Origin: a virus
DNA: 56,732 bases
Virus record (IMG/VR): IMGVR_UViG_3300010373_000055
Span: 1-56,732 of that record
Strand: one strand, 5' to 3'
In this document: in pieces, positions 1-56,732 of the stretch
How positions within the stretch are numbered: position 1 is the stretch's first letter
Layout: the number at the start of each line of letters is the position of its first letter
The notes under the pieces: generated by a model
Seen by the model: the letters and a program-made list of their open reading frames with translations, nothing else
Databases searched by the model: none
Told to the model about the DNA's origin: nothing
Translations under genes and position numbers: made by a program

Positions 1-9
1 AAAGCTATC

Positions 10-282
10 ATGGATCATTTGAACGAGCGTCACGATATCGAGCGAACCAAGATGAGAAAGTATATGCGCAAGCACGCATTGTCAAATGGCGTCGATTTCT
101 CTGATACCGCCAGCACTGAGGGGGCGCTGCTGAAGTTGTGCGAAGCGCTGGAGAAACGGATGCGAGAAGTCTGCGCGGATATCCGTGATATACCAGAGAT
201 CAACAAGGGCAAGTGGCGGGACTTCTTAGATGGTGTGGCAGATCAGCTAGATGAGTTACTGCCAAATGATGAGGAAGTGTAA
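10..282 (+). CDS. hypothetical protein, 90 aa
   Basis: I do not recognise this protein. It is highly charged and looks mainly helical, with an acidic C-terminal end. The ATG at 10 lies only nine bases inside the window, so a longer start and the upstream context cannot be judged. The next gene starts within its last codons, which suggests translational coupling and makes it the first visible member of a row of overlapping genes. Confidence 0.5.
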   Translation: MDHLNERHDIERTKMRKYMRKHALSNGVDFSDTASTEGALLKLCEALEKRMREVCADIRDIPEINKGKWRDFLDGVADQLDELLPNDEEV

Positions 283-772
283 AATATGCGGGCTGAAAAA
301 GCCAAAGTCTGATTTCCACAAATATAAATCAACGAGCAGCAAAGGCATCACATATGAGAACCTGCGAACCTACTGCATTGATTGCGAGCGCAAAAAAGAA
401 CTGCAACGTTACTATGCCAGCACAGCTGATAAAAAAGCCAGGATGCGAGAGCGCAACCGTGAGAGTGCGGCGGCACGACGACGGCGCGAAGGAAAGCCTG
501 TGCGTAAGATCGTCAATGGTGCATATGGAGCGGCACGTACTGGCATGGGCGGTAATGCACACGCAGACAATCTACCGTGGAAGCCGATGCTCAATGCGAT
601 CAAGGCGTCCGGCCTTACATTCAGAGAAGTGGCAGCGCGGACAGGACTTAGTGAACGCACATTCAAACGATCAGAAGAACTTGGCTATGTCACGATCTAC
701 ACGGCGGATGCTATGTGCATTGGAATCGACACGCACCTCAACTTTGTGTACCCGGAGCTAGCTGATGATTAG
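266..772 (+). CDS. zinc-ribbon protein with C-terminal helix-turn-helix-like segment
   Basis: A 168-residue protein. The N-terminus carries two cysteine pairs, CKIC and CIDC, about 30 residues apart, a layout common in phage zinc-ribbon proteins with a KPKSDFHKY-type spacer. A very basic stretch rich in Arg and Ala follows, then a C-terminal segment containing FREVAARTGLSERTFKRSEE that reads like a helix-turn-helix. I infer DNA binding; the target is unknown. I chose ATG 266 (269 is equally possible) because the zinc site begins immediately after it; an in-frame ATG at 251 is less likely. It overlaps the previous gene by 17 bases. Confidence 0.6.
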   Translation: MMRKCKICGLKKPKSDFHKYKSTSSKGITYENLRTYCIDCERKKELQRYYASTADKKARMRERNRESAAARRRREGKPVRKIVNGAYGAARTGMGGNAHADNLPWKPMLNAIKASGLTFREVAARTGLSERTFKRSEELGYVTIYTADAMCIGIDTHLNFVYPELADD

Positions 773-1670
773 AGTTCGGTGTAATGATGAAGATTGGTAT
801 GTACTAGCGCAGGATATTCCGCGTGATCTGTACTTGCTTTGTAAGCAGCCACCAATGACTCCTGTGCAGTATGTAAGTGCCGATGATTGGGGAATACCAT
901 CCGAGTGGAATGGCACTTGGTTTGCAGGAGTGCAGATCGAAAGCGCAATGAGAGAACCAGATGAGCCTCTAGACGCTAAAGGGTTCATGGACCAGATGAA
1001 GCGTAACATGCAGGAGGCAGGAATCACGTATACAGATGGTGACCCAATCGACAAGATTGTCAAAGCGATGAGTACGGAGTTTTTCAAAATCATGAATTCA
1101 GCTACAGAGAAAACTATTAGTTTTGACAATGCACAGGAAGAATATAACCGTCTGACTGATCGTATGAGACAGAGATTTCTGAGGGAACAGGAAACCAAAA
1201 TGCGCCCACCAGACGCTTCATACACCATGCAGGATGCTCTCGATTGGGCGTTCAGGAGTGGTGAGGAGTGGTGGGGTTGGGTTGATCGCAGCCGAGTTCT
1301 GAAGTCGGGCGTCAAAGTCAAAGTATTGGGCGTCGGAGATTTGGATAAATGGGATGAGTTTACGCCCGACTTCGCCAAGGAGTACCCACAGAACTTTGCG
1401 CATGTTGGTGTAATCTGGACAGAACGTGATCTCACCGCCGAGGAGGCGGCACAGATCATCGACCCGAGCGGAGCGCTTAGCAGCAAGTTGAGCAGGCTGC
1501 GCACTGAAGATTGCGATAGCTTTGAGGCTGCTTGGGACTTCATCGAATACCTAGCAGATGAAGAAATGGGCGAAGCTAACTGTATCAAGAAGCAGAATCT
1601 AGTCTGTTACGTGAGGAGAGGGGCAGTTTGGCAGGCTATTCAGGAGGGACTGCCTGAGACAAGGCTATAG
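765..1670 (+). CDS. hypothetical protein, 301 aa
   Basis: No family is recognised. The protein is soluble and acidic, without membrane segments or a signal peptide. It has a Trp-rich stretch near residues 160-175 (EEWWGWVDRS) and a long charged helical region before it. It starts 8 bases inside the previous gene, so the two are probably translated together. It ends with TAG, one of several ordinary uses of TAG as a terminator in this genome. Confidence 0.6.
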   Translation: MIRVRCNDEDWYVLAQDIPRDLYLLCKQPPMTPVQYVSADDWGIPSEWNGTWFAGVQIESAMREPDEPLDAKGFMDQMKRNMQEAGITYTDGDPIDKIVKAMSTEFFKIMNSATEKTISFDNAQEEYNRLTDRMRQRFLREQETKMRPPDASYTMQDALDWAFRSGEEWWGWVDRSRVLKSGVKVKVLGVGDLDKWDEFTPDFAKEYPQNFAHVGVIWTERDLTAEEAAQIIDPSGALSSKLSRLRTEDCDSFEAAWDFIEYLADEEMGEANCIKKQNLVCYVRRGAVWQAIQEGLPETRL

Positions 1671-1772
1671 ACGTGCTCGGAGGCTTACAGAGGCAGGGGT
1701 AGGAGGCGTTTGCAGGGCTATAGGGCTACTACCCTACTACTAGAGGTCTAAAACGGCTTAGAAAGGACTACA

Positions 1773-2237
1773 ATGAGCAGACGAGGCGAAGAAATCAAGG
1801 CAGCAGACGAGCTACGTCGAGAGCTTTTTGAAGAAGGTTGGGAGCGGAATGAGGATGCGATTCCAGATTGTCGCCAGTGGTGTTGGGATTGTGCTTGCGA
1901 AGCGCGGTCTTTGGCGCTAGTTTCCAACGGAGAAAAACGCAAAAATTGGAACAAAATATCACACAGATTCTTGGAAGTTGTTGTGATCTTTGATGTCAAG
2001 TCTATATTTGAGTTGCGCAAAGACATGGAGGAACAGCTGACTGGCTCTGTGTTGATTTCAATTAGCTCTGAAAGCTGGCGCGAGGTTCAGGTGGAGCAGC
2101 TAAGACAGCGCATGATTGAGATAGCTAACTGGGCAATTGAGTACAAGAAGATGGGGCGAGAGGTAGACAAGGCTATTTTGAAGATGCACAATTTGGAGAA
2201 ATACTTGGGTGATATGATCGAACTTGATGGTAAGTAA
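1773..2237 (+). CDS. hypothetical protein, 154 aa
   Basis: Not recognised. The start is well supported: an AGAAAGGA ribosome-binding site lies just upstream of ATG 1773. The N-terminal third contains a Cys/Trp-rich patch (CRQWCWDCACEA, about residues 30-41) that could bind metal, followed by helical, charged sequence. It lies after a 102-base gap holding nothing definite apart from a short TAGGG/CCCTA inverted repeat at 1721-1736. Confidence 0.6.
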   Translation: MSRRGEEIKAADELRRELFEEGWERNEDAIPDCRQWCWDCACEARSLALVSNGEKRKNWNKISHRFLEVVVIFDVKSIFELRKDMEEQLTGSVLISISSESWREVQVEQLRQRMIEIANWAIEYKKMGREVDKAILKMHNLEKYLGDMIELDGK

Positions 2238-2262
2238 ATTGGAGGCTTCGCGCGTATACGCG

Positions 2263-2401
2263 GGACGGAAGGACTCACTAGCGCGACAGCAGCTTATTGT
2301 CGAAACGATTTTTGCGGTGTGTGTGTGTGTTTTCGAGGCTTAGCGAAATCGAAAATTGCAATAGGGGTTAGCTGGGCTCGCGCTAGTGAGACTGTCCGTC
2401 C
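2263..2401. repeat. imperfect inverted repeat around a GT microsatellite
   Basis: This intergenic region has unusual structure. The arms 2274-2286 and 2378-2390 are a perfect 13-bp inverted repeat with core CACTAGCGCG. Outer six-base arms (GGACGG at 2263, CCGTCC at 2396) and an inner CAGC/GCTG pair extend the symmetry. Between the arms is a run of about eight GT dinucleotides near 2316-2330. A 12-bp palindrome CGCGTATACGCG lies just outside at 2251-2262. No protein fits. It could be a structured RNA, a protein-binding site or an origin-like element; the sequence alone does not decide. Confidence 0.55.
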
Positions 2402-2421
2402 TATGCGTGCGAGGGGGTTTC

Positions 2422-2988
2422 ATGAAGCGATTTGAGGTTGAGAGTTCTGTTGGTGATTTGGTAGGGCGTTATGGTATAATGGGGCTTGATTTAGGAGGTG
2501 TTAGTGGTGTCACGACTTGGATTGGCGATGTACGATCTGGCGATTCGATCAGCGGTACGTTGCGGGCTGGGCGGTTTGAATGGACGCAGGTGGACTGTGG
2601 TAAAGGGACCGCTGATGGTGAGCGTCGGGGAGCGGAACGAATCGCAGGCGAATGGTTGGATTTTGAATTTGAGTGTTGTTTATCCTCTGTGCCTGTTGGA
2701 AATCGACTGTTGTGTATCGAGGATTACCGACTGCGCAGTAGACCGGGAGGCATGGCCGGGGGCTCGATGGCGCGGGTGGGTGTTTCTTCACCACGACTTG
2801 CTGGGCTGGTCGAGGGAATGTTGGTTAGAGCTATTCCAGGGGAGAGGATCATTCGTACAGTACCCGCTACCAGTAAGTCGTTTGCCACTAATGCGCGACT
2901 GAAAGACTGGGGGTTATGGTGTAGGGGCGGCGAGCACGCGAGGGATGCTGCGCGGCAGATTGCGGTGCAGGTCGCACGCTTCCTCTAA
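2422..2988 (+). CDS. RuvC-like Holliday-junction resolvase
   Basis: A 188-residue protein with the acidic-residue pattern of phage RuvC-type nucleases: MGLDLGG near residue 23 (first Asp), LLCIEDYRLR near residue 100 (Glu, with the usual IED context), and a C-terminal EHARDAARQI near 172-180 supplying His and Asp. In this family the acidic residues bind two metal ions that cut branched DNA, which resolves recombination intermediates or debranches DNA before packaging. I chose ATG 2422 because GAGGGGG lies 6 bases upstream; an in-frame ATG at 2386 lies in the inverted-repeat region and lacks such a site. Confidence 0.7.
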   Translation: MKRFEVESSVGDLVGRYGIMGLDLGGVSGVTTWIGDVRSGDSISGTLRAGRFEWTQVDCGKGTADGERRGAERIAGEWLDFEFECCLSSVPVGNRLLCIEDYRLRSRPGGMAGGSMARVGVSSPRLAGLVEGMLVRAIPGERIIRTVPATSKSFATNARLKDWGLWCRGGEHARDAARQIAVQVARFL

Positions 2989-3056
2989 AATCGTTCCGCA
3001 GAAAAGTTGGGCTCTAAATATGCGTCGTGCGCGCGTGCAGGCGAGTAACTGTGCAA

Positions 3057-3085
3057 TTTTGGTAATAAAAACCAAGTGCTACGCT
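3057..3085 (+). promoter_or_regulatory. possible promoter with extended -10
   Basis: TGC-TACGCT (the -10 box at 3080-3085) lies 17 bases after TTTTGG at 3057-3062. The -35 match is poor, but the TGCTA context recurs at other likely promoters in the window (32412, 33466, 39847). The -10 ends exactly six bases before ATG 3092, the same spacing as upstream of 33478, so the transcript may be leaderless. Confidence 0.35.
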
Positions 3086-3091
3086 ACACAC

Positions 3092-3628
3092 ATGTCCTAT
3101 GTCGTTACCAGGCGTCGCAAGGGGAAAATGGTTACTACTGAGCCCTTGGCCGCTTGGCGCGTTGAGCGTGCTAGAGAGCGTAGTTATTTGGACACGCTCG
3201 ACAAGGCTGAGCTTGCAGATTGTATGCAGGAACTAATCAATGAAGTTGCCTTTGAGCTACGTTACGCAAACGCAGAAGTAGGACGCTTGAAGCCGGGTTT
3301 GAGTGAGAAACCATTCGACCCTGTAACCACTAAGATGGCTCACGAGTTGTGGGTTTCTGTGGATGTGAATGGTAACAGGATCGTTGACTTTTCTCTATGG
3401 ATCAAACGGGTAGATTCGCTTCAGGACAAGCTGTTCAAGATGGTAGAAGTGGCACAGAAACTGGGCCTCACCGACCGCCTCACCAAAGCCAAGGAGGCTG
3501 AAGTAGCATTGCTGGGCGAGGCGTTAGCGGCGGCATGTAGGCGCATAGGAATGGAGGAGGACGTACAGCGGGAGTTGGGTTCAGCACTGCGCAAGGAGTT
3601 AGCAGTCATCGAGGGTAAAGCAAAATGA
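3092..3628 (+). CDS. hypothetical protein, 178 aa (small-terminase-like at best)
   Basis: A helical, charged protein with no certain family. The C-terminal part (EALAAACRRIGMEEDVQ, then a basic helix) resembles the tail of some phage small-terminase or packaging proteins, but the match is weak and the large terminase is 3 kb away. I chose ATG 3092 because the upstream in-frame sequence back to 2945 overlaps the resolvase and looks non-coding, and a possible -10 box lies six bases before this ATG. It ends in an ATGA overlap with the next gene. Confidence 0.5.
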   Translation: MSYVVTRRRKGKMVTTEPLAAWRVERARERSYLDTLDKAELADCMQELINEVAFELRYANAEVGRLKPGLSEKPFDPVTTKMAHELWVSVDVNGNRIVDFSLWIKRVDSLQDKLFKMVEVAQKLGLTDRLTKAKEAEVALLGEALAAACRRIGMEEDVQRELGSALRKELAVIEGKAK

Positions 3629-3783
3629 ATAAATTGCGAACACGATTTGCACTATGGATTGCACCATGGCTAGAAGAAGAGATAGATGATCCGTGGGAAG
3701 TTATTGATAAACTAACCGATGAAGTGTGTGGTAAACACTTCATTGATGAGCAGGGTAATATATACTGGGCGGCATACCAATAG
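3625..3783 (+). CDS. hypothetical protein, 52 aa
   Basis: A small acidic protein that overlaps the previous stop as ATGA. It contains LWIAPWLEEEIDDPW near the N-terminus and ends in a Trp/Tyr-rich tail. Nothing identifies its role. Support comes from the overlap and from the fact that it fills the gap exactly to the next gene, which starts 8 bases after its TAG. Confidence 0.45.
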   Translation: MNKLRTRFALWIAPWLEEEIDDPWEVIDKLTDEVCGKHFIDEQGNIYWAAYQ

Positions 3784-3790
3784 CAGATAG

Positions 3791-4198
3791 ATGAAACGAA
3801 CGGCACATTTAGAAGCGCTTAGGATTGCTGATAAGGAACTTGCAGCGGAGCGAGACCGCAGGTATGCAGCGGAAATAGTGGAGCGCGAAAAGGCATTGCG
3901 TATCAAGGATGAGGCAGACAAGACAGCCCTTGGACTTGAACGGGAAATCCAGGTTTACAAGGATGAGAAGGCTAATGAGCTACGCAGCCAGATCGAGAAA
4001 GAACGTGGAGAAATGGCTACCAAGGATGATCTTGCGGCCCTCAGCGAACGCTTTGATGTATCGCACAAGCCCGTGGTTGAATTCATGAGCGAGCAGAAAT
4101 CAGCACAGGCGAGTTTGGCACAGTTTCAGGCAAGGATGGTAGGACTTGTTGGATTGATGGTGTCTATCGGTGTAACCATAACGATTCTAACTCGATAA
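3791..4198 (+). CDS. coiled-coil protein with C-terminal membrane anchor
   Basis: A 135-residue protein. Residues 1-75 are almost entirely Glu, Lys, Arg, Ala and Asp in a coiled-coil-like pattern. The last 25 residues (MVGLVGLMVSIGVTITIL) form one transmembrane helix, which predicts a tail-anchored protein facing the cytoplasm. It is the first of three consecutive membrane proteins with overlapping stop and start codons (TAATG at 4196-4200). Function is unknown; a role at the host membrane such as lysis control or exclusion is only a guess. Confidence 0.55.
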   Translation: MKRTAHLEALRIADKELAAERDRRYAAEIVEREKALRIKDEADKTALGLEREIQVYKDEKANELRSQIEKERGEMATKDDLAALSERFDVSHKPVVEFMSEQKSAQASLAQFQARMVGLVGLMVSIGVTITILTR

Positions 4199-4521
4199 TG
4201 GACGACCGCGATAAAACAGGTGAACGAGAATCTGGTAACATACGGATGCGGCAGATGGAACGCGAGCTTGCACGCATTGGAGAGCTTGTTGGCAGCGGAC
4301 GTGCAGACATTAGCTTGGTAACAAGCGTAGCTCTATTGCAATCAAGTGTGAAAGACTTACGAGACGATATCAAAAACTTGAAACGAGATTTTGATGAGCG
4401 AGAGAAGTTCCACGCAGACGAACGGAGGTCACTCAGGGTTGCACTCATAGGGCTTACAGCGACGATCATTGCAAGCCTGATTGCAGCAGCAGTGACACTC
4501 TACGTTTCGAGCCATCGATGA
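4198..4521 (+). CDS. coiled-coil protein with C-terminal membrane anchor
   Basis: A 107-residue protein with the same plan as its upstream neighbour: a charged helical domain (residues 1-80), then one C-terminal hydrophobic helix (VALIGLTATIIASLIAAAV) and a short basic end. It shares one base with the gene before and four with the gene after, so the three are probably translated as a unit. The shared architecture without obvious sequence identity suggests proteins that assemble together. No family is recognised. Confidence 0.55.
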   Translation: MDDRDKTGERESGNIRMRQMERELARIGELVGSGRADISLVTSVALLQSSVKDLRDDIKNLKRDFDEREKFHADERRSLRVALIGLTATIIASLIAAAVTLYVSSHR

Positions 4522-4811
4522 CGGACTTTACCAAACACCACCTAACACTAATCACAACTACACTCACAGCTTGCGTCGCGCTGCTCGCGGTAACGGCGGT
4601 AGTACTGAGTGTATTGGCATTCACAAGTGCAAACAGCAGCATCAAAGGTAACTGCAACAACATTGAGGAAGTCAAGACTAGCCTGCGACAGATCATTGGT
4701 GAGGCAAAGACGCTCCAGGAAAAATCACCCGTGCGATCCAAACTAGAAAAGGAAGCATCCACACAGTTCTACACTGATACTCTTGGAAGGCTCAAGGGAA
4801 GGAATTGCTAA
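4518..4811 (+). CDS. single-pass membrane protein with C-terminal helical domain
   Basis: A 97-residue protein in which the order is reversed: a hydrophobic segment of about 30 residues (LTACVALLAVTAVVLSVLAF) comes first, followed by a charged helical domain. It could be a signal anchor with the C-terminal domain outside the cell. It follows two tail-anchored coiled-coil proteins with an ATGA overlap and completes the membrane trio. Function is unknown. Confidence 0.55.
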   Translation: MTDFTKHHLTLITTTLTACVALLAVTAVVLSVLAFTSANSSIKGNCNNIEEVKTSLRQIIGEAKTLQEKSPVRSKLEKEASTQFYTDTLGRLKGRNC

Positions 4812-5185
4812 TGAACAAGCCTAAATCAAACTTTGACCCACCAGTGTTTGCACCAAAAGGTGGGGTTGAGGCTCGCGGGGACACTGCCCTGGCGCGCGCA
4901 GTACGGGGCGGAGCTTGCGTCAATTGTGGCAAAGGCTCTGCCCCGTTCTGCACTGATCGCTGCCGGGCAGAGTTCCGAGACAAGGTTGGGCAGCGCGCTT
5001 ATGAAGTAAAGCACGGTTGCCCGCCACCTGTAAGAGTTGGTGCGCCACGCAAACGACAGATCCACGCGAGGCAGTCGAAGATGGCAGGTTTACGCGGTGC
5101 CGAGGTCTCGACGTTCGGTGCACGCCGTAGTCCAAAGACAAAACCATATTCGCGCAGCGTGCATGGAAACTATTTGGTGAAATAA
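4811..5185 (+). CDS. zinc-finger-like hypothetical protein
   Basis: A 124-residue basic protein. A likely zinc site CVNC-N8-C-N3-C (GACVNCGKGSAPFCTDRC) lies at about residues 36-53. The C-terminal half is rich in Lys and Arg. I chose ATG 4811, which overlaps the preceding TAA, rather than a TTG six bases upstream. Nucleic-acid binding is plausible; nothing more can be said. Confidence 0.55.
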   Translation: MNKPKSNFDPPVFAPKGGVEARGDTALARAVRGGACVNCGKGSAPFCTDRCRAEFRDKVGQRAYEVKHGCPPPVRVGAPRKRQIHARQSKMAGLRGAEVSTFGARRSPKTKPYSRSVHGNYLVK

Positions 5186-5373
5186 TGGCGATGACAAACG
5201 AAGAAATCCGTAAAGCTGCTCGACGGTATTGGGGTAAGTTGAAACGCACCGAAGAAATCCAGATGGAAGCGAACGGGATTCGAGCCGAACTGGAAAATGA
5301 AGGTGTCGATGTTGCTAACTGTGCACCAGGACAGATGGTAAAACGAACAGTGGTGGAAGTGGGATCGGAATAA
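5185..5373 (+). CDS. hypothetical protein, 62 aa
   Basis: A short helical protein beginning MAMTNEEIRKAARRYWGKL. It starts in a TAATG overlap with the preceding gene and ends in another with the following one. No family is recognised. Its reality rests on the tight overlapping arrangement and on normal codon use. Confidence 0.45.
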   Translation: MAMTNEEIRKAARRYWGKLKRTEEIQMEANGIRAELENEGVDVANCAPGQMVKRTVVEVGSE

Positions 5374-5585
5374 TGCCCGCACCTGGCTTCCCTTCACAGA
5401 ACCCAGCGCGCAACACTCCAGGCGTGCGCCCACCCACAAGCGGCGGCACACTACTGGAATGGCTAAAATGGAGGTTCCCTAGCGTAGCTACGCAGGTGGA
5501 AGGGATCAAGCACGATACCAGGGAGGATTACAAGAGCGCGGATTACGCTAAGCAGCACCCAGGTAAGACAGGAAGGACACCGTAA
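5373..5585 (+). CDS. hypothetical protein, 70 aa
   Basis: A small protein with a Pro/Gly-rich first third (PAPGFPSQNPARNTPGVRPP) that is probably disordered, then a WLKWRFPS stretch and a charged end. It lies in the overlapping small-gene row, sharing one base with each neighbour. Not recognised. Confidence 0.45.
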   Translation: MPAPGFPSQNPARNTPGVRPPTSGGTLLEWLKWRFPSVATQVEGIKHDTREDYKSADYAKQHPGKTGRTP

Positions 5586-5662
5586 TGGGTTTGTTACTAG
5601 ACATACTGATAATTGTAGTTGTGGTTTACCTGATAGTTTTCTTTGTGAGAAGGATTGGCTGA
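5585..5662 (+). CDS. 25-residue transmembrane micropeptide
   Basis: The reading frame encodes a 25-residue peptide that is almost only hydrophobic (MGLLLDILIIVVVVYLIVFF, then a basic end), which predicts a single membrane helix. It sits exactly between two genes, sharing one base with each. Such precise packing argues that it is translated despite its length. Role unknown. Confidence 0.45.
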   Translation: MGLLLDILIIVVVVYLIVFFVRRIG

Positions 5663-5865
5663 TGTTTGTTTGGGAGAGCAAAGCTAAACGGGAACGTCGG
5701 GAGAAAGATATCCAGATGCTCTCGAATTGCTGCGACGCCTTTGGGGAGTTTTATGCTTGTCGCCAGGAGATATTCAACAACCGCAAAATCGTACCACGCA
5801 TGAATGAGGCGATGGAACGTCGAGTGCCACTGGTAAATGCACTGGACGATAGGATGCGACCATGA
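5662..5865 (+). CDS. hypothetical protein, 67 aa
   Basis: A basic, helical small protein with a central Cys pair (SNCCDAFGEFYACRQ). Its start overlaps the TGA of the membrane micropeptide and its end overlaps the ATG of the next gene. No family is recognised. Confidence 0.45.
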   Translation: MFVWESKAKRERREKDIQMLSNCCDAFGEFYACRQEIFNNRKIVPRMNEAMERRVPLVNALDDRMRP

Positions 5866-5879
5866 GAAAACAGTGTAAA
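5862..5879 (+). repeat. 18-base direct repeat at gene starts, copy 1
   Basis: ATGAGAAAACAGTGTAAA, encoding MRKQCK, is the first 18 bases of the gene at 5862. It recurs exactly at 6258-6275, and with two changes (MNKQCK) at 6080-6097, each time starting a different small gene. The repeat covers only the start codon and the first five residues. Confidence 0.8.
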
Positions 5880-6083
5880 ACTCGTGGTATTCTTGGTGAG
5901 ACGAGTATAGGTCCACATCACATACCTGATTTTGCAATACCTGAGAAAGCTAAAGATGAAAATGACATGTTGCCACTGCCACTGCGTGATTTTCACTATA
6001 TTGCAGGAGCATGGGCGCGTAAGTATTTTCCCAGGTATGGTCTAGAATATTCACATCCAACGGCGTTTACTCTACCAGCATGA
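5862..6083 (+). CDS. hypothetical protein with MRKQCK N-terminus, 73 aa
   Basis: It begins MRKQCK, encoded by an 18-base sequence that recurs identically at 6258 and in variant form at 6080, each time as the first codons of a gene. The rest (GPHHIPDFAIPEK, then a Trp/Tyr-containing end) is not recognised. The repeated 5' end suggests gene duplication or recombination at gene starts. Confidence 0.45.
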   Translation: MRKQCKTRGILGETSIGPHHIPDFAIPEKAKDENDMLPLPLRDFHYIAGAWARKYFPRYGLEYSHPTAFTLPA

Positions 6084-6261
6084 ACAAACAGTGTAAAGAC
6101 ATGCGCGAATGGAAGCTCATATCACAGCCGGGCCGCATCTTTGCGCACGCGGGGCCAGCGTTCTCTGAGGCTGAGATATGGGTTGTGCCGAAAAACGCGC
6201 TGAAGACCTTGAAGCAGAATTAGCTTCGGTGCGTGCGTTTATGCGCGAACTAGCACAATGA
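6080..6261 (+). CDS. small protein with MNKQCK start, probably frameshifted
   Basis: Read from ATG 6080, the frame gives 47 residues (MNKQCKDMREWKLI...) and stops at 6223. A second frame from 6178 to 6261 encodes a clean coiled-coil end (AEKRAEDLEAELASVRAF). The two join into one sensible protein of about 60 residues if the AAAAA run at 6191-6195 had one more A. The joined form begins with ATGA overlap at 6080 and ends with ATGA overlap at 6258, so I treat it as one gene with a one-base lesion. Two overlapping micropeptides are the alternative. Confidence 0.4.
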
Positions 6262-6341
6262 GAAAACAGTGTAAAGAAGGAAACCATGTGTACAAAAGCG
6301 CAACACTCAAGTGTTGGTACTGCGGAAGGCCCAAGACATGA
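6258..6341 (+). CDS. 27-residue zinc-ribbon micropeptide
   Basis: The peptide begins MRKQCKEGNHVYK and ends LKCWYCGRPKT. Its Cys-5, His-10, Cys-19 and Cys-22 form a complete C-H-C-C metal site within 27 residues. The first six codons are the repeated 18-base sequence. It overlaps both neighbours as ATGA. I infer zinc binding from spacing only; the partner or nucleic-acid target is unknown. Confidence 0.5.
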   Translation: MRKQCKEGNHVYKSATLKCWYCGRPKT

Positions 6342-6409
6342 TTCTAGTAATCGTAGTGGCGGGCACGCTAGCGCTAGCTTGGCTGCTAGGGAGAGTGAAC
6401 CCAACATGA
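6338..6409 (+). CDS. 23-residue transmembrane micropeptide
   Basis: It encodes MILVIVVAGTLALAWLLGRV plus three residues: one predicted membrane helix and nothing else. It starts in an ATGA overlap with the zinc micropeptide and ends in an ATGA overlap with the next gene. It is the second such peptide within 800 bases (the other is at 5585). Role unknown. Confidence 0.45.
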   Translation: MILVIVVAGTLALAWLLGRVNPT

Positions 6410-6594
6410 AGCTATATCGGGTAAACGTTGATTACACAGAGAACGAAAACAAACGTAGTGGTTTCACTGTAACTATAAAAGCTAAGAATGGCGAAGAGTT
6501 ATTTGATATGCTGGGGAAAGACTTGAAGGAACACTATGGGGTAAATGCAGCAGATATTGTCAAGATCAAAACAGAGCTGGTTTGGTCGGAGTAA
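6406..6594 (+). CDS. hypothetical protein, 62 aa
   Basis: A small protein with an alternating beta-strand pattern (MKLYRVNVDYTENENKRSGF, then VTIKAKNGEELFDMLGKDLK). It resembles small phage proteins with a single alpha/beta fold, but no family can be named. I chose ATG 6406 for its overlap with the preceding micropeptide; the in-frame sequence upstream to 6286 is out of frame with the real upstream genes. Confidence 0.5.
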   Translation: MKLYRVNVDYTENENKRSGFTVTIKAKNGEELFDMLGKDLKEHYGVNAADIVKIKTELVWSE

Positions 6595-6596
6595 CC

Positions 6597-8030
6597 ATGT
6601 CGAGCGTTCTTAGTCGTGTCGCTGATTTTCTTGATCCTCTCCCGGTGGAACCTATCCGGGAGTGGATACAGACACGGCTCAAAGAGCATGTGTGGAAAAA
6701 GCAGGTGGAGATATGCGAGAGCGTCGAACGGAACCGATTCACAGCGGTCCAGTAGGCACACGGTACAGGGAAGTCATTTATCGCCAGTCGGATTTGCGCC
6801 GCGTGGTTGGACAGGTACGCTCCTGGCGAGGCGTTCGTAGTGACAAGCGCACCAAGCGACAAACAGGTAAAAGCAATATTGTGGAGGGAGATAGGACGTG
6901 CACACCGAAAGGGTAATCTTGAGGGAAGGATTACTCTGGACGCCAATTGGTACATCGGTGACGAAATCGTTGCTTATGGTCGCAAGCCTCAGGACCTTAC
7001 GGACCCTAACGAGGCGATGCAGGCGTTTCAGGGAATCCATGCCCGCTATGTACTTGTGGTGCTCGATGAGGCTTGTGGTGTACCTCCTTGGCTGTGGGTT
7101 GCAGCCGAATCCCTTGTCACAAACGCCAACAGCCGAATACTTGCGATTGGGAACCCGGATGACCCATCATCTGAGTTTGAGAAAAACTGTCGCCCTGGAA
7201 GCGGTTGGCATAATATCAAGATTTCAGCGTTTGATCTACCGTGGAACACTGGCGAGGTTATACCACCAAGCTTAGAAGATTTGCTCACAGGTCAGATGTG
7301 GGTGGAAGAGCGCAAACGTAAGTGGGGCGAGGAAAGCCCATATTACATTTCCAAGGTCCTGGGTTGTTTCCCGGAGGTCGCAGACGACACACTCATCTCG
7401 CCCGCGATGATCCGGGCGGCACACGAATACGAAACTCAGCACTCGCTGGAGTTTGGTGTAATGGGAGCCGACATCGCGCGGCTAGGCAAGGACCGCACTT
7501 GTGTATACCACAACCGTGGGGGAGAGGTACGCAAGATATACGAGGTCCACAAGCAGTTGACGGACAAGACTGGTGGCAAGCTGATGGCGCTACTGCGGCA
7601 GTTCGCAAATCGTGTACCAATGCAGATAGACGCCATTGGACTCGGAGCTACAGTTTACGACTTCATGAACGCAGTTGGTGCAAACGTGGTGCCATTCGTG
7701 GGAAGCGAAAAAGCACACGTCCGGCCCGACCGCTTCAAGAACAGGCGCGCGGAGGGTTACTGGAATCTGCGCGGCCTCATGGAGGAAGGACTAATTGATC
7801 TAGACCCAGCTGATGAAGATTTAGCTGCTGAGTTGTGCAATATCAAGTTCTGGCACGACACGGCTGGCAGGGTACAGATTGAGACAAAGGAGGAATTAGA
7901 AAAACGAGGATTACCATCACCAGACAACGCGGACGCAGCGATGATGAGTTGCGTGCGGCCACCGGAGTTTTACGTTGATCCTGACCCGTTGCCAAGTTTG
8001 ACGGGCGACCTACTAGACATGCCAATGTAA
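6597..8030 (+). CDS. terL: terminase large subunit, interrupted by an in-frame TAG
   Basis: The packaging motor ATPase and nuclease. Reading one frame from ATG 6597 (CGGAG upstream) gives 52 residues ending RFTAVQ, then TAG at 6753-6755, then AHGTGKS, the Walker A loop, without any frame change. Walker B (VLVVLDEACG, about residues 152-161) and the nuclease core (GADIARLGKD near 291, a late NADAAMM) follow, so the total of about 477 codons is normal for the family. Homologues commonly have a small residue such as Ser where TAG stands, so TCG to TAG is a simple explanation. As written, translation restarting at TTG 6807 would lack Walker A and be inactive. Confidence 0.85.
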
Positions 8031-8046
8031 GGAAAGTGGAGGAGCA

Positions 8047-8241
8047 ATGCCCAAAAAGGTTTTAGAGACCAAGCCGTTTTACCTCTCATCTGAGTTCTAT
8101 GTGCTCATTGGCGCAGGGATTCAGACAGTAATCAATGGAGCACACGACCCCAAGAGCTTGATTCTGAACGGAATCGCAGCCATCTACGCAATCTCACGTG
8201 GACTCGCCAAGAGCTGCGTTTCACACACGACTGGACAGTAA
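8047..8241 (+). CDS. small hydrophobic protein, possible membrane protein
   Basis: A 64-residue protein with two moderately hydrophobic stretches (FYVLIGAGIQTVI and ILNGIAAIYAISRGLAK). Comparable small proteins next to lysis or structural genes are sometimes annotated as holin-like, but the hydrophobicity is marginal and I do not assert that. GGAGGAG lies just before ATG 8047. It directly follows the terminase. Confidence 0.45.
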   Translation: MPKKVLETKPFYLSSEFYVLIGAGIQTVINGAHDPKSLILNGIAAIYAISRGLAKSCVSHTTGQ

Positions 8242-8243
8242 CC

Positions 8244-8465
8244 ATGGCTTTCCTGCGACAGAGCATAGACAAGAAGGAGCGAGTAGCTGGCCTGCTCGAA
8301 GCTGTAGACGACGGCGGGCAGGTGCTCGCCAAAGGCCGCTTAGAGCTAGAGCTTGTGCTGGGTGCATCCCGGCATGGGTCTGTAGCGTTTGTCACAGCAG
8401 AGGGCGCAGGACCACCAGCAGCAGGACATCGCGCCGCGCTTGCGGGAGACGCACTGTTTGGCTAG
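8244..8465 (+). CDS. hypothetical protein, 73 aa
   Basis: It begins MAFLRQSIDKKERVAGLL and ends in an Ala/Gly-rich stretch with noticeably higher GC than its neighbours. No family is recognised. It starts two bases after the preceding stop. The GC-rich 3' part could mark a recent acquisition or just low complexity. Confidence 0.4.
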   Translation: MAFLRQSIDKKERVAGLLEAVDDGGQVLAKGRLELELVLGASRHGSVAFVTAEGAGPPAAGHRAALAGDALFG

Positions 8466-8478
8466 GAGCCCAAAAACC

Positions 8479-8817
8479 ATGATAGTACCAGCCACCGAAA
8501 ATCTACCGGCCATCACAGTTGGAGGAACGTGGGAAGTCACGTTTCAGCTTTGGGTCGATAAATACCACAAAGCAAAGTTCAATGCGACAGGGTGGACGTT
8601 TAGCCTTGTCCTCAAGACAGTAAAAACTTTGGTGTCTGGTAATGGTCTGGGAATCAACCCTGCCGAAGGGTTCATTGTAGCGGAATTGACAAAAGCAGAA
8701 ACCGAATCGGAGCCAATCGCAGGGCTCGATGAAATAGCTTACTACCTGAAGATGGAAAACGCAGAAGGCAAACCCCAGTACCCGCTAAAAGGCGTCGTGC
8801 CGATAAACATACCATGA
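8479..8817 (+). CDS. hypothetical virion-associated protein, 112 aa
   Basis: A beta-rich protein (ITVGGTWEVTFQLWVDKY; FSLVLKTVKTL) typical in texture of small phage structural or baseplate-upper-protein-like domains. I chose ATG 8479; the in-frame sequence upstream to 8389 overlaps the previous gene and looks like its shadow. It overlaps the next gene as ATGA. Function unknown. Confidence 0.5.
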   Translation: MIVPATENLPAITVGGTWEVTFQLWVDKYHKAKFNATGWTFSLVLKTVKTLVSGNGLGINPAEGFIVAELTKAETESEPIAGLDEIAYYLKMENAEGKPQYPLKGVVPINIP

Positions 8818-9047
8818 GCGAACCACTAGATATCATAATCTCCTCGCCACCTGTTATCAGCGTCAATCTCGAACCGCTTGCTGAGATTGAGGTTGGTATC
8901 GGTGGACCGGAAGGAGCCAACTCGAAGCCCGGCACTGTGTACTTGGCGGCAGGACAGACAGAACCAAAATTGCCTGGACCGTTCGTTTGGTTGCAGACAG
9001 ATGGTAAAGAAAAAATCAAAGCGATCTGGACAGAAGGAATAGTGTAA
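8814..9047 (+). CDS. hypothetical protein, 77 aa
   Basis: A short beta-rich protein with a GGPEGANSKPGTVYLAAGQT segment. It lies between two putative structural genes, with overlaps on both sides, so it probably belongs to the same virion-protein operon. No family is recognised. Confidence 0.45.
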   Translation: MSEPLDIIISSPPVISVNLEPLAEIEVGIGGPEGANSKPGTVYLAAGQTEPKLPGPFVWLQTDGKEKIKAIWTEGIV

Positions 9048-9865
9048 TGGCTGTCAAAATCGGCCCACTAATAATATCCAAGGCGGAAGATACATTTTTT
9101 GAAGGCTCCATGAAAGCTGTTGCTGAAACGGTGGTAATGGAAGTCATCAAAGGCATGAACCTTGTGTCGTTTTTCTTCTCGGGAGAATATAACACGGCCA
9201 CGGCAGTCGTTGAGTGCTCATACAATGAAGGTAAAACCTACATGGCGCTTATGGGTGCCAACACGGGAAGTGGCACAAGCACGTCAACTGCTCTGTCCGC
9301 ACAGACCAACACTCCGATCGGTTGGGAGGCAGCGATCCCGCCTGGAGTAACGCATGTGCGGGCGCGCTGTACGATTTTGACAAGTGGTACGATCAACGTG
9401 AAGATAACGCAGGGTGCCGGTTACTACGAGCCAGTTATCGGACTTGTCAACGGAACACTATCGGCAGCTGGTGCTGTAATTGGAGGAGTATTCGCTCCGG
9501 GCCAGTGGACCGATATTTCCAGCACGAACTTGACAAAAGGTTCGAGCATGGCAACTCCGGGAAGCGTAGACCTTGCGGTAGTAGCGACTGCTACGGCTTT
9601 TACTAACACCAGCATTGGTGTGGGAGAGGTACGACTGAGCGCTACTGCGAACTGTAAAGGCACGCTGTATTTGGAAGTAAGTAGGGACAACGCATTATTC
9701 AAGAAGATCAAGAGCGTCGAACTAGCGCAGGCCGTTGGCTGTGAATACTATGCGGAGATAGTCCATAAACCGTCAGTGCGATGGGTGCGGGCGGCATTTA
9801 CAAATGGCTTCGAAGCCGAACAGACATTTTTTATGTGTCAGATGATGAGGGTAGGCATAGCATGA
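9047..9865 (+). CDS. putative structural protein with two beta domains
   Basis: A 272-residue protein built from two beta-sandwich-like halves. Each half has a pattern of extended strands and an aromatic-rich exposed segment: first VSFFFSGEYNTATAVVECS and HVRARCTIL, then EVRLSATANCKGTLYLEVS and RWVRAAFT. A Gly/Ala/Ser-rich linker (about residues 130-165) separates them. This suggests a head or tail decoration or fibre protein. No enzyme motif is visible. It overlaps the lysin gene as ATGA. Confidence 0.5.
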   Translation: MAVKIGPLIISKAEDTFFEGSMKAVAETVVMEVIKGMNLVSFFFSGEYNTATAVVECSYNEGKTYMALMGANTGSGTSTSTALSAQTNTPIGWEAAIPPGVTHVRARCTILTSGTINVKITQGAGYYEPVIGLVNGTLSAAGAVIGGVFAPGQWTDISSTNLTKGSSMATPGSVDLAVVATATAFTNTSIGVGEVRLSATANCKGTLYLEVSRDNALFKKIKSVELAQAVGCEYYAEIVHKPSVRWVRAAFTNGFEAEQTFFMCQMMRVGIA

Positions 9866-10863
9866 AAACAATTAGATTCATATTACCGGGGTTACTTACA
9901 GCCAGCTTGGCATTTAGCGCTTGTGGTGAAAAGGAAACGCCGGAACACAAGGCATTGAAGCAGAGCCAGCAGTCTTGTCCGAGCGCAGCAGCAGGCAACG
10001 GGGCAATGGGTGTCTGTGCACCAGTCAAAATCAAGCAGGGCTTAGCAGCGCCACAGAGTAAGCGCTTTGGAGCGTTTCTCTCGCACGCAATCCAGTATCC
10101 AGATTTGAGCAACAATGATCCCGTGTCATGCCGAGGCATGGCAAGGATAAAGGCGCACGGACACCCAGGTGTAATTTTGAAGGCTAACCAGGGAACAGGA
10201 TTTATAGATGCCACATTTATCGGTATGGCTAAGTGTGCCCGCGCGCTTGGAATGGCAGTCGGCGGTTACGATTTCGTTTCATCCTATAATGCCTCTGAGG
10301 CTTACACTTTTATCAACCGACTCCGAGCCGCAGGAATCACACGTAACACTAGACGAACATTCCCGCCCACGCTTGACGTAGAGTACGGGGCGTTCAATTA
10401 TGCAGGATTAGAACACATGGTGCACATACTAAGGAGGACATATGGAAGGGTCAATATTTATAACGGCCAGTGGTACTACACGCCGCACGCTGGTTGTCGG
10501 TGGGTGCGAGGTACAACTGCATGGCTGGCTGGATATCCCAGCGCTCCGATCCCATGTGGGGTCCCGCGCAGTGCTTACAACTCACATCAGTTCTCCTCCA
10601 CTGCCTATAACGGGGCACTTTCGGGGGATATGAGCCTGTGGTTACGGAATACCAGCGCTTTTCAGACCTTTACCCAGCAGTCAGTACCTCACCCAACAAA
10701 AAATACAAGAGCAAAATTGATCGCGCAGCGTGAAGTAATTCGCGCTTTGATTCGCAAGCACAATTGCAAACCAGGACCACCTAAACCAATTACCTACCGG
10801 CACGCTTGTAAGGCATGGATCGCTAAAGGCGCCAAGATCAACCGCGAATTGAGGAACGCATGA
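9862..10863 (+). CDS. GH25 lysozyme-type endolysin with N-terminal export signal
   Basis: A 333-residue enzyme. Residues 1-21 (MKTIRFILPGLLTASLAFSA, then Cys-21) form a signal peptide with a loose lipobox. The GH25 domain follows: YPDLSNND (Asp-81), ILKANQGTGFID (residues 105-116), PTLDVE (Asp-172 and Glu-174, the usual catalytic region), IYNGQWYY, then a late GDMSLWL. GH25 enzymes hydrolyse the MurNAc-GlcNAc bond of peptidoglycan. An endolysin with its own export signal would not strictly need a holin for transport. I chose ATG 9862, which overlaps the preceding stop; the upstream in-frame start at 9781 would bury the signal. Confidence 0.8.
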   Translation: MKTIRFILPGLLTASLAFSACGEKETPEHKALKQSQQSCPSAAAGNGAMGVCAPVKIKQGLAAPQSKRFGAFLSHAIQYPDLSNNDPVSCRGMARIKAHGHPGVILKANQGTGFIDATFIGMAKCARALGMAVGGYDFVSSYNASEAYTFINRLRAAGITRNTRRTFPPTLDVEYGAFNYAGLEHMVHILRRTYGRVNIYNGQWYYTPHAGCRWVRGTTAWLAGYPSAPIPCGVPRSAYNSHQFSSTAYNGALSGDMSLWLRNTSAFQTFTQQSVPHPTKNTRAKLIAQREVIRALIRKHNCKPGPPKPITYRHACKAWIAKGAKINRELRNA

Positions 10864-11705
10864 CACCTACAGATGGTGGTTTGCATTTGGGTAAGAAGCC
10901 AGCGAGCTTCGATAAGCGCGATACGCTCTGGTCTGATTTTCGTCCTGGGCTAGTGCGCGCAGGTCTCCTGCCAAAAATACCGACTATACCGTGGGGTCAT
11001 GGAAATGACTTCTTAGGTGAAGAGTGGATGATGTTGGGCAATGGTCCTGACGAGTCTGTAGCGCCCGGATTCGATGGCTGCGGGGACTGTGCGTGGGCCG
11101 GACCTGCGCATGAGCATATGGCATTTGCCCGCAATGCAGTCAACGCCATACCGCCGTTCAAAGGTGACTGTGTTGTAACTGAATATGAACGGTACAGTGG
11201 ATTCAAACGTGAGACACTAGAAAATGACAACGGAACTGATTTGCATGAGCTATGCAAATGGCGCCAGAAGAAGGGCATCACGGATGACAATGGTGCAAAG
11301 CACTTCATTGGAGATTACATCTTTGGCGAGCCTCGCAACGTGCAGGACTTGCTGGAGATTGCTTATCTCTTTGAGTGTGCTGGAATTGGGATTGAATTTC
11401 CCGATACCGCCGACGCGCAGTTTGCACGCAATAAGCCTTGGTCGTATGTCGGCGGCTACCAGATCATAGGTGGGCACTACATACCTGTAATGGGAAGGCC
11501 AAGGGAAGGTGTTACCGCTCTCATCACTTGGGCACGTCGGCAGCTTATGACGTATAAGTTCTTTGAACACTTCAATGATGAGATCATCGCCTATGTTACC
11601 CAGGAGATGTTCAACAAAGTAACAGGCAAGACGTGGGAGGGACACAAAGCGGAACAGCTAGAGGAATATCTCCATCTGGTTGCGAAAGCGAAGATGAACG
11701 CATAA
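10860..11705 (+). CDS. papain-like cysteine peptidase, probable lysis or virion enzyme
   Basis: A 281-residue protein with the layout of a phage papain-like peptidase: DGCGDCAWAGPAHEHMAF (nucleophile Cys and helix, about residues 72-89), GGHYIPVMGR (likely catalytic His, about 199-208), and a late TYKFFEHFNDEII. It follows the GH25 endolysin with an ATGA overlap, so cleavage of peptide cross-links or processing of a virion protein are both possible. The family assignment rests on spacing and local motifs and is less certain than the lysozyme. Confidence 0.55.
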   Translation: MTPTDGGLHLGKKPASFDKRDTLWSDFRPGLVRAGLLPKIPTIPWGHGNDFLGEEWMMLGNGPDESVAPGFDGCGDCAWAGPAHEHMAFARNAVNAIPPFKGDCVVTEYERYSGFKRETLENDNGTDLHELCKWRQKKGITDDNGAKHFIGDYIFGEPRNVQDLLEIAYLFECAGIGIEFPDTADAQFARNKPWSYVGGYQIIGGHYIPVMGRPREGVTALITWARRQLMTYKFFEHFNDEIIAYVTQEMFNKVTGKTWEGHKAEQLEEYLHLVAKAKMNA

Positions 11706-12070
11706 TGGGAATGGATTGGCATACAACCCGAGAGTTGCACAAGGTAAGACGTGAAATCAAAGAACTCAGAGAGGTAATTGATATAGTCATGAGCGAACTC
11801 CAGGACACAATTGTAGCGTTTGAAAACCTCAAGACAGACTTGGCGAGCAAGTTTACAGAAATCAAAGATGAGATCAACCTGCTTGCGCAGGAACACAACA
11901 TCCCCGCAGAAAAACTCGAAGCCCTGCGTGGAATGGTGAAAGACCTTGACGACGCCGTGACAGGGTTCAAAGCCACTCCAGAAGAGGCCAAAAAAGAAGA
12001 ACCCGAAACCAAAACAGAACCGCCAGCCGAACCGACGGAAGAAAAACCCGCGCCCACGGAAGGCGAATAA
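11705..12070 (+). CDS. coiled-coil protein with acidic Pro/Glu tail
   Basis: A 121-residue protein. Residues 8-80 are a regular heptad-like helix (LHKVRREIKELREVIDIVM) and the C-terminus is a disordered run of Glu, Pro, Lys and Thr. I chose ATG 11705 for the TAATG overlap with the peptidase gene. Such proteins before the portal can be scaffolding-like or virion-associated; no family is recognised. Confidence 0.5.
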   Translation: MGMDWHTTRELHKVRREIKELREVIDIVMSELQDTIVAFENLKTDLASKFTEIKDEINLLAQEHNIPAEKLEALRGMVKDLDDAVTGFKATPEEAKKEEPETKTEPPAEPTEEKPAPTEGE

Positions 12071-12076
12071 ACTAAA

Positions 12077-13603
12077 ATGAAGGTAAGGGCAAAAACCCCC
12101 ACGTCTGTGCGTGACATCGTTGCGGCGGCTGGCCCTGAGCTAGTCCGGGAAATATCCGGTGGGGGTATTTTGCCAAAGGAGACAGGTCCGCCCACAAAAG
12201 AGATTGGTGCGCAGACGAGCCTGGGTGTTCTCCCTTGGTCTCAGATGTGGGTGGGTGATCCGCTAGAGGTCGTGCCACAGCTAATGTGGCCGCAGAGTGT
12301 GTGGACCTACGCTGCGATGATGAATGATTCGCAGCTAGATGGGTTACACATAGGCAGTACCATACCAATACGCAGGTATAACTGGTTCATCGACCCGAAT
12401 GGATGTGATCCGAAAGCAGTAAAGAAGCTCGCGGCGGACTTCAATTTACCTCTTGAAGGCGAAGAAGATCAGCCGCGTGGACGCCTGCGCAAGCGCTTTA
12501 GCCATGATAAGCATATGTTCCATGCGTTCAAGGCGCTTGCGTTTGGCTTCTATTACATGGAGACATGCGGGGAAATACAGGATGATGGTCTCTGGCACAT
12601 GACAAAGTTGTCTCCGAGGCCCCCGCTTACCATTATGGACTTCGATATCGACGGTACAGGTGAATTAGTGGCAATTCGCCAGAATATCACGCAGCCAGGC
12701 GTTCCGGTGCAGCCGATTCCCGCGAGTAGGCTTGTGAAGTACATTTGGGAACAGGAGGGCGCAAACTGGACCGGACACAGTATGATGCGCTCTTTGTACC
12801 GAAATTGGCTGATAAAGGACCGTTTGCTCAGGGTAGATGCGCTAAAGCATGAGCGAAATGGCATGGGAATACCAAAGACTAAAGCTGCTCCAGGCGCAAG
12901 CAAAGTCGAGATGGAAGCCCTCAGCCGCGCAGCGCAGCAGGCGAAGGCAGGAGATGTTAGTGGTGTAACACTGCCGGACGGCAGCGATATGGAATTGATG
13001 GGGGTAAAAGGAACGCTGCCGGACACGATTGCCAGCATAAATTACCATGATGAGGCGATGGCGCGCAAGTATTTGATGATGTTTATGCAGCTTGGCTCGA
13101 CATTGCACGGAAGCCGGGCGCTAGGCAGTGAGTTTATTGACTATTTCCAGCTTGCACAGGAGACTTTGGCAAATTGGTATCGAGATACCACTAACGAGGA
13201 TGTAATTGAGGAGAATTGGCTCTGGAACTACGGAGAGACCGACACAGTACCGAGACTAGAATACCACCGCGAAGATGACCCGCTGCTTGCTATCGAACCG
13301 CTCGTCAAATGCGTGGAAAATGGCATTATCCGCGTAGATGACGAACTAGAGGAGACAGTACGCGAAGCTATGGACATATCTAGCTTCAAAGGGCCTGAGA
13401 GAGAGATGAAGCTACCGCCGATGATCTCGAAAACCAATAAAGACTTGCCAATACCTGGAGCACCGTGCACCCCATCGGCTCCAGATGAAGGCGGCGGTAC
13501 GCCTCCCACTGCGGCCACGGCAAGGCGGTTGGGGCGCGTGGGTCGGTGGCGGAAGGGTCTGGCTCGCGCGCTCCAGCCAAATGAGGAGAAAAACGATGCC
13601 TAG
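12077..13603 (+). CDS. portal protein
   Basis: The 508-residue protein matches the size and style of phage portals of the Mu gp29/DUF935 type: an early GDPLEVVPQLMWPQSVWTY, a TIPIRRYNWFIDP segment, HAFKALAFGFYYMETCGEI, and long helical sequence toward residue 350 (LGSTLHGSRALGSEFIDYFQ). Portals form the dodecameric ring through which DNA enters the capsid and on which the terminase docks. The position just before a Mu-I-like protease supports the call. The C-terminal 60 residues are basic and Pro-rich. It overlaps the next gene by eight bases. Confidence 0.75.
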   Translation: MKVRAKTPTSVRDIVAAAGPELVREISGGGILPKETGPPTKEIGAQTSLGVLPWSQMWVGDPLEVVPQLMWPQSVWTYAAMMNDSQLDGLHIGSTIPIRRYNWFIDPNGCDPKAVKKLAADFNLPLEGEEDQPRGRLRKRFSHDKHMFHAFKALAFGFYYMETCGEIQDDGLWHMTKLSPRPPLTIMDFDIDGTGELVAIRQNITQPGVPVQPIPASRLVKYIWEQEGANWTGHSMMRSLYRNWLIKDRLLRVDALKHERNGMGIPKTKAAPGASKVEMEALSRAAQQAKAGDVSGVTLPDGSDMELMGVKGTLPDTIASINYHDEAMARKYLMMFMQLGSTLHGSRALGSEFIDYFQLAQETLANWYRDTTNEDVIEENWLWNYGETDTVPRLEYHREDDPLLAIEPLVKCVENGIIRVDDELEETVREAMDISSFKGPEREMKLPPMISKTNKDLPIPGAPCTPSAPDEGGGTPPTAATARRLGRVGRWRKGLARALQPNEEKNDA

Positions 13604-15086
13604 CAGTTTGGTAACAATCCCCAAAGTCGAGCTAGTTTCCACTGGCGAGTGGGAGACCGCCATGACTGGGACGATTACGATTGTTGAGAAAGACCTCAAA
13701 GCGATTATTGCTAGCTTAGATGATCCTGCGGTCAAGGAGCCACGCCTGATAATTGGGCACACTGAGCTAGATTCTCCCGGTATGACTCCGTATGGTAATG
13801 AAGGGTTTTTTGGAGAGCAGCCATCGCTAGGCAAGTTCACGAACCTACAGCTTACCAATAACTGACAGACAATTTCTGCTGATCTAGTCGGCGTGCCGAA
13901 GTGGCTGGCTGAGATCATGCCCACAGCTTACGCTAGCAGGAGCGTTGAGGTTTGGAGAGATGTTATCTCCGCTACTGGCGCCAAACATAGTGCGATCATG
14001 CCACGTGTTGCTCTGCTAGGTATAAGTCTTCCAGCAGTCGCTACGAATGAGGACTTACAGATTATGTTCTCAGCCGAGGGACCGGAAGGAGTTGAAGTAA
14101 GGTCGGTTGGAGAGAAGGTGGCCGCATCGAGAGGAGTGACTATGCCAAAAATAGTCGCGGCGAGCGTGCAGTATGAGGACGTTCGGCGTGACTTCTACAA
14201 AGACTTTGCCACTGAGGAAAGTGGGCGATATTGGTGGTGGGTTTGTTCAGTGTATGTTGACCCACCACTGCTAATTGTCGATGATGATGAAGAAAACCTA
14301 TGGGCCGTGCCTTATTCAGTCGCAGGCGAGGGCGTCGAGTTCGGAGACCCAGTAAAAGTCAAAGTTCAGTACGCGGAGGATGATGGCGCAATTGCAGCAA
14401 GCGCAGGAGTGGAAAACTTCGATACTGGGCGCAGGTATTCGATGGCTGCAAGTCGGCCACCGGATCGAATCAGAATGGAGACGAACAAAGTGGATCTCAA
14501 AAAGCTCCGCGAGCGCCTTCAGCTGACTGAGGAGCAGTTGCCTGACGACGCAACCGATGAGCAGATAAACGCGGCGCTCGACATCGAGCTTCCCGAGCCA
14601 GAGGTCAAAGAGCCCGAGGCAAAAGAGGATGATGCCAAAACGGAGCCCGCAGAGTAAGTAAAAGAGGCCGTGCCCGAGGGTGAACCTGTCGCCGCTAGCG
14701 GTGTTACGGTTGACCGTGCGGCATGGGAGGAGACTCAGCGGACGATTGCTGATCTCACAAAAGAACGTGAAGAGCGCGTTGGCACAGACGATGTGGATTA
14801 CGTTGCCGCTTGCGTCAAAGAAGGTAAGATTCCGCCCGCCCGACGGGATCATTACATAAAACTAATGGGCAAGGATCGCACAGGCACACGCGAGTTTTTG
14901 GCGAGCCTGGAGGCCGGGGCAATTCCTGTGAAAGGTACAGAGATTGGCACGGCCGAGGACAACGCTGACGGAATTACCGGCGAGGCTTACGAGCTAAACT
15001 GGTTGAATGATGATGAGCGCGACCGTGTAATGGCGGCACGTTCAGGTAAAACGGGTAATCGCCCACGAATCATAGCGGAGGCATAA
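13596..15086 (+). CDS. Mu-I-like capsid maturation protease, with in-frame TGA and TAA
   Basis: One reading frame runs from ATG 13596 (AGGAG upstream) to 15086 but holds TGA at 13863-13865 and TAA at 14655-14657. The segments read as one protein: an N-terminal part with LIIGHTELDSPG and FTNLQLTNN, then, after TGA, QTISADLVGVPKWLAEIMPT, typical of the Mu I-like protease; an acidic Glu/Pro linker; and, after TAA, a scaffold-like end with VKEGKIPPARRDHYI and REFLASLEAGAIPV. In this family the protease trims capsid and scaffold during head maturation. GGA to TGA and GAA to TAA are the simplest repairs. A GTG at 14670 could start a separate scaffold product. Confidence 0.7.
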
Positions 15087-15089
15087 ATT

Positions 15090-15863
15090 ATGCCTGAACT
15101 AGAGTGCATTCCACTCTTTGAATCTGCCGACCGCGTAACGGTTGGCTGTGTCGGAGAAATCAAGGGTAAGAGGTTCGTGGCCCCGGTGGAGCTTCCGCTG
15201 AGCGGTCCCGGTATGCCTCTAGCCGCGCAGGTCGGAGCGTCCGATCCTGTAGACGGTGGAAACCTCATGTGTGCGACGTGCCCTGCCGGTGCAAGGGCTC
15301 TCGGAGTTAGCACATGGACTGGCAAGGAAGCTGAAAAGATAGGTGCAATCACTGAGGGTATTGTGCCGGTAACGGCAGGAGAAAACCTGGAAACAGGTGA
15401 AGAGATATCCGTTGGTGCAGAAGGCAAGGCGGTAAAAGCAGCGGCCACGAACGCGACCGCAGCTAGCATCGAAATCATGAAAGTCGCGGAAGGTAACGGC
15501 ATCAAGCTAACTGCTGTAAAACCTGGACCTTCGGAACTCAAAGTGATCGTGACGATGACGGGTAAAGAAACTGCCTTCACCGTCAAAACCGCCGCCAAAG
15601 TAATGACAATAAACCTACCGACCAACAAAGAAGAAAAATCAACCGTGACGGCAGCGGAATTGATTGCACTTCTGAATGCAAACTCGGTTGCATTGGAAAG
15701 CGTTTTCGCGGCCAATGCAAAAACCTCCAAAGGCGCGTTCCTGACGGAAGCCGTCGCTGAAACAGCGGCACTTGCAGGAGGCACGGCGGCAAACACACCT
15801 GTTGGTTTGGTTTGCATTGGCGCTACGTCCGGCAACGATGCTTACGTCAAGCTGCACTGCTAG
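15090..15863 (+). CDS. DUF2190-like capsid decoration protein with an inserted domain
   Basis: A 257-residue protein. The outer parts look like the small DUF2190 head-decoration fold: DRVTVGCVGEIKGKRFV at the N-terminus, GIVPVTAGENLETGEEISVG in the middle, and TPVGLVCIGATSGNDAYVKL at the end. Between residues about 110 and 225 sits an extra module (GIKLTAVKPGPSELKVIVTM; VMTINLPTNKEEKSTVTAAE) of the type often seen inserted in phage capsid and tail proteins. It would bind the outside of the capsid next to the major capsid protein encoded immediately downstream. Confidence 0.6.
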   Translation: MPELECIPLFESADRVTVGCVGEIKGKRFVAPVELPLSGPGMPLAAQVGASDPVDGGNLMCATCPAGARALGVSTWTGKEAEKIGAITEGIVPVTAGENLETGEEISVGAEGKAVKAAATNATAASIEIMKVAEGNGIKLTAVKPGPSELKVIVTMTGKETAFTVKTAAKVMTINLPTNKEEKSTVTAAELIALLNANSVALESVFAANAKTSKGAFLTEAVAETAALAGGTAANTPVGLVCIGATSGNDAYVKLHC

Positions 15864-15882
15864 GAAGGATGTGAATAACTAA

Positions 15883-16791
15883 ATGCCAAGTGTACCAGCA
15901 GCAGTACAGCATCCACTAGGGCCTCCGACAGTATCGGGAAGCCTTATCACGGTGGATCTTATGCTGAACCAGCCAACGCGGGTTACACGTATGATAATGG
16001 ATCTTTCTTTGCAGAGGTTCATTGCTGACCGTGTATTTGCATCGGCTGGCGGTGTAACAGGTGGAGCGGTCGTTTACGACCAGGCTCTAACCAACCAGTT
16101 GTACCTCACGCGCGACGTGCAGCGTGTGGCACCTGGCGAGGAATACCCGCTGGTTACGTCAGAACGTGTCACCCCGAAGGTAGCTGAAGTTGAAAAGTGG
16201 GGTGGTAAGGTATACGTTACTGATGAGGCCCGCGAACGTAATGATTCGGTCGGACTCACGAACCAGCTTCGCCAGCTAACTAACACAATCATCCGTAAGA
16301 TCAATGCCCGCGCAATTGCCGAGTTGGAGAAAGCGCTTGCGCTGTTCCCCAGCCAGACATACTCCGGGCATGACTGGAATACCTACAAACCAGCCGGTAC
16401 GGAACCGAGCCTTCTTGGTAACTCTCCGTATGCGGATCTGCTGACCGCTCAGATGTTGGCTGATAAAGATGAGCTTGGTGTTACATATGACACCATTCTC
16501 CTCAATCCTCTCAACGTGCTGCGTCTGCGTCAGCTTTACACTTCGACTCTGATCCAGGGGTTGGAGGACATAAATCTCACGGTGTTCTCATCAAACCGTG
16601 TGGCAGTCGGAACGGGTTACATCGTTGCCAGCCAGCTGGTTGGTGAGATGCGCCTGGAGAAGGTTCTAGGCACCGAGACGTGGCGGGAGCAGAGCACGGA
16701 GCGTAATTGGATACAGGCAAGTGTGCGTCCGGTTATGTATGTTACCAATCCGTTCTCTGTTCGTAAGATTACCGGCATAGGAGTTACGTGA
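15883..16791 (+). CDS. major capsid protein
   Basis: A 302-residue protein in the expected place after portal, protease and decoration gene. It has an HK97-fold-like sequence texture: a helix near residues 25-55 (LMLNQPTRVTRMIMDLSLQR), a strand-turn pattern (PLVTSERVTPKVAEVEKWGG), a spine-like helix (LTNQLRQLTNTIIRKINARA), and a C-terminal VRPVMYVTNPFSVRKITG. The start follows GGAAGGA by 12 bases. It would be the most abundant virion protein. Confidence 0.7.
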   Translation: MPSVPAAVQHPLGPPTVSGSLITVDLMLNQPTRVTRMIMDLSLQRFIADRVFASAGGVTGGAVVYDQALTNQLYLTRDVQRVAPGEEYPLVTSERVTPKVAEVEKWGGKVYVTDEARERNDSVGLTNQLRQLTNTIIRKINARAIAELEKALALFPSQTYSGHDWNTYKPAGTEPSLLGNSPYADLLTAQMLADKDELGVTYDTILLNPLNVLRLRQLYTSTLIQGLEDINLTVFSSNRVAVGTGYIVASQLVGEMRLEKVLGTETWREQSTERNWIQASVRPVMYVTNPFSVRKITGIGVT

Positions 16792-16795
16792 TCTT

Positions 16796-17290
16796 ATGGG
16801 TGAGGTATGTATTCGCCACGGACTGTTTCGTTATCACCATCCCGAGACGCAGATTGTCGGCGGGGAGGAAAAGAAAGTGCTCGTTGAGCGCATGGCGTTC
16901 CATAACGAAATAGTCGATATTCCCCGCGAGGCAGACATCGAACGGGGTGAATCAATGGGTGCTTTCTGGTCGGTAGAGCAGGCCCGCGAGCACTATGCCA
17001 TGATAGGGGTTCCAGCACCTGGGCTAGGCGCACCTGCGCCAGTCGAGGAGGTTGTGGTTGAGCAGGAAGTCGATCTGGCCGACCTACCTGATGACGAGTT
17101 GGTAGATTGGATAATGTCCACAGGACGTTTCGACGGACAGCCAACGCCCACTGTTGCGCAGGTTGTAGAAGCCAGTGATGGCGATCCAGCGATGGCTACA
17201 AGGCTCGAAGAGGCAGAGAAGCGCGCCAGTGGAGACGCACCACGAGCCGGGGTCATCCAGGGTCTGGAGAAGGTAAAGGAAGGCGCTTAG
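16796..17290 (+). CDS. hypothetical head-region protein, 164 aa
   Basis: The N-terminus has a His-rich stretch (CIRHGLFRYHHPETQ) followed by acidic linkers and a C-terminal helical segment (ELVDWIMSTGRFDGQPTPTV) that resembles the short helix-extension-helix motif found in several phage head genes. The position between capsid protein and connector suggests a head-completion accessory. Function is not established. Confidence 0.5.
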   Translation: MGEVCIRHGLFRYHHPETQIVGGEEKKVLVERMAFHNEIVDIPREADIERGESMGAFWSVEQAREHYAMIGVPAPGLGAPAPVEEVVVEQEVDLADLPDDELVDWIMSTGRFDGQPTPTVAQVVEASDGDPAMATRLEEAEKRASGDAPRAGVIQGLEKVKEGA

Positions 17291-17296
17291 GTAAAA

Positions 17297-17779
17297 ATGC
17301 CCGTACTTGATTACACACCAACAGTAAAGGAAGTGGCCGCAATTCTCCACGCGCGCACTACTTCTCGGGGTGGAGGAGAGGCGGGCACTTTTACTGCCAA
17401 TACCAGGCCGACGCAGGAACAGGTCGAAGAAGTAATCAAAGATATCGTACAGGAGTGTTACACATCATTTGGACAGGATATACCTGATTCAAAGGGAGAT
17501 GAAAAGGACGCGCTACGAAATGCAGCCAAACGAGTAGTAGCGATGGGAGTTGCCGCAGAAATTGAGATCAGCTATTTCCCTGAGCAGGTTGCAACGCAGC
17601 GGAGCCCATACAAGATGTATCAGGAACGGTATCAGGAAGGTGTAAAGAAAATAAGCCGCGCAGTAGCTGATCTAGAATCAGGAGCAGAACCGGGTACAGA
17701 TGACAATGCTCAGCTTGCTTTGAGCGAAGGATTCCCGGTCGATGTCGGCGGCATGGTTGGTTGGGATACACTGTGGTAA
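17297..17779 (+). CDS. head-tail connector (adaptor) protein
   Basis: A 160-residue protein with the N-terminal pattern common in phage head-tail adaptors: DYTPTVKEVAAILHARTTSR, a Gly-rich GTFTANTRPTQEQVEEVI, then a helical core (ALRNAAKRVVAMGVAAEIEI). These proteins bind under the portal ring and close the capsid after packaging. It overlaps the following gene by seven bases. Confidence 0.6.
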   Translation: MPVLDYTPTVKEVAAILHARTTSRGGGEAGTFTANTRPTQEQVEEVIKDIVQECYTSFGQDIPDSKGDEKDALRNAAKRVVAMGVAAEIEISYFPEQVATQRSPYKMYQERYQEGVKKISRAVADLESGAEPGTDDNAQLALSEGFPVDVGGMVGWDTLW

Positions 17780-18292
17780 TTCGTGCTCAGCTAGTTGGCG
17801 CTAAGCGCGTCAAAGATCGTCTTGAGGGGATGGTGATTCGTGCTGCCGACCCCTCGCCCATTTGGGAGAAGATTCATGATTACCTAATGGGTATCTCGGA
17901 AGAACAGTTTTTGACCGAGGGAGGACGCGGCGGTGAGGCGTGGGCTGATTTAGTAACGAGCACGGTGGAAGCGAAGATGCGCGAAGGGATGCGTCCCGAG
18001 ATTCTACGGCGTGAAGATACACTGTTTGATTCTAGCTTCCGAGGGTAATTTCCATGTGAAGAAGATAACTCCAGATTCTCTCCTATTTGGTACAAGTGAT
18101 CCAATAGGAGTATTTCACCAGGAAGGCACAATCCATTTGCCTGCACGTCCGCCTATCGCCTTGACGGATGATGACAGGATGCGGATAACAGAGGCAGTCA
18201 ACGCTTGGATATTCTTAGGTGTTGCAGCTATCAGCGCAGAGGGTGCAACAGGAAGCGCAGCAGCCACAACCGGGGTGGGTTTCTTCCTATGA
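17773..18292 (+). CDS. virion morphogenesis protein (tail completion type), frameshifted
   Basis: From GTG 17773 the frame gives RAQLVGAKRVKDRLEGM and TEGGRGGEAWADL, then RREDTLFDSSFRG and a stop at 18048. The family continues with features found in another frame downstream: HVKKITPDSLLFGTSDPIGV, FHQEGTIHLPARPPIALT. Removing one G from GGG at 18043-18045 joins the two into a 173-codon gene, so I annotate it as a single gene with a one-base insertion. Proteins of this type help complete the tail or its connection to the head. The conserved HQEG and ARPPI motifs make the call fairly firm. Confidence 0.65.
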
Positions 18293-18296
18293 GCCT

Positions 18297-18947
18297 GTGA
18301 CGATACTACAGAACATCGTTGATGCAAGTGTTCTTATCAACGGTCTACAGAAACACTTAGAACGATGGATTCCGACGTATTTGGCAGAAATTGACGAACA
18401 GCGTGGGCTATCTGAACGTGGATTTACAGAAATACCACGTAGCTTTCAGATCGTGCCCAAATTTGACAACCCTCTACAGGATCAGCTTCCGGCCATGCTG
18501 ATAGTTTGCCCAGGCAATAAAGAACCGCCAACTAAGAGCGGAGATGGTTCCTTTGAAGGAACATATGGCGTGGGAATTGCAGCGCTAGTAAAGGGCCAGG
18601 ATCAGGTCAACGCACAGGAAATAGCCAAGCGGTACGGCGGCGCAATTACTACCGCGATCATGCAGCGCAAGGGACTACAGATGAAACCAGAAATAATTGA
18701 GGATATAGTCCCGCGAGGAGAATCATTTACCGATATAAGCTCTGGAGATTCGCGTACATTAGCAAGCGTAACAGTGCATTTTGATGTTACGCTCAAAGGT
18801 ATATTCAACGAGCGCGGTGGTCCAAAGGCCCCGATACTTGGTGAACCATACGAAAATCCCAAACAGAACCCCACAGAACCATATACCGGGTGGGGCAAAA
18901 TCCCGGATGAAGAACATATCAGTGTTACGCTGGTGAAGAAAAAATGA
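18297..18947 (+). CDS. putative tail terminator or neck protein, 216 aa
   Basis: Starts at GTG 18297, five bases after the previous stop; no ATG fits. It has an alpha/beta pattern: an N-terminal helix (VLINGLQKHLERWIPTYLAE), a strand before GNKEPPTKSGDGSFEGTYG, and a long strand DSRTLASVTVHFDVTL. Size, position just before the sheath and pattern fit a protein that caps the tail or joins it to the connector. No precise family is asserted. Confidence 0.5.
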   Translation: MTILQNIVDASVLINGLQKHLERWIPTYLAEIDEQRGLSERGFTEIPRSFQIVPKFDNPLQDQLPAMLIVCPGNKEPPTKSGDGSFEGTYGVGIAALVKGQDQVNAQEIAKRYGGAITTAIMQRKGLQMKPEIIEDIVPRGESFTDISSGDSRTLASVTVHFDVTLKGIFNERGGPKAPILGEPYENPKQNPTEPYTGWGKIPDEEHISVTLVKKK

Positions 18948-18957
18948 AAGGCGTAAG

Positions 18958-19284
18958 ATGAGCAATTTCCGGTATATCGGAGCTTCGGCTACCGATCTGG
19001 ACGGTGGGCGTCCTCTGGCTCCGGGAGATTTTACCGGAGACATCGACGTGAGCGAGGACAGCCCAAAGAATAAGCACTTGTTAGATGATGGGTTGCTAAT
19101 TGAGGCACCTGATGGTGTCGAAACCGAGGAGCAGAAAGCTGAAACTGAGTTCCGGGAAAACCGCGAACGCGAAGAAGCTACAGATGGTCCACAGGGCAAA
19201 GAAAAAGATGCGAAAGAACAGCAGGAACAGCTAGACAAAACAATCAAAAAAGAGGAGCCGATCAAAGAAGGTGATGGCGAATGA
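18958..19284 (+). CDS. hypothetical acidic protein, 108 aa
   Basis: The first 50 residues have a beta-like start (FRYIGASATDLDGGRPLAPG) and the rest is a highly charged Glu/Lys tail, probably disordered or helical. Small proteins with this start are often found just upstream of phage sheath genes, but no role is known to me. It overlaps the sheath gene as ATGA. Confidence 0.5.
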   Translation: MSNFRYIGASATDLDGGRPLAPGDFTGDIDVSEDSPKNKHLLDDGLLIEAPDGVETEEQKAETEFRENREREEATDGPQGKEKDAKEQQEQLDKTIKKEEPIKEGDGE

Positions 19285-20744
19285 CGGCAACGCTCCCACG
19301 GCCAGGTTATTCAGTACAGTCTAGCCTCGCGCCGTCGCTCCCCTCTCCGCTAATCCGCACAGGCCGCTGGTTTGTTACCGGATTTACCGAAAAGGGGATG
19401 CTCGAAGCGCAGGTGGTAGGAAGTCTAACGCAGTTTGAAGGGCTATTTGGTAAAAGGCTTTCATACAGCATTTTGTATGATGCTCTGGATGAGTTTTTCT
19501 CCGATGGTGGAGTTGAAGCTATCATCGGTCGCGTTGTCGGACCTTCGGCAAAAACAGGCGAACTCAAATTGGAAGATTCCGGTGCTGCAACCTCGCTAGT
19601 AGTCAAAGCGAGGGGACCCGGCGAATTCAGCAAAGCATGGAAAGTCAAAGTCTACGGTACAGTCGAAAAATTTGGGTTGGAATTGGTCGAAGGTGCAACC
19701 GTTCTCGAAAAATCTCCTGAATTCACGACACAGGCCGCAGCCGTTGCTTGGAGCCTCAACTCACCTTACATCATTGTTACTTTGGGCGCTGGCGTACTAA
19801 ACCCTAAAGCGCAGGAACCAACAATGTCGGAAGGTAAAGATGAACACGGGGCAGCTACGGATGCAACGTGGAAGAATGGTCTAAACCTGTTCACTAAGGA
19901 AATGGGTCCGGGACAGGTAAGCCACGCTGGCCGTACAACCGCGCAGGGTTACATCGACCAGCTAGCTCACGCGTTTGCAAATAACAGGTTCGCCCTGTTG
20001 GATGCTCCAAACAGCGCAACTGCCTCGACGCTGACGGCAGCATCGCTAGCGCTACGTGGGACCAACGATACTTACGGCATGATGCTAGGTCGTTGGCCGG
20101 TTATCCCAGGCATCCTCCCGAACGTGCCGCGAGAAGTTCCGCCAAGTGCAGTTGCAGCGGCGCTTATCGCACGGTCGGAAGCGAATGGTAATTCGCCCAA
20201 CAAGCCAGCAGCAGCAAACAATGGTCGTAGTGTGCGAGCAATTTCTCTAGCGACTCCTCCGTTTGAAGAAGGATCGCTAGGAATCGAAGTCACCCGAGAC
20301 GAAATGTACACCAAGGGAATCAATCTGTTTACCATGGAAGGTACAGTCGTTGACCTCTACGGATGGCGCACTCTAACCGATCCGGCTGGAGCATTGCAGG
20401 ATTGGATAAATGCAGGTAACGCTCGACTACGGATGGCAATTGTTGCTAAGGCAGGCGCAATAGCCAAGTATTATGTTCTCGATGAAGTGGACGGAGCAGG
20501 GATCGTCCTTCACGAATTTGAAGGTGAACTCAAAAATATGCTCGCAGAATACTGGCCCAACAAGGGCTTGTATGGTAAAACGCCAGAGGAAGCGTTCTTG
20601 GTGAATGTCGGTCCAACAATCAATACTCCTGCATCTCTAGCGAACCTAGAAATGAAGGCGGAAATTGGTCTACGGATGAGCCCGGATGCCGAGATGGTAA
20701 TCATACTCATCTCCAAGGTTCCGATAACCCAGCAGTTGGCTTAG
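19281..20744 (+). CDS. contractile tail sheath protein
   Basis: The 487-residue protein has the usual sheath plan: an N-terminal arm with RTGRWFVTGFTEKGMLEAQV, a YDALDEFFSDGGVEAIIGRV segment typical of sheath proteins, a variable middle domain, and a conserved C-terminal half (TKGINLFTMEGTVVDLYGWR; AGALQDWINAGNARLRM). Sheath subunits contract around the tube to drive it through the host envelope, so this gene makes the phage a myovirus. It is followed at once by the tube gene. Confidence 0.8.
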   Translation: MTATLPRPGYSVQSSLAPSLPSPLIRTGRWFVTGFTEKGMLEAQVVGSLTQFEGLFGKRLSYSILYDALDEFFSDGGVEAIIGRVVGPSAKTGELKLEDSGAATSLVVKARGPGEFSKAWKVKVYGTVEKFGLELVEGATVLEKSPEFTTQAAAVAWSLNSPYIIVTLGAGVLNPKAQEPTMSEGKDEHGAATDATWKNGLNLFTKEMGPGQVSHAGRTTAQGYIDQLAHAFANNRFALLDAPNSATASTLTAASLALRGTNDTYGMMLGRWPVIPGILPNVPREVPPSAVAAALIARSEANGNSPNKPAAANNGRSVRAISLATPPFEEGSLGIEVTRDEMYTKGINLFTMEGTVVDLYGWRTLTDPAGALQDWINAGNARLRMAIVAKAGAIAKYYVLDEVDGAGIVLHEFEGELKNMLAEYWPNKGLYGKTPEEAFLVNVGPTINTPASLANLEMKAEIGLRMSPDAEMVIILISKVPITQQLA

Positions 20745-20760
20745 GAAGGGTGTGATATAA

Positions 20761-21174
20761 ATGAGCCGACAGGATCAGTACAACGTAACAGTAACCATAG
20801 ATGGAATCCAGCTGGGGACCTTTGACACTTTCAAAGGTGGCGAGATTGATTCCGAGGAGACGAAGTACAAGCAGGGCGGAATGGTTCCTGAGATTAGTCT
20901 CGGCGGCAGCATTTCGGTTTCCAACATCATTCTTGAGCGACTGTACGTTTTGGTGCGGGACCATCCTCAGGTTGGTGTGATGAAGAGCAAGGTCGGGAAG
21001 GGAGAAGTAATAGTGGTGAAGCAGCCGCTGGATATAAATGCTGTGCCTTTTGGTGCGCCTATTGTGTACCAGGGAAAGTTGAAAAAGTATTCGCCACCCC
21101 CAACTGACTCGATGGCAAAAGGCACGCCAGCACTCTTGACAATCGAAGTCTCAACCGCAGGAATAGTAAGCTAA
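20761..21174 (+). CDS. tail tube protein
   Basis: A 137-residue beta-rich protein (YNVTVTIDGIQLGTFDTFKG; SISVSNIILERLYVLVRDH) lying directly after the sheath, the standard order in contractile phages. Size and strand pattern fit the tube subunit that stacks in hexameric rings inside the sheath. GGAAGG occurs 11 bases before the ATG. Confidence 0.65.
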   Translation: MSRQDQYNVTVTIDGIQLGTFDTFKGGEIDSEETKYKQGGMVPEISLGGSISVSNIILERLYVLVRDHPQVGVMKSKVGKGEVIVVKQPLDINAVPFGAPIVYQGKLKKYSPPPTDSMAKGTPALLTIEVSTAGIVS

Positions 21175-21192
21175 TCAAGCCGGGAGGCAATT

Positions 21193-21756
21193 GTGGACTC
21201 ACCAGCAGACATAAACGACCTAAAAATAGATGAGGACGAGGTAGTCGAGTATGCGCCCGCAGGGGATGAGCGCGGCGCAATTCTCGCGCACCTAGCAGAC
21301 ATCCACCAGGAAGTAAGGGCAGACCGTCATCTGGACTTAGATATTCCGGGATACCATGGGGTCATCTTCGCCAGGTTTCGTCCCTACGAGCTAGCTAAGA
21401 CAGAGAGCAAGCTCAAGGGCGTGCAGAGGCGCGTGCGGAAGAACGAACCTGTTCTACTGCGCGATGCCTGCGACACAATCATAGATGCGTGCGAGCAGCT
21501 ATTTGTCAGGAATCTCAAAACTGGCAAAGAGATGCCAATTGACGATGTTGTGCCAGTAACGTTTGAAGAACGTCTGGCAAAACTGCTCAAATTTTACGGG
21601 CCTGAAATTACGCAGGCTCGGCACGTTGTTATTGCGATGTTCCCAACTCAGCAGAGCATTCTTATGATGAGCAACGAAATCACACAGTGGTTGGCAGGTG
21701 CTCAGGAGGATGCAGATGAGGAGTTCTTGGGGGAATCGCAGGGCATGAGGCCGTGA
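21193..21756 (+). CDS. tail assembly chaperone
   Basis: A 187-residue protein between the tube gene and the tape measure, the place of gpG-type chaperones. The mainly helical C-terminal half (TFEERLAKLLKFYGPEITQA) and the middle ARFRPYELAKTESKLKG fit. GGGAGG lies five bases before GTG 21193. A G5 run at 21729-21733 occurs just before the stop, within the only interval (21720-21753) where a -1 shift would lead into the next gene. Confidence 0.55.
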   Translation: MDSPADINDLKIDEDEVVEYAPAGDERGAILAHLADIHQEVRADRHLDLDIPGYHGVIFARFRPYELAKTESKLKGVQRRVRKNEPVLLRDACDTIIDACEQLFVRNLKTGKEMPIDDVVPVTFEERLAKLLKFYGPEITQARHVVIAMFPTQQSILMMSNEITQWLAGAQEDADEEFLGESQGMRP

Positions 21757-21908
21757 AGCAGGGAATATCCATGGGCCTAGCGGGATTAGATCCAATATCT
21801 TGGGTGCAGACAGACGATCCCGTTCTGTCTCTGTATACCATTGCAATAGCGCGCGGTATACATGAGGCGCGTGCCGCTGCAATGAAGGAAGCGGAAGAGG
21901 GCCGCTAG
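21753..21908 (+). CDS. second tail assembly chaperone, 51 aa
   Basis: This small frame starts at GTG 21753, overlapping the previous TGA as GTGA, and ends one base before the tape-measure ATG. It encodes GLAGLDPISWVQTDDPVLSL followed by an Ala-rich helix, like the short gpT-type partner that other phages make as a frameshift fusion. It may be made by restart at GTG or as a -1 fusion with the upstream chaperone. Confidence 0.5.
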   Translation: MKQGISMGLAGLDPISWVQTDDPVLSLYTIAIARGIHEARAAAMKEAEEGR

Positions 21909-23828
21909 ATGGCTGTTTCGCAGGAGGTAATGGGAATCCTCATTGAGTTGGAGGGAAAGTCTGCTTTCCTCGCAGGCGCTCAGGAGGAGACCCTAGCAGT
22001 TGACAAGTACACTGCCTCAGTCATGAAGATGATTGAGGCAGAAAAGGCTAGTGTCGCCTCCACTACGAAGAACATGACTGCTATGGGCCTCGTCAAGAAG
22101 GGTATGACGGGGATAGGTATTGTGGCGGCAGGCATTGTTGGATTCTCTGTAAAGGCTGCCATTAGCTGGTCAGATATGGCTAAGAAAATCCAGCAGCAGA
22201 CAGGTTATACTGGCAACAGTTTGGACTTTCTTGTAACAAGTATCAAGAAAGCCTCGCAGACCGCTCCTTATGCCATAAATGAAATAGCCGATGCCGCCGT
22301 GCTCTTGCGAACTAAGTTCAACGAGAGCGACGCTCAGGTAGAAAAATCTGCATCGTTGATGGCTGCGTTTGCGCAGCGTGCAGAATCAACAAGCAAGACA
22401 GCAGGCACAAGCCTGTTGAGTATTATGCAGGACTTTGGCGTACCGTTGAATAGTAATGTCTCTGTAATGGATAAGCTAATCGGAGTAGCGCAGGCTACGC
22501 AGAAGCCGATGGGTGGACTCCTGAAAATCATAGAAAACTTCGGGCCAAAGCTCCAGTCGATGGGGTTTGATTTAGACAGCACGGTAAAGCTGCTAGGAGT
22601 ATTCCAGGCAGCTGGTATCCCGACCACGATGATGGGGCGTGGGCTTTCTACCGCTCTTACTAAGGGTTTGAAGGAACACGAAAAGACAGGAGAACCAATT
22701 AGCGAGATAGTGCAGAGGCACTTGATGGAAATCGCTAATGCGGAAAGCAAGCAGGAAGCGCTCAATATCTCACTGCGAGACTTTGGAGCGAATGTTGGCC
22801 CTTCCTTTGCGCGAGCACTGTATGGAAATGCAACAGCGTTCCGCGAGGTCAACAAGGCGATGGAAGAAACTGGGCAGACGGAAGGCGTCCTGTCCGCGCA
22901 GCGCGCCGAGGTAGAGGGGCAGTGGCAGGAACTCAAGAACACTCTGAAAGTAGTTGGAGGAGAACTCGGAGAAAGCCTTGTGCCGATCCTCAAAGAAGTA
23001 ATTATCCAGAGTGCTGCCTGGGTGAAAGAATTGGTAGCGCTCGGTGGAGGAGCGAAAAACCTCGCCCCTTACATCTTTGGTTTGGTAGCGGCGTTTGTCG
23101 CGTATCGAGGTGCTTTGATTTTAGCTTCTGGCGCACAGAAGGCTTGGATAATAGCTACCGGGATAGCACGCGGAATAATCATCGCGTATGGCGCATCTAT
23201 CGCTGGCCTGCGAGTGTTGCTCGCTACAGGTGCTCTTGCCTGGGGCGTTTTCTCCTCCACGGTTGTCGGAGCTAACATAGCGATGGCAGCGAGCGCAGCA
23301 GCTACGGCTGCGAGCTTTGCCGCGATGCTGGCTCCTGTCGCAGCACTAGTGGCTGCCTACGTCGCTCTCAACAAGGTTCTGCCAGCAGGAGACCGCCCGG
23401 AAAACTTGCTTGGAGGAAACCAGCCGGGAGAATCCGGGCGCGAAGGCGAAGTGTATATGAAGGCTCACCCTGTTTCTCCTGCACAGATTCACGCTAAGGA
23501 AGCGTGGAATAAGAAGTTCAACGAACACTTCAATGAACTTTACCGTAAGCGGCATCATTTCGCTCAGGGTGGAACGATGACTGTAAGCGGGCTCGCACAC
23601 ATAAATGATGCAGGGCCAGGAGAGACCGTGTTCTTGCCTGGAGGTTCGAGCGTGCAGCCTAGCAATGCTGCGAGCATGATGATTCCGCGCGCGCACGCAC
23701 CTAACCCTACTCCGATCCCCGCTGCCGAACCGCATTGGCACCTTGAAGCCGATCTATACTTGCCGAATGGAGACAAGTTAGCTAGCTTGGTTACTAAGTC
23801 TCTATCCGCGCGGAGGGCAAGGAATTGA
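21909..23828 (+). CDS. tail tape measure protein
   Basis: The 639-residue protein is the longest of the tail module after the hub and has TP901-type features: an N-terminal helical region with SWSDMAKKIQQQTGYTGNSL, the conserved LRDFGANVGPSFARALYGN segment near residue 290, then a long hydrophobic stretch (about residues 390-490) of Ala-rich membrane-like helices. By the usual rule of about 0.15 nm per residue, the tail would be near 95 nm. It starts directly after the chaperone stop. Confidence 0.75.
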   Translation: MAVSQEVMGILIELEGKSAFLAGAQEETLAVDKYTASVMKMIEAEKASVASTTKNMTAMGLVKKGMTGIGIVAAGIVGFSVKAAISWSDMAKKIQQQTGYTGNSLDFLVTSIKKASQTAPYAINEIADAAVLLRTKFNESDAQVEKSASLMAAFAQRAESTSKTAGTSLLSIMQDFGVPLNSNVSVMDKLIGVAQATQKPMGGLLKIIENFGPKLQSMGFDLDSTVKLLGVFQAAGIPTTMMGRGLSTALTKGLKEHEKTGEPISEIVQRHLMEIANAESKQEALNISLRDFGANVGPSFARALYGNATAFREVNKAMEETGQTEGVLSAQRAEVEGQWQELKNTLKVVGGELGESLVPILKEVIIQSAAWVKELVALGGGAKNLAPYIFGLVAAFVAYRGALILASGAQKAWIIATGIARGIIIAYGASIAGLRVLLATGALAWGVFSSTVVGANIAMAASAAATAASFAAMLAPVAALVAAYVALNKVLPAGDRPENLLGGNQPGESGREGEVYMKAHPVSPAQIHAKEAWNKKFNEHFNELYRKRHHFAQGGTMTVSGLAHINDAGPGETVFLPGGSSVQPSNAASMMIPRAHAPNPTPIPAAEPHWHLEADLYLPNGDKLASLVTKSLSARRARN

Positions 23829-24553
23829 GCAAGAACCAGCCCAGCCTCGGCGCAGTGTATTTCTGGAGCGATTCGCCCGCTTTCCATTTCCAGTGCTTGC
23901 TTGGCCCTGTCTCCCCAAACCCTGCTAAAGGTAAGCAGATGTATGGTGGTTGGAAAGAGGTAAAGCGCAAGCGTCGGCGGTCACTCAAGGAATGGGATGG
24001 CGTCGATGGACTTGCAATTGAAATACCAATCATCATCGACGGATTTGCGCAGGAAAAGAGTGTTGAAAACGAAGTCGCAACACTTGAGCATCTTGCAGGG
24101 AGGAAACAGAGCGGGCAGCAGAGCGAGGAGCCACCACTCATGTACTTCAACAGTGGTGGAGTCGTGCCCCACGATTATCACAAGAACCCTGGTATTGATT
24201 GGGTAATTGGTGATATTATTTGGGGAGATGCGGATAGGCGAGAAGATGGAATCCGCACGCGACAGGCGGCAACCGTCATTGTTGAAGAGCATGTTGAAGA
24301 TGATGTGCTCGGAGCGCTGACCTCTGCGCAGCGTAGGAAGCTCGCGCAGTCGAAGCGCGCCAAGAAGAAGGGTAAAGGCGCAAAGCAGGGCAAGGAGTCG
24401 CGTTACGTCGTGAAGGAAGGCGAGACGCTAGAGAAGATCGCAGCCAGTCAGTTAGGTAACAGTGCACGCTGGCATGAGCTAAAGAAGCTAAATCCCTCTA
24501 TCCGCGACCCCAATAAGCCATTGCGTGCAGGTACGATTGTGATAATGCCATGA
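23825..24553 (+). CDS. LysM-containing tail/baseplate hub-associated protein
   Basis: A 242-residue protein beginning at TTG 23825, which overlaps the tape-measure stop as TTGA. The N-terminal two thirds resemble proteins linking tape measure and baseplate hub (VPHDYHKNPGIDWVIGDIIW). The last 50 residues are a LysM domain (YVVKEGETLEKIAASQLG, then LNP, ending RAGTIVIMP). In contractile phages such LysM proteins join the tube end to the hub. Confidence 0.65.
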   Translation: MSKNQPSLGAVYFWSDSPAFHFQCLLGPVSPNPAKGKQMYGGWKEVKRKRRRSLKEWDGVDGLAIEIPIIIDGFAQEKSVENEVATLEHLAGRKQSGQQSEEPPLMYFNSGGVVPHDYHKNPGIDWVIGDIIWGDADRREDGIRTRQAATVIVEEHVEDDVLGALTSAQRRKLAQSKRAKKKGKGAKQGKESRYVVKEGETLEKIAASQLGNSARWHELKKLNPSIRDPNKPLRAGTIVIMP

Positions 24554-26592
24554 CTGCCGCCAACAAGGAACTACAGCGCCAGAAGGGCGAAGCGTCCGAT
24601 GAGGACCTGGAGCGCGCAGCGGAGAGAGTCGAACTCGATAGCTTTATGTTGGATGTAGCGAGCCAGAAGGGTCTAACTGTCAACATCGCAGAATCAATTA
24701 CCGAAGGAAAGATCAAACGCACTATGGAAGGTGCAAGCACTCTCAGCGTTACTATCAACGATGGCACGCTCGAAATACTGCGCAGCGGTATCTTTGGTAC
24801 AAAAGATAACAAAAAGCTACCTACCATAGACGTCAAGGTTGATGGTTTATGGTTTAGACTAACTGAATTTGACAAGGAAGGTTATAGCCTCAAACTTGTC
24901 TTTGAAGATCGCATTGTCGCATATCTGCGCACGCACATCAAACACATGGTTGCAAAGCGGGGAAGTTGCACGCGAGCGCAGTTTATCCAGCGCCAGGTAA
25001 AGCAGGTCAAGGCAACCCACATTCGTTATGTGTCGCCAGAGCTTCACGTCAAACAGCCAGTAGAACACCAGAAGCCAAAGAAGATCAGCGCGCGAGAGCG
25101 CAAGGCGGAACAGCTAGGTGGGTTGCTTGCTACTACAGACCTAACAGTCAAGCACGTTGCCGCCGATAAGAACCAGCTGGAAGTATTCGAGCAGGCATTG
25201 GATCAGGGATCAAAAATGGGCGCCAATACAAAGGTGCTTGTCTCTGCCATTATGTGCATCATTCAGGAGTCAGATGCAAAAAACGACTTGAATAATCCTG
25301 CGACTGGAATTGGTGTGTTCTCGCAGGTAGATAATGGAGCCTGGCCTGCGAAACGCGAGGTTCCAGCAGACGCCGCAGGGTACTTCAAGCAGGCTATGCG
25401 TATCGACTCAGAAAAGCCTAACCTCAAAATAGAAGATTTGGTGCAGGAAGTACAGCACTCTGGCGCAGGCGCGACTAAGTATGGACCTTGGGAAGAAGAA
25501 TCTAGCAAGATCGTAGAAGAGTACGGTAAGCATGGAATTAGCTCTAGCGCTGAGCGCGTTGTCAATAAGGAATATGAATATCACCGTGGTCCCCCTGACG
25601 GTCCAGCAGGTGAGGACGCTTGGGAATGCACAGGTAGGATAGCGCGCGAAGTCAATTGGCGTAGGTTCGTTGTCGGACAGTCCTTTTATTTCGTCCAGGA
25701 CAAGGACCTGATGAAGAAGAAGCCGACGATGGAGGTAAGCGAAGAGTCTGAGGGGATCGAAAAAATTGATGGCAACATTGCAGCGGGCCAGCCGGTTGCA
25801 GAAGCCTCTATCAAATGTCGTGCCTCACGCTGGTTTGCGCCTCCTGGTTCGGTTGTCAAGATCAAGAATCATGGGCCATTTACTGGACGTTGGCTTGTCT
25901 TTAGGATTGAACGTGATATCTTTTCTCCTGAAACAGACATTGCTCTGCACATGCCTGAAGCTGCGAAGCCTGAGAAGGCTCCTGAACAGGAAACGATCCC
26001 GCAGAGTGGAGGCGTAGAATCCGGCCTAGTCGCTGGCGGCACGATCAGCGGTAAGACTCCGCGCGAACGGATCGTAAATGCTGCAAAGTGGGCGTTGGAA
26101 CACAAAGCCGATTTCAAATACGCCCAGGTTCGTCCGATGGCAAAGTCTCTGTTCTCACCAGATGCGTTTACAAAGACAGACTGCTCGGCATTTTCCACGC
26201 TCTGTTACAAGGCCGCAGGTGTGAAGGACCCCAATGGTCTCGGCTACGGCGGAGGCGGGAATACAGTAACTCTGAAGTCGAACGGTCGCAGCACACACTC
26301 ACCAGAACCGGGAGATTTGATCTTCTATGAGCACCCAGAACACGTTGCAGTTTACATTGGAGACGGAAAGGTCATCGAGCTAGGTGGAACTCCTGGTCCG
26401 AATGAAGAGGCAATCAACTACCGCACGGTTTCTCAGATGCGGACTTATTCGCTCGAAACAAGCTCGACGCCTAGCCCTGCGCCCAGCGCGCATGGCGGCG
26501 CACCTGTGCAGCAGGCAGAACTAGGCCCTGTCGGAGAACCGGGAGGCTCCCGTACACACTTGGGTGGACTCGAAGAAGTTGGGATTGGATAA
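24550..26592 (+). CDS. baseplate hub protein with lysozyme-like and NlpC/P60 domains
   Basis: A 680-residue multidomain protein. Residues 1-200 look like the gp27/XkdQ-type hub (SITEGKIKRTMEGASTLSVT). Residues 225-330 contain a transglycosylase-like stretch (LVSAIMCIIQESDAKNDLNN; GIGVFSQVDNGAW). The C-terminus (about 520-640) is an NlpC/P60 peptidase: DCSAFSTLCYKAAGV with nucleophile Cys near 545, then GDLIFYEHPEHVAVYIG with the catalytic His near 601. The tail tip would thus carry enzymes against both glycan and peptide bonds during entry. It overlaps the LysM gene as ATGA. Confidence 0.75.
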   Translation: MTAANKELQRQKGEASDEDLERAAERVELDSFMLDVASQKGLTVNIAESITEGKIKRTMEGASTLSVTINDGTLEILRSGIFGTKDNKKLPTIDVKVDGLWFRLTEFDKEGYSLKLVFEDRIVAYLRTHIKHMVAKRGSCTRAQFIQRQVKQVKATHIRYVSPELHVKQPVEHQKPKKISARERKAEQLGGLLATTDLTVKHVAADKNQLEVFEQALDQGSKMGANTKVLVSAIMCIIQESDAKNDLNNPATGIGVFSQVDNGAWPAKREVPADAAGYFKQAMRIDSEKPNLKIEDLVQEVQHSGAGATKYGPWEEESSKIVEEYGKHGISSSAERVVNKEYEYHRGPPDGPAGEDAWECTGRIAREVNWRRFVVGQSFYFVQDKDLMKKKPTMEVSEESEGIEKIDGNIAAGQPVAEASIKCRASRWFAPPGSVVKIKNHGPFTGRWLVFRIERDIFSPETDIALHMPEAAKPEKAPEQETIPQSGGVESGLVAGGTISGKTPRERIVNAAKWALEHKADFKYAQVRPMAKSLFSPDAFTKTDCSAFSTLCYKAAGVKDPNGLGYGGGGNTVTLKSNGRSTHSPEPGDLIFYEHPEHVAVYIGDGKVIELGGTPGPNEEAINYRTVSQMRTYSLETSSTPSPAPSAHGGAPVQQAELGPVGEPGGSRTHLGGLEEVGIG

Positions 26593-26867
26593 TGTACGAG
26601 GACATTTTTCTAGATAGCGTCAAAGGTAAAGTTCAGGCTGACCGCCCCTTCCAGGGAGTAATCCACAAAGGCGTAAAAGAACAGCAGGAATTACTCTTTA
26701 TCAGGATACCAGATCTAGATAACGATATCAAGCGTGGACCTTGTTACTGGACCCCGCGCCCGAGTGTCGGCGGACCTGCTTTGCCTGCCGGTGGAGAGAA
26801 GTGCTTAGCAATAATGGATCACAAAGGACGATGGTGGGTTTTACAGTGGTGGCCCTACACAGGATGA
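26592..26867 (+). CDS. small baseplate protein, 91 aa
   Basis: A short protein rich in aromatic residues at its end (RWWVLQWWPYTG) with a strand-rich core (AIMDHKGRWWVLQWW). It sits between hub and gp25-like wedge genes and overlaps the hub stop by one base. An OB-fold or spike-base role is possible but cannot be shown from sequence. Confidence 0.5.
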   Translation: MYEDIFLDSVKGKVQADRPFQGVIHKGVKEQQELLFIRIPDLDNDIKRGPCYWTPRPSVGGPALPAGGEKCLAIMDHKGRWWVLQWWPYTG

Positions 26868-26873
26868 GATAAT

Positions 26874-27203
26874 ATGCCAAATGCAAATATTGTAAATCCA
26901 CATTTCGCAGTCCCTTTCAGAATCAGGGAAGGATCGGCGTTGTGTGTTGAACAGGATTCGCCCGAAGATATAATCCAGTGTGTATCGGCCATCGTCCGAA
27001 CTCAGAAGGGATTTCGACTAGAGATTCCCGGCTTTGGAATAGATAACCCGGTCATGCAGGAAAACGGACCATCAATTCCTGAACTAGAAGCAGCACTCAG
27101 GACTTGGGAGCCGCGTGCAGACTTCACCCTCGAAAAGAAAGAACTCGAAGATGTCCTATCACAGCTACTCAAAATAAAAGTGGGGGTGAGGGCAGGTGGC
27201 TGA
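26874..27203 (+). CDS. gpW/gp25-like baseplate wedge protein
   Basis: The 109-residue protein follows the gp25 plan: VPFRIREGSALCVEQDSPED, a helix with IIQCVSAIVRTQKGFRLEIP, FGI, then a wedge-type C-terminal helix. The EQD and RxxxPxFGI elements are characteristic. gp25 proteins link sheath initiation to the baseplate wedge. It overlaps the J-like gene by eight bases. Confidence 0.7.
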   Translation: MPNANIVNPHFAVPFRIREGSALCVEQDSPEDIIQCVSAIVRTQKGFRLEIPGFGIDNPVMQENGPSIPELEAALRTWEPRADFTLEKKELEDVLSQLLKIKVGVRAGG

Positions 27204-28373
27204 ATATGTAAACACTCCCACGGAAACTGATCCCGATGCACTTGCACAGGATTCATTCGATTATCTTGAAACAAAGATGGCAGGTTGGAAACCTAGCGAT
27301 GGGCAGTTAGACACTTGGCTGATCGCGGCAATCGCGCGAATGATTGCGACGCTCAACGAAACTCTGACAGACGTGCAGACGAGCATCTTCCGTTACTTCG
27401 GCGCTCAGGTCATTGGCCTGCCCCCGCAGGAAGCGGTCGCAGCTACAGCTAACACGACGTGGAAACTCGAAGATTCGCTAGGCCACACGATCCCCCAGGA
27501 GACGGCGGTCGCCATTACTATGCCAGGTGGCGAAAAGGTTCCGTTTGAAACTCGCGCGACTTATGTGGTGCTGCCAGGTAAAGCTGAAACCGGCGCTGGT
27601 GAAGTGCAGATCGCAGCGTTGGAACCGGGGAAAGAAGGAACGAACCTCGGAACAGCCGGAACCAAAATAGAATTGCTAGATCAGTTTGCCTGGGTAAAAG
27701 AAACTGGCATTGAACTTACAGGTGCAACGGCTGGAGGACAGGATGCAGAGGAAGATGGCGCATATCTCAATCGTCTCGTCGCAGAGCTTCGTCTCCAGGC
27801 TCCACGGCCCATTATACCTAATGACTTTGCCGAACTTGCCCGAACCATACCTGGGTCGCGCGGGCACTTGCTATCAATGGGTATATTCCAGAAGGTGAAA
27901 AAGAAGGTAATGAACGTGCAGTCGGTATTGCAGTAGTCGATGAATTTGGGCACGCGCTCTCTGCCGAAGTAAAGGCCGAAGTCTCGAAAATGCTTTTGGA
28001 AAAGCGCGAGATCAATTTCATCGTCAATGTATTTGACCCCAAATACACAAAAGTCAAAGTTCTCTACGAAGTAAAGCGCTGGCCAGAATGGAAAGAAGTT
28101 GATGTGGTAAGTCGCTGCACAGAAGCAATTACCTCTTTCCTCAATCCTGCTAACTGGGGCCTTCCTCCGTTCGGGCAGGCAAGCCTTTGGTACGCGCGAG
28201 AAAAAGTCAAGATCAACGACATCATACAGGTGCTAGGTACAGTCGAAGGCGTAGAGGACGTGCTAAACGTCGAACTCGGAGAAGGCGCGGGAGCACTTGC
28301 CAAAGCTGACATTACCCTGTCGGGCAAGGCGGCACTCCCGGAACTCGGAGAAATCAAAGGTAAATCAATCTAA
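27196..28373 (+). CDS. baseplate J-like wedge protein, frameshifted
   Basis: From GTG 27196 the first frame gives a typical J-like start (LAQDSFDYLETKMAGWKPSD; FRYFGAQVIGLPP), a mid domain with LEDSLGHTIPQETAVAI and TAGGQDAEEDGAYLNRLV, and PNDFAELARTIPGS. Then it loses sense and stops at 27936. Another frame carries on with AINGYIPEGEKEGNERAVGI and later KYTKVKVLYEVKRWPE up to 28373. One extra G in GGG at 27853-27855 restores IPGVARALAINGY, the expected sequence. I annotate one gene of 392-393 codons with a single-base deletion. Confidence 0.75.
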
Positions 28374-29635
28374 TGGCTGAACCTACTGACGTCACAGTTG
28401 TTGGAAAAGAAGCGTATGAAGCGGTCAAACCGCTTGCCTATGCAGACGAACCCAATAACTGGGCGCTGCTTAGGTATTGTGACGCACTTGTTTTCAAGGC
28501 GCAGCAGGCAGCCACATACGGACGGGACAACGGAAGCGAACCCGGATGGGCTCTCTTATTCAATCCGCACAAATCTCCCGCAGAGACGCTGGAATGGTTG
28601 TCGCAGTTTGCCGGTGTAACTCTTGCATCTTTGAAGAAGGCGTTAGTAGCTGAACTCTCTAATTATATCAAGACCCCTAACTTCAAACATGCTGCCAAAG
28701 AAGCTGCCCCGCCGAACTGGAAAAGTGGAAGCGAAGAAACTGCCAACGCTGTTTTCAAAACGAAAGAAGCTGGTGGTGTCCTCGGATTGGAAATCGAAAC
28801 TGGGGCGCTTGCATCGGGTAAGGCATCCTGGGCGCAGGCGACAGGTCCGGTAACAGTCGCAGGCGTAGAAGGTTTGTTTATTGTCAAGGAAAAAGAAAAT
28901 TACTCATTCTACGCGAAAGCCAAAACGATTGCCGAAACAGGCAAAATGGAAATCTATGTCGAATTGGCTTGGTATAATATCAACGGTGAATTGCTCGGCA
29001 CGTCTAAAGACAACTTCCAGAAAGGTGTAGAAGAACACACCTTCAATCGAGTCTTTACCGCGCCTGCGGGTACTGTGGCAGCGCAGTGGCGCTTCAAGAT
29101 GAAGTCTGTCGAAGCTGCGAGCAAAGGCACATATCGTATCAACGAATTGATGCTCGCACCTAGCCCGACTAATGTGGCACTTCCTTATGGTGACGGTGAC
29201 ACTCCCGAATGGAAATGGGAAGAAGGGGAAGGCACTAGCGGCAGTAACAAGCTCGCGCTTCAGACCGAAGAACAGTTCATTGCATCGCAGCGCGAATATA
29301 TCCTCGCGTTACCCGCATCTAACCGTGGCACACTGAAAGCATTTGAAGAAGCTGCGCGCTTCTACCTCACAGGTAACAAGACTGTGTTCTTCAAGGAGCG
29401 CGACGGAGGAGCTTACCGGCTCACGGTTGTTACATACACGCTAGAGACCCCGAACGAAGCGCAGGTGCGGGCGGCACTAGAAGCGCAGGTGCCAGGTGGC
29501 ATTATTTTGACATACAACGTTGTACCAGGAGCAGCTTACATAATCATCCGCACTGCGTATCCCACATATAAAAAATTGTGGGAAACTGAATTTTTGACCT
29601 ACAATGGTTTGCGCAACAACCTTCCGGGAACTTAG
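28373..29635 (+). CDS. tail protein I-like protein with an inserted beta domain
   Basis: The ends of this 420-residue protein look like one P2-gpI-type protein: an N-terminal PLAYADEPNNWALLRYCDAL and LFNPHKSPAETLEWLSQFAG, and a C-terminal YILALPASNRGTLKAFEEAA with VVPGAAYIIIRTAYPTYKKL. Between residues about 95 and 275 lies a beta-rich insert (NYSFYAKAKTIAETGKMEIY; FTAPAGTVAAQWRFKMK) that resembles a carbohydrate-binding jelly-roll. This would place a sugar-binding domain on the baseplate. The sugar ligand is inference. Confidence 0.6.
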   Translation: MAEPTDVTVVGKEAYEAVKPLAYADEPNNWALLRYCDALVFKAQQAATYGRDNGSEPGWALLFNPHKSPAETLEWLSQFAGVTLASLKKALVAELSNYIKTPNFKHAAKEAAPPNWKSGSEETANAVFKTKEAGGVLGLEIETGALASGKASWAQATGPVTVAGVEGLFIVKEKENYSFYAKAKTIAETGKMEIYVELAWYNINGELLGTSKDNFQKGVEEHTFNRVFTAPAGTVAAQWRFKMKSVEAASKGTYRINELMLAPSPTNVALPYGDGDTPEWKWEEGEGTSGSNKLALQTEEQFIASQREYILALPASNRGTLKAFEEAARFYLTGNKTVFFKERDGGAYRLTVVTYTLETPNEAQVRAALEAQVPGGIILTYNVVPGAAYIIIRTAYPTYKKLWETEFLTYNGLRNNLPGT

Positions 29636-29643
29636 GAGATACC

Positions 29644-30336
29644 ATGGGAGAAACAACTCGAAGGAAGCTCAAATGGCCGGAAGAGTCTGCGACACCAGAC
29701 GTACCAAGGGACATCCAGAAATTAGCAGAAGAACTCGACAAAGTTGGGTACTTCAATTCAGGCACGCTAGCCTCCCGGCCGGAAGCGGCGGCAAGCAAGG
29801 AAGGCGATAGGTATTGGGCAACTGACGACGCTAGCTTTTCTGCGGAAGGTACACCATACATTTTCTTTGCAGGTAAATGGGTGCGTGATCCTTTCTCGCT
29901 TGTTATCGCCTCGATGATTGGAAACGAAGCTGTAGAAAATAAACACATCAAGGCCGCCACGATAGCGGGATCGAAGCTCGTAGCTAAAGAACCAATCAAG
30001 AAACTTGTCATCCCACATACCTTCACAGTTGTCGGAGTCGTGGCAGCGGTTACTCTCCCGCCCTTCCCCGTGCCGGTGCCCGCAGCGCAGGCAGTCAAAT
30101 TCAAAGAAATCAGGCACAAGATCGAAGCGGGTACAAACTGCACTTGGAAAATCTTGCTAGGTGCATCGGAAGTTGAAGGTCTCAAAGCGATCAAATATAC
30201 CACGACTGCAACGACGACTAGTGCCACCGTAGGTAAATCACTATCAGCAGCAGAACTAATCTCGCTTGTTATAACTGCAATAGAAGGCGAACCCAAAAAC
30301 CTTACTGTTGCTGTTTGGCTAGAATATGAATTTTAG
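29644..30336 (+). CDS. tail fibre-like protein, paralogue of the gene at 30970
   Basis: A 230-residue protein. The first 85 residues (MGETTRRKLKWPEESATPDV; PRDIQKLAEELDKV; ASKEGDRYWATDD) closely match the start of the larger fibre gene at 30970, which suggests a shared attachment domain. The rest is different: a Pro/Val-rich linker and a C-terminal beta-rich domain (IEAGTNCTWKILLG). It could be a short fibre attached at the same site as the larger one. Confidence 0.6.
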   Translation: MGETTRRKLKWPEESATPDVPRDIQKLAEELDKVGYFNSGTLASRPEAAASKEGDRYWATDDASFSAEGTPYIFFAGKWVRDPFSLVIASMIGNEAVENKHIKAATIAGSKLVAKEPIKKLVIPHTFTVVGVVAAVTLPPFPVPVPAAQAVKFKEIRHKIEAGTNCTWKILLGASEVEGLKAIKYTTTATTTSATVGKSLSAAELISLVITAIEGEPKNLTVAVWLEYEF

Positions 30337-30341
30337 TTATC

Positions 30342-30956
30342 ATGTCTGAATTTCCCTCCTGTATAATTCTAGATTCATTTATTCGTGCGGAAGAAAACCC
30401 GCTGAAAAACGGAGAACAGTGGACTGCCGCAGTAGGCGCTACAGATATTGGTGCTGTCAAAGGCGAAGGGTATAAGGCCAATCAGTCGCCTCCTCTACGA
30501 AGTGGTGCAGTTTGGAATCCCAAAAAATGGGTGGAACCAGCTGTGGAAATTACTGTTCCAACGCTAGGTGGTGCAGGAGCAGAACGTTTTGTCAAGCTCG
30601 GGTTCATGACAGAACTTGCAGCCAACACTGGCTATAAGGCGAACTTTGAAGAAACTGCTGTAGCAGGCAAATGGAAGTTTTTTCTGGAAATCTGGAAAGC
30701 GAATACTCCTACCAAACTAAAAGAAAATATTGAAGTAGTTGTGGCAAATGGTAACAAGCTAGGGTTTTGGTGTACCAAAGGCAAACTTCAGTGTCTTGTG
30801 TTCAACACAGAATGGAAATTGGTGGGAGAAATTGCCGATGCAAACTTCAAAGAAGGATTCGTGTTGATCGAAGCATCCGGGATCAATCCAAAATTCACAA
30901 ATTTTGGTGCAGCTGGTGTGGAACCAAAAATCGGCGCTCTAGGTATGATACTCTAA
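30342..30956 (+). CDS. putative tail protein with lectin-like beta fold
   Basis: A 204-residue protein with no enzyme motif. Alternating strands (AGKWKFFLEIWKANTPTKLK; NGNKLGFWCTKGKLQCLVF) give a jelly-roll or concanavalin-like appearance. It lies between two fibre genes and probably belongs to the host-contact part of the tail. Ligand and family are unknown. Confidence 0.5.
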   Translation: MSEFPSCIILDSFIRAEENPLKNGEQWTAAVGATDIGAVKGEGYKANQSPPLRSGAVWNPKKWVEPAVEITVPTLGGAGAERFVKLGFMTELAANTGYKANFEETAVAGKWKFFLEIWKANTPTKLKENIEVVVANGNKLGFWCTKGKLQCLVFNTEWKLVGEIADANFKEGFVLIEASGINPKFTNFGAAGVEPKIGALGMIL

Positions 30957-30969
30957 GGAGATTTGAGAG

Positions 30970-32355
30970 ATGGGAGAAACAACACGGCGAAAGCTGCATT
31001 ATCCAGAAGAGACCGATACGCCTGACGTTCCACGCGATATCAAGAAACTTGCAGAAGAACTTGATCTTGTAGCTACGTTCAAGAGTGGCACAATTGCCGA
31101 ACGCCCAGCAGTCGGCGCAAGCAAGGAAGGCGATATCTTTTGGGCCACCGATGATTTGACCTATGGTGCGGAAGGCACGCCTTCGATATTTCGCGCAGGA
31201 GCTTGGAAGCGACTGCCATTTGTCGAAGTGATTACTGGTATGATTGCGAACCTCGCAGTCACGGCGGCAAAGCTCGCAGCCGAATCGGTGGAAGAATCCA
31301 AGATCAAGGAACGTTCAGTCACTACCAAAAAGATCGGCAAAGAAGCAGTTACCGCAGAAAACATCATCGGCTCGATCAAATCAGGTACAGCTGAAACCCC
31401 ATCCCTCCGTAGGCTCGGGACAGGGGCCACAGAAGCGGCCGCAGGCAACGATCCGCGCTTCACCCTACCCGGTACTAACGCAGAGTCAATTCGTCCAGGC
31501 CAGCCCAAAAATACCGACTGGGTAGTAAATAACCCTGTTATTACAAATACAGGGACAGGGGCTTTCAAATTCAAAGCTGGTGGTAAGGCTTGGCTAAAGG
31601 ACTCTGGTTCTTCAGCTTTGGTATATACTGAAGTGGCTGAACAGGAATGGAACTTAGTTCCTCCTGCACTGCCCAAAGCAGGATTTTATTTGACATTTGG
31701 TATTGATCTAAGCTCTAGCATGTTAGAATGGGGCAAAGCTCCTGTAGTATCTGTTTCTCCAGCTTCAGTAGAACAGTCAACAGAAGCCTTGGCTAAAAAA
31801 ACTCCCGCAGGAGTAGCGGCGAATCACAATCGTATTTTAGATGTTATTATTCTAAATACTGCCGGGGTAATTTCATATGTAATTGGTATTGATAGGCGCA
31901 TTTCATCAAATGCTGTATTTGCTCCTGGTGTAATATTAGGATCGATGATCCCTGGTTTTGCTCCTTGGGGATTTTTGTTCTGCAATTTTGAAGCAGTAAG
32001 TCGTGCTCGCTATAGTGAATTGTTTGCAGAAATCGGGACTACTGCGGGTCCAGGAGTTGGGTCCAGCACTTTCAATGTACCAGAAGGTCAGAATAGGTTT
32101 TTACTAGGCTCGGGTTTGCAGACAATTGGTACGACAGGTGGCGCCGAAAACGTGACGTTGACAGAAGCGCAGATGCCATCTCACAAACATAAATTTGAAA
32201 AAGAAGTTATTTCGCAGCCAGGGTTAGTTGCAGTCGAAGGGGGATTAGGTATGATTGGTGGAGTTGCCCTGAAAGAAACCCCATCAGCAGGTGGAGGTTT
32301 GAGCCACACAAACATGCCCCCTTGGTTCGCAGGCAACTGGATCATCAAGACTTAG
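30970..32355 (+). CDS. tail fibre with C-terminal tail-collar domain
   Basis: The 461-residue protein has the shared N-terminal attachment domain (MGETTRRKLHYPEETDTPDV), a helical/beta stalk (VTAAKLAAESVEESKIK), a beta domain, and a tail-collar-type end: GSMIPGFAPWGFLFCNF, RARYSELFAEIGTTAGPG, FNVPEGQNRFLLGSG, QMPSHKHKF, NMPPWFAGNWIIKT. Collar-type tips commonly recognise the host surface. It ends with TAG 32353-32355, which is also the first codon of a duplicated 50-base element. Confidence 0.75.
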   Translation: MGETTRRKLHYPEETDTPDVPRDIKKLAEELDLVATFKSGTIAERPAVGASKEGDIFWATDDLTYGAEGTPSIFRAGAWKRLPFVEVITGMIANLAVTAAKLAAESVEESKIKERSVTTKKIGKEAVTAENIIGSIKSGTAETPSLRRLGTGATEAAAGNDPRFTLPGTNAESIRPGQPKNTDWVVNNPVITNTGTGAFKFKAGGKAWLKDSGSSALVYTEVAEQEWNLVPPALPKAGFYLTFGIDLSSSMLEWGKAPVVSVSPASVEQSTEALAKKTPAGVAANHNRILDVIILNTAGVISYVIGIDRRISSNAVFAPGVILGSMIPGFAPWGFLFCNFEAVSRARYSELFAEIGTTAGPGVGSSTFNVPEGQNRFLLGSGLQTIGTTGGAENVTLTEAQMPSHKHKFEKEVISQPGLVAVEGGLGMIGGVALKETPSAGGGLSHTNMPPWFAGNWIIKT

Positions 32356-32417
32356 TTGCTCACGCAACCAAAAGATTTATCAAATCTTTAGGTTCTCTTT
32401 AGATTCAATGCTATGCT
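32353..32417 (+). promoter_or_regulatory. duplicated 50-base promoter/operator element, copy 1
   Basis: Bases 32353-32402 recur without change at 36451-36500; both copies begin exactly at the TAG stop of the upstream gene. The element holds a small hairpin (GTTGC/GCAAC, 32355-32368), a palindrome AAAGATTT-ATC-AAATCTTT (32371-32389), and two TCTTTAG(G/A)TT units one helical turn (11 bp) apart, at 32385 and 32396. A -10-like TGC-TATGCT lies at 32412-32417. No -35 box is visible, so the tandem repeat probably binds an activator or repressor. It drives the gene at 32451. Confidence 0.65.
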
Positions 32418-32450
32418 GCTCCTAGTTGGTAAACTAACGAAGGAGTGGGC

Positions 32451-32792
32451 ATGGCAAGCAATACGAAGCAGACTAGGCATGACAAGCTCGCAGGACGAGT
32501 GGCTAAGCTCGTCAGCGAGGGAAAGCCGTTCGGGGTGATCGATGCGCGATTGAAGCTCCCTCCGGGCACGACATACCGCATCAACATCCGAAATGAAGTG
32601 GCGGCGAATCCGAAGCTGCGCATCAATTGGAGGACAGATGGACAGCTTCTCTCCCGCATACAAACTGCACGTATGCGGCGAGATGAGTACAGCAGCTGGC
32701 ACTGGCTCGCTGGCCGCACAGGCGTTTCTGTCGGCAAGCTGAAGCGTCTGGCTCGTGAGGCAGGTATGGAAACAGACGAGCGAGGCCGATAA
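32451..32792 (+). CDS. putative DNA-binding protein, paralogue of 33478 gene
   Basis: A 113-residue basic protein. Residues 15-110 match residues about 140-245 of the product at 33478: TTYRINIRNEVAANPKLRIN here and TSYRINIANVVEDTPKLKIK there, then SSWHWLAGRTGVSVGKLKRL here and SSWYWLAGRTGVSVPTLKKI there. The last segment reads as a helix-turn-helix. AAGGAG six bases upstream fixes ATG 32451 over the GTG at 32445. It is the first gene behind the repeated operator and may be a regulator. Confidence 0.6.
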   Translation: MASNTKQTRHDKLAGRVAKLVSEGKPFGVIDARLKLPPGTTYRINIRNEVAANPKLRINWRTDGQLLSRIQTARMRRDEYSSWHWLAGRTGVSVGKLKRLAREAGMETDERGR

Positions 32793-32802
32793 GAGCACGC
32801 CG

Positions 32803-32838
32803 AATAGACCCTCTGCATTTTTATGTGGAGGGTCTATT
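32803..32838 (+). terminator. 11-bp stem-loop, terminator-like
   Basis: AATAGACCCTC (32803-32813) pairs perfectly with GAGGGTCTATT (32828-32838) across a 14-base T-rich loop. It lies 10 bases after the stop of the DNA-binding gene and before the ribosome-binding site AAGGAAAG of the next gene. There is no poly-T tract after it, so it may instead be a processing site or leader hairpin. Confidence 0.5.
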
Positions 32839-32859
32839 CACAAGGAAAGAGAGTATACT

Positions 32860-33039
32860 ATGGCTGAGTACAGGCATGTGTTAGCAAATCGGTTGGAGCA
32901 TGGGCAAGAGATGCGGTATGCAGGCATGAATCGAACTGTGTTGGCTGTTGCGCATCGCAGAAATACTGTCGAGGTAACATTGGACACTGGTGCGAAGGTG
33001 TTATTGCATCCTGACGAGGTAGTGTGGGTCGTTATATGA
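32860..33039 (+). CDS. hypothetical protein, 59 aa
   Basis: A small beta-rich protein (LAVAHRRNTVEVTLDTGAKV) with the texture of an SH3-like or Tudor-like barrel. I chose ATG 32860, preceded by AAGGAAAG; the in-frame sequence upstream covers the stem-loop and is unlikely to be coding. It overlaps the next gene as ATGA. Not recognised. Confidence 0.5.
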   Translation: MAEYRHVLANRLEHGQEMRYAGMNRTVLAVAHRRNTVEVTLDTGAKVLLHPDEVVWVVI

Positions 33040-33230
33040 GACGTGCAAGGCTATATGTTGTACCAAATGATAGCAAAGATATGTGGCAGGTTTGGTACGA
33101 TGATGGCTTTGGGAATGTACGACCGATCAGTTCTCCCTTTACGGATGAGCTACAAGCTAGACGGTTGATCCGTGTCATACAAGACAATCTTAGCAAGGCA
33201 TATTTAGAAGTGCCCCCTCCTGGGGCATAA
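33036..33230 (+). CDS. hypothetical protein, 64 aa
   Basis: A small protein (ARLYVVPNDSKDMWQVWYDD) with alternating strands and a helix, not recognised. ATG 33036 overlaps the previous TGA; a GTG twelve bases upstream is less likely. Its last codons form a six-bp hairpin (TGCCCC/GGGGCA, 33211-33227) that could serve as a weak terminator. Confidence 0.5.
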   Translation: MRRARLYVVPNDSKDMWQVWYDDGFGNVRPISSPFTDELQARRLIRVIQDNLSKAYLEVPPPGA

Positions 33231-33255
33231 ATTATTCAATCAAAAGGGGGTATCA

Positions 33256-33444
33256 ATGAAAATTGGAGATTTTGTCCATGACATTTTGGATAGAGAGCTT
33301 GTCGATGAAGGGCTTGAGCCTTGGCTAGGAGAGATACTTGATATAGATGTGGGATATGAGTATCCAATCTTAGTTCGGTGGCATACAGGGGCACAAGAGC
33401 GGTGTACGGGCGCACAGCTAAAAGTAATCGAGTTGCCTGGCTAG
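33256..33444 (+). CDS. hypothetical protein, 62 aa
   Basis: An acidic protein with a start like a small beta-barrel (MKIGDFVHDILDRELVDEGL, then YPILVRWHTGAQ). The texture resembles phage proteins with a single SH3-like barrel, but no family can be named. AAGGGGG lies before the ATG. The promoter of the next gene overlaps its last codons. Confidence 0.5.
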   Translation: MKIGDFVHDILDRELVDEGLEPWLGEILDIDVGYEYPILVRWHTGAQERCTGAQLKVIELPG

Positions 33445-33471
33445 ACAAGCATAGTGAGTTTGTGCTATAGT
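33442..33471 (+). promoter_or_regulatory. sigma-70-like promoter, probable leaderless start
   Basis: TAGACA (33442-33447), an 18-base spacer, then TGC-TATAGT (the -10 at 33466-33471). The -10 ends six bases before ATG 33478, so a start at the usual distance puts the first base of the RNA at or next to the ATG. No Shine-Dalgarno lies between. A leaderless message is the natural reading; the -35 differs from TTGACA at one base. Confidence 0.6.
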
Positions 33472-33477
33472 TGAGCC

Positions 33478-34365
33478 ATGGCGCGACTTAGCCAGCCAAT
33501 CGAGGTTCGAGGAGGGGTGATTCTTCCGCTCTACGGAGAGCGCAGGGGATACCTAGCCAGCCGGATAGGTGAGGCTGCACAGTCGTTTCACTTGACGAAA
33601 GAGGGCGCAGAAGCGTACTTGCTGAAAACAGACCCGGCTACGCGCATGTCTTACAAAGACTACCAGCGCCTGCCTGTTAGACTCAAACGTCGTATCTACA
33701 AAAGAACTAGAACCAAGAAAGCGGAGGCACACAGAATGGCCCGAGTAATTGTCAAAAAACGTGCAGCGCAGGCAGAGGCCCCAGCCGAGAAACGTGGGCG
33801 CGGTCGTCCACCGAAAGCTGCCAAAGCAGCGAAAGCGAAAGTAGCAGCGAAAAAAGCTCCAGCTAGCGAGCGCGTGAAATACGTCGATGACGAGAAACTG
33901 CGCGCGAAGGTCGCCGCCTTTGTCGAGAAAGGCATGGGGCTGAACGAGATAGATGAGGCGTTAGACCTCACCAGCGGCACGTCCTACCGTATCAACATCG
34001 CCAATGTTGTCGAGGACACGCCAAAACTAAAGATCAAATTCAGCGATGAGGAGGAGCTTGTCGAGGCAGTCGCAGAGGCCCGCGAGGAAGCGGGCGACTA
34101 TTCTTCGTGGTACTGGCTGGCGGGACGTACAGGCGTCAGCGTTCCAACGCTCAAGAAGATTATGCAGGAAGCGGGCACAGACACCAGCGCCAAAGTTGCC
34201 GAAGCTCGCGCCGCTGCCAAGGCAGAGGAGGATGATGACGAGGAGCCTGCGCCCAAAGCCAAAAAAGCGAACAAACGAGGAGTGAAAGTAACCAGCAAAG
34301 CCAAAAAAGTAGTCGGAGCGCGGCGCGGTCGTCAACCGAAAGCTGCCACCGGGGACCCTTCCTAA
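33478..34365 (+). CDS. AT-hook and HTH DNA-binding protein
   Basis: A 295-residue basic protein. An AT-hook (RGRGRPPK, about residues 106-113) sits in an Ala/Lys-rich linker between an N-terminal domain (residues 1-80) and a second domain (about 135-245) paralogous to the product at 32451, including SSWYWLAGRTGVSVPTLKKI, which reads as helix-turn-helix. The C-terminus has a second hook-like ARRGRQPKA. I infer a nucleoid-associated or regulatory protein. The promoter places the transcript start at or near the ATG. Confidence 0.6.
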   Translation: MARLSQPIEVRGGVILPLYGERRGYLASRIGEAAQSFHLTKEGAEAYLLKTDPATRMSYKDYQRLPVRLKRRIYKRTRTKKAEAHRMARVIVKKRAAQAEAPAEKRGRGRPPKAAKAAKAKVAAKKAPASERVKYVDDEKLRAKVAAFVEKGMGLNEIDEALDLTSGTSYRINIANVVEDTPKLKIKFSDEEELVEAVAEAREEAGDYSSWYWLAGRTGVSVPTLKKIMQEAGTDTSAKVAEARAAAKAEEDDDEEPAPKAKKANKRGVKVTSKAKKVVGARRGRQPKAATGDPS

Positions 34366-34370
34366 CAGGG

Positions 34371-34676
34371 TTGTCCCATGAGGAGGTTTCTGAGAGGCTA
34401 AACGGGAGGCGCATCTACACGATGCACAAGGAACCCGGAAGCAGCGTCATCTTTGAGCAGGAATATAAGGTGGGGCGCTTCCGGCGTTTCTTGGAGCCTA
34501 CAGAACCGGACGATCCTGAGCGAGGCTCCAATCCAGCCAAACGTACACAGAGGCTCTTGCAGTTCTACGAGCCGGACGAACGCGCATCGACAGGCCGCGT
34601 GTATTCAGGCGTGATGCACACTGTCGCAGTTGCGGATATAGCAGACGTGAGTAAAAAGCCGTTTACAAATATATAG
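34371..34676 (+). CDS. hypothetical protein, about 101 aa
   Basis: A charged protein containing GRRIYTMHKEPGSSVIFEQE and a Pro/Glu-rich middle. The start is uncertain: TTG 34371 gives the full frame; ATG 34422 is the first ATG, with GGGAGG 12 bases upstream. No family is recognised. Confidence 0.45.
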   Translation: MSHEEVSERLNGRRIYTMHKEPGSSVIFEQEYKVGRFRRFLEPTEPDDPERGSNPAKRTQRLLQFYEPDERASTGRVYSGVMHTVAVADIADVSKKPFTNI

Positions 34677-34685
34677 GGAGCCGAC

Positions 34686-34865
34686 ATGACACAATATCGC
34701 GCAGCAGAACTCAAAGTTGGTTCTATGGTTATGCTGCCAAAATACTTCATTGCGCAGGAAGTCGAGAGCATTCTTGAGCATAGTGCGCAAGGACACATCA
34801 TCTTCCAGTTCAGGCATAACAAGTATCTTTTCCACAGTGACGATTGTGTATTGGCGGAGCTATGA
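34686..34865 (+). CDS. hypothetical protein, 59 aa
   Basis: A small protein (YRAAELKVGSMVMLPKYFIA; HIIFQFRHNKYLFHSDD) with a beta-barrel-like pattern similar in texture to the small proteins at 32860 and 33256. AGGGAG lies just upstream of ATG 34686. It overlaps the next gene as ATGA. Function unknown. Confidence 0.5.
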   Translation: MTQYRAAELKVGSMVMLPKYFIAQEVESILEHSAQGHIIFQFRHNKYLFHSDDCVLAEL

Positions 34866-35038
34866 AATACAGAGGGATTCATTTCAAACTGTGCTCGCCG
34901 TTGATTGGCGTGCATCTCGGGCGCAATCCTGTAAGCGGGGAGCGCTTCTTGCACATTGCTCCGTTCCCGTTCATCTCAATCGAGTTCTCCGAGCGCGATA
35001 CAGAACCACAGCGCGATATACCAATTGGATATTTTTAA
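34862..35038 (+). CDS. hypothetical protein, 58 aa
   Basis: The sequence (IHFKLCSPLIGVHLGRNPVS; FLHIAPFPFISIEFSER) is strand-rich and ends with a short charged tail. ATG 34862 overlaps the preceding TGA. Not recognised. Confidence 0.5.
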   Translation: MKYRGIHFKLCSPLIGVHLGRNPVSGERFLHIAPFPFISIEFSERDTEPQRDIPIGYF

Positions 35039-35089
35039 GGTAAGCCATATTATGATGCAATGCCAAAGATGGTCGTAGGAAGGTCTACT

Positions 35090-35176
35090 ATGAGCGTAGG
35101 TGTGGGCGAGGATGTTATAGTCCGCCTTGAACCTATGCGGAATCCAAATGAGATGATCGAGGGATACAATGGTTGA
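35090..35176 (+). CDS. micropeptide, 28 aa
   Basis: A 28-residue frame (MSVGVGEDVIVRLEPMRNPN and eight more) preceded by AGGAAGG and ending 8 bases inside the next gene. The ribosome-binding site and overlap are the only support; it could be a leader peptide that couples translation to the gene at 35169. Confidence 0.35.
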   Translation: MSVGVGEDVIVRLEPMRNPNEMIEGYNG

Positions 35177-36095
35177 CGAGACAATCCCACAGGAGGAAAC
35201 TAAGCATCAGAAAATAATGTCGCGCGTGCGCGCGCTACTAGCGAAGGCGGACAGTACGACGGAACCGGGAGAGGCGGAACGCTTCCGTGAAGGCGCAGAC
35301 AAATTGATGACTCTGTATGCCATCGAACAGTGGCAGCTAGACGCACACAAAGATGAACCCCGCGCTGTCAAACCTATTCGGCGCGACTTCGATATGAAAT
35401 GGTATATGGGTAATCCGTTGCGCAATGACTTGTGGGCGATGATGAGTAACGTTGCCGCCCACTGCCGGGTCAAGCTCGTTTACTGGAAGTTCAGGGGTTT
35501 CATTCCGGCCGTGGGAATTACCAGCGACTTGGATTATTTCGACATGCTTTTCACAACGCTAATGCTAGAGCTAGGCAAGGGCCTAGAGCCGAAGCCTAAA
35601 CCAGATGTGAGCTTAGTAGAGAACCTAGTTGTGTTGCGCGAGGCCGGGATGACTTGGAATCGGGCGGCAGACCTGCTAGAGAAGATCGACCAGTGCGATA
35701 CGTTCGATACCAAAACTGGCATGGAATGGACGAAGCTCTACACGGCTTATTGCCGCGAGCACAACCGCGCGCGCGTGCGTACAACGCCTAGCGTCTACCA
35801 GGCAAGCTACGCCAAGGGTTTTGTCACCGAGATTCGCAAACGTCTACGGCGGCAGGAGGAGAAGTCAACAGGTAGCATGGAGTTAGTGCTGCGCGACATC
35901 CGCGAGGTAGTAGAGGACGAGGCAGCGAAGCTCTTTGGTGCCGATCCCGAACGGTACGCAATGGAGAAGAGCGGCTATGTAGACCCTGCCGCCTATCACG
36001 CAGGATCAGTTGACGGTAAAAAGGCTCGCATCGCAATGAATCCTAACGAGACGATGGAACACACTGCACGCGCGCCGAAGGAGATAGAGTCATGA
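35169..36095 (+). CDS. DUF2786-like protein
   Basis: The first 50 residues (KIMSRVRALLAKADSTTEPG, then EAERFREGADKLMTLYAIEQ) match the DUF2786 signature seen in many phages and some plasmids. The C-terminal two thirds are alpha/beta and carry a long charged helix. The biochemical role of the family is not known to me. It sits in the early-type region before the second copy of the operator element and overlaps the following gene as ATGA. Confidence 0.65.
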   Translation: MVDETIPQEETKHQKIMSRVRALLAKADSTTEPGEAERFREGADKLMTLYAIEQWQLDAHKDEPRAVKPIRRDFDMKWYMGNPLRNDLWAMMSNVAAHCRVKLVYWKFRGFIPAVGITSDLDYFDMLFTTLMLELGKGLEPKPKPDVSLVENLVVLREAGMTWNRAADLLEKIDQCDTFDTKTGMEWTKLYTAYCREHNRARVRTTPSVYQASYAKGFVTEIRKRLRRQEEKSTGSMELVLRDIREVVEDEAAKLFGADPERYAMEKSGYVDPAAYHAGSVDGKKARIAMNPNETMEHTARAPKEIES

Positions 36096-36244
36096 AAATC
36101 TTCACGGCACTAAAGAAATTGATCGCTACAGAACTTTGGATCTTAGCGTTTCATATAAGCAAACAGACCATAATTGATTTATCCTTTGAATTAGTAAAGG
36201 CATATGAGCACGGCTTCAAACAGGGCAGGATGGGTGACTCATGA
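36092..36244 (+). CDS. hypothetical protein, 50 aa
   Basis: A short amphipathic helical protein (MKIFTALKKLIATELWILAF) with a charged end (AYEHGFKQGRMGDS). The hydrophobic stretch is too short for a clear membrane helix. ATGA overlaps on both sides support it as a gene. Not recognised. Confidence 0.45.
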   Translation: MKIFTALKKLIATELWILAFHISKQTIIDLSFELVKAYEHGFKQGRMGDS

Positions 36245-36453
36245 GCCGAACGGCGATGACAAGCACTCTACCCTGTTGGATTACGCAGAAGGGGGAAGGT
36301 GGTACACTGCGCATCACCTGTCCCCGCTGTGGTGGTAAGGCAATCGTCAATGCGCACAAGTGGTACAAAGGGGGTGGGCAGTACAAGGGACCGATGATAG
36401 GCCGGTCTTGTACTTATTGTTTCTTCACAAATCGAATCCCGGAGTCAAAATAG
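36241..36453 (+). CDS. zinc-ribbon protein, 70 aa
   Basis: A small basic protein with CPRCGG at about residues 27-32 and CTYC at about 57-60, forming a four-cysteine zinc ribbon. Nucleic-acid binding is probable by analogy, without a known partner. Its TAG at 36451-36453 is the first codon of the duplicated 50-base element. Confidence 0.6.
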   Translation: MSRTAMTSTLPCWITQKGEGGTLRITCPRCGGKAIVNAHKWYKGGGQYKGPMIGRSCTYCFFTNRIPESK

Positions 36454-36516
36454 TTGCTCACGCAACCAAAAGATTTATCAAATCTTTAGGTTCTCTTTAG
36501 GTTGGTGAACTATAGT
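36451..36516 (+). promoter_or_regulatory. duplicated 50-base promoter/operator element, copy 2
   Basis: Bases 36451-36500 are identical to 32353-32402. The tandem TCTTTAGGTT units begin at 36483 and 36494, 11 bp apart, and TATAGT lies at 36511-36516, seven bases after the second unit. The spacing AAATCTTTA-N5-TCTTTAGGTT-N7-TATAGTTG is shared exactly with the module at 37537-37575. It drives the gene at 36547, whose own ribosome-binding site is AAAGGAG. Confidence 0.65.
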
Positions 36517-36546
36517 TGGACCTACAAATCAATCTAAAGGAGCATC

Positions 36547-36729
36547 ATGATAAGCGTAGCGACAGCAAGACAGGTTCGGGCAATCGCCGAACGTTGGTCC
36601 GAGGAGTACGATGTGCCAATGGGCGATGTTCATCAACTATTCAAGGAATTGCAGCGCGCCAAAGGCAATGCAAGTTTCACGCAGTCCGTTGTGTTGCTCA
36701 ACAAAGTTCTAGACCAGAAGGGGAACTAA
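36547..36729 (+). CDS. hypothetical protein, 60 aa
   Basis: A helical protein (ARQVRAIAERWSEEYDVPMG) preceded by AAAGGAG and by copy 2 of the operator element. No family is recognised. It probably is the first gene of a small operon reaching to 37557. Confidence 0.5.
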   Translation: MISVATARQVRAIAERWSEEYDVPMGDVHQLFKELQRAKGNASFTQSVVLLNKVLDQKGN

Positions 36730-36730
36730 A

Positions 36731-36946
36731 GTGCTCCGTCGAATTGGCATAGTAGTAGCAGCAACCCTCATCGTTCTCGCCATCGTGTTGGTGATCGAAA
36801 ATGTCGGAGGGCATAGCCCGGCCAACACCTATCTACAGCAGGCCCCAGCATTGCAGCACGAAGCAAACGAAAATGCACGGCAGGCAGTTGAAGCTGAGAA
36901 AGAAGCCATCGAAGTCGAGCGGGAAGCTACCAGAAAGATTCCATGA
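36731..36946 (+). CDS. membrane-anchored coiled-coil protein, 71 aa
   Basis: The N-terminus holds one transmembrane helix after two arginines (GIVVAATLIVLAIVLVIENV), and the C-terminus is a charged Glu/Ala-rich helix (ARQAVEAEKEAIEVEREATR). It would be anchored with the helix outside or inside depending on insertion. It starts at GTG 36731. Role unknown. Confidence 0.5.
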   Translation: MLRRIGIVVAATLIVLAIVLVIENVGGHSPANTYLQQAPALQHEANENARQAVEAEKEAIEVEREATRKIP

Positions 36947-37557
36947 TATCAATTACAAATATACATAAATTGGAGATTGAAGAACGGCCAACTGGAAAGC
37001 GATTCATAATTGTAGATGAACGAACCGACAAACACATTGGTTATGTAGAAGCGCACGAACCATTGCGCCGTCACTTCTATTGGCGCGATTGGGACCCGAA
37101 GCGCGACGAACCAGAGTATGGAACAGTCGAGGTTAGCATCGGCAAGATTCTTCCAGAGCCAGAACATTCAGCTGCCATTTCGATAGCGGTACAGATTGCA
37201 GTTTCGTTCGTTGCCGCGCTCAATTCGCAGAACGCCTTCGCGCTCAAGGAGCAGTTCCGCCAGCGCCAGATACACCAGATAGCGCAGGCAACACATAATC
37301 GGATGGTTGAGGAGCGGCGTAAAGAAATTGAGGATAAACTGAAGTGGTATCTAGGGCAGAAGTTCAAGATGAGGGTGGCAGGTCGCAAGTCTACCGTGTT
37401 CGGCACGATTGATAACGTCACGGCAGATCGTCTATACTCTACAAGCGAGCAGTACCGGGGCATGACTACGAACCTCAACGCCATCCAGGAGCTTTGGGTC
37501 ATGTATCCGGGCGAGAAGCGCTACACGAACATCATCAAATCTTTATCAGATCTTTAG
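36943..37557 (+). CDS. hypothetical protein, 204 aa
   Basis: An alpha/beta N-terminal half (RFIIVDERTDKHIGYVEAHE) and a long basic helix (KEQFRQRQIHQIAQATHNRM) before a C-terminal beta domain (FKMRVAGRKSTVFGTIDNVT) that looks like a small RNA-binding barrel. No family is recognised. The last codons overlap the operator module that drives the next gene, an unusual packing of coding and control sequence. Confidence 0.5.
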   Translation: MISITNIHKLEIEERPTGKRFIIVDERTDKHIGYVEAHEPLRRHFYWRDWDPKRDEPEYGTVEVSIGKILPEPEHSAAISIAVQIAVSFVAALNSQNAFALKEQFRQRQIHQIAQATHNRMVEERRKEIEDKLKWYLGQKFKMRVAGRKSTVFGTIDNVTADRLYSTSEQYRGMTTNLNAIQELWVMYPGEKRYTNIIKSLSDL

Positions 37558-37573
37558 GTTTGGACTCTATAGT
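37537..37573 (+). promoter_or_regulatory. promoter/operator module, third and diverged copy
   Basis: AAATCTTTA (37537-37545), five bases, TCTTTAGGTT (37551-37560), seven bases, TATAGT (37568-37573). The distances match copy 2 exactly, though the spacers differ. The upstream palindrome and hairpin of copies 1 and 2 are missing here, so the 11-bp tandem half-sites and the -10 are the conserved core. It lies inside the end of the upstream gene. An ATG starts six bases after the -10, but a better start is 37604. Confidence 0.6.
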
Positions 37574-37603
37574 TGAACTATGGCAACAAACGAAAGGAAC
37601 AAG

Positions 37604-37765
37604 ATGAGCTACGAAACGATGGTTGATAGGATGGTGCAGCAGCGCCTTGAGGCAGATAGTGCTTATATAAATGCTGCTACCATCGAGGAGCAAAGTGCAC
37701 GGGAACAGCAGATCGTTGAAGAGGTTGAAGATCAGATCAACTACGGATATGATGAGCGCGACTAA
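37604..37765 (+). CDS. hypothetical protein, 53 aa
   Basis: A small acidic helical protein (MSYETMVDRMVQQRLEADSA). I prefer ATG 37604 because GAAAGGA lies six bases before it. An in-frame ATG at 37580 sits six bases after the -10 and would give a leaderless form eight residues longer. Not recognised. Confidence 0.45.
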   Translation: MSYETMVDRMVQQRLEADSAYINAATIEEQSAREQQIVEEVEDQINYGYDERD

Positions 37766-37944
37766 TGAGCCTCTCCAAGAACATAGAGCGAGCTTCAGCA
37801 AACGTATTGTGTATGCTCGATGAGGTCAAGCATGATATCAAACATGGAAACTATCAAGGGGCGCGCGAAGCCGCAGAATTGCTTCAGATGGAATCGGCAG
37901 AGTTGATGGCGCTTGTCGCTGAACTGGAGCGGAGGCACCGATGA
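37765..37944 (+). CDS. hypothetical protein, 59 aa
   Basis: A helical protein (MSLSKNIERASANVLCMLDE) with a Glu/Leu-rich C-terminal helix. TAATG overlap with the previous gene and ATGA overlap with the helicase gene indicate a co-translated trio. Not recognised. Confidence 0.45.
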   Translation: MSLSKNIERASANVLCMLDEVKHDIKHGNYQGAREAAELLQMESAELMALVAELERRHR

Positions 37945-39815
37945 TCGCGTTCGTAGACCTCAACGAGAAAAAGGACCGAATCAAGGTTACGTTCCCTTAC
38001 GAGCCCTCAGCCGTCCACGCGATCAAAAGCGTGCAGGGAGCAAGGTTCAAAGATAAAGGAGGACCGCACTGGCTCTTGCCACTAGACATCTCTAGCGCAC
38101 GCGAACTTCGCGCAGCGTTCACAAGAGCAGGGCATGAGCTAACACTCTCTCCTGCCGCCAAGAAGTGGGGCCATGCAGCGGTCCGCAAGGAGGAAAACCT
38201 CACGCAGCTAGGCGCAGCCGATGACGCTGAGCTAGAGTTTTTGCCAAAACTATGCCCGAAGCTCGCTAAGTGGCTACGTCCTTACCAGCGTGCAGATGTC
38301 GCATTCCTTGCGCGAGCAGATGCTATCAACGCGAACCACCCCGGTCTAGGCAAGACTGCCGAGGCAATCGGTGCAGTGTTCGAGGCGCAGCTACACAACG
38401 CGCCTAAGCTAGTGGTAGCGCCAAAGAGTAGTCTAGAGACTGTGTGGCTTGAGGAACTAAAGCGCTGGCAGAAACAGCGCGTATTGGTAACGTCTGGAGA
38501 CGATACACATAAGCAGCGACAGGCAATTATCGAGGCAGCTTGGGAAGCTGTTGACGATGACGAACCTTTCTGGCTCGTTATCAACCACCACATGCTGCGT
38601 TATCAGCGTGACCGTACAGCTAACAAGGTTATGGAGCATGGACGCGAGGAGTACCCACTGATACCTGTGTTTGGAGAGCTTTACAACATCCCGTGGTCCT
38701 ATGTGATCGTAGACGAGTACCACAAGATGGGTCTAGCAAACAACAAATCCTTGATGGCTCGTTCGCTGCGCGATGTCCCGCGCGAGAAGCTACTGCTGAT
38801 GTCCGGTACTCCAATGGGCGGCAAGCCTATCAAGTTGTGGTCTGCGCTACATCATATAGAGCCTGCTAAGTTCACAAGCAAGTGGCGTTGGGCGGGCATG
38901 TGGTTGGAGATTACAGACCACGAAGCTGCCGGACAGGTGCATAAGACCATCGAAGGCATCCGCCCTGAGCGCGAAGAAGCCTTCTACAAGGAGCACGCGC
39001 CGCACCTGCTACGGCGGACTAAGGCTGAGGTGTTGCCGCAGTTGCCCGCCAAGCAGTACACCATTGTTACCTGCAAGATGACGAAGAAACAGCGCAAGCA
39101 GTATGATTCTGTAAGTGCCGATGCGGAAGTCAAGATTGCAGATGAGCACCTGTCGATAGTCGGCGTGCTTGCCGAATACACAAGGCTCAAGCAGTTCAGC
39201 AACAGCCACCACATAATCAAGCATATGGCGAAAGGTGAGCTAAAGCTATTGCCGACAGGCGAGGGCGGCAAGTTTCCACAGTTGTTGCGCATTCTAGAGG
39301 AGAATGGAATTACAGGAGAACAGGAAAATGCTGAAGGTGATGAAAAGGTTGTGGTGTTCTCACAGTTCTCCTCTATCGTGGATTGCATTTGTGACGTGCT
39401 TGAAAGGGAGGGCATTGAGGTCAGCAAGATCACAGGTAGCGTAAATCGCAAGGGAGAGCGTACACGTATCCAGCGCGAGTTTCAGGGTGAGGACGGACCC
39501 CGCGTAATTTGCATGACAACCGGAGCAGGCGGTGTGAGCGTGACACTTGATCGCGCATCCACCGTTGTCTTTTTCGATGAGACGTGGGACCCGGACGACC
39601 AGGAGCAGGGCGAGGACCGTGTTCACAGGGCTTCGCGGATGAACCAGGTGATGGTTTATTATCTACGGTCGGAGGATTCAATTGAGGAGAGAATTGCTGA
39701 AGTTACAGGAGGCAAGAAACTCACCAATAAGCAGATACTTGACGCGATCCGTCTAACTTTGAAGATCAAAAAGGCAGAGAAGGAACATCAGCAGGCGCTA
39801 GAAGAGGCAGTGTAA
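37941..39815 (+). CDS. SNF2-family helicase-like ATPase
   Basis: A 624-residue superfamily 2 protein. Residues 1-90 resemble a HARP-like module (FPYEPSAVHAIKSVQGARF; HWLLPLDISSA). Motifs follow: GLGKT (about residue 135), VDEYHKM (about 257, a DEYH box instead of DEAH), LLMSGTPMGG, then KVVVFSQFSS, MTTGAGGVSVTLDRA and EDRVHRASR, the SNF2 form of motif VI. Such phage ATPases move on DNA, and HARP-type relatives anneal strands or remodel forks. It precedes the replication genes. Confidence 0.75.
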   Translation: MIAFVDLNEKKDRIKVTFPYEPSAVHAIKSVQGARFKDKGGPHWLLPLDISSARELRAAFTRAGHELTLSPAAKKWGHAAVRKEENLTQLGAADDAELEFLPKLCPKLAKWLRPYQRADVAFLARADAINANHPGLGKTAEAIGAVFEAQLHNAPKLVVAPKSSLETVWLEELKRWQKQRVLVTSGDDTHKQRQAIIEAAWEAVDDDEPFWLVINHHMLRYQRDRTANKVMEHGREEYPLIPVFGELYNIPWSYVIVDEYHKMGLANNKSLMARSLRDVPREKLLLMSGTPMGGKPIKLWSALHHIEPAKFTSKWRWAGMWLEITDHEAAGQVHKTIEGIRPEREEAFYKEHAPHLLRRTKAEVLPQLPAKQYTIVTCKMTKKQRKQYDSVSADAEVKIADEHLSIVGVLAEYTRLKQFSNSHHIIKHMAKGELKLLPTGEGGKFPQLLRILEENGITGEQENAEGDEKVVVFSQFSSIVDCICDVLEREGIEVSKITGSVNRKGERTRIQREFQGEDGPRVICMTTGAGGVSVTLDRASTVVFFDETWDPDDQEQGEDRVHRASRMNQVMVYYLRSEDSIEERIAEVTGGKKLTNKQILDAIRLTLKIKKAEKEHQQALEEAV

Positions 39816-39823
39816 TCTAGGGG

Positions 39824-39852
39824 TTGCAATGCTCGCGGCGATCTGCTATACT
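39824..39852 (+). promoter_or_regulatory. sigma-70-like promoter
   Basis: TTGCAA (39824-39829), a 17-base spacer, then TGC-TATACT with the -10 at 39847-39852. Both boxes and the spacing are close to consensus, the best in the window. Transcription would start near 39859 and give a leader of about 100 bases before ATG 39959. Confidence 0.7.
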
Positions 39853-39858
39853 TCGAGA

Positions 39859-39958
39859 GGCAACTCAGAGCCTCAGCGCTCCCCGGTTGGCCTCTCATAA
39901 CAGATCGGGGAGCGCGAGAGGCAAAGAGTATATTATCAAAATAAAGAAGGGCTCTGAG
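39859..39958 (+). promoter_or_regulatory. structured leader RNA that can pair with the start region
   Basis: A 100-base leader with three complementary elements. P1: CTCAGAGCC (39864-39872) pairs over 9 bp with GGCTCTGAG (39950-39958), whose last base touches the ATG and whose first bases overlap the AAGAAGG ribosome-binding site. P2: GCGCTCCCCG (39876-39885) with CGGGGAGCGC (39906-39915). Alternative: GCCTCTC in the P2 loop (39890-39896) can pair with GAGAGGC right after P2 (39916-39922), which excludes or knots P2. The layout is that of a translational switch. No known riboswitch class is recognised. Confidence 0.55.
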
Positions 39959-40145
39959 ATGAATATCAATGATGCACTTGTAACGCTGCACCTAAAATTG
40001 GATATCCCAAAGGAGCGAGTCCGATATCTTGGACGAAGCTCTAGAGAAGGACCCTGCTGAGGCAATCCGCGAGGCAGTCGAGGCAGACACAGACAGCTTT
40101 ATGATCTACTGCCACGACGATCCCGAGATAGACGTAACAGTCTGA
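39959..40145 (+). CDS. small acidic protein behind the structured leader, frameshifted
   Basis: From ATG 39959 the frame gives MNINDALVTLHLKLDIPKER and stops at 40060. The next frame from 40029 encodes a coherent acidic end (LDEALEKDPAEAIREAVEAD, then SFMIYCHDDPEIDV). Skipping one base after the TAT codon at about 40025-40027 joins them to a 61-residue protein that ends in an overlap with the next ATG. I therefore treat it as one gene with a one-base insertion. A separate second gene from TTG 40029 is possible. Function unknown. Confidence 0.5.
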
Positions 40146-40348
40146 TGGACGTTATAGTCTGTCAGAAGGTTGAAGATGGACCGGCATTTGTCGAGTCGCA
40201 CAAAATTGAGTGCAAAGGTTGCGGCAAGGCGTGCTGGATAAGCAGGGCAACAAAGAAATCAGCAGGTCCCGATCCAAACATAATGTGTCCCAAATGTCTA
40301 GAGGAATGGCTGACGATTCAGTCGTGGGATAAACCGAGGACAATGTGA
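40145..40348 (+). CDS. zinc-ribbon protein, 67 aa
   Basis: A four-cysteine site, CKGCGKACW (about residues 23-31) and CPKC (about 48-51), in a small protein with a Val/Glu-rich start. It overlaps its neighbours by one base on each side. Probable nucleic-acid or protein-binding zinc ribbon, no family assigned. Confidence 0.6.
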   Translation: MDVIVCQKVEDGPAFVESHKIECKGCGKACWISRATKKSAGPDPNIMCPKCLEEWLTIQSWDKPRTM

Positions 40349-40479
40349 TGGAGAAATACCCGAAACTCGACGCATGGGGATTGGTAATGATGTGCTTTGC
40401 TATATTCATGCTTGTGATTTGCACACTCCTGTTAGTTGGAATGGCAATCATCAAGATAATTGATTTGATAGGAGGATAG
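40348..40479 (+). CDS. small membrane protein, 43 aa
   Basis: One long hydrophobic segment (GLVMMCFAIFMLVICTLLLV) flanked by charged ends predicts a single-pass membrane protein. TGATG overlap upstream; its stop is directly followed by the GTG of the next gene. Role unknown. Confidence 0.5.
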   Translation: MEKYPKLDAWGLVMMCFAIFMLVICTLLLVGMAIIKIIDLIGG

Positions 40480-41154
40480 GTGTTACTGCCGGATTTCCAG
40501 ATAGAGCGCGGAGTTGAGCGCCACAATCTAATCGAGCCGTTCGACAAAGATTGTCTCCAGCCAGCTAGCTACGACTGTAAGCTATCAAATGAGTTCATTT
40601 ATGTCAACCCTCCAGAAAAAGAAATCAAGGCGCATCCCGACGTTGAGGAAGTGGTTGACCCTCTAAACTTGCCGAACGCATCCGTAGCGTCCGAATGGAT
40701 GAAAGTAAAGACTGAATGGTTTGTGATAATGCCAGGGCAGTTTGTACTCGCCAGCACGCAGGAGTTCTTCAACTTCCCTTCGCACACTGCCGGACGTGTT
40801 GAGGGTAAGTCCTCGCTAGGGCGGTTGGGCCTGCTTGTGCACGTTACGGCGGGGTTCTTCGATCCCGGATTCAAAGGCACCGCAACGCTGGAGATTGTCA
40901 ATCTGTTAGGGCGACCGATCATCCTCAAAAAAGGCATGAAAATTTGCCAGATGTCCTTCCTCATGCTTGCTAGTGAAGTTAGCAAAATGTATGATGGACA
41001 ATATCAGGGAGACAAAGGCGCAGCAGTAAGTCGATACAAGAGCCTAGTTGGCCCTGTCGAGGAGGGTCAGGAGTTTGGCAAGCCTACAAGGAAAGAAGTC
41101 TTGGACAAACAGCTTATTCCACATGCGACAATAGATATATCTCGCATGGAGTAA
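40480..41154 (+). CDS. dcd: dCTP deaminase family protein (Dcd/dUTPase fold)
   Basis: A 224-residue enzyme. Signature motifs are LQPASYDCKL (about residues 26-35), GRVEGKSSLGRLGLLVH, and TAGFFDPGFKGTATLEI with the likely catalytic Glu. These are hallmarks of the trimeric Dcd/Dut fold, with the GKSS..R motif typical of deaminases, which turn dCTP into dUTP (or dUMP in bifunctional forms) toward thymidylate. That suits the ThyX gene downstream. The start is GTG 40480 with GGAGG upstream. Activity as deaminase versus dUTPase cannot be fixed from sequence. Confidence 0.75.
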   Translation: MLLPDFQIERGVERHNLIEPFDKDCLQPASYDCKLSNEFIYVNPPEKEIKAHPDVEEVVDPLNLPNASVASEWMKVKTEWFVIMPGQFVLASTQEFFNFPSHTAGRVEGKSSLGRLGLLVHVTAGFFDPGFKGTATLEIVNLLGRPIILKKGMKICQMSFLMLASEVSKMYDGQYQGDKGAAVSRYKSLVGPVEEGQEFGKPTRKEVLDKQLIPHATIDISRME

Positions 41155-41156
41155 CA

Positions 41157-41348
41157 ATGCTTGCCTGGTGGAACATAGAGGGTACTTACGAGTCTGCACT
41201 TGTGGCCGCTGAGGATGCGATAGAAGCCATGGAGCTAATTCGATTCCACAATAACTACGGAGGGACATGGAGGTTTGCAACACCAAAGCGTGTCAAATTG
41301 CCAGGGCCACCAACTGTGGCAGGAGTGTACCATTACTATGGTGAGTAA
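41157..41348 (+). CDS. hypothetical protein, 63 aa
   Basis: A small protein (NIEGTYESALVAAEDAIEAM) ending in an aromatic stretch (VAGVYHYYGE). It overlaps the start of the nuclease gene. No family is recognised. Confidence 0.5.
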   Translation: MLAWWNIEGTYESALVAAEDAIEAMELIRFHNNYGGTWRFATPKRVKLPGPPTVAGVYHYYGE

Positions 41349-42332
41349 CGATTTACCTCTATTGCGAACGTCGGAGCGCATGGCATACCAGAAGTGTCGG
41401 TGGGCTTGGTGGCATGAGTATGTCGAATGTCAGCAGCCGTCTACCGCTGCTCCTGCCCTGCGCTTCGGCCATCTAATCCACAAGACTCTAGAGGCGTACT
41501 ACATCAAAGGTTCTAAGCGAGCCAAGATTGATCTTGCTGATTACTTTTTGTTACTGTACGAAAAAGAGTTGAAGCAGGCAGAAAAGGGAGGCTTCCGCGA
41601 TGCCGATGGGCAGTGGAATAATGCCGCCGATCTAGGCGCGGTAATGATGGAGGGTTACGTCGAGAAGTACGGGGACGACGAACGCTGGCGCGTACTCGCC
41701 ACAGAGATGCCTTTCAAGGTTCCCGTTATGCACCCCAGGACAGGCAAGCCGTGGTTTACTACGTCGGCATAATCGACTTGGTTGTAAAGGACACACAGAC
41801 AGGGTTTATCTTTCTAGTGGACCACAAGACTACTAAAGATGATCCGACCAAACAGCCCTTCCTCACACTAGACGAGCAGGCAGGCGCATATTGGCGGTAC
41901 GGTCGGCAGTTCTTGTATGACAACGGTATACTCAAACCTACAGGGCATGGTCTCAACGGTATTCTCTTCAACTTTATGAAGAAGGCTGAACCAGACGTGC
42001 GCAAGAAAAACAAGGAGGGTTACAGTCTCAATCAGGATGGTAAAGTTAGTAAGCAGCAGCCGGGAGCGCTGTTCTTCAGGCATCCGGTATTTCGTAACGA
42101 TGCCGAAGGGCAGCGCGTAGGCGAAAGGGTGCTGAGCCAGTACAGCGAGATTCGCAAGGCACGTCGGCGGCAGATGGCAATTTACAAGAGTCCAAGCAAG
42201 ATGAACTGTGGTACATGCTCATACCGGGATATCTGCGAACTTCATGAGAGCGGAGCAGATTGGAAAAGTATGCGCAACGCAACAATGGGCGAATGGGAAC
42301 CTTACAGTGAGCACGAGTTGGAGGCTGCATGA
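41338..42332 (+). CDS. PD-(D/E)XK nuclease of the Cas4/RecB type, frameshifted
   Basis: From ATG 41338 the frame gives SERMAYQKCRWAWWHEYVEC and FGHLIHKTLEAYYI, the N-terminal region of Cas4/RecB-like exonucleases, then ends at 41772 after HPRTGKP. A shifted frame continues with VVYYVGIIDLVVKDTQTGFI and LVDHKTTKDD, the D...DHK core of the active site, and ends with CGTCSYRDIC, a cysteine cluster fit for an iron-sulfur site. One missing base near 41748-41751 explains the break. The intact protein would have about 331 residues and would act as exonuclease in recombination. Confidence 0.75.
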
Positions 42333-42523
42333 TGCACAAAAAGCGCGAGCAGTGTGGGCTAATGTATTTGGCACCTGCAATCGACCCATTCGAGCCACCG
42401 GAACAGGTGCATGTCCTACCGCTCTATGCTTTGATAATGGTTCCTGCTACATCGCTTCCAGATGGTAGTTATATGTTAGACCACATACATGCAGAAGTTG
42501 TCGGACAGATGGTGATGAACTGA
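42329..42523 (+). CDS. hypothetical protein, 64 aa
   Basis: A hydrophobic-centred small protein (MYLAPAIDPFEPPEQVHVLP; LYALIMVPATSLPDGSYM). The start ATG 42329 overlaps the nuclease stop, and the stop shares one base with the next frame. Not recognised. Confidence 0.45.
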   Translation: MMHKKREQCGLMYLAPAIDPFEPPEQVHVLPLYALIMVPATSLPDGSYMLDHIHAEVVGQMVMN

Positions 42524-42741
42524 TGAGGTGTGGAGGCAAGTTACCTCATATTGGGCGACCCCCGATAAGCGACCTCGTAGCTTGTCTCCACACGTCACCA
42601 GTCCTGCCAATTGGACGACGTATCCGCTTCGGCCTTCGCCTCAGCGCACTTGCATGGGGCGCGACGATCATGGGCCATAGGATAAGATGCACGACTGCGC
42701 CGTTTGCTCCTTTTCGTCTTACGGTCGCATCTCGGATATAA
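42523..42741 (+). CDS. doubtful small protein, 72 aa, over a strong RNA stem
   Basis: The frame starts in a TGATG overlap but its product is odd for this genome: rich in Pro, Arg, Cys and hydrophobic residues (GRRIRFGLRLSALAWG), and it covers the inverted repeat at 42528-42593. It may be a real small gene, a frameshifted one, or non-coding. No family is recognised. Confidence 0.25.
   Translation: MRCGGKLPHIGRPPISDLVACLHTSPVLPIGRRIRFGLRLSALAWGATIMGHRIRCTTAPFAPFRLTVASRI
42528..42593. other. 13-bp inverted repeat with 40-base loop
   Basis: GTGTGGAGGCAAG (42528-42540) faces CTTGTCTCCACAC (42581-42593). As RNA all 13 positions pair, one of them as G-U. The loop holds a GGG/CCC mini-hairpin. It does not fit tRNA geometry. 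It could be a small RNA, a leader element for the ATPase gene at 42759, or a binding site. Confidence 0.5.
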
Positions 42742-42758
42742 AACCGGAGGTAGTCAAA

Positions 42759-43535
42759 ATGTTACATCCAGGAATAACCGATCTACAGTCCACAGGAAAG
42801 TGCAACCTTTTCTTGTATGGAGACCCAGGGGTCGGTAAGACCAAAATGATTGGAGGGTGGGATAAAACTCTAATCATTCGACCTCCCACCGACCACACAG
42901 ATTCGATCCCGCGCACAAGCAAGGCAAAGGAGTGGGTTGTGGAGCGATGGGAGGAAATGGACGAAGTTGAGGAGTTCGCAAGGCACAACCCCGGAGCTTT
43001 CGATTGGTTCTGGCTCGATAGCATCTCGTTGATGCAGGATCACTTGCTGTACGACGTGATGGCGTTTGTCGAAGCCGCCAAGCCGCACCGTAAGGGCGGG
43101 CCGATAGATCAGGGTGAGTATCAGGCGAACTTTGTACGCATTACCAAATGGGTACAGCAGATGGTTGGGATGCCAGGATTCAATTTCGGAATGACTGCGC
43201 ATCCTGCCGAGTTACCCGACAATCTAGGTGTGAAACTAAAGCGCCCTTGGATACAGGGTAAAAACATGAGCTTCAAGATAAGTGGGTTCATGAACATTCT
43301 CGCTTATATGGAGGTAGTCGAATCGAAAGGAGAACAGCGCCGTGTGTTGCGTCTCGACAAGACGAAAGTCTACGATGCTAAGGATCAGTTTGGTATAGGT
43401 AAAGAAGGTCGGATGGTCGATCCTTCGATGAGCAAGATAATGGCAGCATTGCCAGAAAACAAGATAAGGCCAAAGCGGACATCCGTTCGTAAAATAAATA
43501 GCGCGCCCAAAAAGCGCGTCATCAAGCGGAGGTAA
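42759..43535 (+). CDS. RecA-like AAA ATPase (Sak4-type recombinase-like)
   Basis: A 258-residue ATPase with a Walker A GDPGVGKTKM (about residues 21-30) and a Walker B-like FDWFWLDSIS (about 83-92), followed by KWVQQMVGMPGFNFGMTAHP. Size and plan match phage Sak4-like single-strand annealing recombinases or their ATPase relatives. The C-terminal tail is basic. CGGAGG before ATG 42759 fixes the start; an upstream ATG at 42687 lies over doubtful sequence. The next gene, a DUF669-like protein, is a usual partner. Confidence 0.7.
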   Translation: MLHPGITDLQSTGKCNLFLYGDPGVGKTKMIGGWDKTLIIRPPTDHTDSIPRTSKAKEWVVERWEEMDEVEEFARHNPGAFDWFWLDSISLMQDHLLYDVMAFVEAAKPHRKGGPIDQGEYQANFVRITKWVQQMVGMPGFNFGMTAHPAELPDNLGVKLKRPWIQGKNMSFKISGFMNILAYMEVVESKGEQRRVLRLDKTKVYDAKDQFGIGKEGRMVDPSMSKIMAALPENKIRPKRTSVRKINSAPKKRVIKRR

Positions 43536-43537
43536 TT

Positions 43538-44359
43538 GTGAAGGTAAAGTATAATGTCAAAGGGGTAAAGGCTAGCTCAGGTAACTTTGAGCCGATCCCC
43601 AAGGGAGTCTATCCATTCACGGTAGAGTCCTGCGAGGTAACAAAGCCTAAAGGCATGGACCAGCGCATTGAGGCGGTCTATGTGATTGAGGACGGCGATC
43701 AGGAGGGGCGCAAGCTGTGGGACTACATAAACTTGGAGTCCGATGAGTCCGCCTGGAAGGTCCGCCAGTTTCTAGAAACATTTGGAATCGTCACTGAGGA
43801 TGAGGAGGTTGGTGAATTTGATCCAGCCGACATTGTTGGTGAAAAAGGCATGGTGCGCGTTGTGCACCAGCCAGGTCGGGCAGGCACGCAGTGGGAGGGC
43901 ACGATCCAGAGCAAGGTCGGCGGCACGTTCGCGCCGGACGGAGACGAGGAGAAGGCCGAGGAGGACCTAGACGAGGAGAAGGAGGCAGAGGAGCCAGAGG
44001 AGGACGCTGAGGACGGCGAGGAGGACGCGGGAGTTGACCTAGACGAGCTAGACCGCGCAGGTCTAAAGGCTCTCATCAAGGAAGAGGAGCTTGAGATCAA
44101 AGTCCTCAAAAAAATGTCAGATGATGACATCCGCGAGGCAATCACCGAGGCCATGTCTGACGATGAGGACGCAGAGGACGAGGATGAGGAGGACGAGGAG
44201 GAGGAGAGCGAGAAGCCCGATTATGACGAGATGAGCAAAGAGGAATTGGTCGCCACTTGCAAGGAGCGCGGACTCAAGACCACCGGCATTGTCAAAATCC
44301 TACGCGCTAGGCTCGTGACGGATGACGAATCAGGAGATAAATCAGGAGACCCTTTCTAG
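43538..44359 (+). CDS. DUF669-like ssDNA-binding-type protein with acidic region and SAP-like motif
   Basis: A 273-residue protein. Residues 1-130 look like the DUF669 family (GNFEPIPKGVYPFTVESCEV; WDYINLESDESAWKVRQFLE), often found beside Sak4 and thought to bind single-stranded DNA. The middle is an extreme run of Glu and Asp. The C-terminus has a SAP-like helix pair (MSKEELVATCKERGLKTTG, then KILRARL) and a second, less regular one before it. GTG 43538 follows GGAGGTAATT. Acidic tails recruit partners in bacterial SSB. Confidence 0.65.
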   Translation: MKVKYNVKGVKASSGNFEPIPKGVYPFTVESCEVTKPKGMDQRIEAVYVIEDGDQEGRKLWDYINLESDESAWKVRQFLETFGIVTEDEEVGEFDPADIVGEKGMVRVVHQPGRAGTQWEGTIQSKVGGTFAPDGDEEKAEEDLDEEKEAEEPEEDAEDGEEDAGVDLDELDRAGLKALIKEEELEIKVLKKMSDDDIREAITEAMSDDEDAEDEDEEDEEEESEKPDYDEMSKEELVATCKERGLKTTGIVKILRARLVTDDESGDKSGDPF

Positions 44360-44363
44360 ACCG

Positions 44364-44705
44364 ATGAACAACGGGGCATTTCATACGAATGACCTAGCGC
44401 TTGTTACTTACCTACACTGTCGGTCGTACAGTCATACCGAAATGCGCAGACCAGCACGCAATGTGGTTTGGTATTTTGAAAATACTAAGGCATTGCAGGA
44501 TGAGTTAGACGAGTACCGCCGAGGCGAGGCCCTGGTGGACCCGATTGAATTCATGAAGGCGCTAGCTAGTGTTCGTGGCGAGATGTTTGAGTACATAAAA
44601 ACCCTCGACGTTTACAGTTGGTATGCGTGCTGTTTCCAAAAAACATCTCGACTTACTCGCCCCATATCTTGTTGGAGAAAAACCTACGATCCGAGGAGAA
44701 GATGA
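44364..44705 (+). CDS. DUF5659-like protein, 113 aa
   Basis: The first 95 residues (HTNDLALVTYLHCRSYSHTE; VVWYFENTKALQDELDEYRR) match a small phage family with a conserved FENT-type strand and a helical end. Its last 28 residues overlap the primase start by 83 bases and look like noise, so the natural end may lie earlier and a lesion is possible. Function unknown. Confidence 0.45.
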   Translation: MNNGAFHTNDLALVTYLHCRSYSHTEMRRPARNVVWYFENTKALQDELDEYRRGEALVDPIEFMKALASVRGEMFEYIKTLDVYSWYACCFQKTSRLTRPISCWRKTYDPRRR

Positions 44706-47439
44706 ACACTGGGAGTGGGATATGTACTGCCCACTCCACGAAGATAATCAGCGGTCCAGTGGAATCAATCTCGACGCAGGTGTTTGGAACTGCCAGAAGG
44801 GATGCGGAGGCGGGAGGGTTATCGACCTTATCGAGCGACGGTCCGAGTGGGTCGATCCTCCCACCGCAGCATCGAATGGACATTCTGGCAGATCAAATAG
44901 CAAACCCCGATCTGCTGAGAAAATCTCTGATGGTGCTGTTGCGGGATGGATTAGTAGCCTATGGGCATCAGATGAGGCAGTCGATGGACTGATGATCGTG
45001 CGTGGGCTCGAAGAGAAAACAATCAAAGACTACGAACTAGGTTGGGACAAGGAACGAAAATGCTATGCGATACCGATACGAAACGCAGACGGAGAGCTAG
45101 TAAATATCCGCCGTTACACATTAAACCCAGGTCCCGGTACTAGGAAGATATGGAGTGTTGCAGGAAAGGGCAAGCCCGAACTCTATCCGATGAAAGTGCT
45201 TGCATCCGATCCACACAACATCATTATCTGCGAGGGTGAGTTAGATGCGCTCATCAGTATCCAGAATGGTTATCCGGCAATTACACGCACGGCTTCGGCA
45301 TCGACTTGGAAGCCAGAGTGGGGCTCTTATTTTCAGGACAGGGTTGTACTCCTCTGCCATGATATGGATTCTGCCGGACAGGACGCCAACCGCAAGGTGC
45401 GCCGAGCACTACAGCGCACCGCACGCGAGATACACACTATCACACTACCATATCCGCTTAGGCCAAAGCACGGCAAGGACCTAACTGACTTCTGGTTAGA
45501 GTATGATAAGCGCGATTTTTGGGAGTTACTAGCAGAAGCCTCCGACCTGTCTCACGCCGAAGAGGAGATAAAGAAAGTTGGCGAGGGACAGGCGGCAGTC
45601 ATTGATGCCTTCGATGCTTCAAATGTCGGCATCCCATTGGAGCTTACTGTAACGATCACAGGTAAGCGCGAGCCGGGTTACAACGTACCGCACAAAAACC
45701 TGCTCACTTGTACCCGCGACGCAGGCGAGAAGTGCGCCGTCTGTCCGCTCTATCCTAAGCACGGCGAGGACGTACTGATTGTACCGCCTAACGACCCTGT
45801 GATCTTGTCGCTAGTAGAGAGCACCGATAAGCAGGTGTTTGAGTTACTACGTGAACTATATGGTATACCCAAATGTAACAAATTGGTAATTGAGACAACT
45901 GACAAGCAGAGTGTTGAGGAGCTATTCGCACGACCGAGCATCGACCACAGCAATGGTAAAGGAGAGGACTACAAGAATATCAAGATAATCTCAGTCGGGC
46001 GGCATGACAGCAGCACCAACACAACCGTCCGTGTTGTCGGCTCTCTCTTCAATGATCCACGGCGGCAGCTAAACAGCTTCCAGGCTTGGGAAATCAATAA
46101 GCTACAGACAAGCGTTGATCACTTTGATGTAACACCGGAGATAGCTAATCAGCTAAAGATATTCCGGCCGAAAAAAGGAGAACGTCCACTAAAGAAGCTA
46201 GGAAGGATAAGCCGTGATATCGCAGCACACATTACGAAGATATATGGTCGCCCTGAGTTGCACGCTGCACTTGATCTTGTTTGGCATAGTGCTCTATCTT
46301 TCGACTTTGACGGTAGCCGTATTGGTCGTGGTTGGCTCGAATTGCTTGTCGTGGGTGATACTCGTACTGGTAAGTCTGAGGCGGCGGAGAAGATTAGCCG
46401 CCATTATCGAGCAGGCGAGATCATTTCCTGTGAGTCCGCGACATTTGCCGGTATTATTGGCGGAGCTAAGCAGTTTGGAGCAGGGCGAGAGTGGACTATC
46501 AAATGGGGAACAGTCCCGCTGAACGACCGCCGTCTAGTTGTGCTCGATGAGGTCTCGGGACTAACGCAGGAACAGATAGCAAAGATGAGCAGTGTACGAT
46601 CTAGTGGCACTGCTGAACTAACAATGATAGAGCAGGAGCGCACTTATGCTAGAACACGACTCGTTTGGCTTGGTAATCCTCGTGATACTAGGATGTCTGA
46701 TTATACCTACGGAGTACGCGCTATCAAGCCACTTATTGGTAATAGCGAGGATATTGCAAGGTTTGATTTTGCTATGTCTGTGCGCTCTGATGAAGTTGGG
46801 AGCGAGGAAATAAACCGGAGCCACGAAGAGAGTAAACTCACCTATGGCTCCGAGGCGTGCAGCATGTTGGTGCGATGGGTCTGGTCGCGTAAGCCCGAGC
46901 AGATACGGTGGGCGAGCGGTGCAGAGGCAGCAGTGTACGACTGCGCTAAAGAGTTCGGCGAGAGATATACAGATGACCCACCGCTGGTACAGTTTGCAAA
47001 TATCCGCGTGAAGATCGCACGGGTTGCGGTTGCGCTTGCCGCCCGGTTGTTTAGCACAGACTCGACATTTGAAAACATCGTTGTGCGCGTTGAGCATGTC
47101 GAAGATGCGATGGCGTTCGTTGATATGCTGTACCGGATGGATGGATTTGGTTACGCAGACCTAAGCAAAGAAGCGATCAAACTCGATTCAAAGGCGCGCG
47201 ACCACAGCAACCTAGATGAGATCAAAGGGTTCTTACAGTCGCGCACAGATGGGCTTGTCGGCTATCTACGGGGCGCTTCAAAGTTCAAGCGCATCGATCT
47301 AGAGGAGGTACTGAACTTAGACCGAGACGAGGCGAAGGGACTAATCAGCACATTGCATGAAAGCGGGATGATCCGAACTGAAGGTGGTTTCTATTACATC
47401 ACAGGGCCATTACATGAGATGCTCAGGGAAATAAAATGA
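44623..47439 (+). CDS. primase fused to MCM-like AAA+ helicase
   Basis: A 938-residue replication protein. A zinc site (CPLH near residues 36-39, then CQKGC near 57-61) opens the primase. TOPRIM follows: IIICEGELDA (Glu near 204) and VVLLCHDMDSAG (Asp near 246 and 248). Residues about 330-560 are of unknown type. The C-terminal ATPase has GDTRTGKSEAA (about 573-583), SCESATFAGIIGG, RRLVVLDEVSG (about 637-647), RSSG and TRLVWLGNPRD, a pattern closer to MCM than to DnaB. It would unwind DNA and lay down primers at the phage fork. Confidence 0.75.
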   Translation: MRAVSKKHLDLLAPYLVGEKPTIRGEDEHWEWDMYCPLHEDNQRSSGINLDAGVWNCQKGCGGGRVIDLIERRSEWVDPPTAASNGHSGRSNSKPRSAEKISDGAVAGWISSLWASDEAVDGLMIVRGLEEKTIKDYELGWDKERKCYAIPIRNADGELVNIRRYTLNPGPGTRKIWSVAGKGKPELYPMKVLASDPHNIIICEGELDALISIQNGYPAITRTASASTWKPEWGSYFQDRVVLLCHDMDSAGQDANRKVRRALQRTAREIHTITLPYPLRPKHGKDLTDFWLEYDKRDFWELLAEASDLSHAEEEIKKVGEGQAAVIDAFDASNVGIPLELTVTITGKREPGYNVPHKNLLTCTRDAGEKCAVCPLYPKHGEDVLIVPPNDPVILSLVESTDKQVFELLRELYGIPKCNKLVIETTDKQSVEELFARPSIDHSNGKGEDYKNIKIISVGRHDSSTNTTVRVVGSLFNDPRRQLNSFQAWEINKLQTSVDHFDVTPEIANQLKIFRPKKGERPLKKLGRISRDIAAHITKIYGRPELHAALDLVWHSALSFDFDGSRIGRGWLELLVVGDTRTGKSEAAEKISRHYRAGEIISCESATFAGIIGGAKQFGAGREWTIKWGTVPLNDRRLVVLDEVSGLTQEQIAKMSSVRSSGTAELTMIEQERTYARTRLVWLGNPRDTRMSDYTYGVRAIKPLIGNSEDIARFDFAMSVRSDEVGSEEINRSHEESKLTYGSEACSMLVRWVWSRKPEQIRWASGAEAAVYDCAKEFGERYTDDPPLVQFANIRVKIARVAVALAARLFSTDSTFENIVVRVEHVEDAMAFVDMLYRMDGFGYADLSKEAIKLDSKARDHSNLDEIKGFLQSRTDGLVGYLRGASKFKRIDLEEVLNLDRDEAKGLISTLHESGMIRTEGGFYYITGPLHEMLREIK

Positions 47440-47648
47440 GTGACGTACCTACATCAAACATGGGCGCTTGGGCTATGCAGAAGCTAGCGTTGCAGCATCC
47501 CGAGCTAACGTTCCATCAGCTTGTAAAGATGATGACTGAGGCGCAGTGGAAAATCGGAGCAGAGACTATTGAGTGTTTGATAGTGTTGCCAGTTGATGAG
47601 AAAGTAGTCAAAATTGAGATAAAGCAGCAGGCCGATGATAAATGGTGA
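47436..47648 (+). CDS. hypothetical protein, 70 aa
   Basis: A small alpha/beta protein (NMGAWAMQKLALQHPELTFH; EKVVKIEIKQQADDKW) that overlaps the primase stop as ATGA. Not recognised. Confidence 0.5.
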   Translation: MSDVPTSNMGAWAMQKLALQHPELTFHQLVKMMTEAQWKIGAETIECLIVLPVDEKVVKIEIKQQADDKW

Positions 47649-47910
47649 GCATCTAATGGAGGCAGAGGAAGCCCTGTCTCGCACCTACAAGCTGGTGGCA
47701 GGGATGCAGGCGCATGAGCGCGTGCTTGCAAGGGCGCGCGTAGACCCTGAGGCTTTCGAGAGCTTCGCTAAGCACCACAAGCAGATATTGTTCAAAGAAT
47801 ACACACCAAATATCGACCCGCGCGACGAAGCCGCCGTAATGACGATGCTCTTGCATTTCTTTGTGGTCGGCGTTGTCGCACAGCGATTGATCGAAGGGAG
47901 GCCAGCATGA
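47635..47910 (+). CDS. hypothetical protein, 91 aa
   Basis: A helical protein (EAEEALSRTYKLVAGMQAHE) ending with a hydrophobic helix (VMTMLLHFFVVGVVAQRLIE) that could be buried or membrane-associated. ATG 47635 overlaps the preceding gene; ATG 47656 is the alternative. It overlaps the next gene as ATGA. Not recognised. Confidence 0.45.
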   Translation: MINGEHLMEAEEALSRTYKLVAGMQAHERVLARARVDPEAFESFAKHHKQILFKEYTPNIDPRDEAAVMTMLLHFFVVGVVAQRLIEGRPA

Positions 47911-48698
47911 GAGTTGCAGTGCTAGGGTGCGGACCTGCGGGCTTGCTCGCGGTACATGCCGCCAAGCTCGCTGGCTATCATGTTGATTGCTATAGTAAGG
48001 ATGAGAAGAGTGTAATGAGAGGCGCGCAGTATTTACATGCACCGATTCCACATCTAACTAATCCAGCTAAACGTAAGACCATAACGTTTGTCAAGGTCGG
48101 CACACGCAAGGGCTACGCAGAGAAGGTGTACGGTAAACCAGATGCACCTTGCAGTTGGGACCTTTTCAAAGAGGGTCCAAAGTCAGCGTGGCCGATAGTA
48201 GCAATGTATGACATGCTGTGGGCGTTGTATAGCCACAAGATTGCACATGCTGCGTTTGGGCATAGAGATTCACCCTTGGCAGATATTGTTTCCGACTATG
48301 ATGTGGTGTTTAGTACGATACCTGCGCGCGTCCTGTGCGTCGATCCAGAGCATCACTTTTTCAACAGCCAGCATGTGGTTTTTACTGGCGGATACGCAGC
48401 TAAAGAACCATTAGCCAGCTTTGAGAATGTAGTGGTATATAACGGAGACCTTAGCAAACGGTGGTATCGGACTAGCCGTATCTTCGGTGTGGAGCAGACA
48501 GAGTACGCAGGGCACCACACCTAGGAACTAAACAGCATTGCTGGTGGCAAAGACGTACTACATGGCTTCAAGCCAATCAACACCAACTGTGATTGCAACC
48601 CTAAAATAATCCGCCTCGGGAGGTTCGGACAGTGGAAGAAGGGAATCCTAGTCCACACCGCATACAAAGGGGCCTGTGATGCTCTGCACGCGCTGTAA
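47907..48698 (+). CDS. FAD-dependent oxidoreductase-like protein with in-frame TAG
   Basis: The N-terminus has a Rossmann nucleotide-binding loop (AVLGCGPAGLLAVHAAKLAG, GxGxxG). The middle contains DVVFSTIPAR and a Tyr/Trp-rich RWYRTSRIFGVEQTEYAG. The frame stops at TAG 48522-48524, but the same frame goes on with GFKPINTNCDCNPK and IRLGRFGQWKKGILVHTAY to TAA 48698, as expected of this phage family, which usually ends in a KP..T.CDC and GR.G.W motif. I therefore give the whole span of about 263 codons. Substrate unknown; nucleotide or base oxidation is a guess from neighbours. Confidence 0.65.
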
Positions 48699-49344
48699 AG
48701 AGATAATCAAGCCTATCGTTGCTATCGACATCGATGGCACGCTAGGAGACTACCATTCGCACCTAATCAATTTCGCCTGTAGCTGGCTAGGGATAGAATC
48801 TAAATCGAAAATGTGGAAGTACGATGGCGCTGAGCATTTTCGTATTTGGTTTTGTAAAACGTTTGAGGTTGATGTAACAACGTTCCGTCTCATCAAGCTC
48901 GCCTACCGCCAGGGTGGGATGAAGCGGTCGATGCCTCTATTTGATTATGCACCAGAGCTAGTCGCAGGTGTACGCGAGGCAGGCGCAGAGGTCTGGCTCA
49001 CCACCACTCGCCCTTACCTACGCTTAGATAATGTGGACCCTGATACACGCCACTGGCTGGCATTATATGGTATCGAGTATGATGGTATTTTGTACGATGA
49101 GGACAAGTACAAAGTGCTAGCTGATCTAGTCGATCCCGAGCGCGTTGTATCGGTACTCGATGACCTACCCGAGCAGTACGACGCAGCAGCGGCAGCCTTT
49201 GGCGAGGACATACCGCTGCTACGCAAGACAGTTTTCAACAGCGGTGTAACTCGTCCCTGGTGGGTGGAGAACCTTCCTATAGCTTCATCAATAATGAAAG
49301 AGTCTATCAAGTATTGGAGGACACACCACGATGCACATAACTGA
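48679..49344 (+). CDS. HAD-superfamily phosphatase, nucleotidase-like
   Basis: A 221-residue enzyme with HAD motif I AIDIDGTLG (about residues 16-24), motif II in WLTTTRPY, and a late acidic pair in VVSVLDDLPEQ. The helical cap region lies between I and II. HAD proteins of this size in phages often act as 5'-nucleotidases, which fits the nearby nucleotide genes. A C-pair (CTRC) precedes motif I. It starts inside the end of the oxidoreductase frame, at ATG 48679. Confidence 0.7.
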   Translation: MLCTRCKEIIKPIVAIDIDGTLGDYHSHLINFACSWLGIESKSKMWKYDGAEHFRIWFCKTFEVDVTTFRLIKLAYRQGGMKRSMPLFDYAPELVAGVREAGAEVWLTTTRPYLRLDNVDPDTRHWLALYGIEYDGILYDEDKYKVLADLVDPERVVSVLDDLPEQYDAAAAAFGEDIPLLRKTVFNSGVTRPWWVENLPIASSIMKESIKYWRTHHDAHN

Positions 49345-49699
49345 AATTGAGCGCCACACAGCAGAGACAATGTGTGAGGCGGTAGATGTACCGTTTGGCG
49401 ACACGTACCTGGAGCAGGCGGTTATCTTCCTGCGCGCACTGTCAATAAATCATGACCGCGAAATAACATACAATGGACTGTGGAAAGAGTATGGCCTGCC
49501 CGATGTAGCAATGCACGCCAAGAGTAAGGCTGCGCGCATGAATAATCATTCGCACAACCTCGCAGGTCCGTTTGTGGCTGATGATCCAGAGGAGGGATTC
49601 AAAGAAGCCGACCATGAGCAGCAGATAAAAGACAAGGCAGTTGACGACGCTCTTGACTTGGTGAATTATGGCGCGTTCTGTGCCCGACTGTCGTATTGA
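49331..49699 (+). CDS. DUF1599-like nucleotide-metabolism-associated protein
   Basis: A 122-residue helical protein with the DUF1599 spacing: YNGLWKEYGLPDVAMHAKSK followed by AARM and, later, DDALDLVNYGAF. The family is predicted in the literature to associate with nucleotide or base modification, though its chemistry is not established. Placement between a nucleotidase and a TSCPD protein fits. The match is by pattern only. Confidence 0.45.
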   Translation: MHITEIERHTAETMCEAVDVPFGDTYLEQAVIFLRALSINHDREITYNGLWKEYGLPDVAMHAKSKAARMNNHSHNLAGPFVADDPEEGFKEADHEQQIKDKAVDDALDLVNYGAFCARLSY

Positions 49700-49811
49700 T
49701 AAACTAGGCAGAGAGAAGCAAAGTCATCAGCAAAAGCCAATGTCTGGCTCCAAAAAACGACAGAGAAAACTACACCCAACTGCAAAGAAAAGAGAAAAGG
49801 GGCATGGCTAA
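49668..49811 (+). CDS. possible small basic protein, 47 aa
   Basis: The frame encodes a Lys/Arg/Gln-rich peptide (SGSKKRQRKLHPTAKKREKG) ending eight bases inside the next gene. ATG 49668 overlaps the previous gene by 32 bases; ATG 49740 would give 23 residues. It is the only content in this 100-base gap. Low support. Confidence 0.25.
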   Translation: MARSVPDCRIDKLGREKQSHQQKPMSGSKKRQRKLHPTAKKREKGHG

Positions 49812-49950
49812 GAAAGAGATAGAGAAAATGATTGAGGACTATTGGGATGCAGTTGATGAAGAAGAAGATGCTAGTAGCAGCGCCAGCGCATTGCGCGAGG
49901 ATTTAGAGAATGTTGGTATCGAGGTAGATAAGACAGACAGGCCAAAATGA
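49804..49950 (+). CDS. hypothetical acidic protein, 48 aa
   Basis: A small acidic helical protein (MAKKEIEKMIEDYWDAVDEE) that overlaps the next gene as ATGA and is preceded by AAAAGGGGC. Not recognised. Confidence 0.45.
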   Translation: MAKKEIEKMIEDYWDAVDEEEDASSSASALREDLENVGIEVDKTDRPK

Positions 49951-50471
49951 TAAGTAAGAAAGAAGCCGCAGAAGGCGACCCTATGAAAAAAGCTGTAGCG
50001 CAGGCTTGGAAGGACCACATGACGCAGCGCGACAAACACGCAGAGGATTCGATGGAGGGCGCTGTAGGTCCTGAGCGGCGCACGCTACAGGGCACGCGCA
50101 GCGGTCCGACAGTCAAGCTAGAGGTCGGCGGCGTAGAGGGTTACATCACAGCGAACGGCTTCGAGGACGGACATTTGGGGGAGGTTTTCTATCATGGATT
50201 TGGAAAGGAGGGCAGCACGCTAGAGGGGTGGACGCAGGGATTCGCAATGATGACGAGCATTGCTTTACAGTATGGGGCGAAACTCGACATGCTGGCGCGT
50301 AAGTGTGCTCACATGCGCTTCGAGCCTAACGGAGAAACTAACGATCCAGACATCCCGTGGTGTGCAAGCGTAATTGATTACACGATGCGCTGGCTAGCCA
50401 AGCACTATGGTGATGCAAAACTCAACGCCGAACTAGACGAGATAACCCGCAAAATGAGGAAACCGCTATGA
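49947..50471 (+). CDS. TSCPD-domain protein
   Basis: A 174-residue protein. Residues about 55-165 read as the TSCPD domain found at the end of B12-dependent ribonucleotide reductases and alone in phages: VEGYITANGFEDGHLGEVFY, HGFGKEGSTLEGW, SIALQYGAKLDMLARKC, and SVIDYTMRWLAK. Its role in phages is not settled; a link to reductases or nucleotide modification is assumed from context. ATGA overlaps on both sides. Confidence 0.65.
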   Translation: MISKKEAAEGDPMKKAVAQAWKDHMTQRDKHAEDSMEGAVGPERRTLQGTRSGPTVKLEVGGVEGYITANGFEDGHLGEVFYHGFGKEGSTLEGWTQGFAMMTSIALQYGAKLDMLARKCAHMRFEPNGETNDPDIPWCASVIDYTMRWLAKHYGDAKLNAELDEITRKMRKPL

Positions 50472-50884
50472 AGATATACGTGGGAGGCGCGATAGATGAC
50501 ACGTCTATCGAGCGCGTGCGGCAGGTGCAGGCGCACGTAGCGCGTTGTGGACATAAGATAACGTTCGATTGGACCACACATAAGATCGACCCACACGCTT
50601 CGGAGACTTGGCGCAAGCAGGAGCTAGCGCACATGGAGCTTGCAGGCGTAGAGCGAGCAGATATTTTGATTGCATTGTATCCTGACGGTCGTGGTTTGTC
50701 GATGGAGATAGGTTACAAGATGGGCAAGATGCTAAGTAACGAACAGCTACCTAATGGTAAGCCGCCAATATGGGTTGTCGATCCGAAGCGACCTGCCTTG
50801 TTTTATTCCCTACATTGCATCAAGGTTGTCGATTGGGATGACCTGGCTAAAGAGATAGAGAATCTTCCAGACTTGGAACGATAA
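50468..50884 (+). CDS. nucleoside deoxyribosyltransferase-like protein
   Basis: A 138-residue protein with a start like the deoxyribosyltransferase-like fold (KIYVGGAIDD), HKITFDWTTHKID, a conserved ELAHMELAGVERADILIALY, PDGRGLSMEIGYKMG with the Glu seen as nucleophile in related enzymes, and an end VVDWDDLA. The family includes transferases and nucleotide hydrolases, so the exact reaction is open. Confidence 0.65.
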   Translation: MKIYVGGAIDDTSIERVRQVQAHVARCGHKITFDWTTHKIDPHASETWRKQELAHMELAGVERADILIALYPDGRGLSMEIGYKMGKMLSNEQLPNGKPPIWVVDPKRPALFYSLHCIKVVDWDDLAKEIENLPDLER

Positions 50885-51165
50885 TGGCAGTCTACGTTGA
50901 CAACGCAGAAATCCCTTTTAGCAACATGACGATGAGTCATTTAGAGGCTGATAAATTACCGGAGCTTCATCATTTCGCCGCACGTTTAGGATTGCGAAGA
51001 AGTTGGTTTCAGAATAAGTCTGTACCACACTATGATGTAAGTCGTGCTAAGCGCTTGCAGGCAATAAAGATGGGAGCAATTGCTGAGGATTGTTATAGCT
51101 TTAGAGATAATAAAGTGCGAGACGAACGTCACGAACGTTGGCGCAAAATAGGTAAAGGCAAGTAA
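50884..51165 (+). CDS. DUF4031 protein
   Basis: A 93-residue protein matching DUF4031: MAVYVDNAEIPF, SHLEADKLPELHHFAARLGL, RRSWFQNKSVPHYDVS and RAKRLQAIKMGAIA. The family has conserved His, Tyr and Asp residues but no known activity. It shares one base with each neighbour. Confidence 0.7.
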   Translation: MAVYVDNAEIPFSNMTMSHLEADKLPELHHFAARLGLRRSWFQNKSVPHYDVSRAKRLQAIKMGAIAEDCYSFRDNKVRDERHERWRKIGKGK

Positions 51166-54100
51166 TGGGCGATAAGGTAGACCTAACTAAGAGCGCTGCC
51201 TTTGCAGGGCGGCAGAAGTCAGAGTGTTCACACGAACATCAGACGGTAACTGTGCGAGCGCAGCGGCGCCAGAGAGCGGCGGCAAGGGCGCACGTAGGGC
51301 TAAAGCCGATGCGCTTTGTGTCCCTCCACCACCACTCGACTCTAGGCTCTTATATGGACGGATATCAGCTACCGGAGGCGCACGTTAGGAGGGCCACCGA
51401 GATAAACATGAGTGGGTTGGCGATGACCGAGCACGGCAACATCGACAGTCACGTCAAGTTCGAGGCAGCGGCAGAAAAGCACAACATCAAGGCGATCTTC
51501 GGATGTGAGTTCTACACAGGGAGGGTTGGAGAACATGCGACGCAGAGTAAGTATCACCTTACCGTATTGGCCGCAACACAGGAAGGGTATCGAAATCTAC
51601 TTCAGCTCGTCACCAAGTCTTTCTCTGAGGGTTTTCATTATCACGCTACCATTTCCGGTGAGATGCTCTATCGTCACCGAAAAGGGCTCATTATACTAAG
51701 TGGTTGTCAGGGAAGTTTATTGCATTGCTCAGCAGTTGGTGGTAAGATGATAAAGGAAGAGGATGCGAGTTATGAGCGGGCGCGTAAAGTCGCTGAATGG
51801 TTCAAGCGAAAGTTTGAGGGCAGTTACTACATTGAGGTTCAGGGATTTCCCGAGCTTTCCGCCACCAAACGATTCGCTCCCATGGCAGAGCGTCTATCGA
51901 ACGAGTTACACATTCCGCTGGTGGGGAGTATGGATTGTCACTACACCGCTCCAGAGGAGGTTGAGCTTCAGCAGGTCCTCCACAATGTCAGGCCGGGTGA
52001 GAAGAAGACTTTGGAGGAGCAGATTAGGTCTTGGGGTTATACAGTACCTCTGTGCCCACCACCCACGGATCGCGCGCTATTTAGGCGATTGGTTGACACG
52101 GGACTTAGTAAAAGAGCCGCCAGCGAGGCCATCATAAATACAGAGGTTATCGCGCAGCAGTGCAACGTTACTCTGCCAAAGTTGCCAATGGTCGAGTTTC
52201 CGCTACCTGTTGGATTCGATACTGCGATCAAATTTTGGCGCCATCTAATAAAGGAGGGGTGGAGGTATCGAGGCTTCAATAAGTTACCAAGAAATGAGAG
52301 AGAGAGATATCGTGCGCGTCTGCTCTATGAGATGGAGATCATTGAGAAAAAGGGATTCGTCGGTTACTTGCTCATCGTTGCCGACTCAATTGTATACGCT
52401 AAGGAAAATGAAATACCATGTCACTGCCGAGGTAGTGCAGCCGGGAGCTTAGTTACTTACTGCCTGCGCATCACTGAGGTAAACCCGATGCTATTCCCCA
52501 ATCTAGTGTTCGAGAGGTTCATAGATGTCAGCCGTGCTGATTTACCTGATATTGATGTTGACTTTGATAGTGACCGCCGTCACCTTGTGCGCGAGTACAT
52601 GGTTGGTAAGTATGGCGAGCGTTGCGTTAGCAATATCGGGACCTTCACTTACTATAAGTCTCGCCTTGCTCTTGATGATGTGGGAAGAGTATTTCAGATT
52701 CCAAAATTTGAAATCGAGATTGTCAAGGCTCGACTAATTGAGCGCTCGTCAGGTGACATCCGTGCGAGCGCTACGATTGAAGATACCGCCGAACAGTTCG
52801 AGGACGCGCGAGCAGTGTTCGAGAAGCACCCCGATCTATACAAGGCAATGGATCTAGAGGGTAACGTCAAGGGGTTCGGAGTACATGCGGCAGGTCTGGT
52901 AATTAGTAACAGGCCAATTGAAGAGATGTGCGCGGTATATTCGCGCATTGTCAACAAGCAGCTTATCTCCTGCGTCAGCATGGATAAGTACGATGCCGAG
53001 CGACAGGGCTTGCTAAAGCTCGACTATCTAGGGCTGAAGACGCTAGCGATGATCGCTGAGAGTCTAAGGCAGATCGGCAAGCCGCTGACTTTTCTCTACA
53101 ATTTACTATTAGATATGGAGGAGGTTTTAGATGGGTTCCGTGAGAATGATGTTACAGGTGTATTCCAGTTCGACGGTCTTGCCATGCGGTCGGTTTGTGG
53201 AGCACTCAAACCCGATAGCTTCAAGGAGATATGCGACGTCAATGCACTCTCCCGACCAGGCCCCCTTCACAATGGAGCCGCAGATGAGTATATCGAGATC
53301 AAGCGTGGCTCGAAGAAGCCGGAGCTTATTCACCCTGCTTTGGACTCCATCACGGCCGACACTCACCACCAGATCGTATATCAGGAGCAGATTTTGCGAG
53401 TCGTCACCGAGGTCGGTAATTTTGACTGGACACATGCTAGCTATATACGCCGAATTATTTCCAAGAGCCTTGGAGTAGAAGAGTTCAACAGGCAGTGGGC
53501 TAGGTTTTGGGAGGGCGCTAAGGAATACCACAAACGTAACGGTGGTGAGCCGATCAACAAGGAAATCGCTAAATTGATTTGGTCTCTGTGCATAACGTCC
53601 GGCACCTACGCCTTCAACGCTGCCCATTGTGTTAGCTACGGCATGTTAGCTTATTGGACAATGTGGATAAAGCGTCTCTACCCAATTATCTTCTATGCCG
53701 CCAGTCTTCAGAAGATGTCCGACAAAAAACCGAAGGGACAGAAAGATGCCAGCATCAAGATGGGTCGCCACGCCATACTGCTACGCGATGCTGCGGCAGG
53801 CCGGGGAAAACGCGCACCAATACGAATCCTGCCGCCCCATCCGACTAGAAGCGGGGTGGATTGGAGAGCTACAAACTCCGGGCTTCAGAGCGGTTGGCGA
53901 CAGGGAGGAGCAGCAGCAGTCGGAGCACGCGCTATCGAGTACCGCGAAAGCAATGGTGTAGTAAAAGACTGGAAAACCTATTTGGCAGTGCCCGGTATTG
54001 GTCCGAAGACAGTAGCCAAGATGGAAGAACTAGAGAAAATGGATGACCCATTTGAGGTCCTGAAGCTAAGCAAAATGATCGCAGAGGTAAAGCGTAACCT

Positions 54101-54485
54101 TACTCGGTGGGGCATCCCGCAGGCAACGCACACAAGCATGGAGGTTCCTCACGCACGCGGTAGCGACACACGGGTGGTGTGGGTTGGCATTGCAATCACA
54201 CGCAATCTGCGCGACATCTACGAGCACAACCGCGCGCACGGCGGCGATGAGCTAAAACGCGATGAGATAAAACATCCAGAGCTAAACGAGCTAATGATAA
54301 TGAGGGCTACCGATGGTGAAGAGCAGATTGCAGTTCGCATCGACAGGTTCAAGTATCCACATTTCCGCGAGGCCCTGTGGGGCTTACGACTAGGGCACGA
54401 TGCTATAGTTGTCGAGGGGATAAAGCCGGGGTGGCGCACGTCCCGTGAAATATACATAAAAAACATGTGGGTAGTTTCACCATGA
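51165..54485 (+). CDS. dnaE: DNA polymerase III alpha subunit (DnaE-type)
   Basis: The 1106-residue C-family polymerase. An N-terminal basic extension of 50 residues precedes the PHP domain: SLHHHSTLGSYMDG (about 53-66), MTEHGN, FGCEFYTG and DCHY keep the metal-binding residues. The polymerase active site DLPDIDVDFDSDRRHLV begins near residue 458. FGVHAAGLVIS, QEQI and TFAFNAAH-type motifs follow, and a helix-hairpin-helix (VPGIGPKTVAKMEELEK) lies near 940. It would be the replicative polymerase of the phage, working with the primase-helicase. Confidence 0.85.
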   Translation: MGDKVDLTKSAAFAGRQKSECSHEHQTVTVRAQRRQRAAARAHVGLKPMRFVSLHHHSTLGSYMDGYQLPEAHVRRATEINMSGLAMTEHGNIDSHVKFEAAAEKHNIKAIFGCEFYTGRVGEHATQSKYHLTVLAATQEGYRNLLQLVTKSFSEGFHYHATISGEMLYRHRKGLIILSGCQGSLLHCSAVGGKMIKEEDASYERARKVAEWFKRKFEGSYYIEVQGFPELSATKRFAPMAERLSNELHIPLVGSMDCHYTAPEEVELQQVLHNVRPGEKKTLEEQIRSWGYTVPLCPPPTDRALFRRLVDTGLSKRAASEAIINTEVIAQQCNVTLPKLPMVEFPLPVGFDTAIKFWRHLIKEGWRYRGFNKLPRNERERYRARLLYEMEIIEKKGFVGYLLIVADSIVYAKENEIPCHCRGSAAGSLVTYCLRITEVNPMLFPNLVFERFIDVSRADLPDIDVDFDSDRRHLVREYMVGKYGERCVSNIGTFTYYKSRLALDDVGRVFQIPKFEIEIVKARLIERSSGDIRASATIEDTAEQFEDARAVFEKHPDLYKAMDLEGNVKGFGVHAAGLVISNRPIEEMCAVYSRIVNKQLISCVSMDKYDAERQGLLKLDYLGLKTLAMIAESLRQIGKPLTFLYNLLLDMEEVLDGFRENDVTGVFQFDGLAMRSVCGALKPDSFKEICDVNALSRPGPLHNGAADEYIEIKRGSKKPELIHPALDSITADTHHQIVYQEQILRVVTEVGNFDWTHASYIRRIISKSLGVEEFNRQWARFWEGAKEYHKRNGGEPINKEIAKLIWSLCITSGTYAFNAAHCVSYGMLAYWTMWIKRLYPIIFYAASLQKMSDKKPKGQKDASIKMGRHAILLRDAAAGRGKRAPIRILPPHPTRSGVDWRATNSGLQSGWRQGGAAAVGARAIEYRESNGVVKDWKTYLAVPGIGPKTVAKMEELEKMDDPFEVLKLSKMIAEVKRNLTRWGIPQATHTSMEVPHARGSDTRVVWVGIAITRNLRDIYEHNRAHGGDELKRDEIKHPELNELMIMRATDGEEQIAVRIDRFKYPHFREALWGLRLGHDAIVVEGIKPGWRTSREIYIKNMWVVSP

Positions 54486-54633
54486 CGCAGTACAACCGCA
54501 ATACTTCTTTTGCCCAAAATGCAAAGGATCATATACTGTACGCAATAATGGTAGACGCTATTGTATGACCTGCGAAAATAAAGAACGAATTAGGAGGCGC
54601 AATGAAAGAAGAGATAGCAAACTGGGCCGATAA
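54482..54633 (+). CDS. small zinc-ribbon protein, frameshifted
   Basis: The ATG at 54482 overlaps the polymerase stop as ATGA but its frame (MTQYNRNTS...) ends soon at 54568. A second frame encodes a full zinc ribbon, QYFFCPKCKGSYTVRNNGRR then YCMTCENKERIRR, but has no start codon after the preceding stop. One missing base between about 54491 and 54505 joins them to a 50-residue gene that ends inside the ThyX gene. The AGGAGG of thyX lies within it. Confidence 0.5.
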
Positions 54634-55495
54634 GGCGATGTATGATGCGGCGCCAATGCAGAGCATAGAACCACAGGTGCACCTTTTGAGCGCGACTCCT
54701 GACCCGCTAGGAGCCATTGCGGCGGCGTGCAGGATGTATGAAGGCAAGCCCACATATGCCCTAAAGGACATCACGGACGAAGAACGCGAAGCTGCCTGGC
54801 AGCAGGTAAACGAGACACACCTAAAGGCACCGCTAGAGTTCGTGGACCTTCATTTCTTTATCGAGGGCGTCACGCGCAGTAATACTCACCAGATGGTGCG
54901 TCAGAGGACCGCAGTCTATGCGCAGGAGTCCCTACGCTTCGCGGTCAAGGGCGAAATGTCGAAGGAGGTAGCGCTCCCACCGTCCCTACAGGGCGGGGAC
55001 AAGAAACGTGCTAGGGATATGTGGTTGCTTACAACCGAGAACTTAGAGGAGGTTTACAACGCTCTGATCGGTGAAGGTGTTCCCGCCGAGGATGCGCGGG
55101 GTCTACTACCGCACGCCATCACCACACGTCTCAATTACAAGACCAACCTCCGCAATCTACTAGAGCACGCGGGCAATCGCCTGTGCACTCAGGCACAGTA
55201 CGAGTGGCGGGCAGTGTTCGCAGGCATCGTCAAGGCCATCCACGACTACTCGCCACCACAGTACGAACCGCGCAGCGTGCACGCACCGATAGTACAGAAA
55301 TGGAATAAATGGCAGTTTGAGCTAATTGCAGGATCAGGAGTTTTCAAGCCTGTGTGTTTTCAGCTAGGCCACTGCCCATTCAACGCCAAATTTGATCGTG
55401 GTTGCACTATCCGTAAACGTGTTGAAGAAGGTAGGTTCGATCAGATCAATTATGAAGAGTGGATGTACTACCCGACAGCGGGCCGAGTTCTGTAA
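54602..55495 (+). CDS. thyX: flavin-dependent thymidylate synthase ThyX
   Basis: The 297-residue protein carries the ThyX motif as RQRTAVYAQESLRF (residues 100-113), the RHR-x7-S signature that binds dUMP and flavin, and a C-terminal LLEHAGNRLCTQAQYEWRAV. ThyX methylates dUMP with methylene-tetrahydrofolate and FAD. It is longer than typical 220-250 residue forms, with an extended C-terminus. A perfect AGGAGG lies five bases upstream of ATG 54602. With dCTP deaminase it forms a route from dCTP to dTMP. Confidence 0.85.
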   Translation: MKEEIANWADKAMYDAAPMQSIEPQVHLLSATPDPLGAIAAACRMYEGKPTYALKDITDEEREAAWQQVNETHLKAPLEFVDLHFFIEGVTRSNTHQMVRQRTAVYAQESLRFAVKGEMSKEVALPPSLQGGDKKRARDMWLLTTENLEEVYNALIGEGVPAEDARGLLPHAITTRLNYKTNLRNLLEHAGNRLCTQAQYEWRAVFAGIVKAIHDYSPPQYEPRSVHAPIVQKWNKWQFELIAGSGVFKPVCFQLGHCPFNAKFDRGCTIRKRVEEGRFDQINYEEWMYYPTAGRVL

Positions 55496-55508
55496 TCAAT
55501 CTAGGAGT

Positions 55509-56174
55509 GTGAGAGGTATCAAGCCATGGAAACCGTATATATTGCTCTCGCTATTTGGGCTCTGTTTATTCTTGCTTTCTGCTTCGGCATCTGCTTGGCA
55601 GGTCGCAGGAGCAAGCGTCTACGGAGGAAAATGTGAGTATGGATCGACAGGCTATCGAGGAGACAATCTCAATTCTGTGCCCTGGTCCTTTGCCGAGTTG
55701 GACATGGGTACAGCTATGGGGAACTTACGTTACGATGAGGGCATTTTACTACGAGACAAAAGCACGCACAGGATGGCCGTGGTTCGCAAGCGAGATATCG
55801 GAGGAGGCGGCGATGCAGTAAATGGAGTTCCACGTAGGATCGACTTATGGATGCCAGTAGCAGAATATTTATCAAACGCAAGTTGCACATGGACAGGAGT
55901 TGTGGAATGGCGAAGGTTGTCAGGAAAAAAGCGCAGGCCAGACGGTCCAGTACGAAAGCGACGCGCACACCACAGGATGAAGCCAACGCGAGTACAAGCA
56001 AAAGCGATAATGATCGGTTTGGGGCAGAAGTTAGGAGCGTTGCAGATAACTTCGCCATCATTGGCAAGCGACTACGCGAGTCCGGCGACGACGAAGGCGA
56101 GCGGTTTGTCAACGCCTTTGGTGGTCTCCTTATGGGATGTTGGCTTGAGCTTCACAGGATTGCTGATGCGCTAG
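55509..56174 (+). CDS. secreted double-psi beta-barrel (RlpA-like) protein
   Basis: The frame from GTG 55509 has a signal peptide (YILLSLFGLCLFLLSASASA, cleavage after Ala) and then a clear double-psi barrel: ASVYGGKCEYGSTGYRGDNL, SFAELDMG, VVRKRDIGGGGDAVNG, RRIDLWMPVAEYL, ending near VVEWRRL. Such barrels occur in RlpA-type transglycosylases and expansin-like wall-binding proteins. The last 90 codons overlap the next gene out of frame and look non-coding, so the true end is probably near 55915. A 36-residue hydrophobic frame in the signal region (55526-55636) is probably its shadow. Confidence 0.55.
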   Translation: MRGIKPWKPYILLSLFGLCLFLLSASASAWQVAGASVYGGKCEYGSTGYRGDNLNSVPWSFAELDMGTAMGNLRYDEGILLRDKSTHRMAVVRKRDIGGGGDAVNGVPRRIDLWMPVAEYLSNASCTWTGVVEWRRLSGKKRRPDGPVRKRRAHHRMKPTRVQAKAIMIGLGQKLGALQITSPSLASDYASPATTKASGLSTPLVVSLWDVGLSFTGLLMR

Positions 56175-56269
56175 ATCATAAAGCAGCGCTCGACTTTATC
56201 CGCGAATACGAAGGTAAATCTGGACCAATCCAGTTTATGGGTTCGAGTAAAGAATCGGCAAGCAAATGA
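55907..56269 (+). CDS. hypothetical protein, 120 aa
   Basis: A Lys/Arg-rich N-terminus (KVVRKKAQARRSSTKATRTP), a short disordered linker, then a helical domain (SVADNFAIIGKRLRESGDDE; CWLELHRIADALDHKAALDF). I chose ATG 55907, after the barrel domain of the upstream gene. It overlaps the next gene as ATGA. Not recognised. Confidence 0.5.
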   Translation: MAKVVRKKAQARRSSTKATRTPQDEANASTSKSDNDRFGAEVRSVADNFAIIGKRLRESGDDEGERFVNAFGGLLMGCWLELHRIADALDHKAALDFIREYEGKSGPIQFMGSSKESASK

Positions 56270-56394
56270 AAATCTGCTGGGTATGTAAAGGTCTTGGGCA
56301 TTTATGTATCTGGCAGAATAATGGGCATGGGCAACAGGAACAAGTAAAGCGCCCATGCCAAGACTGCCACGGATTAGGGGTGACGCCAAAGTGA
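56266..56394 (+). CDS. micro zinc-finger protein with DnaJ-type motifs, 42 aa
   Basis: Two CxxCxGxG-like motifs, CWVCKGLG at the start and CQDCHGLG at the end, form a complete DnaJ-style zinc site in 42 residues. In DnaJ the motif binds zinc and client proteins. ATGA overlap with the previous gene and GTGA overlap with the next support it as a gene. Confidence 0.55.
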   Translation: MKICWVCKGLGHLCIWQNNGHGQQEQVKRPCQDCHGLGVTPK

Positions 56395-56630
56395 GACGAC
56401 GCAAGCAGGGCCGGTTACGCAAGCTCAACTATTTAGATCGACAGCGCAAGAAAGCGCGCAACGAACGGCGCGGACGCATTAGCAAAGTAGTCGCGTGGGA
56501 GAAGAGTCACGTACATAAAATGTTCAAACCGTGGACTGACACGGACGTGACAAAGAGCAAAAAGAAAATCGCAGTTGATTCGTTAGTTGATGCTTTGAAA
56601 ACACTTGGTGATGCGAAAGGGAGGGAGTGA
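56391..56630 (+). CDS. hypothetical basic protein, 79 aa
   Basis: A very basic N-terminal half (RRRKQGRLRKLNYLDRQRKK) and a helical end (IAVDSLVDALKTLGDAKG). GTG 56391 overlaps the previous stop; an ATG 36 bases upstream is in the zinc gene and less likely. Nucleic-acid binding is likely by charge only. Confidence 0.45.
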   Translation: MRRRKQGRLRKLNYLDRQRKKARNERRGRISKVVAWEKSHVHKMFKPWTDTDVTKSKKKIAVDSLVDALKTLGDAKGRE

Positions 56631-56732
56631 TGGAAGAGGGAGAGCAGATTGGTCCCGGCCTCAAATACCAGGGAGACTTGGATGACGGCAAAGTTTCTCC
56701 GTTCGCTCGCGTACAGACACCGGAGGAAACCG
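56630..56732 (+). CDS. hypothetical protein, partial at window end
   Basis: The frame opens at ATG 56630 in a TGATG overlap after GGGAGGG, with an acidic start (MEEGEQIGPGLKYQGDLDDG), and runs off the end of the window. Nothing more can be said. Confidence 0.4.
   Translation, partial: MEEGEQIGPGLKYQGDLDDGKVSPFARVQTPEET

Follow-up and report, generated by a model that had tools for sequence, protein, structure and literature searches.

A predicted 5′ leader RNA precedes the first gene of a phage replication operon, and by a modest lean it is judged to occlude the initiation region of this gene and to dampen or time its translation. The sequences, the fold, a counterpart in one relative and near-equal energies of two structures in the phage under study were computed. 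The leader probably belongs to a broadly known type of translation control element. If so, the replication operon of an uncultivated phage group is headed by a structured control leader, a kind studied experimentally above all in lambda, MS2 and T4. It would also mean that, where sequence is not conserved, leaders of this kind can still be located from the placement of a stem with respect to the start codon.

Locus, predicted promoter and model fold of the leader

The source is the IMG/VR virus record IMGVR_UViG_3300010373_000055, analysed over its whole length of 56,732 bases (the window). It belongs to a tailed phage without close named relative. The best identity of its SNF2-type helicase is about 35%, to helicases of Rhodococcus, Streptomyces and Gordonia phages, which hints at an actinobacterial host. 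The plus strand 3′ of the leader encodes small genes, a dCTP deaminase, a PD-(D/E)XK exonuclease, a Sak4-like annealing ATPase, an SSB-like protein and a primase-helicase. The contig has at least two places where one base apparently breaks a reading frame (near 40020 and in the exonuclease gene at ~41751-41772), so the exact sequence needs checking; these breaks suggest sequencing indels or real frameshifts. The exonuclease is encoded at 41275-42332 in two overlapping frames, split at ~41751-41772; its counterpart in the nearest relative is a single ORF of 382 aa. The features of the locus are as follows.

37941-39815, plus strand: SNF2-type helicase gene, 5′ of the promoter-like site and the leader
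39824-39852, plus strand: promoter-like site TTGCAA-N17-TATACT with extended -10 TG; predicted transcription start near 39859
39859-39958, plus strand: predicted structured non-coding 5′ leader RNA, from fold energy and coding statistics that are negative in all three frames
39864-39872, plus strand: 5′ arm of the closing stem, CTCAGAGCC, exact complement of the 3′ arm
39876-39915, plus strand: inner GC-rich hairpin with a 14-nt loop; 10 perfect pairs, 13 with G-U pairs
39916-39928, plus strand: alternative partner of the 5′ arm (state B, below); GAGGC 39918-39922 with GCCUC 39870-39874, GAGU 39925-39928 with ACUC 39863-39866
39945-39950, plus strand: AGAAGG resembling a Shine-Dalgarno sequence, placed where an A-rich tract ends; the final G belongs to the closing stem (direct reading)
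39950-39958, plus strand: 3′ arm of the closing stem, GGCTCTGAG, abutting ATG 39959
39959-40145, plus strand: first gene, acidic protein of ~62 aa; frame broken by one base near 40020
43538-44359, plus strand: SSB-like gene, 3.6 kb 3′ of the leader and not the first gene

A first-pass annotation of the sequence had placed a promoter here and called it the best of the window. The letters are present as described (TTGCAA at 39824-39829, TATACT at 39847-39852, spacer of 17, TG preceding the second hexamer), and the sequence makes a credible promoter. The superlative was not borne out, since the site scores 9/12 matches and three sites within 30000-49900 reach 10-11. An extended -10 promoter at 33442-33478 (TAGACA-N18-TATAGT, score 10/12) ends six bases before ATG 33478, so a nearly leaderless transcript is suggested there. 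Two repeats lie in or next to the promoter region. The -10 region together with GAGAGGC (39839-39861) agrees at 17 of 18 positions, allowing for a 5-nt bulge, with 39890-39907 (hairpin loop and 3′ flank) read as the reverse complement, and the 10-nt direct repeat CGAGAGGCAA lies at 39854 and 39915 with no other copy in the window. In read-through transcripts the promoter region could pair with 39890-39907, but this alternative is not competitive (-42.4 vs -48.8 kcal/mol).

Both stems of the first-pass annotation were recovered from the letters. The closing stem comprises 9 bp (39864-39872/39950-39958) and adjoins ATG 39959. With one mismatch allowed, its arms lengthen to 39861-39872/39950-39961, so that the UG of the AUG is able to pair. 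In the inner hairpin, GCGCTCCCCG at 39876-39885 pairs with 39906-39915, and G-U pairs extend the stem to 13 bp (39876-39888/39903-39915). In 37 °C models, which are indicative only, the predicted transcript 39859-39965 folds with -43 kcal/mol (z -4.7), and none of 200 dinucleotide shuffles was as stable. Its z ranks 14 among 4,531 genome windows on both strands; the fold is thus strong, not unique. The inner hairpin has a probability of 1.0 in every model fold, the closing stem one of 0.90-0.92 for transcripts from 39859 to 39961 through 39975.

Rfam covariance models gave no match at gathering thresholds in the window, in agreement with the earlier view that no known riboswitch class is recognised; the best weak matches (E 4.2 in the leader, 0.47 in the corresponding region of the nearest relative) are both implausible. 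No intrinsic terminator is listed at 39860-39960, the hairpin being followed by GAGAGGCAAAGAG and not by a U run. A nucleotide search of named phages with the leader returned chance matches only. The pattern CTCAGAGCC-N2-8-GCGCTCC was tried in viral contigs and abandoned; all 80 matches lacked a 3′ arm downstream and are thus due to chance.

The first gene begins as a 33-aa ORF (39959-40060) and continues in the +1 frame to 40145. Codon statistics of +0.30 before and +0.50 after the shift, against a median of 0.30 for real genes, show by this measure that ATG 39959 opens a real coding frame and that the leader is non-coding. The protein of ~62 aa, described at first pass as unknown, gave neither a family nor a homolog in searches.

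Competing pairings of the 5′ arm

Two states are distinguished by the partner of the 5′ arm. It is paired with the 3′ arm at the start codon in state A and with the element just 3′ of the hairpin in state B. The first-pass annotation had named another exclusive alternative, in which the loop sequence GCCTCTC (39890-39896) pairs with GAGAGGC (39916-39922), and had listed it among the features of a translational switch. This pairing is not competitive (-33.3 vs -43.0 kcal/mol): replacing the hairpin by it costs about 10 kcal/mol, and it would seem unable to coexist with the 13-bp hairpin, as no connecting loop would be left. The structured leader with start-codon occlusion is upheld by the model folds and by the architecture in the nearest relative; the named pairing is not. 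Since 39870-39874:39918-39922 is nearly iso-energetic with the closing stem, the term "switch-like" survives in a different form.

Constrained energies for 39859-39965 are -43.0 kcal/mol for state A and -42.6 kcal/mol for state B, and state B becomes slightly better when more coding sequence is included. In a series of RNA lengths, state B is complete (P 1.0) for transcripts ending as far as 39945, which still lack the ribosome-binding site. State A then prevails (0.92 for ends at 39961-39970), and adding coding RNA moves the balance once more. Transcripts reading through from the helicase gene favour state A less (0.25-0.42). In longer window transcripts, the initiation region also pairs with coding RNA, its unpaired probability being ~0.4 in both states; all of these models leave it ~60% paired. 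The leader was also considered as a possible RNA thermometer. Between 10 and 50 °C the probability of the closing stem changes from 0.97 to 0.87 in 39859-39975 and from 0.24 to 0.63 in 39859-39985, in neither case with a sharp transition. The predicted temperature shift is weak and runs in the opposite direction in the nearest relative.

Either a two-state equilibrium or a limited period open for translation would fit the length series and the energies. In the proposed scheme, a new transcription unit for the replication genes would start at a host-type promoter directly 3′ of the helicase gene, and its first 100 nucleotides would serve as a cis-acting RNA leader with the GC-rich hairpin always formed. 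Pairing of the 5′ arm over the stretch between the Shine-Dalgarno sequence and the start codon would create the closing stem and keep translation low; pairing with the element just 3′ of the hairpin would instead free the initiation region from the closing stem. During transcription, state B would be able to form first because its partner emerges first, and the closing stem would appear only after the ribosome-binding site has been transcribed. Given two pairings in this order, the leader would dampen or time translation of the first gene.

The nearest relative and wider comparisons

A search with the capsid protein identified IMG/VR 3300010376_000042 (L012/G001, hereafter G001), a 53.6-kb contig, as the nearest relative found. 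Its capsid protein is 83% and its helicase ~61-63% identical to those of the window. In G001 an intergenic region of ~450 bases, with no further gene, separates the helicase gene from the exonuclease gene. The end of this region (L195 3408-3531) contains GGCTCAGCAG, a GC-rich hairpin, an A-rich tract with AGGAG and CTGCTGAGCC abutting a GTG. The closing stem of 10 bp thus meets the GTG of the 382-aa exonuclease, and the inner hairpin with 13 perfect pairs has a longer stem than that of the window. The arms of the two phages differ yet stay complementary around a common core, CTCAG/CTGAG; G001 has an additional C in its 5′ arm and, opposite it, an additional G in its 3′ arm. Complementarity thus appears to have been kept through sequence change in these two genomes. 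State A is favoured by 5-6 kcal/mol in G001, so switching, or bistability, may not be conserved there.

Similarity between the two leaders is borderline (local p 0.11; p 0.0045 for the end-anchored 3′ part), and MAFFT misaligns the hairpin. Synteny makes common descent likely, whereas the sequences do not prove it. A promoter-like hexamer was seen by eye at a similar place in both G001 (TACACT) and a further genome, G005 (TATACT). The G005 record (L203 2435-2685) holds a palindrome-rich spacer after the helicase gene; at the end of this spacer stand the promoter-like TATACT and a short leader. The start of a new transcription unit at this junction may therefore predate the closing-stem leader.

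A strict blind scan required an arm of ≥9 bp in contact with a start codon plus an inner hairpin of ≥10 bp. Applied to 14 genomes (756 kb), it returned the window and G001 at this locus and a handful of sites elsewhere. For 756 kb of Markov sequence, ~0.5 occurrences of the combination are expected; 746 kb of other viral contigs contained three. A 9-bp arm occurs at only 29 of 19,696 candidate starts of long ORFs, from which the chance of such an arm at the syntenic start is taken to be roughly 0.1-0.5%. Thirteen more distant relatives were fetched, 12 besides G001 at the helicase locus and one partial match. No closing stem was found in the helicase-exonuclease gap of those in which it was read (helicase ~33-43% identical over full length). 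Scans of genome contigs with helicase and capsid yielded no match. Scanning start codons by structure alone, each with the 180 nt upstream of it, was discarded; it gave too many matches to inform and missed ATG 39959 because upstream sequence competes.

Known systems and rival explanations

Among characterized systems, the lambda cIII leader and the MS2 maturation leader come closest to how the RNA would work, an assignment made with moderate confidence. The lambda cIII leader, as outlined in the secondary account, adopts two mutually exclusive mRNA conformations, one of which occludes the ribosome-binding site (Altuvia et al., 1989, via PMC4166951). The phage mRNA here is likewise predicted to have two competing structures of near-equal energy, one occluding the initiation region, whereas its sequence and gene are unrelated and its stem spans the whole leader with arms ~80 nt apart. 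The MS2 maturation leader is described as transiently open and later closed by a slow long-range fold (PMC6733600). It shares with the window leader an upstream arm that would pair over a long range with the initiation region and a competing structure able to form earlier. Unlike the window, MS2 is an RNA phage and its leader has a cloverleaf; kinetic folding in the window is deduced from the length series alone. Type I toxin mRNAs of the hok and aapA type also show long-distance occlusion of the ribosome-binding site (PMC6733600), resembling the interaction predicted to block initiation here. Their partner lies near the mRNA 3′ end, that of the window at the 5′ end. The downstream genes of the window and G001 (acidic small protein, exonuclease) are not toxin-like, and no antisense RNA is known.

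T4 offers tailed-phage RNA structures at initiation regions, a stem at gene e and, for the replication gene 32, a 5′ pseudoknot plus an A+U-rich tract at the ribosome-binding site, both bound by gp32 (PMC3014915). The late promoter of T4 e is situated within the DNA that specifies the 5′ strand of its stem, whereas the window promoter is upstream of both arms and none is listed within 39864-39958. A pseudoknot of the gp32 type is not evident in the window leader; an A-rich tract is present. The gene 32 precedent (PMC3014915) also underlies the proposal of an autoregulation operator, in which an operon protein, e.g. the SSB-like or the Sak4-like one, binds the hairpin and the A-rich tract at the ribosome-binding site. 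The hairpin is indeed followed by ~28 nt of unpaired A-rich tract reaching the ribosome-binding site, and the operon carries an SSB-like gene. This gene is, however, 3.6 kb downstream and not first, and the pseudoknot is not evident; the operator, with its putative binding of operon proteins, is considered very improbable.

A static structured leader would hold translation at a constant low level, shield the 5′ end from decay, or both, without any switching. The dominance of one state in G001, the inner hairpin formed in all folds and the absence of a known sensing motif agree with it. The near-equal energies in the window do not, and in both genomes the stem touches the start codon exactly, beyond what 5′-end protection needs; the static leader is accordingly rated as rather unlikely. 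Contact with the start codon would be incidental if the region were a DNA-level element (an operator pair or origin-related palindromes) or a processing site of the RNase III type. The direct repeat, the near-complement of the promoter region at 39890-39907, the long palindrome-rich intergenic region of G001 and further long intergenic hairpins in both phages speak for such an element. It is nevertheless thought improbable, as the arms meet the start codon without gap in both genomes, G-U pairs extend the window hairpin and CGAGAGGCAA is nowhere else in the window. Accidental complementarities in a GC-rich spacer are similarly improbable. Although 13 of the 4,531 windows fold with lower z, three strict matches exist in other viral contigs and more distant relatives are without the stem, architecture and locus coincide in the nearest relative. 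Translation control by occlusion is therefore preferred. A bolder version of it is regarded as a long shot: a bistable RNA that reads a signal (replication protein or small molecule) and gates the first gene of the replication/recombination operon, representing a new class of sensing leader in this phage lineage that was kept while sequence and target gene changed. Retrons were considered and dropped (no reverse transcriptase noticed among long ORFs), as were type I toxin-antitoxin systems (first protein acidic rather than hydrophobic) and CRISPR-repeat mimics (hairpin loop too long).

Further structured sites were noticed in the two phages. A very long hairpin at 42520-42600 of the window (z ~-6) starts from the stop codon of a small ORF upstream of the Sak4-like gene and is possibly a processing site of the RNase III type or another conserved structured element. 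G001 carries a hairpin of different sequence at the same place, after a homologous C-terminus (L195 4891-4968). The long non-coding stretch that follows the tail genes of the window, together with its surroundings (32351-33130 and 34401-34530), contains several segments that fold far below shuffles, with z down to -6.
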